Shown here: positions 1 to 35,516 of the stretch, one piece after another
How the letters are laid out: every line of letters begins with the position of its first letter
How positions within the stretch are numbered: position 1 is the stretch's first letter
Virus record (IMG/VR): IMGVR_UViG_3300043331_002379
Location: 1-35,516 of that record
DNA: 35,516 nt
Source of the DNA: a virus
Reading direction: 5' to 3' (one strand)
Notes under the pieces: model-generated
The model's input: only the letters and a program-made list of their open reading frames with translations
Databases searched by the model: none
Told to the model about the DNA's origin: nothing
Made by a program: the position numbers and the translations under genes

Positions 1-125
1 GTGCAATAGAGCAGCGGATCGGCCCGCCAGCACTGCCGCAGGTCGAGGTAGAGCTGCAGGGCCACCGGGCTAGTCGGTGGGGGCGTGGCCGTTGGTGCGT
101 GCCGATTGGGGGCCTTGAAGGCCAT
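1..125 (-). CDS. Terminase large subunit, N-terminus only (runs off left edge)
   Basis: Only about 41 codons are inside the window, so the identity is inferred mainly from position directly after the small terminase. The visible peptide ends in ALQLYLDLRQCW and ADPLLYC, like the short helical lead-in before the ATPase domain of large terminases. I chose the ATG at 125 because GGGGAG stands about five bases upstream on the minus strand; the in-frame GTG at 65 has no ribosome site. This start overlaps the end of the small terminase gene by 56 nt in another frame. The large subunit would be the ATP-driven packaging motor and nuclease. No ATPase or nuclease motif is visible here. Confidence 0.5.
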   Translation of the reverse strand, partial: MAFKAPNRHAPTATPPPTSPVALQLYLDLRQCWRADPLLYC

Positions 126-489
126 GGCTCTCCCCGTTCTCCATGGGGGCCCTGGCTGCCCGGAGGAGGTCGGCCAGGCCGGTGTGATCGCTCAGATCCT
201 TGGTATCGAGCTGCGGCACGTAGCCGCGGTCTTTGCCGAGGGTACGCAGGGCGAACTGCACGGCCCACGCCTCGCTGGTCTGCAGGGCGTGCCACAGGGC
301 GAGTTCGGCGGTATCGACCATCTCGCCGCGTTCGTACTGGCAGGCGGCGGCCACGGTTGGGTAGCGCTGGATGTAGCGTTCGACCGTATCGTGGCTGCAG
401 CCGAGGCGTTTGGCGGCCAGGAAGATCATGCCCTTGGTGGCGTGCAGGGCGGCGGCGACCTGGTCGGCGGTGTAGCGTTGTTTGGCCAT
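70..489 (-). CDS. Terminase small subunit-like DNA-binding protein
   Basis: A 139-residue protein. Residues 8-42 form a Fis/HTH-type helix-turn-helix (AAKRLGCSHDTVERYI). A helical part follows, ending in FALRTLGKDRGYV near residues 79-91, a signature I associate with small terminases and related phage HTH proteins. Such proteins recognise the packaging site and hand DNA to the large subunit. The gene starts 3 nt after the methyltransferase stop, and the putative large terminase starts inside its 3' end, so the three are probably one transcript. The C-terminal tail (from about 110) is Gly/Pro/Asn-rich and probably disordered. It could instead be a generic HTH protein, but the location argues for terminase. 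Confidence 0.6.
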   Translation of the reverse strand: MAKQRYTADQVAAALHATKGMIFLAAKRLGCSHDTVERYIQRYPTVAAACQYERGEMVDTAELALWHALQTSEAWAVQFALRTLGKDRGYVPQLDTKDLSDHTGLADLLRAARAPMENGESHGLQGPQSARTNGHAPTD

Positions 490-492
490 ACG

Positions 493-1815
493 TTACGCAG
501 ACTCCGCACATGAGGACAGGAGAACGGGCGTCTGGCCCGTCAGATCGACCCAGCGTTGCAGGGCGACGGCGACAAATTCGGGCGACAGGTCGAGGGCATA
601 GACCCGGCGTCCGAGCTGCTCGCCGGTGATCAGTTGACTGCCCGAGCCGCAGAAGGGTTCGTAGCACACCTCGCCCGGCAAGGTATGCTGGCGCATCGGC
701 GTTTCCCACAGTTCGATCGGCTTCGGGGTGGGATGCAGGCGCGCCTGCGGCGAGAGATCCTGGCCATAGTGCCACACCGTGTTGGGGTAATCCTCGCCGC
801 GGCGGGGCGGCGGGTGCCCCTGCTGCCAGCCGAAGAGGCACGGTTCGTGCGCGTTCATGTAGTAGGAGTGCCCAATCACCGGACGGGTCTTGCTCCAGAT
901 GATCTGCTGGTGGAAGAGGATGCCGGCCGCCTTCCAGGCCGCGGCCAGGATGTGTTGCTGGCGCGACGCGTGCCAGCAGTACCAGGCAGCGTTGGGGGCC
1001 ACGGCCTCCTGCAGCGCGACGGTGACGAAGGCCTGATACAGCGGCGCCACATCGGTCTGGTCCCAGTCGGTGTATTTGGTGCTCCAGTCCTTGTTTTTCT
1101 TGCGCCTCATCTCTTCCGATTCCTTGCTCCCGACCGGATGGTCCATGCCGGTATAGCCCACGCCGTAAGGCGGATCGGTGGCGAACAGGATGGCGCGGGC
1201 ACCATCCATGAGGCGCTGCACGGTGGCGCCATCGGTGGCATCGCCACACAGCAGGCGATGGCTGCCGAGCTGCCAGAGCTGGCCCCACGCCACGCCATAG
1301 TGGGCGCGCAGGGCCTCCCCCGCATCGAGCCGCGGCTCCACATCGCGCAGCTCCCCGCGGGGCATGGCCGCTTGCGTCTCTTGCCGCAAGCTGTCGAGCA
1401 GGGCCTGCACCGCACTGTGCTGGCTGTGAATCTGCGCCAGCAGGCTGTCCTGCACCTCGGCAGCGCGTTCGGCCAGGGCCGCCAGCGGATCGAGGGTGGC
1501 GAGAATCAGGCGCTCTTCGTCCACGGTCAGATCGAGATAGGTCACGGGGATGGCGGGCTGATGGGTTTCGATGGCCAGGGCGACCCGCAGATGGCCGTCA
1601 ACGAGATGGCCGGTGGTCTGGTTGACCAGCACGTCCTGCACCACGCCCACCTCCTCGAGCACCCCCTGCAGCGCGGCTTTTTGATAGTCGGGATGGCGCC
1701 GCCAGTTCTCGGGGTGGGGGAGCAGCGTGGTCGGATCGGCCACGTCCGAGCGCACGATGCGATTGCGCCAGGGCACGGCGGATGAAGCAGCACGCGGACG
1801 AGCACGCGAGGGCAT
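493..1815 (-). CDS. ParB-fused DNA methyltransferase (beta-class, N4-cytosine/N6-adenine)
   Basis: 440 residues. The N-terminal 110 or so resemble a ParB/Srx-type domain, with VDGHLRVALAI at 72-82. The methyltransferase follows with motifs in the permuted order of beta-class enzymes: catalytic DPPY at 214-217, then the AdoMet-binding FCGSGS at 388-393 followed by RRVYALDLSPEFVAVA. Family knowledge: such enzymes methylate the exocyclic amino group of A or C and, in phages, usually protect DNA from host restriction. It lies directly upstream of the terminase genes. No restriction partner is adjacent, so it is probably an orphan enzyme. The target sequence cannot be read from the gene. Confidence 0.88.
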   Translation of the reverse strand: MPSRARPRAASSAVPWRNRIVRSDVADPTTLLPHPENWRRHPDYQKAALQGVLEEVGVVQDVLVNQTTGHLVDGHLRVALAIETHQPAIPVTYLDLTVDEERLILATLDPLAALAERAAEVQDSLLAQIHSQHSAVQALLDSLRQETQAAMPRGELRDVEPRLDAGEALRAHYGVAWGQLWQLGSHRLLCGDATDGATVQRLMDGARAILFATDPPYGVGYTGMDHPVGSKESEEMRRKKNKDWSTKYTDWDQTDVAPLYQAFVTVALQEAVAPNAAWYCWHASRQQHILAAAWKAAGILFHQQIIWSKTRPVIGHSYYMNAHEPCLFGWQQGHPPPRRGEDYPNTVWHYGQDLSPQARLHPTPKPIELWETPMRQHTLPGEVCYEPFCGSGSQLITGEQLGRRVYALDLSPEFVAVALQRWVDLTGQTPVLLSSCAESA

Positions 1816-1975
1816 AGGCGATTTTCCTGGCAGTTTAGCGGTGAATTGCCGATAATCTCCTGATGGATTGATCCGTATGGGGCGTGGAGCCTTGCACGTC
1901 CCATACGGGAGGCTCTCTCCTCAACGGCCCCGAAGAGGAGCTGAAAAAGTATAACAGAATGAGAGGATTTTCCCT
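1816..1975. promoter_or_regulatory. Divergent intergenic region with a 14-bp stem-loop
   Basis: This 160-nt gap separates the minus-strand methyltransferase from the plus-strand early block. It holds a strong inverted repeat: CCGTATGGG (1873-1881) and CGTG (1883-1886) pair with CACG (1895-1898) and CCCATACGG (1900-1908), one G-T wobble between, loop GAGCCTTG. Downstream is TATAAC (1950-1955), a plausible plus-strand -10, but no good -35 stands 16-18 nt before it. It could be an operator shared by the divergent promoters or a leader hairpin. Confidence 0.45.
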
Positions 1976-2548
1976 ATGGAGTCCCCGATGTCCCCTGACG
2001 AGCTGGCCCAGAAAGTGTTTTCAGACCGCCGGCTCGAGGCGCTCTTGGATGACGACCTGCTCACCTTCTTGCAGCCCAAGCCGGGCAGCGCAGGCATGCC
2101 GCCGACCATGGTGGTGGCCACCCACACCGGCACGGGCCTGCGCTTGCTCTCCATCCTGATTGACGACCCGCGCTTTGACCAGTGGGAGATGCGCATGCAG
2201 ATCATGCGCGAAGTGGGCCAGCGGCTTGGGGCCCAGCAGCAGCGGGTGGTCGCGCTGGTGTTTGCCTCCGAGGCGTGGATGAAAACCTTGTCGGTGGCGG
2301 AGTGGCAGCAGGGCGACCGCCGGCCTGCCGGCGACTACCAGGATCGCGAGGAGGTGCTGGTGGTGCTGGCCCAAACCCTGGATGGGCGGTCGCGCAGCGC
2401 CATAGCCCGCATCGAACGCACGGCGCAGGGGGCCATCAAGCGGGTCGCCCCGTGGCAACGCACGCCCCCCAGCGACCAGACACGGTCAGCGCTCCTGCAG
2501 GCCGCCTGGCAGGGGTATGCCCGGGCCATGCTGCAGCCCCTGAATTGA
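1976..2548 (+). CDS. Conserved phage protein of unknown function
   Basis: 190 residues, first gene of the plus-strand early block. I do not recognise a named domain. The middle, VVALVFASEAWMKTL followed by DREEVLVVLAQTLDGRSRSAIARIER, recalls a family of uncharacterised phage and bacterial proteins with the pattern SEAW ... DRxE ... DGR, probably alpha/beta. There is no signal peptide, membrane segment or cysteine cluster. The start at 1976 has AGAGGA upstream; the in-frame ATG at 1988 is an alternative, with GGAG six bases before it. It is followed after 10 nt by the XRE regulator gene, so the two are probably co-transcribed. Confidence 0.75.
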   Translation: MESPMSPDELAQKVFSDRRLEALLDDDLLTFLQPKPGSAGMPPTMVVATHTGTGLRLLSILIDDPRFDQWEMRMQIMREVGQRLGAQQQRVVALVFASEAWMKTLSVAEWQQGDRRPAGDYQDREEVLVVLAQTLDGRSRSAIARIERTAQGAIKRVAPWQRTPPSDQTRSALLQAAWQGYARAMLQPLN

Positions 2549-2558
2549 GGAGGCACGG

Positions 2559-2987
2559 ATGGTCACGGCCACGAGCAAACGCCCCTATACCTTCCAACGC
2601 CGCCGCCGTCCCCAGGGGTTTCCGTGCGGCATCGCCAGCCATACGCATCTGACGCGGGGCGACCGCGAACGCTGCTCCCGCGAGCAGGAAGCCGCCGGGG
2701 TGCCCGAGGTGCCCAAGCGCCGTGGGCGCGAGCGCACCAGCGACACCCCGCTCCCGCCACGCAGTGCGGCGGTACGGCAGCTCCGGCTGCTGCATGGCCT
2801 GACGCAGCGCGAGCTGGCCAGCCTGCTGGGCATCAGCGTGCATACCCTGTCGGCTCTCGAGCGCGGGCGCTACGAGGCCACCGAGCCACTCCTACGGTTG
2901 GCGCGGGCCCTGATGGCACGCAGAGAGCACGAAAAGAGGCCAGAGCGAGTCGATTTTTATGGTATTTTATCGGAGAATGTACGATAA
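2559..2987 (+). CDS. XRE-family helix-turn-helix regulator
   Basis: 142 residues. The C-terminal half carries an HTH_3/XRE domain (about 71-118): VRQLRLLHGLTQRELASLLGI, then SVHTLSALERGRYEA with the recognition helix, then LLRLARAL. The N-terminal 65 residues are Arg- and Pro-rich and likely flexible. GAGGAGG stands 5 nt before the ATG. It sits in the early plus block rather than beside the CI-like gene at 6561-6788, so it may be a second regulator, for example of early or middle genes. A 13-bp palindrome immediately after the gene (2991-3003) is a candidate site for it; that link is inference. Confidence 0.8.
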   Translation: MVTATSKRPYTFQRRRRPQGFPCGIASHTHLTRGDRERCSREQEAAGVPEVPKRRGRERTSDTPLPPRSAAVRQLRLLHGLTQRELASLLGISVHTLSALERGRYEATEPLLRLARALMARREHEKRPERVDFYGILSENVR

Positions 2988-2990
2988 TCT

Positions 2991-3003
2991 ATGCGTATCG
3001 CAT
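2991..3003. promoter_or_regulatory. Perfect palindrome ATGCG-TAT-CGCAT
   Basis: A 13-bp inverted repeat just after the stop of the XRE gene and just 3' of GATAAT (2983-2988), a -10-like hexamer without a convincing -35. It could be an operator for the adjacent XRE protein controlling the gene at 3087. It is short enough to be chance. Confidence 0.3.
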
Positions 3004-3086
3004 GGTGCGGTACGGTTGGCCCGACCAGGGTTGCCGCCCTGGCCAGGCCGGTGTTCACGTCCCCCCTAGCATGTGAGGTTGCGAAC

Positions 3087-3806
3087 ATGGCAATGGTACC
3101 ACAGCCATCCGCGAATGGCACCCAGCCCATCACCCCTACCCAGGCCCTGTGGCGGGCGCTGCTGGTGCAGACCGCTTCCGACGCCTACCAGAAGCTCCCG
3201 GAGAATGCCTCACGCATCGATATGGCGGTCAGGCTCATCCTGGCCGACGCCGTGACGCTGGTCGACGCCCACACCGCCGAGGTCACGTCCCTGGACAGCG
3301 GCGCCGTCTACATGGTCGACAGCGCCTGTTCCTGCAAGGATTTCGCCGAGGCGGCGCCCCACAAGTTCTGCAAGCACCGACTGGCGCGGGCCTTATTCCT
3401 GCGTACCATGGAGGCGGCGAAAGCCTACCAGGTGCCGGCCCTTCCCGAGGTCCAGCCCGACGCGACGCCGACCGAGGTGCCGGCGCAGTACTTGATCCCC
3501 ATGCACGGCAAAACCTTTATTCTCTATAACGGCCTGCGCTACCTGGCCGAACAGCGCGGCCTGCGCGACATCCAGGTGACGCCGATCAGCGTGACCAGCG
3601 AGCTGGCGGTGTTCCAGGCCACGGCGCATTTTGACTGCGGGCGTACCTGGAGCGAGATCGGCGACGCCACGCCGAGCAACGTCGGCAAGAAGGTGGCGCA
3701 CGCCTTTATCCGCATGGCGGCGACGCGGGCCAAGGCGCGGTGCTTGCGGGAAGCGCTGCGCATCGATCTGGTCGCCTTTGAGGAACTGGAAGGCGACGCC
3801 GAATAA
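3087..3806 (+). CDS. SWIM zinc-finger protein with annealing-protein-like C-terminus
   Basis: 239 residues from the ATG at 3087, which has GAGG about nine bases upstream; the frame is open back to 2991, but those 32 residues lack character. A SWIM zinc finger is visible: C81-S-C83, then C95-K-H97, in the form CxC-x(11)-CxH. The C-terminal half (about 130-235) contains YLIPMHGKTFILYNGL and IGDATPSNVGKKVAHAFIRMAATRAKARCLREAL. I associate that arrangement with uncharacterised phage proteins that resemble Rad52/ERF-type single-strand annealing proteins; this is inference. A role in DNA metabolism is likely. A second, RecT-like annealing candidate lies at 12289. Confidence 0.7.
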   Translation: MAMVPQPSANGTQPITPTQALWRALLVQTASDAYQKLPENASRIDMAVRLILADAVTLVDAHTAEVTSLDSGAVYMVDSACSCKDFAEAAPHKFCKHRLARALFLRTMEAAKAYQVPALPEVQPDATPTEVPAQYLIPMHGKTFILYNGLRYLAEQRGLRDIQVTPISVTSELAVFQATAHFDCGRTWSEIGDATPSNVGKKVAHAFIRMAATRAKARCLREALRIDLVAFEELEGDAE

Positions 3807-3814
3807 CCACGCAC

Positions 3815-3840
3815 GGGGGCCTGCGCGCCCCCACAAGGAG
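3815..3840 (+). promoter_or_regulatory. GC hairpin plus Shine-Dalgarno cassette, copy 1
   Basis: GGGGGC (3815-3820) pairs with GCCCCC (3827-3832), loop CTGCGC. AC and AAGGAG (3835-3840) follow, then ATG at 3848. It begins 9 nt after the preceding stop codon and has no T-run. Near-identical cassettes stand before the genes at 5170 and 5796. Confidence 0.7.
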
Positions 3841-3847
3841 ATCCCCC

Positions 3848-4192
3848 ATGAGTGCCTACAGCCACGCCAAACGCACCCGCTTCCTGGCCCAGCTCACCCT
3901 GGCCGGGGTCGATTATGCCCTGCGGCAGCCCTGCGGAGAAATCCGCCTGCTGAAACCGACCGGCAGCGTGCAGGTACTCTGCCCCCTGACCGCCGTCGCC
4001 TGGCACAGCCTGAGCGACATCTATCCGCTCGAGTGCTACCGGCAAGCGGGCGAGGCCCTCGGGCTGCCCCGGGGGATGGTCGAGGCGATCCAGCGGGCGG
4101 CGGATTTTCCCCTCCAGTCCCGCGGTTCCTGGTGGCGCACGCAGCTCGAGCAGGCCCTGGGCATCGGAGGCGACGAATCTTCGTTGCATTAA
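3848..4192 (+). CDS. Small phage protein, unknown function
   Basis: 114 residues; no family recognised. It is mixed alpha/beta without membrane segments or metal-binding clusters. The beginning, KRTRFLAQLTLAGVDYALRQPCGEIRLLKP, looks like a compact globular fold, and the end is helical. AAGGAG lies 7 nt before the ATG and a GC hairpin immediately before that. A promoter begins inside its last codons (4184), so the next gene can be expressed separately. Confidence 0.7.
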   Translation: MSAYSHAKRTRFLAQLTLAGVDYALRQPCGEIRLLKPTGSVQVLCPLTAVAWHSLSDIYPLECYRQAGEALGLPRGMVEAIQRAADFPLQSRGSWWRTQLEQALGIGGDESSLH

Positions 4193-4212
4193 TACGGCGA
4201 ATTGCTTATATT
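4184..4212 (+). promoter_or_regulatory. Sigma-70-like promoter
   Basis: TTGCAT (4184-4189), 17-nt spacer, TATATT (4207-4212; 5 of 6 to consensus). It overlaps the end of the upstream gene and would drive the 4272 gene and those after it. The transcript would begin at about 4219, at the base of the hairpin at 4218-4238. Confidence 0.5.
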
Positions 4213-4217
4213 CTAGT

Positions 4218-4238
4218 CGTGGCGCGTGGGGCGCCACG
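4218..4238 (+). promoter_or_regulatory. GC hairpin, copy 2 (GTGGG loop)
   Basis: CGTGGCGC (4218-4225) pairs perfectly with GCGCCACG (4231-4238) around a GTGGG loop. The hairpin at 5137-5157 has the same loop but a different stem, so the loop may be what is recognised. It lies at the expected 5' end of the transcript from the promoter at 4184. Confidence 0.6.
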
Positions 4239-4251
4239 CGGTATAACCTCT

Positions 4252-4269
4252 TGAAGTTGGGAGACTTCA
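4252..4269 (+). promoter_or_regulatory. Hairpin with Shine-Dalgarno in its loop, copy 1
   Basis: TGAAGT and ACTTCA form a 6-bp stem around TGGGAG, which is the ribosome site for the ATG at 4272. The identical 18 nt recurs at 7600-7617 directly before the helicase gene, 3.3 kb away. Identity of stem and loop before two unrelated coding sequences suggests a shared RNA or DNA signal. Confidence 0.7.
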
Positions 4270-4271
4270 CC

Positions 4272-4463
4272 ATGACCGAGAAAATCGCGCAGTACCAGGT
4301 CCAGGGCCTGACGGCCCGGGGCTGGGTGACCGCGCTGACCACCACCGACCACGCCGAGGCGCTGGCCGAGATGAACCGCCTGCTCACCTATGGCGTGCAG
4401 GAACGCGCTGTCCGGCTGGTGCCGCTGTATGCCCACGACGGGCCAGAATGGAGGCAGCCATGA
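4272..4463 (+). CDS. Small phage protein, unknown function
   Basis: 63 residues beginning MTEKIAQYQVQGLT. The frame is open to 4251, but the ATG at 4272 is correctly spaced from GGGAG in the hairpin loop. The pattern (QYQVQGLTARGWVTALTT, then a helix, then VRLVPLY) suggests a small beta-alpha-beta fold; no family is recognised. Its TGA overlaps the ATG of the next gene (ATGA at 4460-4463), implying translational coupling. Confidence 0.65.
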   Translation: MTEKIAQYQVQGLTARGWVTALTTTDHAEALAEMNRLLTYGVQERAVRLVPLYAHDGPEWRQP

Positions 4464-4813
4464 TCACCCGCGACCAGGCCATAGTGGCCTTCCGTGCCAT
4501 GCGGGCCAATGCCAGGGCCCTGCGCGACGCGCAGGAGGCAGAAGACCGTGGCACCGGCTGCCTCGACCCCGCCATGATCGGGTTGCGCCTGGCGCAACAC
4601 ACCCTGCGCCCGGTGTTTGCCGCGCAGGGGCCGCTGACCAGCATGGCTATCTGGCGCACCCTGCAGCCGCTGATCGAACGCTATCGCGCCAGGAAAGCCC
4701 AGTGTCGCGCCGCCGACCAGACAGACGACGCCACGCTCTTCGGCGGCATCACGGTGGGCCTGATCTGGGCCAAGGCGATCCTGCAGGATCTCGCCGAAGG
4801 AGGCACCCTATGA
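4460..4813 (+). CDS. Small helical phage protein, unknown function
   Basis: 117 residues, mostly alpha-helical (AIVAFRAMRANARALRDAQEAED; MAIWRTLQPLIERYRARKA). No domain is recognised. GGAGG at 4449-4453 sets the start at 4460 rather than the in-frame ATG at 4448. It is joined to its neighbours by ATGA overlaps at both ends (4460-4463 and 4810-4813), so it belongs to a tightly coupled trio of small early proteins. Confidence 0.7.
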   Translation: MITRDQAIVAFRAMRANARALRDAQEAEDRGTGCLDPAMIGLRLAQHTLRPVFAAQGPLTSMAIWRTLQPLIERYRARKAQCRAADQTDDATLFGGITVGLIWAKAILQDLAEGGTL

Positions 4814-5127
4814 GCACCCGCGAGCATCTGCCCACTCTCCAGGACTTCCTGCCTCTGGGACCGACGCCGTCTGACGAAGCGTGCGCCCAGGTCGGCACCG
4901 CCGACTACCAGGCGCAGGCCATCCACGAGTGCCGCCGCTTCATCGCCTTGCTGCGGCACACCTTCGGGGGCGAACCCCAGGGCGCACGCCTGGCCGTCAA
5001 AGCCTTCGCGCACGACTTTGGGACGTACTACGAAGTGATCTGCCGCTTTGACCCCGATGACCAGGAGGCCGTCGACTATGCCTGGCAGTGCGAGGGCCAC
5101 GCGCCCGCGACCTGGCAGGGGTTTTAA
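4810..5127 (+). CDS. Small phage protein, unknown function
   Basis: 105 residues, last of the coupled trio. AGGAGG precedes the ATG. The core, VKAFAHDFGTYYEVICRFDPDDQEAVDYAWQCEG and then APATW, resembles uncharacterised early proteins I associate with many phages; no biochemical role is known to me. A single domain, no membrane segment. The stop is followed after 9 nt by the GC hairpin at 5137. Confidence 0.72.
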   Translation: MSTREHLPTLQDFLPLGPTPSDEACAQVGTADYQAQAIHECRRFIALLRHTFGGEPQGARLAVKAFAHDFGTYYEVICRFDPDDQEAVDYAWQCEGHAPATWQGF

Positions 5128-5136
5128 CCACCCAAC

Positions 5137-5166
5137 GCGGGGGCGTGGGGCCCCCGCACAGGAGAT
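5137..5166 (+). promoter_or_regulatory. GC hairpin plus Shine-Dalgarno cassette, copy 3
   Basis: GCGGGGGC (5137-5144) pairs with GCCCCCGC (5150-5157) around GTGGG; ACAGGAGAT follows and ATG is at 5170. The stem is identical to the copy at 5761-5780 and the loop to the one at 4226-4230. There is no T-run, so a simple intrinsic terminator is unlikely. Confidence 0.7.
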
Positions 5167-5169
5167 CCG

Positions 5170-5565
5170 ATGCTGAATGCCGCCCAGATCACCCAATACC
5201 TCAGTCCGCTGCTGCGGCAGCTCCAGCGGGCCCGCACCAAGACCGACCTGGCCAGCCCGGCCTATTACCGCCTCGACGCCCGCCTCGCCGGGGTGAACGA
5301 GGCGCACCTGCTGCTGGCCGACGTGGCCAACGCGCAGGCGCCCCTGCCGCCCGCCACGGTGGGCACCCTCAGTGCCCAGGACATCATCGATCTGCTCGAG
5401 GCGCTCATGAGCCGCGCAGGTGAACGCCACCAGCAGGCCAGCGACAGCCAGCGGACGTACCAGGCCAACGTACTCATCGGCCTCGGGTGGGCGTATCTCA
5501 CCGTGGTGCCCGCAGCCCAGGCTGCTGAGGCGCAGGCCCGCCAACAGGAGGTGATGCATGGCTGA
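5170..5565 (+). CDS. Small helical phage protein, unknown function
   Basis: 131 residues with long helices (ITQYLSPLLRQLQRARTKTDL; AQDIIDLLEALMSRAGERHQQASDS). Residues 96-115 (TYQANVLIGLGWAYLTVVPA) are hydrophobic and might be a weak membrane or buried helix. No family recognised. It overlaps the next gene by 8 nt. Expression is probably set by the hairpin-ribosome-site cassette upstream. Confidence 0.65.
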   Translation: MLNAAQITQYLSPLLRQLQRARTKTDLASPAYYRLDARLAGVNEAHLLLADVANAQAPLPPATVGTLSAQDIIDLLEALMSRAGERHQQASDSQRTYQANVLIGLGWAYLTVVPAAQAAEAQARQQEVMHG

Positions 5566-5752
5566 CGACCAGCGACCCGCTCTGGTACGCACGGACGACG
5601 CCGCGACCATCGCGGCCCAGGCCAGGGAACTGGCCGACATCGTGGCCACCCTGCATCGCACCAATATGCATCTGGCCGACCTGATGGAAGCCGTCCTGGC
5701 CCTCACCGATGAAGTGCGCGGGGTGAAGGTCACCCTGCGTTTAAACCGCTAA
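5558..5752 (+). CDS. Small coiled-coil phage protein, unknown function
   Basis: 64 residues. The middle (about 15-55, AATIAAQARELADIVATLHRTNMHLADLMEAVLAL) has heptad-like spacing and is probably a short coiled coil, so it may act as an oligomer. CAGGAGGTG precedes the ATG. It overlaps the upstream gene by 8 nt and is probably translated with it. No function can be assigned. Confidence 0.6.
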   Translation: MADDQRPALVRTDDAATIAAQARELADIVATLHRTNMHLADLMEAVLALTDEVRGVKVTLRLNR

Positions 5753-5760
5753 CTGTCAAC

Positions 5761-5789
5761 GCGGGGGCACCAGCCCCCGCCACAAGGAG
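5761..5789 (+). promoter_or_regulatory. GC hairpin plus Shine-Dalgarno cassette, copy 4
   Basis: GCGGGGGC (5761-5768) pairs with GCCCCCGC (5773-5780) around ACCA; CACAAGGAG follows (AAGGAG 5784-5789) and ATG is at 5796. The sequence CACAAGGAGAT is shared with copy 1 and nearly with copy 3. Confidence 0.7.
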
Positions 5790-5795
5790 ATGACG

Positions 5796-6206
5796 ATGGA
5801 GACCATACGGCGGATCATGACCGATCGCGTGCCCCTGCGCGATCCGAGCGACCTCAACGTACCGGTGGGCGAGCTGTTTGTGATGGCCAACCCGCTGGCA
5901 GCAGACGCCACGCGGGTGGCAGCCCCGGCCTTCGTGGTGGCCCCGCTGGACGGTCCCGACCAGACGCTGTGCGACGCCATCCAGCAGACGACCGGGCATT
6001 GGCCGCGCCTGCTGGGCTGGCACCCGCTGCGCGACCGCCGCCAGAGCTTTCTGACCTGGCACTGCGACGTCTGTTCCTGCGACGCGGATGGAGTGGAAGC
6101 CACGACCGCCCGGGCCGGGGCCTGGGTGTGCGACGCGTGCGCCGCGGGCTGGGACGAGATGCAACGCGACGAGGAGGCCGAGGAGGCCGAGAAAGGAACC
6201 TGCTGA
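5796..6206 (+). CDS. Zinc-ribbon-like phage protein, unknown function
   Basis: 136 residues. The start at 5796 is spaced 6 nt from AAGGAG, whereas the in-frame ATG at 5790 touches it. Near the C-terminus are paired cysteines (CDVCSC and, about 20 residues later, CDACAAGWDEM), consistent with a zinc ribbon. An acidic tail (EEAEEAEKG) follows. The first half has no recognisable motif. A regulatory or nucleic-acid-binding role is possible but unproven. Confidence 0.65.
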   Translation: METIRRIMTDRVPLRDPSDLNVPVGELFVMANPLAADATRVAAPAFVVAPLDGPDQTLCDAIQQTTGHWPRLLGWHPLRDRRQSFLTWHCDVCSCDADGVEATTARAGAWVCDACAAGWDEMQRDEEAEEAEKGTC

Positions 6207-6239
6207 TGTCTGGACAGCAAGACTGAGAGGAGCCTCCCC

Positions 6240-6461
6240 ATGATCCGATCCCGTGCCGACCGTTGCAGCGGCCCCCTCGAGATCGATCTCGCCGGCCCGC
6301 AGGGCAACGCCTTTGCGCTGTTGGGGCTGGCCACGAAGCTGGCCGCCCAGCTCGGCCTCGATGGCGAGGCGGTGCAGACCGAGCTGCAGGCGGGTGACTA
6401 CGAGCATCTGGTGGCCACTTTTGACCGCCACTTTGGGGCCTTCGTGGTGCTCTACCGCTAA
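6240..6461 (+). CDS. Conserved small phage protein (GPQGNAF family), unknown function
   Basis: 73 residues. The pattern LEIDLAGPQGNAFALLGLATKLAAQLGLDG, then GDYEHLVATFDRHFGAFVVLYR, matches a small protein I have seen in many unrelated phages, with no known activity. It fills the whole ORF, so it is complete. GAGAGGAG lies upstream of the ATG. It is the last gene of the early plus block and is followed directly by a terminator-like hairpin. Confidence 0.75.
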   Translation: MIRSRADRCSGPLEIDLAGPQGNAFALLGLATKLAAQLGLDGEAVQTELQAGDYEHLVATFDRHFGAFVVLYR

Positions 6462-6471
6462 AACCCCTCGG

Positions 6472-6489
6472 GGGCCACTCCGGTGGCCC
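6472..6489 (+). terminator. Terminator-like hairpin after the early block
   Basis: GGGCCAC (6472-6478), tetraloop TCCG, GTGGCCC (6483-6489), then TCGTTCT, ten bases after the stop at 6461. The T-run is poor. Its position between converging genes supports transcription termination. Confidence 0.5.
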
Positions 6490-6530
6490 TCGTTCTAGGC
6501 TTAGAGTGCCCTCGCCTAACCCTGCTATGA

Positions 6531-6565
6531 GGTCACATACTTCTGATAACATCAATTATGTCACC
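6531..6565. terminator. Nested inverted repeat at the 3' end of the repressor gene
   Basis: GGTCACATA (6531-6539) and TATGTCACC (6557-6565) are arms with one mismatch; inside them TGAT (6544-6547) and ATCA (6551-6554) form a second arm pair. The site overlaps the stop of the minus-strand repressor. It may be that gene's terminator or a protein-binding site. Confidence 0.3.
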
Positions 6566-6788
6566 CTGGCGGCTCGACAAACAGCCGCGCCACCGGCACC
6601 CCCAGCGCCCGCGCCAGCAGGTAGACCCGGCGCAGGCTCAGCGCGTAGCGCCCGTGCTCGATGCGACTGATGGTGGTCTGACTGCGGCCGATGGCCGCCC
6701 CCAGCGTCGTCTGTTTCATCCCCTGGGCGGTGCGTACCGCCTGAATGTTCCGTCCCACCACCTCCAGCAGGTGGGCATACGTGGCCAT
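6561..6788 (-). CDS. CI-like repressor, XRE helix-turn-helix
   Basis: 75 residues from the ATG at 6788; the frame opens further (to 6851), but only 6788 follows a ribosome site. An HTH_3 domain fills most of the protein: VGRNIQAVRTAQGMKQTTLGAAIGRSQTTISRIEHGRYALS, then LRRVYLLARALGV. There is no peptidase or dimerisation domain, so it is much shorter than lambda CI and more like a compact immunity repressor or Cro. It is transcribed opposite to the flanking early genes, as expected for an immunity gene. Its leader contains ten consecutive G next to the ribosome site and a 20-bp palindrome just upstream (6808-6827), consistent with autoregulation. Confidence 0.82.
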   Translation of the reverse strand: MATYAHLLEVVGRNIQAVRTAQGMKQTTLGAAIGRSQTTISRIEHGRYALSLRRVYLLARALGVPVARLFVEPPG

Positions 6789-6795
6789 ACCGTCT

Positions 6796-6805
6796 CCCCC
6801 CCCCC
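6796..6805 (-). repeat. G10 tract in the repressor ribosome site
   Basis: Ten consecutive C on the plus strand read as G10 on the mRNA, between GGAG and AGACGGT-ATG of the repressor gene. Runs of this length can change by slippage and would alter the spacing or structure of the ribosome site. Confidence 0.6.
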
Positions 6806-6807
6806 TC

Positions 6808-6827
6808 CTGGGCACAATTTTGCCCAG
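6808..6827. promoter_or_regulatory. Operator-like palindrome upstream of the repressor
   Basis: CTGGGCACAATTTTGCCCAG is a 20-bp palindrome with one mismatched pair, 19 bases upstream of the repressor start codon. The central CACAATTTTG recurs at 7492-7501 before the helicase. Size and place fit a site for a dimeric HTH repressor; binding is inference. Confidence 0.5.
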
Positions 6828-7153
6828 AGGCAGGGGAAAAACACCATGCACGTTTTATGCGTTTACTCGCGCATATTTACAGCCACACGGCAGCCAGAAG
6901 GCTGCGGCCTGGTGGGGTTCTAACGAGCCTTCTTAACACGATAAAGGCTCGGAAAGGCGTCACTTAACAGGATGGCATGTCTGTGAATTTCCGGTAAAGG
7001 TTGGGCATTGATTCAGCCCCTGTCCAGTGCTATGCTGTGAGGACGAAAATCGCATGCCCTCAGAGAGTCGTGATACTGATTTGAGCATGTGCCGTCTCTT
7101 CCGCTGCTGCTCTGCCTCACAGGCCATGCTCTTGCGATAGAGGAGTATGGCAG
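6828..7153. promoter_or_regulatory. Control region between repressor and plus-strand transcription unit
   Basis: About 325 nt with no convincing gene. It holds an 8-bp perfect inverted repeat, CGAGCCTT (6924-6931) and AAGGCTCG (6944-6951), around a 12-nt AT-rich loop. It also holds a plus-strand promoter, listed separately. The repressor promoter on the minus strand must lie here too, but I see only weak candidates, for example CATAAA in the 6855-6865 area. Confidence 0.5.
7008..7036 (+). promoter_or_regulatory. Plus-strand promoter candidate
   Basis: TTGATT (7008-7013), 17-nt spacer, TATGCT (7031-7036), each 4 of 6 to consensus. It would transcribe the small gene at 7154 and possibly the helicase operon. 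Confidence 0.4.
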
Positions 7154-7351
7154 ATGCCTGCCACCAAACACGCCCCGGAGCCCCCCCGCGAGGTGCGGGT
7201 GCGTCTCGCCCTGGACCCAGACGTCTGGGACCTGTTGCGGGCCGAGTGCCGCCAGTCGACCGATGGGCGCTACTATGGCCTGAAACAGACCATTGCGAAG
7301 TGTGTGTATGCGACGTTAGGACGGAAAAAGCGCCGCGAGTGCCCGCAGTAG
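7154..7351 (+). CDS. Small DNA-binding-like protein (possible ribbon-helix-helix)
   Basis: 65 residues, AGGAG 8 nt before the ATG. The pattern REVRVRLALDPDVWDLLRAECRQ resembles the strand-plus-helix opening of ribbon-helix-helix proteins, and the C-terminus is basic (GRKKRR). It faces the CI-like repressor across the control region, so a Cro- or antirepressor-like role is possible. That is inference from position and size. It is followed by a 12-bp perfect hairpin (7377-7407). Confidence 0.55.
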   Translation: MPATKHAPEPPREVRVRLALDPDVWDLLRAECRQSTDGRYYGLKQTIAKCVYATLGRKKRRECPQ

Positions 7352-7376
7352 AGCGAGGCGCTGGCAGGACAGGACG

Positions 7377-7407
7377 GGCCATTGGGTGCTCGTAACACCC
7401 AATGGCC
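7377..7407 (+). terminator. Perfect 12-bp hairpin after the small gene
   Basis: GGCCATTGGGTG (7377-7388) pairs with CACCCAATGGCC (7396-7407), loop CTCGTAA. It lies 25 nt after the stop at 7351. No T-run follows. A sister hairpin with the related core GGGTG-CT-...-CACCC stands at 7549-7574, so this may be a paired regulatory element rather than a plain terminator. Confidence 0.5.
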
Positions 7408-7502
7408 TGGGATGACGCACCGATCCGGCAAGGGATGTTAGTGTGTCTTTTTTTATTGTACCAGAAAACTCCGTTGGGCTGAAGTTGCGCCCACAATTTT
7501 GT

Positions 7503-7531
7503 TTGCGTTGCGGCCCCTGTCGAGCGACAAT
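7503..7531 (+). promoter_or_regulatory. Promoter candidate for the helicase operon
   Basis: TTGCGT (7503-7508), 17-nt spacer, GACAAT (7526-7531). It overlaps the repeated operator core CACAATTTTG at 7492-7501, so repressor binding could block it. Both hexamers are only partial matches. Confidence 0.35.
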
Positions 7532-7548
7532 AGGACAGCAAAAACAAT

Positions 7549-7617
7549 GGCCTGGGTGCTGGAACACCCAGGCCGCGTCGCCCCCCGCAGGGGGGGCTGT
7601 GAAGTTGGGAGACTTCA
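7549..7617 (+). promoter_or_regulatory. Structured leader of the helicase gene: three adjacent hairpins
   Basis: Hairpin 1: GGCCTGGGTG (7549-7558) with CACCCAGGCC (7565-7574), 10 bp. Hairpin 2: GCCCCCC (7580-7586) with GGGGGGC (7591-7597). Hairpin 3: TGAAGT (7600-7605) with ACTTCA (7612-7617), whose loop TGGGAG holds the ribosome site; identical to 4252-4269. The ATG follows directly at 7618. The leader is therefore almost entirely paired, suggesting translational or processing control. Confidence 0.65.
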
Positions 7618-9258
7618 ATGCACGATAGTAGCACATCTCCGTCCCTGTTGTCACCTGCACTGGGGGCGACCGCCTCCTGGGCCGGCAACGGCCATCTCAG
7701 TCTGCGTCCCTACCAATCCCAGGCCGTGGCCAGCGTGCTGGACGCCCGCGAGGCCGGGAACCATCCGGTCGTGGCCTTACCTACTGGCTCGGGGAAAAGT
7801 CTGGTCTGTGCCGCCCTGTGCGCCGAAATGCCGGGCCGGGTGCTGGTCGCCAGTCACCGCCAGGAGCTGCTCGAGCAGGACGCCGCGGCGCTGCAGCGCT
7901 ATGCCCCGGGGACGTCCCTGGGGATCTATAGTGCCGGGCTGAACCGCCGCGACACGCACCAGCGCGTGCTGTTCGCCGGGGTGCAATCGATCTATACCCG
8001 GATGGACGTGCTGCAGCAGGCCGGGCCGTTCGCGGCGATCATCGTCGATGAATGCCATCTGGTGGCCCCGAAGGACGCCGACACCATCATGTATCAGGCC
8101 GTGTTCGCAGCCTGCCCGACGGCCACGCGCATCGGCCTCTCGGCCACGCCCTACCGCCTCGATAGCGGGTCGCTCACGAGCGGCGAGCACGCCTGGTACG
8201 ATACCCTGGCGGCGCACGTCTCGATGCGCAGTCTCACCCCCGACTACCTCAGCCCGCTGCGCGGCATGCTCACCGCCACCAACATCGACGTCGAGGGGGT
8301 GCGCATCAAGGCCGGGGACTTCGTCCAGAGCGACCTGGCCCAGCGGGCCCTGCAGGAAGACGTGGTGCAGGGGGCGGTGCGCGAGATCTGCACCCTTGGC
8401 CGCCAGCGACGGGCCTGGTTGGTGTTTTGCGTCGACGTGGCGCACACCTGGGCCGTGGCCGACGCGCTCCGGGCGCGGGGGATCGCCACCGGGGTGGTGC
8501 TCGGCACGACGCCGCAGGACGACCGGCGGGCCACGCTCGAGGCGTTTAAGGCCGGGCAGCTCCAGGCCGTGGCCAACTGCGCCGTGCTCACCACCGGGTT
8601 CGACCACCCGGGGATCGACCTGGTGGCCATGCTCCGGCCCTCGATGTCGAAGGGGCTGATCGTCCAGATGATCGGACGAGGCGCCCGCCAGGCCCCGGCC
8701 AAGCAGGACTGCCTGGTGCTCGACTACGCCGGCAACATCCAGCGGCATGCGCCCCTGGACGAATTGTGGGACACCGCGAAAACCCCGCAGCGGGCCGCGA
8801 AGGACGAGCGCGAGGCCAGGGAGGCGCAGGAGCGGGCGCGGCGCGAGCAGCAGGCACGGCACCTGCAGCAGGCCAGTCTCCTCGACCCGTTGACCGGGGA
8901 GGGCCCTGACGATCACACCTACCCGGTGCTGGGAGCGAGCTACGAGGTCAGGGAAACCAAGAACCCCAGGTACAAAGGGCGCCAGATGCTCGTGGTGCGC
9001 TATACCTGCCCGGCCCGCCAGGAGCGCAACCCCGCCTACCCGCCCTACCTGTGGCAATGGATCTGCGTCGAGCACGACGGCTGGGCACGGCGCCAGGCCG
9101 AGCAGTGGTTTCATCGGCGCGGCCTGCTCGGGGTGCCACGGACGGCAGCCGAGGCCCGCACGCAGGCACCGCGCCTGCCCTTGCCGACGAGTCTGCGGGT
9201 CAAAGAGAAGGAGTTCCCCGAGGTGCTGCTGGAGTATTTTGAGGAGCGCGAAGGGTAG
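7618..9258 (+). CDS. SF2 DEAD/DEAH-type helicase
   Basis: 546 residues. Ordered superfamily-2 motifs are visible: RPYQSQAV (Q-like, about 30), Walker A ALPTGSGKS at 53-61, DECH at 144-147 (motif II), SATPYR at 175-180 (motif III), and QMIGRGAR near 350 (motif VI). A charged helix with many E/R/Q residues follows (about 395-420), then a C-terminal domain of unknown type. Family knowledge: such phage proteins unwind or remodel DNA during replication or recombination, and are often annotated as restriction-type (Res) helicases. It opens the replication block, 76 nt before the VapE gene. Its leader is unusually structured. Confidence 0.9.
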   Translation: MHDSSTSPSLLSPALGATASWAGNGHLSLRPYQSQAVASVLDAREAGNHPVVALPTGSGKSLVCAALCAEMPGRVLVASHRQELLEQDAAALQRYAPGTSLGIYSAGLNRRDTHQRVLFAGVQSIYTRMDVLQQAGPFAAIIVDECHLVAPKDADTIMYQAVFAACPTATRIGLSATPYRLDSGSLTSGEHAWYDTLAAHVSMRSLTPDYLSPLRGMLTATNIDVEGVRIKAGDFVQSDLAQRALQEDVVQGAVREICTLGRQRRAWLVFCVDVAHTWAVADALRARGIATGVVLGTTPQDDRRATLEAFKAGQLQAVANCAVLTTGFDHPGIDLVAMLRPSMSKGLIVQMIGRGARQAPAKQDCLVLDYAGNIQRHAPLDELWDTAKTPQRAAKDEREAREAQERARREQQARHLQQASLLDPLTGEGPDDHTYPVLGASYEVRETKNPRYKGRQMLVVRYTCPARQERNPAYPPYLWQWICVEHDGWARRQAEQWFHRRGLLGVPRTAAEARTQAPRLPLPTSLRVKEKEFPEVLLEYFEEREG

Positions 9259-9334
9259 GAACAGGAAAGCCCTGGCCAGCGTTTGGACCGCCGACCAGGG
9301 CACCACTCAACACGCATTACTGAGGAGTGAGTAT

Positions 9335-11389
9335 ATGCCAGAGGGATCTGAAACACAAGCCGAAATGTGGCAGCAGCACCCCTGGGTGCCGGTGCTGGTG
9401 GTCGCCACCGAGGCCGAGCGCGACGCGCTGCAGGCGCGGGATCTGCGCCGCGGGGACGGCGACCCGTTTGCCCTGGTGATCGTGCTGTGGGCCGAGCTGC
9501 CGATCCTGCTGCAGGCCGCCTGGACCGATCCGACGCTGCCCTGCCCCACGGAGCGGGTGCGGTGGTACGGACGCACCCTGTACATCGCAGGGTTCGACCC
9601 GAGTGAGATCCAGCGCACCGAACTGCTGGTCGACGCGCAGGCCCTGGGCGTGGACCTGCAGCAGTGTGCGACGCTGCCCGAGGGGGCCAGCGACGCCACC
9701 ATCGTGGCCTGGTTGCTCGACGCCCTCCCGCCGATCAGTCTGGAGGAGATGATCGCGCAGGCGCAGGCCGCCGTCACCCCCGAAGGCGAGGCCGCGCAGG
9801 TGCTCAGTGACCTGGCCACGGTGCCCGAGGGCGAGCGCCTCGCCACGCTGCTGTCCGAAGAGGTCTTGTGCCTGCTGGATGTGCTGCAACATACGCCGAC
9901 CTGGCCGCTGTGGACGCAGCAGGCGAAAGCGCTGTGCCCCACGCTCAATCTCAATGACCTGAAAAGCATCCTGGCCAAACGCCGTAAAGAGCGGGAGGCG
10001 GCGCTGAAGACCGCGCAGGCGACCGCCCAGGCGGCGACGAAGGCGGCGACGAATGGCCACGCAGCGCCGCCTCCCCCAGCGAATCCATGGGTGGCGACAC
10101 TGCGCCTTCAGACGACGCCATCTGAGGGGCTGCCCATAGGAACAGCCTATAATTTCAGACGCATTCTTGAGCAGCATCCCTACTGGAAAGAGCCCATGCA
10201 CCGCCTGTGGTTTGATAGCGTGCGCCATGTCCCGATGCAGGGCGATGCGACGCTGCAAGACGTCGACGTCTTTGAAGCGGCCGCGTGGATGGGCGAAGAG
10301 TTGGGGATGAAGCTCGCCACCACGGGCCTGCTCAAAGATGCCATGACCTACCGCTGCACCAAGCACCCCCGCGACCTCTTACGCGAGTGGCTGGAGAGTC
10401 TCCCGTCCTGGGATGGCGAGCCGCGCCTGCATGGCTGGTTGAAGATCGCCGCCAGCGTTCCAGGGACGCTCTACCACCAGGAGGTGTCGCGCCTGCTGGT
10501 CACGAGCCTGGTGGCCCGGGCGCTGACGCCGGGGTGCCAGTACCGCTACGTGGTGGTGCTCGAAGGCCAGCAAGAGATCGGCAAGTCGAAGCTCCTGCGC
10601 TATCTGGTCGGCGACGAGTGGCACACGGATCTCCACCAGGACTTTGATAATAAAGAAGTCTACATCAAGATGCGCCACGCCTGGCTGGCCGAGCTGGGGG
10701 AGCTCCGCAGTCTCACCCGCACCAACACGGATCGCTTCAAGCAGTTTGTCACCGAGGACACCAACAAGTTCACCCCGAAGTATGCCAACTTCGAGGAGCA
10801 CCATAAGCGCCGCACCATTCTGGTCGGCACGTCCAATCGTATCGGGCAGCCGTACTGGTCGGACGATACCGGGGCGACGCGGCTCTTGCCGGTGGTCTGT
10901 GGCAAGGTGGTGCCAGAGGCGGTACTGCAGATCCGCGACCAACTGTTTGCCGAGGCCATAGACGCCTATACCACGACGCGGAAACAGGACTGGTGGCGGA
11001 TCCATCCCGACGCGCTGGCCGAGCTCACCGCGGCCCGGGAATTGCGGACGGAGCGCAGCAGTATCCACGACGCCCTGGCGACCTGGCTCGATGCCATCAC
11101 GATAGACGCCGATGGCACACAGCGCTATTGCAACGTGAAGGTCTACGACACGCTCGAGGCTGCGGAGGTGGGGGTGCCAGCCGGCACCCGCAAGACCAGC
11201 GTCGAGACGATCCTGCGCATGTATACCGGCCTGGACGTCAAGGACTGGGCTGAGAAGAAACTCCCCCGCGAAATCCCCAAGGTGCTTCAGGCCCTGGGCT
11301 GGAGCAAGGCCGGAATACGCCGGCGCCACCCGGTGAGTGGTGAGCGGGAATACCCCTGGTACTTCTTCCCGACGCAGGAGGGGCGATGA
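9335..11389 (+). CDS. VapE-family (virulence-associated E) phage helicase/ATPase
   Basis: 684 residues from the ATG at 9335, chosen for GAGGAG seven bases upstream; the open frame reaches 9239 but that part overlaps the helicase gene. The C-terminal half matches the VapE/VirE pattern: LREWLESLPSWDGEPRL, Walker A EGQQEIGKSKLLRYL near 410-424, ELGELRSLTR, then EDTNKFTPKY and RRTILVGTSNR. Family knowledge: these are replicative ATPases of phages and satellite islands, and some carry a primase domain. Here the first 300 residues are Ala/Glu/Leu-rich with no primase motif I can see. It directly precedes the repeat cluster proposed as an origin. Confidence 0.85.
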   Translation: MPEGSETQAEMWQQHPWVPVLVVATEAERDALQARDLRRGDGDPFALVIVLWAELPILLQAAWTDPTLPCPTERVRWYGRTLYIAGFDPSEIQRTELLVDAQALGVDLQQCATLPEGASDATIVAWLLDALPPISLEEMIAQAQAAVTPEGEAAQVLSDLATVPEGERLATLLSEEVLCLLDVLQHTPTWPLWTQQAKALCPTLNLNDLKSILAKRRKEREAALKTAQATAQAATKAATNGHAAPPPPANPWVATLRLQTTPSEGLPIGTAYNFRRILEQHPYWKEPMHRLWFDSVRHVPMQGDATLQDVDVFEAAAWMGEELGMKLATTGLLKDAMTYRCTKHPRDLLREWLESLPSWDGEPRLHGWLKIAASVPGTLYHQEVSRLLVTSLVARALTPGCQYRYVVVLEGQQEIGKSKLLRYLVGDEWHTDLHQDFDNKEVYIKMRHAWLAELGELRSLTRTNTDRFKQFVTEDTNKFTPKYANFEEHHKRRTILVGTSNRIGQPYWSDDTGATRLLPVVCGKVVPEAVLQIRDQLFAEAIDAYTTTRKQDWWRIHPDALAELTAARELRTERSSIHDALATWLDAITIDADGTQRYCNVKVYDTLEAAEVGVPAGTRKTSVETILRMYTGLDVKDWAEKKLPREIPKVLQALGWSKAGIRRRHPVSGEREYPWYFFPTQEGR

Positions 11390-11390
11390 G

Positions 11391-11677
11391 CTGTCCCATC
11401 ACCGTCCCATGAAAAGCCGGATGGGACAGCTCATCGCCTTACAGCCAGGCGGCTTGTCCCATCTGTCCTATTCTTTTCTCTTAAAGAGTAGTGGAGAGAA
11501 AAGAGGGGAGGAGGAGGGGGAGAGAAGGTATACAGGGTGTGGGGGCGGGAGGTATACGCATATATATAAGTACCCCTCGAAAATGACGGGACAGATGGGA
11601 CAGAGGCTTCTCGCCTTACAGCCAGGCGGCGAAACGCTGTCCCATGTGATGGGACAGCTTCTGACGTGATGGGACAG
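11391..11677. other. Candidate replication origin: repeated ATGGGACAG/CTGTCCCAT sites, purine tract, AT-rich patch
   Basis: About 340 nt without a gene (11390-11731). The 9-mer ATGGGACAG or its complement occurs at 11391-11399, 11421-11429, 11595-11603, 11637-11645, 11649-11657 and 11669-11677, with near matches at 11403-11410, 11455-11462 and 11586-11594. Sites 11637-11645 and 11649-11657 form a perfect inverted repeat. CGCCTTACAGCCAGGCGGC is present twice (11435-11453, 11612-11630). Between them are a 36-nt purine run (11493-11528), a 9-bp hairpin (11472-11480 with 11496-11504) and an AT-rich alternating patch (11552-11573). Iterons next to a helicase gene plus an unwinding-type element suggest an origin. 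Regulatory operators are the alternative. Confidence 0.55.
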
Positions 11678-11731
11678 AAGGCTGGTTTTTCCATAGAAGG
11701 TGTCAGATTTCAATACCTTAGGAGGAAGTTA

Positions 11732-12085
11732 ATGCGAATCTATAATGTCTGGAATCCATCGCCCGCCCAGCTTCGTGAGTTGTACAAAGGGCGTCTGCGT
11801 ATCTGGTGCAGTATTGCTCGGTGGCGCCAGTGGCCTGGCGGGCAGTGGGGCTGGCTCTGGGTCAAGGACGCCCTCTACCCCGAAACCGCTGTGCATTATC
11901 TGGTGGCCTTACCGCGTCAGATGCTGTCGATCTATCAGGTGGCCTTTCATGATCCATTCACCCATGCCGTGCGCCGCATGAGCGGGGAGGAGTTTCTGGG
12001 CGAGTATCTCACCTGGCCGGTGAATAAGGGCCACCTGGCCCAACAGAGAGAGGAGATGGGACTCGATGCCGCCAAAGACCGTTAA
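11732..12085 (+). CDS. Small phage protein, unknown function
   Basis: 117 residues, rich in Trp and Tyr (MRIYNVWNPSPAQL; RWRQWPGGQWGWLWVKDALYP). AGGAGG stands six bases before the ATG at 11732, so the earlier in-frame codons back to 11666 (inside the repeat cluster) are not used. No domain recognised and no membrane segment. The 3' end overlaps the next gene by 20 nt and carries the first of three ACCGTTAAAT repeats. Confidence 0.65.
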   Translation: MRIYNVWNPSPAQLRELYKGRLRIWCSIARWRQWPGGQWGWLWVKDALYPETAVHYLVALPRQMLSIYQVAFHDPFTHAVRRMSGEEFLGEYLTWPVNKGHLAQQREEMGLDAAKDR

Positions 12086-12320
12086 ATCCCCCACGCGACC
12101 GTTAAATACCGTTAAATCTCGCACCCTGGCCCGCCGCCACACCGAAGAGGAACGCCGCCAGCACCGGCTGGCCTGCGAGGATGCGTATCGCTGGCCGTGC
12201 CCCCAGTGTCCCTGTCGCATGAACCTGCGGGCGCTGGGGCGTCCCGCCTGTCTCCACTGCACGCATGTGCATACGAAGGAGGTGTCCCATGAGCACCGCA
12301 CTGGTGCCCTACTCGACTGA
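12066..12320 (+). CDS. Zinc-ribbon-like small protein
   Basis: 84 residues. The N-terminal 35 residues are basic; then CPQC at 45-48 and CLHC at 62-65 form a four-cysteine zinc ribbon. Phage proteins of this kind often bind nucleic acid or act as co-regulators, but no specific role is known. The start overlaps the previous gene by 20 nt and the end overlaps the RecT-like gene by 32 nt. Three ACCGTTAAAT repeats lie inside its first codons and may force part of the N-terminal sequence. Confidence 0.55.
   Translation: MPPKTVKSPTRPLNTVKSRTLARRHTEEERRQHRLACEDAYRWPCPQCPCRMNLRALGRPACLHCTHVHTKEVSHEHRTGALLD
12078..12117 (+). repeat. Three direct repeats of ACCGTTAAAT
   Basis: Copies at 12078-12087, 12098-12107 and 12108-12117, that is, at 20- and 10-nt spacing (one or two helical turns). 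They span the overlap of two small genes. Such phasing is typical of cooperative protein binding. Confidence 0.6.
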
Positions 12321-13068
12321 GGTCGACAAAGAAGCCCTGAATCAGGCGATGATGACTGGCGACCTGGGCCAGCTCACCCCGGAAGCACGCCAGAACTATT
12401 ACCTGGCGCTGTGCCTGTCGAGCGGCCTGAATCCGCTCACCCGCCCGTTTATCGTCATTACCGCCGAGAGCGGCGAAAAGGTGTGGTACGCCACCAAGGA
12501 GTGCGCCGAGCAGCTCCGCAAGCTGCACCATGTCTCGATGCGCGTGCTCAGCCGCGAGCACACCGACGATGGGATGTACATCGTCACCGTCGAGGCCCGG
12601 TTGCCCTCGGGCCGCGTCGAGGAGGCGCAGGGCATCGTGCCGATGACCAAGCAGAAGGGCACCTGGGAAACCAGCCAGGCCGGGAAGCGCTACTTCAAAG
12701 AAGCCCGCTCGACCGATGGCACCCCGCTCACGCAACCGCTCTTTGGCAAGGAGCGGGCCGATGCCTACCACCGTGCCGAGAGCAAGGCGAAACGCCGCGC
12801 GACGTTGGCGTTATGCGGCCTGGGACTGCCGGAGGTAGACAACCCCCAGGTGGTGCGCTTCGATCCAAATACGGGCCTGCTAGAGGGCGAAGAAGCGAAA
12901 CCTGATCGGGTGGCGCGGGCGCTGGCCACGCATGCTGGAGAGGTGGTGGATACGGAGACCGGGGAGATCATCGAGCAGGCCATGGTGCCGGGAGCACTCG
13001 ACCCGCACGCGGCGATCGGCGAGCTGTTTGACCGGAGTGAGGGCAGACCGGAGGAGGCGAGTGCATGA
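12289..13068 (+). CDS. RecT-like single-strand annealing protein
   Basis: 259 residues from the ATG at 12289, with AAGGAGG seven bases upstream. The first third contains LTPEARQNYYLALCLSSGLNPLTRPF, then YATKECAEQLRKLHHVSM; later YHRAESKAKRRATLALCGLGLPEVD. This layout is that of phage proteins related to RecT/Bet recombinases, which coat single-stranded DNA and anneal complementary strands. The match is by motif memory, so it may be a divergent member. The C-terminus (from about 200) is acidic and probably flexible. It is followed, with a 4-nt overlap, by the MT-A70 methyltransferase; a VRR-NUC nuclease lies 2 kb downstream as a possible partner. Confidence 0.72.
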   Translation: MSTALVPYSTEVDKEALNQAMMTGDLGQLTPEARQNYYLALCLSSGLNPLTRPFIVITAESGEKVWYATKECAEQLRKLHHVSMRVLSREHTDDGMYIVTVEARLPSGRVEEAQGIVPMTKQKGTWETSQAGKRYFKEARSTDGTPLTQPLFGKERADAYHRAESKAKRRATLALCGLGLPEVDNPQVVRFDPNTGLLEGEEAKPDRVARALATHAGEVVDTETGEIIEQAMVPGALDPHAAIGELFDRSEGRPEEASA

Positions 13069-14111
13069 ACGCGGAGCCGACCTTCATCTATGGACGGCTC
13101 GCGGAAGCCGTCCATGTGGCAGGCTATACCTTCGAGCGGGCCTGGCAACAACTGGAGTGGTTACTGGAGGAGCGCCGCTGGCAGCAGGTGGGACCGGGCT
13201 ATACCGACATCAATGCGTTTCTGGCCACCATCACCCTGCCCGAAGGCATCACCCCGGAACGGCGCAAAGCCGTGGCGGCCCAGATCAAACGCCTGCAGCC
13301 CGCAGCCAGCCAGCGCAAGATTGCCGGGGTGCTGGGGGTAGATGAGACAACCGTGCGCCGGGACATCGGATCACGCCCTGCGGCACATGCCGCATCCACT
13401 CCTCCCGCAGTGAGGAACGACGCCGAGTCGCACGAGGCCACTGCGGCACATGCCGCACCCACCCCCACCGATGGCGCTGCGGTCGCCCGGGAGGCTGCCG
13501 CGCGCCACCAGGCGCAGAGCATCCGCGCGGCGCGGCGGGTCGACAAATTGGCGCAACTCGATGACCTCGCCACCCGTGAGGTCAAAGCCCTGGCAGGCGT
13601 CTACGATGTGGTCGTGATCGACCCGCCCTGGCCGATGGAAAAGATCGAGCGGGATACCCGTCCGAACCAGGTCGCGTTGGACTACCCCACCATGAATGAC
13701 GAGCAGATCGCCAGCGCGGTAGAAACCGCCGCTCCCTTTGCCGCTGATTGCCATGTCTGGCTCTGGACGACGCAGCGCTTCTTACCGATGGCCTTGCGCC
13801 TGCTGGACCGCTGGCGTCTGGCGTACATCTGCATGTTTGTCTGGCGCAAACCGGGCGGATTCCAGCCTGTTGGCCTGCCGCAGTACAACGCCGAGTTTGC
13901 CCTGTATGCCCGGAAGGGATCTCCGGTCTTTGTCGAGACCACGGCGCTGCCGGTGTGCTTTGCGGCCCCGCGCGGCGCCCATAGCGAGAAACCGGAGGCG
14001 TTCTATGCCATGGTACGCCGCGTGACCGGGGGGCGCCGCCTCGATATGTTCAACCGCCGTCCCATTGCGGGCTTTGAGGGCTGGGGACACGAAGCTGATG
14101 CACGCGTATGA
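13065..14111 (+). CDS. MT-A70-type adenine methyltransferase with N-terminal helix-turn-helix
   Basis: 348 residues in two parts. Residues 1-105 look like a ParB-type helical domain ending in a helix-turn-helix (SQRKIAGVLGVDETTVRRDI, 82-101). A linker containing the repeats AAHAAST and AAHAAPT follows. The MT-A70 domain begins near 180 with the catalytic DPPW at 186-189; VWLWTTQRFLP, QYNAEFALYARKG and HSEKPEAFYAMV follow. Family knowledge: DPPW enzymes methylate N6 of adenine. In a phage this would modify its own DNA against restriction. It is the second methyltransferase in the window with an attached DNA-binding-like domain. Confidence 0.87.
   Translation: MNAEPTFIYGRLAEAVHVAGYTFERAWQQLEWLLEERRWQQVGPGYTDINAFLATITLPEGITPERRKAVAAQIKRLQPAASQRKIAGVLGVDETTVRRDIGSRPAAHAASTPPAVRNDAESHEATAAHAAPTPTDGAAVAREAAARHQAQSIRAARRVDKLAQLDDLATREVKALAGVYDVVVIDPPWPMEKIERDTRPNQVALDYPTMNDEQIASAVETAAPFAADCHVWLWTTQRFLPMALRLLDRWRLAYICMFVWRKPGGFQPVGLPQYNAEFALYARKGSPVFVETTALPVCFAAPRGAHSEKPEAFYAMVRRVTGGRRLDMFNRRPIAGFEGWGHEADARV
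13379..13457. repeat. Duplicated inverted repeat inside the methyltransferase linker
   Basis: TGCGGCACATGCCGCA (7-bp arms around CA) occurs at 13379-13394 and again at 13442-13457, 63 nt apart and in the same frame, coding for AAHAA each time. The linker may have grown by duplication; the palindromes might also bind a protein. Confidence 0.5.
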
Positions 14112-14634
14112 GGAAAGCCGGGCCTTTGCCCAGCAGTTTGATGAGTCCTTACAGGCCATTCTGGGCCTGGAGCTCTATCGCACCGCCAGCTTTCTGGAGG
14201 ATGTGCGGTATGGCATTGATGGCACAATCAAGATTCTCCGCGTGGCGGAACGCCTCCGCAGCCTCGCCGTCTATCCCCGCTACAAGTTTCAAATCACTCT
14301 GCGCTATAGCCGCCCGACTGGGACGGCAACCGAATATCGCAAGCTGCTGGAGGGCACCATGGCCGCGGACATCTATTTTTATGGCTGGGGCGATATCCAC
14401 AGTCGCGAGATTAAAGCCTATGTGATCCTCAGTGTCCCCGCCTTGCGCACCTGGCTGCGGACCGTCGGCGAGGAGAGCGGGATGATCTTTGTCAATCCCG
14501 ATGGGACGGCAGGGATTGCCTTTGATCTGCGCACGATGCCGCGCCCCGTGGTGTTGACCTGGAAACGCTTACCTGATGCCCGCCAACTCGACTTGTTTGT
14601 GCAACGGTTTACCCATGCTGTCATTGTCTCGTAA
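14098..14634 (+). CDS. Phage protein of unknown function, possibly PD-(D/E)XK nuclease-like
   Basis: 178 residues from the ATG at 14098, inside the last codons of the methyltransferase. The core FQITLRYSRPTGTATEYRKL, then MAADIYFYGWGD, then REIKAYVILSVPALR alternates acidic and polar positions in predicted strands, recalling phage proteins distantly related to PD-(D/E)XK nucleases. I cannot confirm a complete catalytic set. The position next to a methyltransferase would fit a nuclease or DNA-processing role, but this is weak inference. Confidence 0.6.
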   Translation: MHAYEESRAFAQQFDESLQAILGLELYRTASFLEDVRYGIDGTIKILRVAERLRSLAVYPRYKFQITLRYSRPTGTATEYRKLLEGTMAADIYFYGWGDIHSREIKAYVILSVPALRTWLRTVGEESGMIFVNPDGTAGIAFDLRTMPRPVVLTWKRLPDARQLDLFVQRFTHAVIVS

Positions 14635-14646
14635 AGGAGCCACCCC

Positions 14647-14949
14647 ATGTCCCCTAACCCCTCTCATGACCCCTGTCCCTGGAACGACGAGGCGCTGTGC
14701 CCCGACTGCCTCGAGGCTGCCACCCGTGCCGAAGAGGCGCACCGCGAGGCGCTCTATCGCCTGGCGCAAGAGCGCCTGGCCGCCCGCCAGGCCCTCGACC
14801 GCCTCGAGCACGGGATGCTCGGCACCCTGCCCCGCCTGACGCGCAGCCAGCTCGCCGAGGCGCTGACCAGTATCGCCGCCGAGCTGCAGGGGATGGTGCT
14901 GCTGCTCAGCGCCTGCCCCCTGGAGGAGGATGATGACGATGGCGACTGA
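14647..14949 (+). CDS. Small phage protein, unknown function
   Basis: 100 residues. It opens with PCPWNDEALCPDCLEA (three cysteines that could bind metal), continues as a long helix rich in Ala, Arg and Glu (about 25-60, coiled-coil-like), and ends in an acidic EEDDDDGD. AAGGAG lies upstream of the ATG. It overlaps the VRR-NUC gene, whose ribosome site is embedded in its acidic tail. No family recognised. Confidence 0.62.
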   Translation: MSPNPSHDPCPWNDEALCPDCLEAATRAEEAHREALYRLAQERLAARQALDRLEHGMLGTLPRLTRSQLAEALTSIAAELQGMVLLLSACPLEEDDDDGD

Positions 14950-15379
14950 GCCGGTCCATCTGCTCCTCGGCCCGCACGGCGACTGGAAGCAGGCGCATGT
15001 CGCCTGTGGTGCCCGCTACTTTACGATGGCCTCCTGGGATCTCGGAGACGTGACCTGCCCGGCCTGTCGGCTGGGGAGACAGCGGGTCCAGGCCGGGATG
15101 CCCGAAGAGCAGTTGCAGGAGCGGGTGCGCGAGCTGGCCGAACAGTATGGCTGGAGGTACTTCCACGTCTACGACTCGCGGAAGTCGCCCGAAGGCTGGC
15201 CCGATACGGTGCTCCTCAAGGGCGAGCGGGCGATTATCGCCGAACTGAAGAGTGCGACCGGCATCGTCACCGAGGCGCAGCACGCCTGGCTCACGGCCTG
15301 GGGGCAGGTGCAGCACATCGCGTGCCACGTCTGGCGGCCCGAACATCTGCAGGAGATCGAGACGCTCCTGCGCACCTAG
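14939..15379 (+). CDS. VRR-NUC nuclease
   Basis: 146 residues from the ATG at 14939 (ATGs at 14930 and 14933 are in frame and possible). A PD-(D/E)XK active site of VRR-NUC type is clear: PD at 88-89 in GWPDTVLL, ELK at 102-104 in AIIAELKSATG, and TEAQHAWLTAW with the conserved Q. The N-terminal part has single Cys residues and CPAC, perhaps a small zinc site. Family knowledge: VRR-NUC enzymes include structure-specific nucleases such as FAN1, and stand-alone phage versions are thought to resolve or trim DNA junctions. It closes the replication-recombination block. Confidence 0.85.
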   Translation: MATEPVHLLLGPHGDWKQAHVACGARYFTMASWDLGDVTCPACRLGRQRVQAGMPEEQLQERVRELAEQYGWRYFHVYDSRKSPEGWPDTVLLKGERAIIAELKSATGIVTEAQHAWLTAWGQVQHIACHVWRPEHLQEIETLLRT

Positions 15380-15470
15380 CCCGCCCCCACCCCGTAGCTC
15401 GTGGCTGCAGGGGTGTCCGTGCGCCCTGGAGTTCTGCATGACGTGCCCCAGGGTGCGGGGCGGGTGCGAG

Positions 15471-15491
15471 AAGGCCCGCCCCGCGGGCCTT
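15471..15491. terminator. Bidirectional terminator-like hairpin between converging operons
   Basis: AAGGCCCGC (15471-15479) pairs perfectly with GCGGGCCTT (15483-15491) around a CCC loop. It lies between the plus-strand nuclease stop (15379) and the minus-strand endolysin stop (15498). No long T-run. The rest of 15380-15470 shows nothing else. Confidence 0.6.
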
Positions 15492-15497
15492 GCCCCC

Positions 15498-16064
15498 CTA
15501 CGCCACGCCACCCGGGGTCCACGACAGCGCGGCGTGGAACTTTTCGGCATAGCCGGCGATCGCGTCGGCGCGGTCGAGGGCGTTGACGATGCGCCGGGCG
15601 TTGACCCAATCGGTCAGGGTGTCAGTGAAGTAGTCCGGGAGGCCGACGCCGGTAAAGGTGCCCGTTTCCATGCCGTGAAAGATCACCTGGCAGGCAATCT
15701 CTGGCTCCAGCGCCAGATCGGGCTCCGCCACCAGCGGCACGCTGAGCAGGTCCTGCATCTTCTGGTAGTTCTCCTTCCACGTCAATTGCACGTACCCTCT
15801 CCCGTAGTAGGTCTGTCCCGTCGAAGGGTCGGGCACGCCGTACGGTTTGCCTGCTCCCCGGCCATACTCGGCAATCGGTTGCATGGTTTTGGCCGTCTCG
15901 TGGTAAGTTGTCCCTAAAAGATACGCCAGCCAGCGGTGGTCCCACCCCCGCGCCTCCCCCTCGTCGAGGAGCACGTTCAGGCCATCAACCTGCTCCTGGG
16001 TGAGGCTCCCCTGGAACAGACTGGTGCGTACCGCATCAAAGAAATATTTCCGGTGAATGGACAT
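15498..16064 (-). CDS. Endolysin, glycoside hydrolase family 19 (chitinase/lysozyme-like)
   Basis: 188 residues from the ATG at 16064, with GAGGAG upstream. GH19 landmarks: YLLGTTYHETAKTMQPIAE at 47-65, where H55-E56 holds the likely catalytic acid, and YYGRGYVQLTWKENYQKM at 86-103, the substrate-groove signature. The whole protein is one catalytic domain with no signal peptide or cell-wall-binding domain, so export would need the neighbouring holin candidates. It cleaves peptidoglycan glycan chains at lysis. It is the last gene of the late operon. Confidence 0.9.
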   Translation of the reverse strand: MSIHRKYFFDAVRTSLFQGSLTQEQVDGLNVLLDEGEARGWDHRWLAYLLGTTYHETAKTMQPIAEYGRGAGKPYGVPDPSTGQTYYGRGYVQLTWKENYQKMQDLLSVPLVAEPDLALEPEIACQVIFHGMETGTFTGVGLPDYFTDTLTDWVNARRIVNALDRADAIAGYAEKFHAALSWTPGGVA

Positions 16065-16075
16065 CCCCACACTCC

Positions 16076-16312
16076 TCATTTCCCCTGGGCACACGTCGCC
16101 GCGAGCGCCATATGGGCCTTGTACTCGTCCATGAGTTGCTGGTACAGCAGGGCCTTTTCCTGCCGTAAGTGGCGCATCTCCCCCAGCAGCACATACGCGA
16201 CCAACCCGCCACTGACCACTGCGATGAGTAAAGAGACGGGGCCTCCTTCCCTGGCGATTTGCAACAGGGTCAGGAGCCAGCCGCGTGGCGTCTCCGGCAG
16301 GGCTTCACTCAC
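16076..16312 (-). CDS. Small membrane protein, holin or spanin candidate
   Basis: 78 residues from a GTG at 16312. One clear membrane segment (about 27-47, VSLLIAVVSGGLVAYVLLGEM), then a charged helical tail (RHLRQEKALLYQQLMDEYKAH) resembling a short coiled coil. The single segment and coiled tail fit an i-spanin-like or class III holin-like protein; I cannot choose. The GTG overlaps the stop of the previous gene (GTGAGTGA), so the two are translationally coupled, and the endolysin follows at once. Confidence 0.7.
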   Translation of the reverse strand: MSEALPETPRGWLLTLLQIAREGGPVSLLIAVVSGGLVAYVLLGEMRHLRQEKALLYQQLMDEYKAHMALAATCAQGK

Positions 16313-16553
16313 GATGCGGCTCCGTCTGGTAGCAGCGCCAGGCCAGGTCGACCTGCGCTTTTTGCGCGGCGACGACCTGGTTCCAGAGCGCCTGATTGAC
16401 CCCATGCACGCGAGCGATCTCCGCGGTAAACCAGTAGATCGAGGCGGCCCACAGCCCCAGGAGAATCATCACCGTCACCGGTGAGGCCGTGCAGAGGGCG
16501 GGCCAGATCGCGCCGATCCACCCACGCACATTCTCGGGGGTGGGAGCGACCAC
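16305..16553 (-). CDS. Small membrane protein, holin candidate
   Basis: 82 residues from a GTG at 16553, AGGAGG about six bases before it. A hydrophobic stretch (about 15-42, IWPALCTASPVTVMILLGLWAASIYWF) could make one or two membrane passes, followed by a soluble helical tail. Together with the overlapping 78-residue protein and the endolysin it forms a typical lysis cassette. Holin function is inferred from position, size and topology. Confidence 0.7.
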   Translation of the reverse strand: MVAPTPENVRGWIGAIWPALCTASPVTVMILLGLWAASIYWFTAEIARVHGVNQALWNQVVAAQKAQVDLAWRCYQTEPHRE

Positions 16554-16556
16554 AGC

Positions 16557-16709
16557 TCACCTCCTGGGGGGATGGACGTGGCTGGTACAACACAGGATAC
16601 AGAGCACCCGCTGCACCCCATACAGACAGCCTGCCGTGAAGACCTGACACACCTCATGGGCGTGCGCGAGCCAGGAGCGGTGACAGACGACACACATGAC
16701 GATGTCCAT
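16557..16709 (-). CDS. Cysteine-rich 50-residue protein
   Basis: Fifty codons with a proper ribosome site (GAGGAG seven bases before the ATG at 16709) and a stop that overlaps the ribosome site of the holin candidate. The peptide holds seven Cys and several His: MCVVCHRSW near the start, two isolated Cys at 21 and 28, and CILCC near residue 37. The CxxC...CxxC frame suggests a small zinc finger. The tight fit in the operon argues that it is real although short. Function unknown. Confidence 0.55.
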   Translation of the reverse strand: MDIVMCVVCHRSWLAHAHEVCQVFTAGCLYGVQRVLCILCCTSHVHPPRR

Positions 16710-16719
16710 ACGGCACTCC

Positions 16720-16977
16720 TCAGAGAATCAGCTTGTAGAGATTCGTACTATGTCCGGTATCCAGAAAGCCACCAATCGCCTCGACGCTCGCCACAGCCGA
16801 TTGCAGCGCGGCCAGATCGATGTCGTCATGGGGTGGGGCAAAATCCTCCTCGGTCAAGGTGCTGGAGTAGCCCAGGGCGTCATACTGCGCCCGGAGCCCT
16901 TCCAGGGTTTCAAAGGTGCGGAGGTAATTGGTGATGGTTTCCCGATAGCGCGAGATCCAGGCCGAGTCTTGGGCCAC
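16720..16977 (-). CDS. Small conserved tail-region protein, unknown function
   Basis: 85 residues from a GTG at 16977, preceded by AAAGGAGG. The opening AQDSAWISRYRETITNYLRTFETLEGLRAQYDALGY, then LTEEDF, then VEAIGGFLDTGHSTNLYKL matches a family I have seen near tail-fibre and endolysin genes of siphophages; its role is not established. Mostly helical, no membrane segment. Confidence 0.7.
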   Translation of the reverse strand: MAQDSAWISRYRETITNYLRTFETLEGLRAQYDALGYSSTLTEEDFAPPHDDIDLAALQSAVASVEAIGGFLDTGHSTNLYKLIL

Positions 16978-16979
16978 GG

Positions 16980-17267
16980 TTATGCCTCCTTTCGGGCGAG
17001 CGCGTAGGCTCGCAGCGTGGGTTGCGGGATGGTCGCCGCGTCGATGACTCCCAGCACGGCTTCCGTCTGCTTCAGCAGGCTCTCCAGGTCGCGCAGCCGG
17101 TTGGCCAGATCGGCGTTGACCAGCCACTGCGGCATCGTCTCCAGGGTCGGGGCGGGTGGCGGCTCCTGGCCTTCCTCCACCGGGGGCTGGGCCGCCAGGG
17201 CCAGATCCAGCGCGTACTGCAAGGCAATCTCCTGCTGGTCGTCTAAGATCACGGTATACGTTGCCAT
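16980..17267 (-). CDS. Small protein downstream of the tail fibre, unknown function
   Basis: 95 residues. It begins with two short strands (ATYTVILDDQQEIALQYALDLALA), has a Pro/Glu-rich spacer (about 28-42), then helices. AGGAG lies seven bases before the ATG. It is one of four small genes between the fibre and the lysis cassette. Fibre-assembly chaperones are sometimes found here, but no chaperone motif is seen. Confidence 0.6.
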   Translation of the reverse strand: MATYTVILDDQQEIALQYALDLALAAQPPVEEGQEPPPAPTLETMPQWLVNADLANRLRDLESLLKQTEAVLGVIDAATIPQPTLRAYALARKEA

Positions 17268-17507
17268 CTAGGGCTCCTCACTGCGCGGGCGAATCACCCC
17301 GGCTTCCAGATCAATCACGTACTGCTCCGCGTCCGCCGTCCCCACATACTGCGCGAGCGTTGTGCGGATCAGCGCCTCCCGGCTCGTATTCAGGGTGGTG
17401 AGCTGCATTTGCGCCTGGAGTTGCGCCAATTGGAACTCCAGGTGCGCGACTTTGATGCGGAGGAGTTCGACTTCACTCAGCGGTTGCGTCTGCTGGTTTA
17501 CGGACAT
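17268..17507 (-). CDS. Small coiled-coil protein, unknown function
   Basis: 79 residues. Residues 10-45 (LSEVELLRIKVAHLEFQLAQLQAQMQL) form a clear heptad coiled coil, so it probably oligomerises. GGGAG lies upstream of the ATG at 17507, which overlaps the stop of the preceding gene. It could be a fibre-associated protein; no family recognised. Confidence 0.62.
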   Translation of the reverse strand: MSVNQQTQPLSEVELLRIKVAHLEFQLAQLQAQMQLTTLNTSREALIRTTLAQYVGTADAEQYVIDLEAGVIRPRSEEP

Positions 17508-17707
17508 CAGGCACTCCCTTCATCCCTGGCGGGTGGCTCCGTGGGGAGTTCGAGGCTCTCTACACGGCCATCTTCATGACGGACAAACAGGCGGGGTCGT
17601 CCCAGGGGATCATCAGCAATCCAATACTGGATGGCATCAGTCGGATGGGGGCGCGGGGCATGGCCCGGCCTCAGTCTTGGCGTGTCGTTCGTGTGTTCCT
17701 GTGGCAT
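17507..17707 (-). CDS. Small protein after the tail fibre, unknown function
   Basis: 66 residues. The first 25 are His/Pro/Arg-rich and likely disordered; the middle DAIQYWIADDPLGRPRLFVRHEDGRVESLEL looks like a small beta-hairpin unit. AAGGAG precedes the ATG. It follows the fibre gene by 15 nt. No function assigned. Confidence 0.55.
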   Translation of the reverse strand: MPQEHTNDTPRLRPGHAPRPHPTDAIQYWIADDPLGRPRLFVRHEDGRVESLELPTEPPARDEGSA

Positions 17708-17722
17708 ACCGTTCTCCTTCTG

Positions 17723-20700
17723 TTAGCCCACGGTCCAGGTGCCGATCATCGCGACGGCCATCCACTGGCTGGGGTTGACCGCCACCAGGGTGATCGAACC
17801 ATAGAGCGTCGTGGTTTCGACGTAGCCTGCCGTGGTGCTCTGCCCCACGCCCGCGACACGAATAAAATCCCCCGTAAACGCCCGCACCCGCACCCCGGAG
17901 GCTCCGCTATACAGGCAGACGGTATAGACCAGGCCGGCCACGGCGGAGGGGAGGTTGACCTGGGCTTTGGCACTGGCATTGTTGGAGGCCAGCAGTGCAT
18001 TGGACTCCTCTGCCGTGAGCACATACGGCGCGGCTTCGGTCCAGGTCGTGCCGCTGATAACCGGCAGACGGGTATACAGGCCATTGCCGATGCGGGTAAT
18101 CACCCCATCTTCCGACCGGAAGTGCCAGGCGGTGGTCCCGGCCACGCCGTTGAGGTCTTCCACCCAGGCTTGCGCCGCATCCGTGGGCGTATTGGTCGGG
18201 CCAGAGCCCTGCCCGAGCGCGAGGGCGTTCGTCGCGCTCGCACCGGCTGTCGTGGTGCCGACGACTAAACTCCCCAGATACGTCAAGCGCATGGCCTCGA
18301 TGGGCGTCGCCGTCCCCAGCGGCGTCAAGCCCCACACCAGTTCACTGCCCAGGTCGGTGCCGGTATGAGCACTGATCGCCCGACAGCGGAAGTACCCGGA
18401 GAGCGCCCCTGGGTCGGCAAGCCCGGCGTCATTGGACCAGAACTCCACGCCACCAATGACGCTGCCACTGGCGATATTGACCCGTTGCGAGCCGAGGATG
18501 AGTTGCCCGGTGAGCACATCGGTATTCTGGACATGCAGCGGGGCCAGGGCCACGACGCCACTGGTGAGCCCCACCCCGACAAAGCCATTGCTGCGGATCA
18601 CGACGGGTTCAATCGGGGTCGTCGTGCCAGCGGGCGTGACCCCGAAGGAGAGTTGCGTCCCCAGGATGCCTGGGCTATGGGTCTGGGAGGCCACGCCACG
18701 CACGTAGGCCGTCATCTGCCCTGGACTGGGCAGACTCGTATCGTTGCTCCAGAACTCGACCCCGCCAAGGACGTTGCCGCTCACGATGGCTGTTCGCTGC
18801 GAACCCAGGATCAGTTGCCCGGTGGTGAGATTTTCGTTGGTCACATGCATCCGACTCTGCGGGTCGCTCATACCGATACCGACCCACCCGTTCTGGTCAA
18901 TCCGCAGCCGTTCAATAATCGCCGCGGTGGCCGGACCAGCCGTATAGAAGACCAGGCGTCCTCCGGCCCGCCCCTGCGCGTCCATGCCATCCGTGACCGT
19001 ATCAATGCGGCCCAGGGTCGCCCAAATATCTGCCGTATCGGTATTATTGCGGACATACCCTTGCATTTGCAGGAGGCCGACATTATCCCCGGAGACCAGA
19101 CGCGCTGGCGTACTGGCGGTGCCACGGGACTTGCGGAAGAGCAGATTCATCCCCGTGGCATTGGCATCCCCCCGCTCGAAGTAGACCGTCGGGTTATACA
19201 CGTGGAAGTTCCCCGCCGGAGCCGTCGTGAAAAAGCCCACCATAGCCCCGATGACGTGCTCGACCCCAGTCTCATCGCGGATATGCAGGGAGGACGCACC
19301 CGCTGTCCCTGCCACATCAGCGGCCCAGAGTTGCACGGCATCGGCTGGCGAGGTGGTCGGGGCGGTGCCGTTGCCCAGGGCGAGGACTTTTCCCGCGCTG
19401 GTGCCAAAGGTGTTGGTGCCAATGCCGATGTTGCCGGTCACCCCCTGGAGACTCAGATGCGCCGTAAAGGTTATCCCGTCGGCGGTACTCATGGCCCCGA
19501 GATCCAGGCGGGCACTACTCTGGGCAAACACCTGCATCACGCCCCCCTGGATGCCAAAGCCGTTGCGCTGGGTGGCCAGGCTGCCATAGAGCAGCAGCTT
19601 TTGCCCCACCCCGGTGGCCAGGGTAAGTTGGGCCGTCGCATCGGGCGCAATCCCAATGCCGAGCCGGCCATCACTGCTGGTCGCCATGCCGGGCACCGCT
19701 TCCATGGTCTGCCCGCCGCTGGCATAGCGCGCCACGCTGAGCGCCGTGCCCGCCGGCACCTTGGCAGCTAGGCCTGCCGGGGTGACCGCCCGGGTGGCGT
19801 CGGTGCCGGTGGTGGTTTCGGCATTGGTGGCCAGTTCGACCATCCCGGCATTGCCGGTGGAGGCGATGGGCAGGGCAGCCAGGCGTTGGGCCAGGCCCTG
19901 CGGGGTGACCGCCTTGCTATGGTCGATGCCGGTATTCACGTCGTTAAAGGAGGCGAGCTGGAGGATACCGCTGACCGTTTCGCTGGCCGCCGGGGGCGTC
20001 ACCGTGGCCAGCCGGGTGGCCAGCTTCAGGGGCGTCACGATGCGCAGGTCATCGGTGCCCGTGCTCACCTCCCCCTGGGTGGCCAGCTCGGCAATGCCCG
20101 CCACCGTTTCGCTGGCCGCTGGGGGCGTCACCGTGGCCAGGCGTTGCTGCAGCTTGAGGGGCGTCACCGCCTTGGTGTCGAGGCTCCCCGCGGTCACTTC
20201 ACTCTGGGTCGCCACGCCGATGAGCCCCCAGCGGCTCTCGGTCGCGGTGCGGGCCACGAGCGTCGCCGCGGTCACCGCCTTGGTGCCCTCGCTCCCGGCC
20301 AGCACCTCGGCCTCCGTGGCCAGCAGGATGAGCCCCCGCGTGCTGGTGGAAGCGTTCGGGAGGTTGTTGATCTTGTGCTGCAGGGTGGCCGGGGTGATGG
20401 CCTTGGTGGTCTCGGTCCCCTGGTTGGCCTCGAGATTGGTGGCCAGGGCGATGAGGCCCGTGCGCGTGTCCAGCGCCGTCCGGCTGGTGAGCCCAGCCGG
20501 CGTGACCGCCCGCACGGTATCGGTCCCGCCCTGGACCTCGGCGACCGTGGCCAGCTCCACCACCCCGGCGACCGTCTCGCTGGCCGCTGGGGGCGTCACC
20601 GTGGTCAGGCGTTGCTGCAGCTTCAAGGGGGTGACGATCCGCGCATCGTCGGTGCCACTGGTGACCTCGGCCTGGCTGGCGATCTCGGCCACGCCGCTGC

Positions 20701-21361
20701 GCGTTTCCGTGGCCGTCCGGCTGGTGAGCCCGGCGGGCGTGATCGCCCGCGTCGTATCCGTGCCCGCCTGCACCTCGCCCGGGGTGGCCAGCTCCACCAC
20801 CCCGGCGACCGTCTCGCTGGCTGGCTCGACCCCCGGGAGGGCCGCCAGGCGCTGCGCCAGCTTGAACGGCGTGACCGCCTCGGTATCGCTGACGCCAGCG
20901 GTGACTTCCGCCAGCGTCGCCAGGGTGAGCACGCCAGCGACCGTCTCGCTCGCGGCCGGCAGTGTCCCGCCCGCGCCGCCCGTGACGGTCGGGTAGAGAT
21001 CCGCCCCATCGCAGAGCAGGAGCGCCCAGGTCGCCGCGTCGAGGGTGACCCCGGTGCCAGTTGGCGGGCGCAGGGTCACGGCCTCGGTCAGCGTGTTATG
21101 GACCAGGTAGCGCCGGGCTTTCTGGGGCACGATCACCGTATGCGGCCCTGTGGCCGTGCTCTCGAGCACCAGGGCGCCAAACTTGGCCTCGCCGGTCACC
21201 CCATCACTCAGGGTATACTCTCCTCCAGGGAGCGTGAGGGTGAGTACCCCGGCCACCTGGGCATCGAGGGTCCACAGCCCATCGTTGACGACGACCTCCC
21301 GGTTGGGCGCCCCCACCTGCATGTAGAGGAGATCAAGATTTGGAGTGGCAACCTCGACCAT
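17723..21361 (-). CDS. Tail fibre / receptor-binding protein with repeat shaft
   Basis: 1212 residues. After a beta-rich N-terminal adapter (1-135) come ten imperfect repeats of 35-44 residues (about 136-535) with the pattern ETVAGVVELATxxEVxxGTDTxRAVTPxxL, the Phage_fiber_2-type shaft found in long tail fibres. The distal part holds two tandem copies of a unit beginning TGQLILGSQR and GGVEFWSND (near 880-1080), and two copies of a unit ending with TDAAQAW or PADAVQLW followed by HxRxExGV. The C-terminus is beta-rich and probably the receptor-binding tip. No S74 autoprotease motif was seen. It is downstream of the tail-tip gene with a plus-strand gene between them. Confidence 0.85.
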   Translation of the reverse strand: MVEVATPNLDLLYMQVGAPNREVVVNDGLWTLDAQVAGVLTLTLPGGEYTLSDGVTGEAKFGALVLESTATGPHTVIVPQKARRYLVHNTLTEAVTLRPPTGTGVTLDAATWALLLCDGADLYPTVTGGAGGTLPAASETVAGVLTLATLAEVTAGVSDTEAVTPFKLAQRLAALPGVEPASETVAGVVELATPGEVQAGTDTTRAITPAGLTSRTATETRSGVAEIASQAEVTSGTDDARIVTPLKLQQRLTTVTPPAASETVAGVVELATVAEVQGGTDTVRAVTPAGLTSRTALDTRTGLIALATNLEANQGTETTKAITPATLQHKINNLPNASTSTRGLILLATEAEVLAGSEGTKAVTAATLVARTATESRWGLIGVATQSEVTAGSLDTKAVTPLKLQQRLATVTPPAASETVAGIAELATQGEVSTGTDDLRIVTPLKLATRLATVTPPAASETVSGILQLASFNDVNTGIDHSKAVTPQGLAQRLAALPIASTGNAGMVELATNAETTTGTDATRAVTPAGLAAKVPAGTALSVARYASGGQTMEAVPGMATSSDGRLGIGIAPDATAQLTLATGVGQKLLLYGSLATQRNGFGIQGGVMQVFAQSSARLDLGAMSTADGITFTAHLSLQGVTGNIGIGTNTFGTSAGKVLALGNGTAPTTSPADAVQLWAADVAGTAGASSLHIRDETGVEHVIGAMVGFFTTAPAGNFHVYNPTVYFERGDANATGMNLLFRKSRGTASTPARLVSGDNVGLLQMQGYVRNNTDTADIWATLGRIDTVTDGMDAQGRAGGRLVFYTAGPATAAIIERLRIDQNGWVGIGMSDPQSRMHVTNENLTTGQLILGSQRTAIVSGNVLGGVEFWSNDTSLPSPGQMTAYVRGVASQTHSPGILGTQLSFGVTPAGTTTPIEPVVIRSNGFVGVGLTSGVVALAPLHVQNTDVLTGQLILGSQRVNIASGSVIGGVEFWSNDAGLADPGALSGYFRCRAISAHTGTDLGSELVWGLTPLGTATPIEAMRLTYLGSLVVGTTTAGASATNALALGQGSGPTNTPTDAAQAWVEDLNGVAGTTAWHFRSEDGVITRIGNGLYTRLPVISGTTWTEAAPYVLTAEESNALLASNNASAKAQVNLPSAVAGLVYTVCLYSGASGVRVRAFTGDFIRVAGVGQSTTAGYVETTTLYGSITLVAVNPSQWMAVAMIGTWTVG
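19755..20956 (-). repeat. Ten coding repeats of the fibre shaft
   Basis: Imperfect direct repeats of about 105-130 nt coding for the shaft units; the words corresponding to ASETVAGV and TPAGLTSR recur nearly identically. Such repeats can expand or contract by recombination and change fibre length. Confidence 0.7.
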
Positions 21362-21393
21362 AAGAGCCTTCTTTCTCCCTAGAGGAGTCCGCG

Positions 21394-21570
21394 ATGCGTG
21401 TGTTGGTCCTTCTCGTCCTGCTCAGCCTCACCGGCTGTGCGGCCTATCAGAACACCCTGGAGGGCGTCGTCCGCCAGCGCGAAGCCCGCGGGATCTGTGC
21501 CACGCCGCCCTGTCCGTATGGTTCCTGGCGAGGCTACTCGTCCTATGGGCTGCGGCGGTATCGCTACTAG
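21394..21570 (+). CDS. Small lipoprotein on the opposite strand (moron candidate)
   Basis: 58 residues with a textbook lipoprotein signal: MRVLVLLVLLSLTGC, lipobox LTGC at 12-15. The mature part (about 44 residues) has two more Cys and a Gly/Tyr/Arg-rich tail (GYSSYGLRRYRY). GAGGAG stands six bases before the ATG. It is the only clear plus-strand gene inside the minus-strand late operon, in the 205-nt gap between fibre and tail-tip genes. Its TAG overlaps the minus gene's stop in the palindrome CTAG (21567-21570). Such morons often encode superinfection exclusion or host-altering lipoproteins; an outer-membrane spanin subunit is less likely so far from the lysis genes. Confidence 0.75.
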   Translation: MRVLVLLVLLSLTGCAAYQNTLEGVVRQREARGICATPPCPYGSWRGYSSYGLRRYRY

Positions 21571-24500
21571 CCGTTCACCAGGCGTGTGTCACGCCCCCAG
21601 CCGTAGTTGCCCCGCTGGCGCACGCTCCAGGTCACGGTCGTCTGGGCCGTGCCGAAATCGGCCACCTGCATGGCCTCGGTGTAGACCCAGGTGAGACGGG
21701 TGCTGACGTCGGCCGCCAGCGCCACGGTCTGGCTGCGCACCACGGTGGCGTCGTCCCAGATGCGCACCTGGTAGCTGGTCACGTCGCTGTCGGCGACGAT
21801 CTCGTCGTTGTCGCTCGTCCACAGGCTGTTAAACCGCGCCCGGTGCCACCACCCCAGCTCCCAGTCCGTCCCCATCAGCACCGCGCCGGGATAGGCGACC
21901 TGCCAGGGCAGGAGGTTGGCGGCCTGTGGCGTGTGCGGGATGGCCTCCGCATCGGTCAGTCCCTGGCCGGCGCTGACCGCCTTGTAGTCGGCCTCGACGC
22001 CCCGGTCGCTGAGGGGTAAGGGCAGCAGACGCACCCCGGCATCGAGCAGGACAAACACGTCGCCGTCGGCATGCGTGGCGACCGCCCACTCGGTGCCGCG
22101 TCGGCCGCGCAGCAGGCGTCGGAGTTGGTAGGTGCCCGTGCTCACCAGCTCGGCCCGCCCGAAGTGCAGCAGTTCGGGACCGATGACGCACAGATTCGCC
22201 CCGTTGAACAGGTTGCTGTCGGTGACACTGCGCAGTTGGCCGTGGGTGAGGCGCACCGTCACGACGCTGGTGTCGTCGAGCAATGCCGGGTTGGCTGCCG
22301 GGAGCAGGCTCGCCGTGCCGGTAATCCCCTGTATGGTCGAGACGTCCAGGCGTTGATAGTCGACGTGCTCCGAGGCCCGCCACAGGCTCGCCCCGCGCCA
22401 GGTGCCCCGCGTCGCCTGGTAGACGACGTGGTAGCGGCTGGCCACGTCCTGCGGCCCCAGGGCCGGGAGGTGCAGGAACACCGGCGTGACCGTGGCGACG
22501 TAGCTCGGGGGTTGATCGTGGCTCGGCGGGTCACTGGGTTGCGGCACCCACTCGTCGAGCACCGCTGTGGAGTTCACGGTCCCAGTACACCGCAACAGCC
22601 CGGGCCGCCCATAGGCGACTTCGGTGAGCAGGACCGGGTACGTGAGCCCCCGGATCTCGACGTCGACCAGATCGCCTGGCTCGATACGGGCATACCGCCG
22701 GGTGGTGGCAAAGCGCAGCGACGTCCGTTCGAGGTGCATCCGGTCCATGGTCTCCTGGGCGATGCGTTTGGCCTGCTGCGGCGTGAGGCCGATCAGCACG
22801 TTGAGGGTGCGTTCATTGGCTCGTGCGGTGTCGTCGCGCCCGGGGACGATGCTGGCCCGCTGGGTGTTTTGCTGGTAGCTCTGCTGCGGGTCGATATAGA
22901 GCACCTGGATGGCCGTGGGCATCTGCAGCTCGGGCAGGCGCAGCACCAGCGCCCCGTTGGGCCCGCTGTCCTCGGTGGCCAGCAGGTCGGTGGCCGGGAT
23001 GGTGGCCGCCTGCACCGCCTGGCTGCGCGGCAAAAAGCGCAACACGCCGTTGGACTCGATGGGCAGGAGCTGGTAGGCACGACAGAGCATCTCCACCGGG
23101 ATACGGGCCGCTTCGATGTTCAGGAGCCCGAGAATGATCGGCGTGTCGGGCACCTGGCTGGTGTCGATGGCGTTGGCCGGAATCCCCGCGGCCCGACACA
23201 ATGTCGTAAGCACTTGCGGCAGATTGGCGCTACTCGGCACGCCCTGGATCTTGAGGTCGGGATGGACTTTCAGCACCTGCTGGGCCGGGTTACACAGGGC
23301 AAAGACGCCTCCGTCCGTGGGGTCAGCCTCGAGATGCATCGGGTGCGCCGGGAGGCGCACCAGCCGTTGCCCGCCGCTCGTGTCGATCCGGGTCAGACGA
23401 TTCTGCGCCCAGTCAACGACCCAGACGCGCCCGGCGTCGGCAGGCACCAGCACGGTATAGCCGGGGTTCTGGACGATACTCGTATACACACTTTCGCGCA
23501 CCAGCATCGCCCCGCTGGCGGCGTCGTGGCGTACCGTCTCGGTCAGCCCCGCGACCCACACCTGGCCCTCCGTATCGACGGTGACGTAGCGGGCATTGTC
23601 GGCACTCGGATAGCGCTCGAGGAGGGTGCCCGCGAGGTTGTAGGTGCGCACCTCGCTGTCGTGCGGGATGGGAATCCACAGCTCATTGCGGGTCGGGTGC
23701 CAGCACAGATCGTAGACCACCTCGGGGAGCTGGGCCGTGGCCAGCGGCGTCCCCGCCGGGGTGAACAGATTCAGTTGGCCCAGGTAGCCCAGGATAGCCA
23801 CCCCACTCGGCCAGGCCGCCAGGCGAAAGTAATCGTTGTCCTGACTGAGCGGGATGGTGGTCGGCCCCCCGGTATCGGCGCGCACCAGGTAGCTCACCTC
23901 GTTATCGTAGTGGAAGCCGCCCGTAAAGACCGTCTCGCCCACGAACACCAGGTTGCCGATGAGGCTGAAGCCGACCGGGAAGCTGGTGACGTCGCCCGCC
24001 TCCGTGACCCGCCACAGGGCGTAGGCATCGGACGTGGCCGCCCAGGTGATGTGGGCCGGGCTGATCCCCAGGGCCACGCCGCCGCGCCACAGGAGCGGTT
24101 TGTCCGGATCGAGGAGCACATTCGGGGCGGTCGGCGCCAGGGTCGCTGGGTTGCGCCCGCGCAGGCGCGTCGCCTGGTCGAGAGTGCGCAGGTCGCCGGT
24201 GCCCGGGTCACGGGCCAGCGCGATCAGCGGGGTGGCGGTGGCCCCCGCGTCGCCCTGATAGACCTCAAACGTATAGTTGGGCACGCGGCCGGTGACGCCG
24301 AGGTCGACCTGGTGGCCGACCACGTAGCAGCGGTAGCGATAGGCCGGGGTGTTCTCGGGGCCGATCTCGGCCATGATCGTCTCGTCCTGGCCCTGACTCG
24401 CCGTCCCTGGATAGAAGGTCCACTCGGGGGGCAGAGGGGTGGTGACCTTGTTGTCGTAGATGACCGTGCCATCGGCCCAGATCTTGCTGATACCACGCAT

Positions 24501-24935
24501 CGGCCCGGTGAGGCGCGTGTCGCAGAGCATCACGGCCAGATCGACGGTGTAGGTGTAGGTCAGGTTGATCGTCTGCGGCCCGCCGCCCTTCCCCCCGGGT
24601 GGCTCCACCACCTCGCGGTGCTCGTGGCGCAACTTGTCGCCGATCCAGATGACGTTCCCCGCCAGGCGGTAGCGCTGGAACACCTGCGGGATGGCGCCCC
24701 CATAGCCACTATCCTGGATAAAAATCCGGCTGAGCTGGTCCTGCTCGAAGATCTGATCGGGAGCCGTCGATGTATCGTAGAGTGCCCCAGCCAGGCCGCC
24801 GACCGTGCCGCCAATACTGGCGCCCAGGGACAGCCCGGCGGGAACCGACAGGCCGCCGGTGGGAATGGCCAGGATGAGCCCCACCACCGCGCCCACGACC
24901 ATCCCGGCCAGGGCGCCGGTACTCTGGCCGCTCAT
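21567..24935 (-). CDS. Tail tip (megatron/J-like) protein with an inserted beta-propeller
   Basis: 1122 residues from MSGQSTGALAG at 24935; the open frame continues another 100 codons into a lower-GC island but those do not look native. The start has a glycine-rich membrane-like helix (MVVGAVVGLILAIPTGGLSVPAG). Then come IPQVFQRYRLAGNVIW and IWADGTVIYD, typical of Phage-tail_3 tip proteins; PVEMLCRAYQLLPIESNGVLRFLPR marks the resumption of the conserved part. Between them, about residues 273-560, lie repeats such as YVTVDTEGQVWVAGL and RVWVVDWAQNRLTRID, resembling NHL/YVTN-type propeller blades. Gene order matches the GTA distal-tail set. The protein should cap the tail and help contact or cross the envelope. 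Confidence 0.83.
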   Translation of the reverse strand: MSGQSTGALAGMVVGAVVGLILAIPTGGLSVPAGLSLGASIGGTVGGLAGALYDTSTAPDQIFEQDQLSRIFIQDSGYGGAIPQVFQRYRLAGNVIWIGDKLRHEHREVVEPPGGKGGGPQTINLTYTYTVDLAVMLCDTRLTGPMRGISKIWADGTVIYDNKVTTPLPPEWTFYPGTASQGQDETIMAEIGPENTPAYRYRCYVVGHQVDLGVTGRVPNYTFEVYQGDAGATATPLIALARDPGTGDLRTLDQATRLRGRNPATLAPTAPNVLLDPDKPLLWRGGVALGISPAHITWAATSDAYALWRVTEAGDVTSFPVGFSLIGNLVFVGETVFTGGFHYDNEVSYLVRADTGGPTTIPLSQDNDYFRLAAWPSGVAILGYLGQLNLFTPAGTPLATAQLPEVVYDLCWHPTRNELWIPIPHDSEVRTYNLAGTLLERYPSADNARYVTVDTEGQVWVAGLTETVRHDAASGAMLVRESVYTSIVQNPGYTVLVPADAGRVWVVDWAQNRLTRIDTSGGQRLVRLPAHPMHLEADPTDGGVFALCNPAQQVLKVHPDLKIQGVPSSANLPQVLTTLCRAAGIPANAIDTSQVPDTPIILGLLNIEAARIPVEMLCRAYQLLPIESNGVLRFLPRSQAVQAATIPATDLLATEDSGPNGALVLRLPELQMPTAIQVLYIDPQQSYQQNTQRASIVPGRDDTARANERTLNVLIGLTPQQAKRIAQETMDRMHLERTSLRFATTRRYARIEPGDLVDVEIRGLTYPVLLTEVAYGRPGLLRCTGTVNSTAVLDEWVPQPSDPPSHDQPPSYVATVTPVFLHLPALGPQDVASRYHVVYQATRGTWRGASLWRASEHVDYQRLDVSTIQGITGTASLLPAANPALLDDTSVVTVRLTHGQLRSVTDSNLFNGANLCVIGPELLHFGRAELVSTGTYQLRRLLRGRRGTEWAVATHADGDVFVLLDAGVRLLPLPLSDRGVEADYKAVSAGQGLTDAEAIPHTPQAANLLPWQVAYPGAVLMGTDWELGWWHRARFNSLWTSDNDEIVADSDVTSYQVRIWDDATVVRSQTVALAADVSTRLTWVYTEAMQVADFGTAQTTVTWSVRQRGNYGWGRDTRLVNG

Positions 24936-25369
24936 GCCGCCCCGCTCGTTGGTGAGCAAATGTGCGGCGCAACCCCCCTGCTTTAGCTGTGGGGTCAAGC
25001 CGCACTGGCTCTGCAAGAGCCACATCTGCCAACGGTACTTTGTGTGGTTCGTGTCCATAGTTGTTGGGTACAATGTCTCTAGTTCTTTGAAACTCGACAT
25101 AGGGCGTTGGTGCAGGAAGTCTGCACCGTAAAATGTTGAACGCCAGAGACCAGTTGCTTCATCTGCCACCATGCTTGCCATGGTCGCTGCAACGGATAGT
25201 CCGTTTCCTCCAAGGGAGAGCAGATGCAAGAGCACTACAAGCGGCTCTGCTTGGAACTTGCAGGCGATTATCTTGGGTCAACACCCCGAACTGAACCGCA
25301 TCTCCTCTCCGGAGGAGTCGCGAGGGAAGCGGGACGGTAAGGTGGAACGATGTGCTTCGGGTGTGGGAG
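24936..25369. other. Lower-GC island between NlpC and tail-tip genes; possible moron or structured RNA
   Basis: About 430 nt that no conserved late gene explains; base composition is visibly lower in GC. On the plus strand: a promoter-like pair (25107-25134), a hairpin GGTGCAG-GAAGT-CTGCACC (25109-25127), an AGGGAG-preceded ORF of 38 codons (25224-25340) and a second of 38 codons starting MCFGCG (25350-25466, antisense to NlpC). Also a tetraloop hairpin CTCCTC-TCCG-GAGGAG. On the minus strand: a 72-codon ORF (25377-25159) with GGAGG before its ATG, overlapping the NlpC stop, and the 100-codon upstream extension of the tail-tip frame. I cannot say which, if any, is expressed. Confidence 0.5.
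25107..25134 (+). promoter_or_regulatory. Plus-strand promoter candidate inside the late operon
   Basis: TTGGTG (25107-25112), 16-nt spacer, TAAAAT (25129-25134). A perfect 7-bp inverted repeat (25109-25127) fills the spacer, so a regulator could sit between the two boxes. It would transcribe the small plus-strand ORF at 25224. Confidence 0.4.
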
Positions 25370-25969
25370 CTATACATCTTTCCTCCGGGCCTGGAATGGG
25401 CCACGAGATGCACGGCGACGTGCAGTCCGGAATCCCCCGGATTTATCCGTGGGGAGGTTCAAGTAGCCGGTCATAGGCCCCCCCGGAGGCAGGGGGTACT
25501 GCGCCGCCAGGCTGGCATAGCGCTGCCAGGCTGGCGAGAAACGCTGCCGCAGCACGCGTTTGGCGGTGAGGGCGTGGACGATCTCGTCATCCGGCAGGAG
25601 CAAGGCACAGTGGCCATGCGACGGCCAGCCGCGGAAGCGAAAGAACAGTATGTCGCCCGGAGAGGCGACCGCGGGGGCGATGGGGCGAGCCCCCATGGCC
25701 ACTGCAGTGGTATAGAGGCGTTCACTGCTATCCGACAGGTGCCAGGCCGGATGGTACGGTGGGGGCCGGTAGGTGCGGTCGATCAAGCCAAGGGCTTGGC
25801 CGACGCCGAGCAGGAAGTTCACGCAGTCGACCCCGACGCCCTTCACGCACGCCTGATCGTGAAACGGCGTGCCCACCCAGGAGAGGGCCTCAGCGCAGAG
25901 CCGTTCGGCCCAGGGGTGCGGCGTGGTATCATAGGCTACCGGAGCATAGCGATGGCTATCTGTTGGCAT
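25370..25969 (-). CDS. NlpC/P60 tail peptidase
   Basis: 199 residues, AAGGAGG five bases before the ATG. Catalytic Cys49 lies in KGVGVDCVNFLLGVG and the His in GWPSHGHCALLLPDDEIVHAL (H118 or H120), the usual phage NlpC/P60 arrangement. Family knowledge: these enzymes cut peptide cross-links of peptidoglycan and sit at the tail tip to open the wall during DNA entry (GTA gp14-like). The conserved domain ends near GPMTGYLNLP; the last 26 residues (basic, Arg/Gly-rich) run into the unusual island and may be acquired. Confidence 0.88.
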   Translation of the reverse strand: MPTDSHRYAPVAYDTTPHPWAERLCAEALSWVGTPFHDQACVKGVGVDCVNFLLGVGQALGLIDRTYRPPPYHPAWHLSDSSERLYTTAVAMGARPIAPAVASPGDILFFRFRGWPSHGHCALLLPDDEIVHALTAKRVLRQRFSPAWQRYASLAAQYPLPPGGPMTGYLNLPTDKSGGFRTARRRASRGPFQARRKDV

Positions 25970-25970
25970 C

Positions 25971-26939
25971 TCAGCCTCCTTCGCCCCCTTCGTCTGTCCC
26001 GCCATCCCCGCTGTCCTCGCTGCTGCCCCCGCCGCTGTCGTTGTCCGGGTTGCCGTCTGGGGGTTCCGGACGGGGCGGTTGTGGAGCCGCCTGAATGTCG
26101 TTACTGTGTAATTTATCCACCCCAGGTACATGCGGCTCGCCGCCAAAGTTGGCCACGTTGTCGTAGGCGATGCAGGTCGGCAGGCGCTTGTCGCACCCGG
26201 CAATGGCGCGGTACTGGTCGCCCGTCTCCATGGGGAAGGGCAGCGGGCGATTGAGCGTGAACTGGTGGTTGCTCCACAGCCGGATATCGGTCTGGCGGCC
26301 GGCATTGCGGCCGGTAAGGAACTTGATCTCGCCGAAGTTGAACACGTTGTTGGCCACCTGCAGGTCGGTGTCCCGCCCGTGCAGATGCGGGTCGTTGCCC
26401 ACGCCGGTGAGCGTCCCGAGATACGTCAGGGCGGTGAGATCCTTGGTGCAGAAGCTATCCCCGAATCGGTAGCGGCAGGTGGCCGAATAGACGGCCCCGA
26501 GACGCGTGCGCAGGCGCTGCACGAGCCCAAGAATCTCGGCCTGGAGCTGCTGCGGGCGGCGTTGCACCTCCCCCAGCCAGCCACGCCGCAGGATGTTGAC
26601 CGTGGTCCCGTTGAGGGCGGTCGGCGGGTCGGCCCAGTTGTACTCCCCGATCACGATCTCGGCGTCGTCCCAATCGCCGCTTTGCAGCTCGGCCTCGGCC
26701 TCGGGCCCCATAAAGGCGGCCACGTCAATCGTGTTGCCCTCGAATTCGCTGGTGCTATCGGCGCTGGACATGGCCAGCCCGCCGGCCGCGTAGAAGGTCA
26801 CGCCATCGGCGGTGAAATCCTGGTCGGCATCGGTGATGCCGACACTCGTCCCATCCACGCGGGTCACCTTCCAGAACGTCGCCAGGGTGGTGGTGGCCCG
26901 GGCATACTGGGCTGCCAGACTGGCCACAAAGGTTTTCAT
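25971..26939 (-). CDS. DUF2163 tail hub protein (GTA gp13-like)
   Basis: 322 residues. The N-terminal DUF2163 part includes VTRVDGTSVGITDADQDFTADGVTFYAAGG. The C-terminal part has the conserved cysteines C155, C164, C249 and C256 (ATCRYRFGDSFC; AGCDKRLPTCIAYDNVANFGGEPHVPG). Family knowledge: hub proteins of this type (lambda gpL and relatives) can bind an iron-sulfur cluster through four cysteines. The final 45 residues are an acidic Asp/Gly/Ser tail, probably disordered. It would join the distal tail ring to the tip protein. Confidence 0.87.
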   Translation of the reverse strand: MKTFVASLAAQYARATTTLATFWKVTRVDGTSVGITDADQDFTADGVTFYAAGGLAMSSADSTSEFEGNTIDVAAFMGPEAEAELQSGDWDDAEIVIGEYNWADPPTALNGTTVNILRRGWLGEVQRRPQQLQAEILGLVQRLRTRLGAVYSATCRYRFGDSFCTKDLTALTYLGTLTGVGNDPHLHGRDTDLQVANNVFNFGEIKFLTGRNAGRQTDIRLWSNHQFTLNRPLPFPMETGDQYRAIAGCDKRLPTCIAYDNVANFGGEPHVPGVDKLHSNDIQAAPQPPRPEPPDGNPDNDSGGGSSEDSGDGGTDEGGEGG

Positions 26940-27560
26940 TTACCCTTCTCCCTGTGCGTCAATGCGCACTTCCAAGAGCTGGACGCTCTCCCACGAATAG
27001 GCGTCTACGCTCACGTAGGTCAGGCCGCTCAGATCATCGATACTCAGGCGCACCGGCACATCGAATTCCCCGCTGGCCCGGATCAGTACCCCGGCTGCCG
27101 GGGCCGGGGTGATGGTCACCACGCCGGTCATGGTGTTCACCGTAAAGCCCACCACGGGCACGTTGTTGGCCGTCACCGTCACCGTCCCGGCGACCGGCTT
27201 GGTCAGTACCCGCTGGTAGCTCTGCGTCGCCACGGTGTAGGTTTTAACCAGGGAAAAAGCCGTGGTTGTGCCATCGCCCTGGCCGATCACCTCATTGGTA
27301 AACGTAGAGTCGAGCACGTCCTTGAACCGAAACGCGTTGAGCTGCCCCTGCGCCACGGCATAGAAGAAGGCGATAAACGCCTGCGTCTCCTCGGTGGTGC
27401 GGTGCCGTAATCCCACTTCCCAGCGGCCGCGGGCGAGCGACCAGTTGGCGTTGCGTTGTTCCATGCCGCCAACGCTCTGCACGATGTCGGTGCTGAAACC
27501 GGGCCCACCGCTGGCGCCGTAGGCGATCTGCTCGGGAAAGCGCACGTCCACCCACGGCAT
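26940..27560 (-). CDS. DUF2460 distal tail protein (GTA gp12-like)
   Basis: 206 residues. The opening RFPEQIAYGASGGPGFSTDIV, then RNANWSLARGRWEVGLRHRT and FFYAVAQGQLNAFRFKDVLD are signatures of DUF2460 (TIGR02217). These proteins form the ring at the distal end of the tail tube. The second half (about 95-190) is a beta-sandwich-like stretch (TVTVTANNVPVVGFTVNTMTGVVTITPAP) followed by a C-terminal strand. It fits the order tape measure, gp12, gp13, gp14, gp15 seen in gene transfer agents and many siphophages. Confidence 0.87.
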   Translation of the reverse strand: MPWVDVRFPEQIAYGASGGPGFSTDIVQSVGGMEQRNANWSLARGRWEVGLRHRTTEETQAFIAFFYAVAQGQLNAFRFKDVLDSTFTNEVIGQGDGTTTAFSLVKTYTVATQSYQRVLTKPVAGTVTVTANNVPVVGFTVNTMTGVVTITPAPAAGVLIRASGEFDVPVRLSIDDLSGLTYVSVDAYSWESVQLLEVRIDAQGEG

Positions 27561-27562
27561 CG

Positions 27563-30481
27563 CTAGCTCCTCTGGCTGCTGCGAAAGGCCGCCAGCATCT
27601 GCCGTTGCACCTCCCCCTTGGATTTGACGAAGCTCGCCGCGTCAGGGGTCTGAATGTAGAAGTTCTGCACCACGGCGCCGCGCTGCGTCCCGCTCGCACT
27701 GGTCATGGTCGCCTCGCCCGGCAGGCTGCCGGTCGTCCCCAGCAGGGCACTCGGGAGCGGCCCGCCAAACTGGCGCCCCGGCAGCCGAGCGCGAATGGCC
27801 GCCCGACTGAGCGGGTGCGAGGTGGGAAAGACCATGCCCCGCCCGCCCCGGCTGACGAGGGCTTCTGGCCCCGCCTCGCCCACCAGGGTCACCCCGTGGC
27901 GCAAGGGCCCGCCGGTGGCGCTGGTGAGGAAACTGGTGCCACTGGCGGTGGCCAGCTCAGTGGTGCCGGCCGGCAGGTTCACGCCCGCAAACAGGCCGAG
28001 CGCCTGCAGGCCGAGCTTCAGCCCGGCCTCGACCCAGCTCCCCATCTTCGGCTGCAAATATTGCTGTTGGAGCACCCGCAGCAGATCCCGAATGATGCTA
28101 TCGGCGAAGTCGCGGAAGACAAACTTCCCGGTCTCGGTCACCTGCTCGATGGCCCCGAGGACGCTGCTGCTCAGGGTGTCACCAATCTCCTGCAGGGACT
28201 CGGCGGTTTTTTTGGCCTCCTCCTGCTGCTCTTGCAGGTTGAAAATGGCGTCGAGCATGGAGATTTTCAGGTCTTTGTAGGCTTGATCGACGTTCTCGAT
28301 GCTGACTTCCCACTTGGCGAATTCCCGATCATCCAACACCAGCCGCATCATGTCGGCCCGCAGGGCGAGCAGTTCCTCCTCGCGCCCGCGCAGGCGGTCG
28401 GCTGACTGGACCAGGTCATCGCGGGTCTGCACCTCGAAAGGCAAGAGGGACCGCCGTTCGCCCGTGGTGGGATCGGTAAATCTGCCGCCACGCACATCCA
28501 TCAGGTTCGCGGCGCTGGTTTGTTCAATGACGCGATTGAAGAGCTGGATCTGCTGCTCCAGCGCCTGGTTTTCCTGGGCAATGGCCTGGGCTTGCCGCAA
28601 CCCGGCATTGGCCGCATCGCGTTGCGCCTCGGTCATCAGCCGCCGCCCCATGAGCCACTGCTCCATCGCCTCGCGGCCCTGGCGCAGTTCGACATTGCGG
28701 GCGTGCAGACGTTCCCGGTTGTCCAGGTCGGCCTCGCGCTCGCGCTGCACGATGGCTTGCTGTTTGCGGGTGGCCTCCTCCTGATCCTGCAGTTCGTCGC
28801 GGATCTGCTTCTGGCGTTGCTCCCGTGTGGCGATCTCCTGGGACAGAGTCCGGAACTGCGCCTCGAGAATGGGCCGGCTGCCAGCCTGGGCATCGGTCAG
28901 AGCTTTGAGCTGGTCGACGACCTCGCCCTGGCGGTCGCGCAGCACCTGGAGTTCACTGCTGAGGCGCTCGACTTCCGGCTGGGTGCGCTTGAGGCTCTCC
29001 TGAAAGGCTTTGAAGCTCGCCTCGGCTTCCTGATTGAGACGGATGAGCCGATCCTGCGCCACTTCCCCCGGGATCGCGCCGCCCCCCGGGATCTCCCCCG
29101 CGGCGCTCTCCGTCGCCAGCAGGGCGGGGCCGGCGAGGCGGGCGGCCACCTCGGTCGGGGTGGGACCGCCGCTCGGCACCCCGAGTCCCCGCCGATTCGC
29201 CGCCTGCACGGCACGGAGCTGTGCCGCGGTGAGCTGATCCAGATCCTCCTTCGCGGCCCCGGTCGTCTTGTGAATTTCCTCGCGCAGCTTCTCCAAGCCA
29301 CTCTGCGTGTTGAACATCCGCGCCAGGAACGTCGAGAGGCTATTGGCCGCCTTGTCCCAGGCCGAGACGAACGGCCCGGCGACGGTGGCGCTGATCTCCT
29401 TCAGGGTATTGGCCAGGCGCGTGCTGCCCGCCCCAATGCGCTCCATGGCGGGCCCGGCTTCTTTGTTGAGCTGTTGGGCAAATTTCACCACGAACTGATC
29501 GCTGACCACCTTGCCCTGCTCGAGGAGCTTCCCGAGGGCCTGGGTGGTGGTGCCCATGGCCCGCGCTGCGATCTGAAACGCCCCTGGAAGCGCCTCACCG
29601 AGTTGTTGGCGCAGCTCTTCACTGGAGACGGTGCCTTTGCTCACCATCTGCTGCAAGGCCAGCAGGGCGCGGGTGGTCTGCTCACTCGTGGCCCCGGTGC
29701 GGGCCATGGCCGCCACGACCGATTCAAACACCTGGCGAGCCCGTTCGCCCTCGATGCTCGTCCCCTGGGTGGCCGCCGTAAACGAGGCGTAGGTGCTGGC
29801 CAGGCTGGCAATGTCGACCCCGAGCCGTTGCGCCAGGTTGGAGACGTTGCGAAATTCCGCCGCCCCCTCACTGGCCGAACCCGTGGCGGCGGTGAAGCGG
29901 TTGCGCAGGTTGATCATCTCGACCGCCGTTTGACTGGCCTGGCGGGTGAGGTTGCGCAGGCCGGTGATGGCGCTGGTCACCGCTCCGATGGCCGCGCCCC
30001 CGACCACGCCGCCAATCGCCCCCTGCAGCAATCCCGACACCCCGCCGCCCATGGTCGCCCCCAGCAGGCCACGGACGCCCTGACTCTGCTGCGCCGCCAC
30101 CGCCTGCTGGGCTGCGCTGGTCGCTTCCCGGGTGGCGCGGGCTTTCTCGCGTAAGGCGGTGGTGGCGTTGCGGGCTTCCCGGGCTTCCGCACTGAGGGCC
30201 CTGGCCTGTTGATCGAACTGGCGGGCGATCTGGGGATTGCCGGCTTCCCGGGCTGCCCGGGCCTGGTCGCGCAGGCGAGCGGCGGCCTGGGACGCCTCCC
30301 GCGCCTGGGTCTGCAGCGCCCGGCCCTGCTGCTGCACGGCTTTCGTGGCTTCCTGGCTCTGGCGCGTGAGCTGCTGCTCCTGCTGCACCAGTTGCTGCAT
30401 ACTCTGCCGCGCCTGGCTCGTGCCCTGCACCAACTGGCGGGGATCGACCGCCAGCCCTACGGTATAGATATCTTCAGCCAC
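27563..30481 (-). CDS. Tape measure protein
   Basis: 972 residues from a GTG at 30481. The first 150 residues are a long Gln/Ala/Arg coiled coil. A tape-measure N-terminal domain (TIGR02675-like) follows at about 190-370, with RNRFTAATGSASEGAAEF, LGVDIASLASTYASFTAATQ and QLGEALPGAFQIAARAMGTT. More coiled coil spans about 480-720, then a short C-terminal region. There is a Gly/Ala-rich hydrophobic stretch near 145-165 (GGGVSGLLQGAIGGVVGGAA) and another after 850. The protein sets tail length and is ejected with DNA. About 970 residues predicts a tail of roughly 145 nm by the usual 0.15 nm per residue. Confidence 0.9.
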   Translation of the reverse strand: MAEDIYTVGLAVDPRQLVQGTSQARQSMQQLVQQEQQLTRQSQEATKAVQQQGRALQTQAREASQAAARLRDQARAAREAGNPQIARQFDQQARALSAEAREARNATTALREKARATREATSAAQQAVAAQQSQGVRGLLGATMGGGVSGLLQGAIGGVVGGAAIGAVTSAITGLRNLTRQASQTAVEMINLRNRFTAATGSASEGAAEFRNVSNLAQRLGVDIASLASTYASFTAATQGTSIEGERARQVFESVVAAMARTGATSEQTTRALLALQQMVSKGTVSSEELRQQLGEALPGAFQIAARAMGTTTQALGKLLEQGKVVSDQFVVKFAQQLNKEAGPAMERIGAGSTRLANTLKEISATVAGPFVSAWDKAANSLSTFLARMFNTQSGLEKLREEIHKTTGAAKEDLDQLTAAQLRAVQAANRRGLGVPSGGPTPTEVAARLAGPALLATESAAGEIPGGGAIPGEVAQDRLIRLNQEAEASFKAFQESLKRTQPEVERLSSELQVLRDRQGEVVDQLKALTDAQAGSRPILEAQFRTLSQEIATREQRQKQIRDELQDQEEATRKQQAIVQREREADLDNRERLHARNVELRQGREAMEQWLMGRRLMTEAQRDAANAGLRQAQAIAQENQALEQQIQLFNRVIEQTSAANLMDVRGGRFTDPTTGERRSLLPFEVQTRDDLVQSADRLRGREEELLALRADMMRLVLDDREFAKWEVSIENVDQAYKDLKISMLDAIFNLQEQQEEAKKTAESLQEIGDTLSSSVLGAIEQVTETGKFVFRDFADSIIRDLLRVLQQQYLQPKMGSWVEAGLKLGLQALGLFAGVNLPAGTTELATASGTSFLTSATGGPLRHGVTLVGEAGPEALVSRGGRGMVFPTSHPLSRAAIRARLPGRQFGGPLPSALLGTTGSLPGEATMTSASGTQRGAVVQNFYIQTPDAASFVKSKGEVQRQMLAAFRSSQRS

Positions 30482-30495
30482 GGGCTGCGTGCTCC

Positions 30496-30974
30496 CTATC
30501 CCTGCCGTTCGCGGTCTTTGCGCTCATAATAGGCACTCCACAGCATCAATTCGTCGTAGGGCAAGGCATCGATCTCGGCCAGCGTCTTGTGCAAGGCCTC
30601 GGCTAGACTGAGTCGGTAGAGGAGGAAATGGTCGCTGGCGAGTTTTTTTTGGCCTCGTCCTGATCCATCGCCTCGCTCATGGCGTTGACGATACGCAGGA
30701 TGACCCGGTAATTCGCTTCGTGCATTAGGGCGTGCAGGTCGCCCCACTGGAACAGCGGCTGCCCATGCGCGTCGCGGGCCTTGGCAATCAGCAGGGCGAG
30801 GTTATAGTCGGCGTTGGTTTTCGGGTCACGGGCCTGGACCGCCTCGCTCTCGGCGGGCGTGAGCGGGGTATAGTAGACGACGAAGTTGTAGTCGTCGGTG
30901 GACCACTCGGGGACGGCGATTTCGCGCAATCCATGCGTCTGGAAGGCTTGCCGGACAAAGTCGATGGGACGCAT
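30496..30974 (-). CDS. Tail assembly chaperone GT fusion (programmed -1 frameshift)
   Basis: Ribosomes slipping back one base at A-AAA-AAC (30648-30642) would read on to 30496 and make about 159 residues. The first 110 are the G-like protein; then KLASDHFLLYRLSLAEALHKTLAEIDALPYDELMLWSAYYERKDRERQG. The extension is a typical T-type domain rich in Leu with a Trp near the end. Family knowledge: in lambda-like phages G and GT in a fixed ratio coat the tape measure and recruit tube protein. Position immediately before the tape measure gene fits exactly. Confidence 0.85.
30603..30974 (-). CDS. Tail assembly chaperone G-like, unshifted product
   Basis: 123 residues read without slipping. The conserved body (FVRQAFQTHGLREIAVPEW, LALLIAKARDAHGQPLFQWGDLHALMHEAN, VILRIVNAMSEAM) is helical with a domain like those preceding tape measure genes. 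The last dozen residues after DEAKKN are an off-frame tail. The start at 30974 follows the major tail protein by 11 nt. It should act with the GT form as a cytoplasmic chaperone and not be part of the virion. Confidence 0.83.
   Translation of the reverse strand: MRPIDFVRQAFQTHGLREIAVPEWSTDDYNFVVYYTPLTPAESEAVQARDPKTNADYNLALLIAKARDAHGQPLFQWGDLHALMHEANYRVILRIVNAMSEAMDQDEAKKNSPATISSSTDSV
30642..30650 (-). promoter_or_regulatory. Slippery site A-AAA-AAC
   Basis: Eight A then C on the mRNA, in zero frame GCC AAA AAA AAC. The heptamer A-AAA-AAC (30648-30642) is a canonical -1 frameshift signal, at the codon where the G frame meets the T frame. Confidence 0.88.
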
Positions 30975-30985
30975 AGGTATCCTTT

Positions 30986-31744
30986 CTAGGCCACGTCGAA
31001 TGGCTCGGTGTACTGCGGGGTGATGGCCGCGCTGGCCTGCTCGAAGCCCTCGGTGTAGCGCAGCGCCAGGTCGTCGCCGGGGCCGATGGTCGCGGGCACA
31101 ATGGGGACGGCCTGCATCTGGTTGGTACTCTGGAACGTGGCCGCGATGGTCACCAGATCCTCGCCGGGCGAGGTGACCGCCAGGGTGGTGAGCACCGCGG
31201 CCCCATACAAGGTTACCGGGCCGTCGGGGGAGACGCTGAACGACACGGCCACCACCTGGCCAGCGGGCTTGGCCTGGGTAAAGCGGTCCAGCAGCGCCTT
31301 CTGGTCGGGATCGTCATAGTCAAAGAGCCCCTCGAAGCTGCCCTCCCACTCCACCAGCCCGGTGCGCCGGGTGCGGGCCGTCTGGCCCTGCACCGTGACG
31401 TCGAGCATGTGCAGGGTGACCGTGGCCACCCATTGGCGGGTCTTGGCGATGCTGTGGTTTAAGAAGGTGAGCAGCGCCCCGGCGTCCCAGGCCACCTCGG
31501 ACGCCGGGGTAAAGGGCACCCCGATGAGGGTATCGTTGCTGGCCAACACGGTCGTGGTGACGGTATAGACCTGGGGGTCGCCGTTCACCCGAAAGCGGTC
31601 GCCGGGGAGCAGCACGCCGGTGAGGGGCGTGCCCTCCACATCGCAGGTGGTGGCCCCGAGGGGCACCGCCGTCTGGAGCCTGGCCGCCCCGCTCACGTAG
31701 CCTCCCAGGCTCACAAAACCGTCCATGCCGCGATAGGTCGTCAT
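30986..31744 (-). CDS. Major tail tube protein (long paralogue)
   Basis: 252 residues from MTTYRGMDGFVSLGG at 31744, with GGAGG upstream and an ATGA overlap with the previous gene. The middle, RTRRTGLVEWEGSFEGLFDYDDPDQKALLDRFTQAKPAG, is shared with the 135-residue protein at 32440, showing common descent. Extra parts here are an inserted beta-rich segment (about 20-85) and a C-terminal extension. By position right before the chaperones this is the more likely tube subunit, though the shorter relative may also be in the tube. Confidence 0.78.
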   Translation of the reverse strand: MTTYRGMDGFVSLGGYVSGAARLQTAVPLGATTCDVEGTPLTGVLLPGDRFRVNGDPQVYTVTTTVLASNDTLIGVPFTPASEVAWDAGALLTFLNHSIAKTRQWVATVTLHMLDVTVQGQTARTRRTGLVEWEGSFEGLFDYDDPDQKALLDRFTQAKPAGQVVAVSFSVSPDGPVTLYGAAVLTTLAVTSPGEDLVTIAATFQSTNQMQAVPIVPATIGPGDDLALRYTEGFEQASAAITPQYTEPFDVA

Positions 31745-32427
31745 GCCCGGAGCCTCCACTGGTCCACGCGCACGTCCAGGTCGACGGTATCGGCACTGTT
31801 GGAGATGAGGGCCAGTCCCTCCCCGACACTGGTCGTCGGCAGCGTCCCCAGGGGATGGACAACATCATGCACCACCGTCAGATCGCTATAGGTGACGTTG
31901 CTGCCGCGGCGCACAATAAACCGGATGCCGCTGTACAGGGCGTTCACCTCCCACTCCAGCTCAAAGGTGCCCACCTGCCCCTTGGCCACGGCCGGGGTGA
32001 GGGCGTCGGACCAGATGGCGGTCGGGAGCGGGTAGGCCAGGGCAGCCTCAAAGGCCACCAGATCCAGGGTGGTGATGCCGGTTGCAGCGCGCAGCCCGAG
32101 GCAGAGGGCATAGCACGTTTTGCCACCGCTGTTGACCATGTCCCGGTGGCTTTGCAGGCACAGCAGGGCCAGGTAATGCGCCCCGCCAGCATCGGTGGTG
32201 TAGGTGCTCTCCACCCGCACACAGCAGGCGAGCGCCCCATGCAGCACCCCGAGGGGGGTCAAGACGCCTCCGGCCTTGGGCACCAGGTTGTCGCGCCAGC
32301 CATTGGCCGCCGGCACGGTCCCGCGCATGAGCCGCAGATGTCCCATGCCGACCAGGGACGGACTGGTCGCAATGGCCACGGTCGACCCGGCATTGAGGCG
32401 GTAGATATCCCAATCGGCCAGCGCCAT
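31741..32427 (-). CDS. Structural protein of unknown function between the tube paralogues
   Basis: 228 residues, beta-rich by appearance. It begins MALADWDIYRLNAGSTVAIATSPSLVGMGHL and ends with DVRVDQWRLRA; the body alternates short strands (LALLCLQSHRDMV; GTFELEWEVNALYSGIRFIVRR) like a jelly-roll or LamG-type sandwich. No established family. Sitting between two tail-tube-like genes suggests a tail decoration or capsid/tail surface protein; this is inference. Confidence 0.68.
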   Translation of the reverse strand: MALADWDIYRLNAGSTVAIATSPSLVGMGHLRLMRGTVPAANGWRDNLVPKAGGVLTPLGVLHGALACCVRVESTYTTDAGGAHYLALLCLQSHRDMVNSGGKTCYALCLGLRAATGITTLDLVAFEAALAYPLPTAIWSDALTPAVAKGQVGTFELEWEVNALYSGIRFIVRRGSNVTYSDLTVVHDVVHPLGTLPTTSVGEGLALISNSADTVDLDVRVDQWRLRA

Positions 32428-32439
32428 GATGCGGCTCCT

Positions 32440-32847
32440 CTAGCTCCAGGTGATGACCCACGGCCCATTGGCCATAAACGACACCGTGGCTTCCACAATC
32501 GCCCCGAGGGCGGAGGTAATCGGGAAGGTGGTGAGCACCGCGCTGGCGATCTCGATGTACTTCGGGTCGTTATCAAACCACAGCCGCAGGTTACTGACCG
32601 CGCCATTCGGCTTCGCGCCGGTAAACTTGTCGAACAAGACCTTTTGCCCGATGGTATCGCCGTAATCAAAGCGCATCGTAAATGACCCCGAGCCATCGAC
32701 CAGGCCAGTCCGTCGGGTGCGGTACGCCTCCCCCACGACGGTGGTTTCCAGCACCTCGAATTCGGCCTGAAACGTCCACTGCGTGATCTGCGCCACCAGG
32801 TCGGTCGCCAGGCCGACCGTGCCATCCATCCCCCGGTAGGTTGCCAT
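32440..32847 (-). CDS. Tail tube-like protein (short paralogue)
   Basis: 135 residues starting MATYRGMDGTVGLA, nearly the same as the start of the 252-residue protein downstream. The shared core is RTRRTGLVDGSGSFTMRFDYGDTIGQKVLFDKFTGAKPNG. The fold should be the Hcp-like beta-barrel of phage tail tubes. It overlaps the terminator gene by one base. Two tube-like genes in one phage raise the possibility of a mixed or decorated tube. Confidence 0.76.
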   Translation of the reverse strand: MATYRGMDGTVGLATDLVAQITQWTFQAEFEVLETTVVGEAYRTRRTGLVDGSGSFTMRFDYGDTIGQKVLFDKFTGAKPNGAVSNLRLWFDNDPKYIEIASAVLTTFPITSALGAIVEATVSFMANGPWVITWS

Positions 32848-33245
32848 TACTCGCTCTCCTCAAGGGTAAAGTTGACCGTCAACACCAGGGTGTACCAGCT
32901 CATCTGCCAGCCGGTGTCCTGCGGCCCGCTCATCACGTCGCAGCGCACGCCCCCGGTGTTCATCCGGTTGTACAGGGGGCGGATCTGGTCGGCCAGGCGC
33001 AGCACCGGCCCATCGCCCTCGCCCTGCGGGGCATAGAGCGTCAGACGGAACTGCCCCGCGATGGTGTTCAGCTTAGGCGGGTGCATCGTGCTCGGCGTGC
33101 CCTGCCCCCAGCGAATCTGGACCTGCACCCACAGCGTCTGCGGGGGAGGCCGAAAGTCGGCATTGGGCCACCACACCGGCAGGGCGGGGAGGCCCTGCGC
33201 CAGGCGCTGATAGAGCGTGCTCGCCGCCTGCGCCAGGGTGGTCAT
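32847..33245 (-). CDS. Tail terminator-like protein
   Basis: 132 residues. The pattern LAQAASTLYQRLAQGLPALPVWWPNADFRPP, then WVQVQIRWGQG, then FRLTLYAPQGEGDGPVLRLADQIRPLYNR is characteristic of DUF4128/gpU-like tail terminators that cap the tube at the head end. The gene position between gp10-like and tube genes agrees. Overlap of 4 nt with the preceding gene. Confidence 0.75.
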   Translation of the reverse strand: MTTLAQAASTLYQRLAQGLPALPVWWPNADFRPPPQTLWVQVQIRWGQGTPSTMHPPKLNTIAGQFRLTLYAPQGEGDGPVLRLADQIRPLYNRMNTGGVRCDVMSGPQDTGWQMSWYTLVLTVNFTLEESE

Positions 33246-33694
33246 GCCGCGGCCTGCGTCGGGCTGGCCTGGATCGCCTGCACGATGGGGCCAATACTCG
33301 TCCCGAGGTCGGCGACCACTGGTCCCACCACCCCCTGCGGGGCCTTGGGACTTTTGCCCGCCTCAATCGCCTGGCTATAGGGCAGACTGTTGGTCAGATA
33401 CACGATCTGGCCCAGGTCCATCGCCGGCAGATGCGGCGGGGTGGTCGGGGCGGGCGTCGGGGCCCCGGGCGTCCCGGCCTGCCCAGGCTGGCTCAGGTTT
33501 GGCGACCCCACGCCGAGCGCCCAGTTACTCCGGTAGCGCCCGGTGCGCACCACCGGGGCGAGAATGCCCGGCGAGTCCATCAGCACCAGCTTGGACCAGG
33601 CCGTGGTCACCACCTCGAACTGGAACTGCCGCAGACGCTGGGTGATCGTGTTGACAATCTGCTCCTGGCCCGCTTTGCCGACAAAATACGCCAC
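33242..33694 (-). CDS. HK97 gp10-like head-tail protein
   Basis: 150 residues from a GTG at 33694, GGGAG six bases upstream. VVRTGRYRSNWALGVGSPN and IVYLTNSLPYSQAIEAGKSPKAPQGVV are typical of HK97 gp10-like proteins involved in head-tail joining. A Pro-rich insert (about 72-90) separates the two. Its start is preceded by the heptamer-repeat hairpin, so translation may be affected. Confidence 0.82.
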   Translation of the reverse strand: MAYFVGKAGQEQIVNTITQRLRQFQFEVVTTAWSKLVLMDSPGILAPVVRTGRYRSNWALGVGSPNLSQPGQAGTPGAPTPAPTTPPHLPAMDLGQIVYLTNSLPYSQAIEAGKSPKAPQGVVGPVVADLGTSIGPIVQAIQASPTQAAA

Positions 33695-33714
33695 TTAACG
33701 CTCCCTTCGGTCGC

Positions 33715-33787
33715 AATGGAGAATGGAGAATGGAAAATGGATAATGCTCAGAAATTCTCCATTCTCCATTCTCCATTCTCCATTCTC
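33715..33787. repeat. Hairpin built from tandem heptamers (GAGAATG / ATTCTCC)
   Basis: About four copies of a 7-nt unit run one way (AATGGAGAATGGAGAATGG and a diverged continuation to 33745) and, after a short loop, about five run back (ATTCTCC repeats, 33754-33787). The arms pair over about 30 bp with few mismatches. It fills the only gap in the connector operon. AT-richer than its surroundings, which suggests insertion of a dispersed element. Confidence 0.75.
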
Positions 33788-33790
33788 ACG

Positions 33791-34180
33791 CTACTCCTCC
33801 TCGGCCTCGCTATCGCGCCGGGCCTGCAGCACCCACAGGCTGCCGCCAGTATCCTGATGCACATCGATGACGTACCAGGTGTGGCCGTCCATGGTCAGGC
33901 GGTCGCGGGTGGCGGGGATCACGCCCGGCAGCTCGACCTGGCGGATCGCCACCTTGCGATCCGTACTCAGTACGGTATCGGGGGCCAGCTCACCGCTGCG
34001 GTAGCGCGTCACCAGGGCCTGCACCGGCAGGCTCACCGCGGCACCACGGGTGCCCTCCAGGGTCAGCGGATCGTAGGCCCCGGCCAGGTAGTCCAGCAGC
34101 ACGATCTCGCCCGGGATGTCGCCGACAAGGGCGTAAAATTCCGTGACCCATCCAGCCAGTTCGGCCCGTGAAAAGCTCAC
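33791..34180 (-). CDS. Head-tail connector-region protein
   Basis: 129 residues from a GTG at 34180, GGGAG upstream and GTGA overlap with the neighbour. Strand-rich C-terminal half: RLTMDGHTWYVIDVHQDTGGSLWVLQARR, like the small beta-barrel of phage head-closure proteins (SPP1 gp16/lambda gpFII type). The N-terminal half is helical. Assignment rests on place and appearance only. Confidence 0.65.
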   Translation of the reverse strand: MSFSRAELAGWVTEFYALVGDIPGEIVLLDYLAGAYDPLTLEGTRGAAVSLPVQALVTRYRSGELAPDTVLSTDRKVAIRQVELPGVIPATRDRLTMDGHTWYVIDVHQDTGGSLWVLQARRDSEAEEE

Positions 34181-34506
34181 TGGTCGTCTCCCTCGTCGCC
34201 CACCTGGTCATAGTCCCCATAGCCATAGCGCCCGGCTGCCCCGAGCCGCAGGGGTGGCAGATAGATCGTCAGGGGCTGCTCGCGCACCTGCGCCGCCGCC
34301 CGCCGCGCTGTGTCCTCGGTGACCAGGGTGATCGAATAGATCGCCCCCTGCCCGTAGAGGCGCGTATAGGCCGCCTCGCCGTCCACGGCAGGCACGTCCA
34401 CGCGCACAAAGGCGCAGCCCCCAATGGTCGCCTCGCTGACCCGCCCGGCCAGCCGCACATGGCCAAAAATCTCCACAATCGCCCAGTGGTCAAAAGGGTC
34501 ACTCAT
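34177..34506 (-). CDS. Conserved phage protein of unknown function
   Basis: 109 residues: FDHWAIVEIFGHVRLAGRVSEATIGGCAFVRVDVPA, then AIYSITLVTEDTARRAAAQV. I recall relatives in many phages that share the opening E-I/L-F/M-GH-x-R-x-AG-x-VSE and a C-terminal AIYxITxVxExxAR. They often lie in odd places and have no known function. Position within the connector genes is unusual for a protein that does not look structural. Confidence 0.7.
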   Translation of the reverse strand: MSDPFDHWAIVEIFGHVRLAGRVSEATIGGCAFVRVDVPAVDGEAAYTRLYGQGAIYSITLVTEDTARRAAAQVREQPLTIYLPPLRLGAAGRYGYGDYDQVGDEGDDQ

Positions 34507-34958
34507 CGGTGGTCGTCCTCCTCGTGCAGGCCGCCGCGCTCTTCGAATTGCCCCACGTAAAACGAGGGTGGCACCCGGTCGCTGTCCGCTTCCTGCCGCG
34601 CCATGTCGGCTTTGCTGATGCCGCCGGCATAGGGCACCGGGGCCAGGCTACTGCCCGTGCCCGGGATGAGCACCTCGTCGCGCAGCTCTTTGGCGCGTTT
34701 GGCATACGCCTCAGCCCGCTGCGACAGATCGACGCGCAGCTCGCTTTCGACCGCGAAATCGACCTGACTCGAATAGCGATTGGCCAGTTCCAGGCAGGCC
34801 AGGATCGCTGCCGGCAGCGGCCGGTCGTTGGTCTGGGTGAGGAGGTAGGCCAGCTCCTCGTTGGTGAGCTGCGGCGTGCTCTCGGTGACGTCGCCGACCC
34901 AGAACCGCGTCGCATCCAGGGTGCTCGACGCCGGGTTGCCGCTGTAGCTCCAGGTCAT
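34503..34958 (-). CDS. Head-tail connector (gp6/gp15-like adaptor)
   Basis: 151 residues. MTWSYSGNPASSTLDATRFWVGDVTESTPQLTNEELAYLLTQTN followed by AAILACLELANRYSSQVDFAVESEL and YAKRAKELRDEVL is a familiar adaptor signature in siphophages. The protein should sit under the portal. The last 40 residues (DRVPPSFYVGQFEERGGLHEEDDHR) are probably flexible. It overlaps both neighbours by 4 nt. Confidence 0.78.
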   Translation of the reverse strand: MTWSYSGNPASSTLDATRFWVGDVTESTPQLTNEELAYLLTQTNDRPLPAAILACLELANRYSSQVDFAVESELRVDLSQRAEAYAKRAKELRDEVLIPGTGSSLAPVPYAGGISKADMARQEADSDRVPPSFYVGQFEERGGLHEEDDHR

Positions 34959-35335
34959 GCGCTTGGCCCCTTCGCCTTCGAGAGATCGAGCGGGGCCTCT
35001 TCGGCCAGGCGTCGCGCCTCGGCATCGCCGGTGCTATCGACCAGACCATAGAGCCCCTCGCCCGCCGAGACGATGTGCAGCTCCTCCTGGCGTTTGCGCT
35101 CGGCGCGGCCGAACGCCTCGAGGTAGCCGCCCTCGATAAATTGCCGACCCGTGGCTCCGTGTTCGTGAAACTTCTTGAACTTGGGCACCTCCTCGACAAA
35201 GCGCAGGCGCACCAGGATCTCGTCGTTCAGGTGCCCGCCCAGGGTAAAGATTTCCCCCTGCGCCAGCTCCTGGCCGGCATAGAGAAAAGGCCGCCTGGCC
35301 CACACCTTCTTGCCACGCAGACTGTCCTCGCCCAT
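34955..35335 (-). CDS. Protein downstream of the capsid, unknown function
   Basis: 126 residues. GEDSLRGKKVWARRPFLYAGQELAQGEIFTLGGHLND opens with a strand-rich region; it is then helical and charged. TAGGAG stands six bases before the ATG. A capsid decoration or head-completion role would fit the position, but no motif proves it. Confidence 0.65.
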   Translation of the reverse strand: MGEDSLRGKKVWARRPFLYAGQELAQGEIFTLGGHLNDEILVRLRFVEEVPKFKKFHEHGATGRQFIEGGYLEAFGRAERKRQEELHIVSAGEGLYGLVDSTGDAEARRLAEEAPLDLSKAKGPSA

Positions 35336-35344
35336 CGGCTGCTC

Positions 35345-35516
35345 CTACTGCACGGCATTGGCCAGGAACAGGGCCGCCCGCGGCTCGGTCACCCGCTGGT
35401 CGTAGTACGTATTGCCCTCGATGATGTCGATCTCCTGCTCCTCGTTGCGCATGCGTTTGATGTACTGCAGCGCGTTGGGCACCCGCTGCCAGACGAAGGT
35501 ATACATCGCTGAGGGG
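35345..35516 (-). CDS. Major capsid protein, C-terminal end only (runs off right edge)
   Basis: About 56 residues before the stop: YTFVWQRVPNALQYIKRM, then EIDIIEGNTYYDQRVTEPRAALFLANAVQ. The last part has the feel of HK97-fold capsid C-termini (a beta-strand pair, then an ALFLANAV strand) and lies where the capsid should be, upstream of head-tail genes. No earlier domain is visible, so this rests on position and this fragment. Confidence 0.6.
   Translation of the reverse strand, partial: PSAMYTFVWQRVPNALQYIKRMRNEEQEIDIIEGNTYYDQRVTEPRAALFLANAVQ

Follow-up and report, generated by a model that had tools for sequence, protein, structure and literature searches.

How does a phage come to carry one and the same 18-nt palindrome directly before the start codons of two unrelated early genes, and does the element act there in the mRNA or in the DNA? 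The window analysed here is a whole virus record of 35,516 bases (66% GC), and its source is an unclassified, uncultured tailed dsDNA phage. The first 20 kb gave no megablast match among 50,697 phage records. The tail genes, among them tape measure, tail assembly and glycoside hydrolase, are oriented leftward; the early genes run rightward between 1976 and about 15379. The early proteins scanned include an SF2 helicase, a VapE-type primase/helicase, an HTH protein and many small proteins without a known function.

The repeated palindrome and its placement

A scan of the whole record located TGAAGTTGGGAGACTTCA as an exact match at two positions, both on the plus strand. The features of the two sites are as follows.

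4252..4269, plus strand: hairpin copy 1, TGAAGT-TGGGAG-ACTTCA, exact match; hairpin probability 0.43-0.97, varying with how much context is folded
4259..4263, plus strand: loop Shine-Dalgarno (SD) GGGAG of copy 1, with the ATG 8 nt downstream, from the sequence
4272..4463, plus strand: 63-codon early gene, first of an early unit, with a predicted beta-beta-alpha-beta fold
7600..7617, plus strand: hairpin copy 2, identical to copy 1 and ending at the ATG, exact match; hairpin probability 0.87-0.98
7607..7611, plus strand: loop Shine-Dalgarno GGGAG of copy 2, with the ATG 6 nt downstream, from the sequence
7618..9258, plus strand: SF2 helicase gene (ResIII/Helicase_C; ResIII E=1.8e-23)

The original prediction, made from the letters alone, had placed an identical 18-nt element directly before the start codons of a gene for a 63-residue protein and of an SF2 helicase gene, unrelated to each other; both coordinates are exact, and both genes are as described. 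Copy 2 abuts the ATG at 7618, and copy 1 is separated from the ATG at 4272 by the dinucleotide CC, the gaps thus being 0 and 2 nt. The 18-mer is a perfect 6-6-6 palindrome with 6-bp arms and a 6-nt centre, and the identity of the copies stops exactly at its edges (flanking bases T and C at copy 1 versus G and A at copy 2), which is the pattern that selection on the hairpin would give. A motif search returned no third site within 3 mismatches anywhere in the window.

That an ordinary ribosome site has been repeated by chance appears extremely improbable. Any exact repeated 18-mer arises in 11 of 200 Markov-1 simulations of the same length and composition (about 5%), and the repeat by itself thus reaches only p~0.05, which is the point in favour of chance. 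Sites within 3 mismatches of this particular 18-mer had an expectation of 0 in 100 dinucleotide shuffles. Combined, its palindromy, its exact edges and its position at the ATGs of two genes give a very small probability and set the repeat far from chance. Among 1,856 SD-preceded ORFs, 8 start behind a hairpin with the SD in its loop (perfect stem of at least 6 bp, hairpin end 0-3 nt before an ORF of at least 50 codons), and two of the 8 are the copies of this phage. An identical SD-in-loop hairpin before two separate ORFs (stems of at least 5 bp, ORFs more than 60 nt apart) was seen at no other locus among 365 (3.5 Mb), a mixed sample, retrieved for other purposes, of bacterial stretches and phage fragments, many of them short, so that it sets only a rough bound on the frequency.

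A cluster of small genes (4272-6461) begins behind copy 1, and behind copy 2 comes the helicase gene, followed by the primase. The 63-aa protein matches neither Pfam nor PHROG. Its fold model has a mean pLDDT of 82 in the best of five models, the others being much lower, and Foldseek found with it no significant PDB match and, as its only matches, uncharacterised phage proteins. Since the protein is slightly acidic (pI 6.0), it is not an obvious RNA binder. Three features lie in the leaders upstream of the two copies.

4172..4214, plus strand: third copy of the promoter-like repeat D6, 60% to the reference, with a -10-like end ~38 nt upstream of copy 1
4223..4240, plus strand: GC-rich hairpin, from folding, in the leader that precedes copy 1
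7549..7597, plus strand: a pair of GC-rich hairpins (7549-7574, 7580-7597) immediately preceding copy 2

The promoter-like repeat at 4172-4214 possibly drives the 4272-6461 cluster; we regard it as weak, because it is absent from the listing of the promoter scan. The helicase leader holds two long hairpins (7377-7407 and 7549-7574) with a common GGGTG...CACCC and differing outer pairs, and both come after the gene of a small basic protein at 7154-7351.

The copies stand in the same orientation and may be viewed as direct repeats that are either a remnant or a substrate of recombination, by which the 3,348-bp module between them was brought in or can be excised; excision would fuse the helicase gene to the 4172-4251 leader. 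We consider this recombination scenario very improbable: the genes of the module include no recognised recombinase, the module does not differ from its surroundings in base composition, and the placement at start codons with the SD in the loop is left unexplained.

Folding and translation initiation at the two starts

As the original prediction had it, GGGAG lies in the loop of a 6-bp stem. The free 18-mer folds into a stem of 7 pairs, the last of them U-G, with a GGGA loop (-5.8 kcal/mol, z -3.0), whereas short local folds with a few dozen flanking bases are no better than shuffles (z 0.12 and -0.22); the support for the hairpin is thus positional, not energetic. In longer leaders competing pairings are present at copy 1, whose hairpin probability falls to about 0.43 in some contexts. 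In both genes the predicted unpaired fraction of the AUG region (-4 to +12) is 0.29, the lowest of 20 early genes.

The loop GGGAG is the sole SD of each of the two genes, and the hairpin overlaps the SD of the gene behind it in both copies, as expected of a translational operator. The SD core is 4 nt (GGAG), weaker than the 5-7 nt AGGAG/GGAGG matches of most other early genes. Since the loop keeps TTGGGAG while most early genes use AGGAG or GGAGG, it is not simply an optimal SD. GGGAG also precedes two minus-strand starts (17507 and 33694) and is therefore not exclusive to the hairpin pair. An RNA thermometer is not favoured, as the SD is in the loop and not in the stem.

These data support a shared functional element that is under selection and acts at translation initiation. 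The original prediction had gone further, to an operator-like hairpin with a shared regulator. Its first part, a shared element at two translation starts, is well supported because of the placement, the exact edges, the uniqueness and the low accessibility; for the small RNA-binding protein that it proposed to look for among the unknown early genes no candidate emerged, as no RNA-binding family was recognised among the early proteins scanned. Our main reading, advanced tentatively and at somewhat less than an even chance, is that the element is an RNA translational operator for a trans-acting factor that co-regulates two early units. Few dsDNA phages are known to have a translational operator that serves more than one gene.

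Such an operator would act in the mRNA as a 6-7 bp stem-loop presenting GGGAG in the loop. Its 3' arm lies between the SD and the AUG, so that the stem must open during normal initiation, and the free hairpin (-5.8 kcal/mol) should be weak enough for ribosomes to open it, leaving it open by default. A trans-acting ligand common to both copies, in the simplest case an RNA-binding protein of the phage or of its host, would then lock the hairpins and turn down the 4272 small-gene unit and the 7618 helicase-primase unit together. A conditional operator, open by default and locked by its ligand, calls for just such a weak hairpin with an unvarying sequence at both starts. Four elements of this scheme we infer: transcription through both hairpins, a trans-acting ligand, repression rather than activation, and joint control of the two units. 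If the scheme is true, one of the small early proteins without a known function would be an RNA-binding regulator that has escaped recognition, and the hairpin, compact at 18 nt and with a loop that carries the SD, would make a module easy to test and reuse.

A simpler possibility is a hairpin that works only in cis, a ribosome-site module used twice for fixed low expression or 5'-end protection with no trans-acting regulator. This we judge rather unlikely, even though no regulator was recognised and the phage does reuse another hairpin leader module three times, in the following intercistronic leaders.

3807-3850, 5128-5172 and 5753-5796: GGGGGC-loop-GCCCCC hairpin followed by (A)CA(A)GGAGAT, ACAAGGAGAT or CAGGAGAT

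Leaders of this type are common in IMG/VR phages (at least 119 stretches). The thrice-reused module, however, has its SD outside the hairpin, whereas the 18-nt element has it inside, and a structural role alone would not require the same 18 letters, loop included.

Candidate regulators and the palindrome as a DNA site

Three encoded proteins deserve attention as possible regulators.

2559-2987: very basic HTH_3 protein (pI 11.3) in which the arginine-rich stretch FQRRRRPQG precedes the HTH
6564-6788, minus strand: HTH_3 protein resembling the restriction-modification controller proteins C.BclI and C.AhdI
7154-7351: possible ribbon-helix-helix protein, small and basic, from a low-confidence model

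A perfect dyad of 18 bp is equally a DNA site, and with two HTH_3 proteins and a possible ribbon-helix-helix protein encoded, a dimeric repressor might bind the 6-bp arms across the 6-bp spacer downstream of two promoters and block transcription. We nevertheless regard a DNA operator as unlikely. Such an operator would be expected as a dyad at the promoter under control as well as at that of the repressor gene, and both copies lie in leaders at start codons; no further TGAAGT-N6-ACTTCA site was found at any promoter. For DNA binding there is no need to have the SD in the centre and a start codon at most 2 nt away, as both copies do. Moreover, each regulator has a better-placed palindrome of other sequence. 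TTAnCGG-N7-CCGATAA-like dyads occur at 1835 and 2967 within promoter-like repeats, and from its sequence the dyad inside the repeats at 1816-1858 and 2948-2990 is a candidate operator. A TGGGCA-N6-TGCCCA dyad, TGGGCACAATTTTGCCCA, precedes the minus-strand HTH gene at about 6807-6826, with CACAATTTTG found again near 7491, and GGGTG/CACCC palindromes lie at 7377-7407 and 7549-7574. These other palindromes at promoter positions are likelier DNA operators of the HTH proteins than the 18-nt element is. The promoter-like 43-nt repeats (1816-1858, 2948-2990 and 4172-4214) end in GATAATCT or TATATTCT.

A dual role would combine the two, with an HTH protein reading the dyad as duplex and, as an RNA hairpin, over the ribosome site. 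Birkholz et al. (cited in PMC12456014) reportedly described in 2024 such an HTH regulator, the phage anti-CRISPR regulator Aca2, which binds both DNA and RNA. The likeness lies in a palindrome readable as a DNA dyad or as an RNA hairpin at a ribosome site, and the sequence here is indeed both a perfect dyad and an SD-bearing hairpin; the pI and the arginine-rich stretch of the 2559-2987 protein also fit. In contrast to Aca2, no acr-aca operon was recognised here, and the likely own operators of the two HTH proteins have other sequences. An Aca2-like dual operator is thus distinctly unlikely in our estimate. Its specific version, in which the arginine-rich 2559-2987 protein would bind the element as DNA dyad and RNA hairpin and shut off the small-gene cluster together with the helicase-primase unit, we rate as improbable.

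Rfam covariance models gave no match near the gathering score in 1800-16100. A search of the window for antisense RNA to the hairpin loop gave none of at least 8 nt.

Known systems, relatives and other repeats

The 18-nt hairpin is probably a further case of an already known kind of control. In ssRNA phages (MS2 and relatives) the coat-protein operator is a hairpin of about 20 nt at the start of the replication gene, and the bound protein stops translation (PMC3561173). The size of the hairpin and its position at the start site of a replication gene make the likeness. The MS2-type hairpin surrounds the replicase initiation codon, whereas in this phage the SD is in the loop and the AUG is outside; there the phage is an ssRNA phage with the coat protein known as ligand, whereas here a tailed dsDNA phage has two genes sharing the hairpin, and the ligand is only inferred. 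Phage T4 likewise has one repressor, RegA, that controls a number of early genes at their starts (PMC3014915). Its sites lack structure and are rich in A+U, in contrast to the repeated hairpin of this phage.

CsrA/RsmA sites resemble the element in that a short hairpin at the SD presents GGA in its loop. Their consensus is RUACARGGAUGU, with ACA and GGA invariant (PMC4347634), and the ACA is missing from the 18-nt element (loop UGGGAG). The window gave no match to CsrA, and the element was rejected as a CsrA/RsmA target.

An exact scan of IMG/VR for the 18-mer gave no match. A relaxed scan for the hairpin with a start codon returned 50 stretches, mostly one recurrent sequence ending in GAAGTTAGGAGACTTCATGCCGTTGTAG; there a stop follows within 3 codons, so that the stretch looks like the end of a coding region and not a leader, and, having no context in common with this phage, it was rejected. 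In bacterial genomes, a 16-mer search gave 82 sites, 13 of them with a possible start within 5 nt, and these were taken as chance, with no visible pattern. Relatives sought by the helicase, the 2991 protein, the primase, the tail protein and the ParB-methyltransferase were none of them close enough, in search sets from which the records nearest the window may be absent; species genomes gave no match by the patterns used. Helicase relatives are 29-46% identical in the best segment, 46% being the maximum, and the start codons of the distant helicases are uncertain. Homologous leaders, in which the stems of the two hairpins could be compared for compensatory changes, were not found.

Two other repeat regions were observed in the window. 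At 11382-11680, just after the VapE-type primase gene, dense GATGGGACAG / CTGTCCCATC repeats occur in both orientations. They are accompanied by an inverted repeat with perfect 19-nt arms (11382-11400 / 11420-11438) and by a direct repeat of 25 nt whose copies are 92% identical; by its sequence this region looks like an iteron-type replication origin. An ATTCTCC tandem repeat lies at 33754-33788 between minus-strand genes.

What the first reader, a model, noticed from the sequence alone, without database searches (positions are those of the whole stretch)
21394..21570. Plus-strand lipoprotein gene nested in the minus-strand late operon, sharing the CTAG stop
A 58-codon gene with perfect ribosome site and lipobox (LTGC) reads against the surrounding operon, and its stop overlaps that of the tail-tip gene in a 4-base palindrome. 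This is the signature of a moron. Lysogen-expressed phage lipoproteins frequently block superinfection (for example T5 Llp), and this one sits beside the receptor-binding fibre gene it could counteract.
Basis: partly seen in the sequence, partly recalled or inferred. Interest (0 to 1): 0.6.

Follow-up and report, generated by a model that had tools for sequence, protein, structure and literature searches.

The report
Small phage lipoprotein beside tail genes
A partial, uncultured tailed-phage genome carries a tiny, probably real gene for a membrane-anchored lipoprotein wedged backwards between its tail-tip and tail-fibre genes, a position like that of known phage proteins that block re-infection, but with no sequence relative and no proof of that role.

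Summary
ORF 21394-21570 (+) encodes 58 residues with a strong lipoprotein signal (MRVLVLLVLLSLTGC), a ribosome site (AGAGGAG, 6 nt from ATG) and a stop sharing CTAG with the tail-tip gene. It fills the largest gap (205 bp) in the minus-strand late operon. It is the only ORF in the window with lipobox, ribosome site and ATG (0.005 expected per random sequence), and its synonymous codon choice is phage-like (1 of 5000 random recodings as good). So it is very probably a real lipoprotein gene.

Function is not shown. No relative was found in any collection searched; no promoter, terminator or odd base composition supports a classic moron. It lacks the Cor motif and the Cys arrangement of Cor/Llp. 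For superinfection exclusion there is position only: T1 Cor, Rtp45 and the T5-like Bas33 protein also lie beside the tail-tip or receptor-binding gene on the opposite strand. A spanin subunit is less likely: 5 kb from the endolysin, other strand, no long inner partner. "Lysogen-expressed" is unsupported: no integrase found, and the record is a fragment.

Best reading: an ORFan accessory outer-membrane lipoprotein, most likely a receptor-masking exclusion protein (about 0.42). New member of a known kind; modest interest.

The parts
21381..21387 (+). ribosome-binding site AGAGGAG, 6 nt before the start codon
   Evidence: sequence
21394..21570 (+). 58-aa lipoprotein ORF; predicted cleavage after residue 14, mature part 44 aa (5.1 kDa, pI 9.6), three Cys (lipidated C15, then C35 and C40)
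21394..21438 (+). signal peptide and lipobox LTGC (residues 1-15)
21567..21570 (.). CTAG, overlapping stop codons of the lipoprotein ORF (+) and tail-tip gene (-)
21567..25235 (-). tail-tip gene (Phage-tail_3, Rcc01698_C; PHROG 4271), weakly like central tail fibre J; convergent with the ORF
17723..21361 (-). tail fibre gene (PHROG 910/972, collar and proximal fibre), divergent from the ORF; 32 bp lie between the two start codons
15498..16553 (-). lysis cassette for comparison: GH19-like endolysin (15498 to about 16064) and two short proteins (16076-16318, 16305-16553), each with one apparent hydrophobic segment read by eye; no lipoprotein ORF here

Best explanation
The ORF is a genuine accessory gene for a small outer-membrane lipoprotein. 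Most likely it is made in the infected cell, exported, lipidated at Cys15 and sorted to the outer membrane (Ala, not Asp, at +2). There its short basic, Arg/Tyr-rich mature part would bind the phage's own surface receptor, or a neighbour of it, and hinder adsorption of further phages and loss of progeny on debris, as Llp and Cor do. Supported by sequence: ORF, lipobox, ribosome site, position. Inferred: expression, lipidation, localisation, receptor binding, exclusion.
For: Coding and lipobox statistics. It abuts the J-like tail-tip gene and the fibre gene. In five reference phages looked at, the exclusion lipoprotein lies within about 1.1 kb of the tail-tip or RBP gene, and in 3 of 5 it is on the opposite strand: T1 Cor, Rtp45, Bas33; same strand in N15 and phi80. 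Passages of PMC9586334 and PMC8594841 say RBPs and cognate exclusion proteins are thought to be encoded directly downstream of gpJ. A passage of PMC4728585 says BF23 Llp has no homology to T5 Llp yet does the same job, so lack of sequence similarity does not exclude the role. Of 43 related loci covering the tail-tip end, none has a lipoprotein ORF abutting it, which fits an accessory gene.
Against: No significant family or homologue match; PHROG Cor at E = 0.11 covers residues 2-30, mostly the signal peptide, and Rz-like spanin scores equally well (0.089). The Cor RAGYPF motif and late Cys are missing. The mature part is only 44 aa and predicted with low confidence (mean pLDDT 62.6 from a single sequence). 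No promoter found; with 32 bp between the divergent start codons a promoter would probably lie inside the fibre coding region. Host and receptor unknown.
Confidence: 0.42

Rival explanations
1. A real phage lipoprotein with another envelope role (lysogenic conversion as lambda Bor, envelope stress, exclusion of unrelated phages), not masking of its own receptor.
For: All direct evidence is for a lipoprotein only; no match ties it to exclusion.
Against: The position between tail-tip and fibre genes matches exclusion genes; no sign of a temperate life cycle beyond an HTH_3 regulator.
Confidence: 0.36
2. An outer-membrane spanin (Rz1-like) subunit for lysis, displaced from the lysis cassette.
For: Size close to Rz1 (recalled); no other lipoprotein ORF with a ribosome site in the fragment; PHROG Rz-like spanin is the top, non-significant hit (E = 0.089).
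Against: Opposite strand and about 5 kb from the endolysin; the two short proteins beside the endolysin have short tails and no long coiled inner partner is seen. In a related locus the spanin-like pair overlaps and sits by the endolysin (L032 11974-12204 and 12092-12334). The mature part, with 3 Pro of 44 residues, is not Pro-rich.
Confidence: 0.13
3. Not a gene: a chance ORF in a spacer or antisense region.
For: No homologue and no promoter; intermediate plain codon score.
Against: Lipobox, ribosome site and ATG in one ORF is expected 0.005 times per random window; synonymous codon bias; it exactly fills the largest operon gap.
Confidence: 0.09

Closest known systems
Cor of T1, phi80 and N15 (PHROG 1119)
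   Same: small lipoprotein gene close to the J-like tail-tip gene; on the opposite strand in T1
   Different: 75-78 aa with RAGYPF and two further Cys at alignment positions C25 and C73; the window protein lacks the motif and has a close C35/C40 pair; Cor lies behind two membrane-protein genes, absent here
Llp of T5 / BF23 and the Bas33 exclusion protein
   Same: small lipoprotein on the strand opposite to the adjacent RBP gene (Bas33); receptor-blocking lipoproteins can be unrelated in sequence
   Different: Llp binds FhuA from the periplasm and has a Cys11-Cys58 disulphide; the window protein shares little beyond the signal peptide with the Bas33 protein; T5 Llp itself was not compared
Rtp45 of phage Rtp
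   Same: putative phage lipoprotein convergent with the J-like gene
   Different: about 76 aa rather than 58, and paired with membrane protein gene rtp44
Rz1-type o-spanins
   Same: short lipoprotein
   Different: not in a lysis cassette, not overlapping an inner spanin gene
Bor of lambda (recalled)
   Same: lipoprotein moron on the strand opposite to the late genes (recalled, no call)
   Different: no match found to any family

Membership tests
bacterial/phage lipoprotein | n-region with K/R, hydrophobic core, lipobox with Cys | tested here: met
   R2, VLVLLVLLSL (mean hydropathy 3.46), LTGC; own rule-based test, no SignalP-type predictor available
Cor/Llp superinfection-exclusion family | sequence match to the family | tested here: not met
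   PHROG 1119 E = 0.11, residues 2-30 only; alignment with five exclusion or putative lipoproteins shares only M1, GC of the lipobox and one Cys
Cor/Llp superinfection-exclusion family | RAGYPF motif (Cor) and Cys pair joining the termini | tested here: not met
   disulphide of Llp from PMC9586334
Cor/Llp superinfection-exclusion family | gene beside the tail-tip or RBP gene | tested here: met
Cor/Llp superinfection-exclusion family | blocks the receptor of its own phage | not testable with these tools
   needs a host and the phage
moron | extra gene between genes that are neighbours in relatives | tested here: inconclusive
   0 of 43 distant loci have a lipoprotein ORF abutting the tail-tip stop; no close relative covers the site
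moron | own promoter and terminator | tested here: inconclusive
   no consensus site on either strand, 20800-22300; the scan covers sigma-70 type only
moron | differing base composition | tested here: not met
   65.5% GC against 66.1% for the window
moron | expressed from the prophage | not testable with these tools
   no RNA data; temperate life cycle not shown
Rz1 o-spanin | lies in the lysis cassette overlapping or next to an i-spanin gene | tested here: not met
   comparator L032

The most novel reading that the evidence does not exclude
A sequence-unrelated class of very small (44-residue) superinfection-exclusion lipoprotein in phages with GTA-like tails, acting through a basic Arg/Tyr-rich mature part without the Llp disulphide fold, encoded convergently with the tail-tip gene.
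Probability: 0.25. Interest if true: 0.45.

Novelty: new member of a known kind. Interest (0 to 1): 0.27.

Why it matters
If it is an exclusion protein, it extends the tail-tip/lipoprotein pairing known from coliphages to an uncultured phage with a GTA-like tail and shows that position, not sequence, is the way to find such genes. If not, it is one of many unassigned small phage lipoproteins.

Tried and rejected
Homology: P0001 against phage and plasmid records, viral contigs (40 candidates, 0 confirmed), genome contigs (210 candidates, 0 confirmed), 20 related records (no positive control), a degenerate C-terminal pattern, Pfam, PHROGs, NCBIfam, PADLOC and the PDB: nothing significant. The collection scans with a single protein use exact 8-residue words, so diverged relatives could be missed.

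Close relatives: single-protein scans with tail tip, fibre N-terminus and the BR0599 gene found none; DUF2460 found one 4.8-kb contig, 100% identical over residues 1-174, that ends before the locus, and none in genomes. The methyltransferase scan gave 80 loci with relatives of 37-54% identity; I did not examine those loci.

In the survey, 83 loci were searched, 66 matched the tail tip and 43 had its end plus 800 bp. In two of the 43 (L037, L038) the match stops at query residue 334 or 327, so the end located may not be the true one. Four of 43 had some lipobox-like ORF within 2.5 kb (L022, L026, L050, L051), none abutting the stop; only L026 looks convincing and it is on the same strand.

Structure prediction from one sequence was too poor to search with. 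Rfam and tRNA searches of the window were empty. One paper search for opposite-strand lipoprotein morons gave one paper, not read.

Full report
What is there. The window is a virus record of 35,516 bases, 66.1% GC. The minus strand from about 15.5 kb to the right end carries lysis, tail and head-tail connector genes: endolysin, fibre, J-like tail tip, NlpC/P60, BR0599/Gp84_N, DUF2460, tape measure, tail terminator, head closure. No portal, capsid or large terminase gene was seen among the proteins scanned, and the late operon runs into the right end, so the record looks like a fragment (inference). The nearest named phages are distant: all 115 phage records matching the DUF2460 protein are below 60% identity, the best listed 43.6%, and all 115 records matching the tail tip are below 60%.

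The ORF. 21394-21570 (+) reads MRVLVLLVLLSLTGC-AAYQNTLEGVVRQREARGICATPPCPYGSWRGYSSYGLRRYRY. It has AGAGGAG 6 nt upstream and a stop that overlaps the tail-tip stop in CTAG. It is divergent from the fibre gene (32 bp between the start codons) and convergent with the tail-tip gene.

Is it real? The combination of lipobox, hydrophobic core, ribosome site and ATG occurs once in the window and 0.005 times per simulated window. Synonymous codon choice is phage-like, with 1 of 5000 random recodings as good. The gap it fills is the largest in the late operon. Against this, the plain codon score is intermediate and no homologue exists to show conservation. I judge a real gene at about 0.9.

Relatives. 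With an alignment of six DUF2460 proteins I fetched 80 IMG/VR loci. Of 83 loci (three named phages added), 43 contain the tail-tip end and at least 800 bp more; none carries a lipoprotein ORF abutting the tail-tip stop. The gene is therefore not a fixed part of this kind of tail module. The matched tail-tip stretches are only about 24-36% identical, so this says nothing on when the gene arrived.

What it may do. Five reference phages were read: Cor of T1 (opposite strand), Rtp45 (opposite strand, convergent), N15 and phi80 Cor (same strand), Bas33 exclusion protein (opposite strand, divergent from the RBP gene). All lie within about 1.1 kb of the tail-tip or RBP gene. I chose these five because they are known examples, so they show what exclusion genes look like, not how often a lipoprotein in this position is one. 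Passages of PMC9586334 describe Llp jamming FhuA from the periplasm and exclusion proteins located downstream of gpJ; passages of PMC8594841 suggest the same for RBP loci; passages of PMC4728585 say BF23 Llp is unrelated to T5 Llp; passages of PMC13164509 describe Cor loci. I read passages only, not whole papers.

What it is not. It is not a Cor/Llp family member by sequence. It is a poor fit to an o-spanin: the lysis cassette is 5 kb away on the other strand, and in a related locus the spanin-like lipoprotein overlaps the inner-spanin-like gene beside the endolysin (these names are my reading of the ORFs, not family matches). The moron label is only partly earned.

Verdict. An ordinary but probably real ORFan phage lipoprotein gene whose position suggests, and does not show, superinfection exclusion.

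Noticed in passing
L032 11974-12204 and 12092-12334; similar lipoprotein ORFs in L030, L041, L042, L049, L052, L057, L060, L064, L076, L081, L088: A recurrent same-strand spanin-like lipoprotein (ending ...DLDDRMTGTCR or close variants) overlapping out of frame a short membrane-protein gene; in L032 an endolysin-like cassette sits between the DUF2460 and BR0599-like tail genes.
   Followed up: partly
15471-15491: Perfect inverted repeat AAGGCCCGC-CCC-GCGGGCCTT just past the endolysin stop, between the plus-strand early genes and minus-strand late genes: a possible two-way terminator.
   Followed up: partly
24900-25235: The tail-tip protein has about 100 extra N-terminal residues compared with the six relatives aligned, a GTG start without a clear ribosome site and a 134-bp gap before it; the start may be misplaced.
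   Followed up: no
17723-21361 (-): Fibre with many repeated segments resembling proximal and collar fibres of T4-like phages (PHROG 910/972) in a phage with a GTA-like tail: a mosaic join.
   Followed up: no
6561-6851 (-): HTH_3 regulator divergent from downstream plus-strand genes (helicase from 7618), a possible switch region.
   Followed up: no
493-1815 (-): DNA methyltransferase with ParB-like matches in its N-terminal half; 135 confirmed relatives in viral contigs.
   Followed up: no
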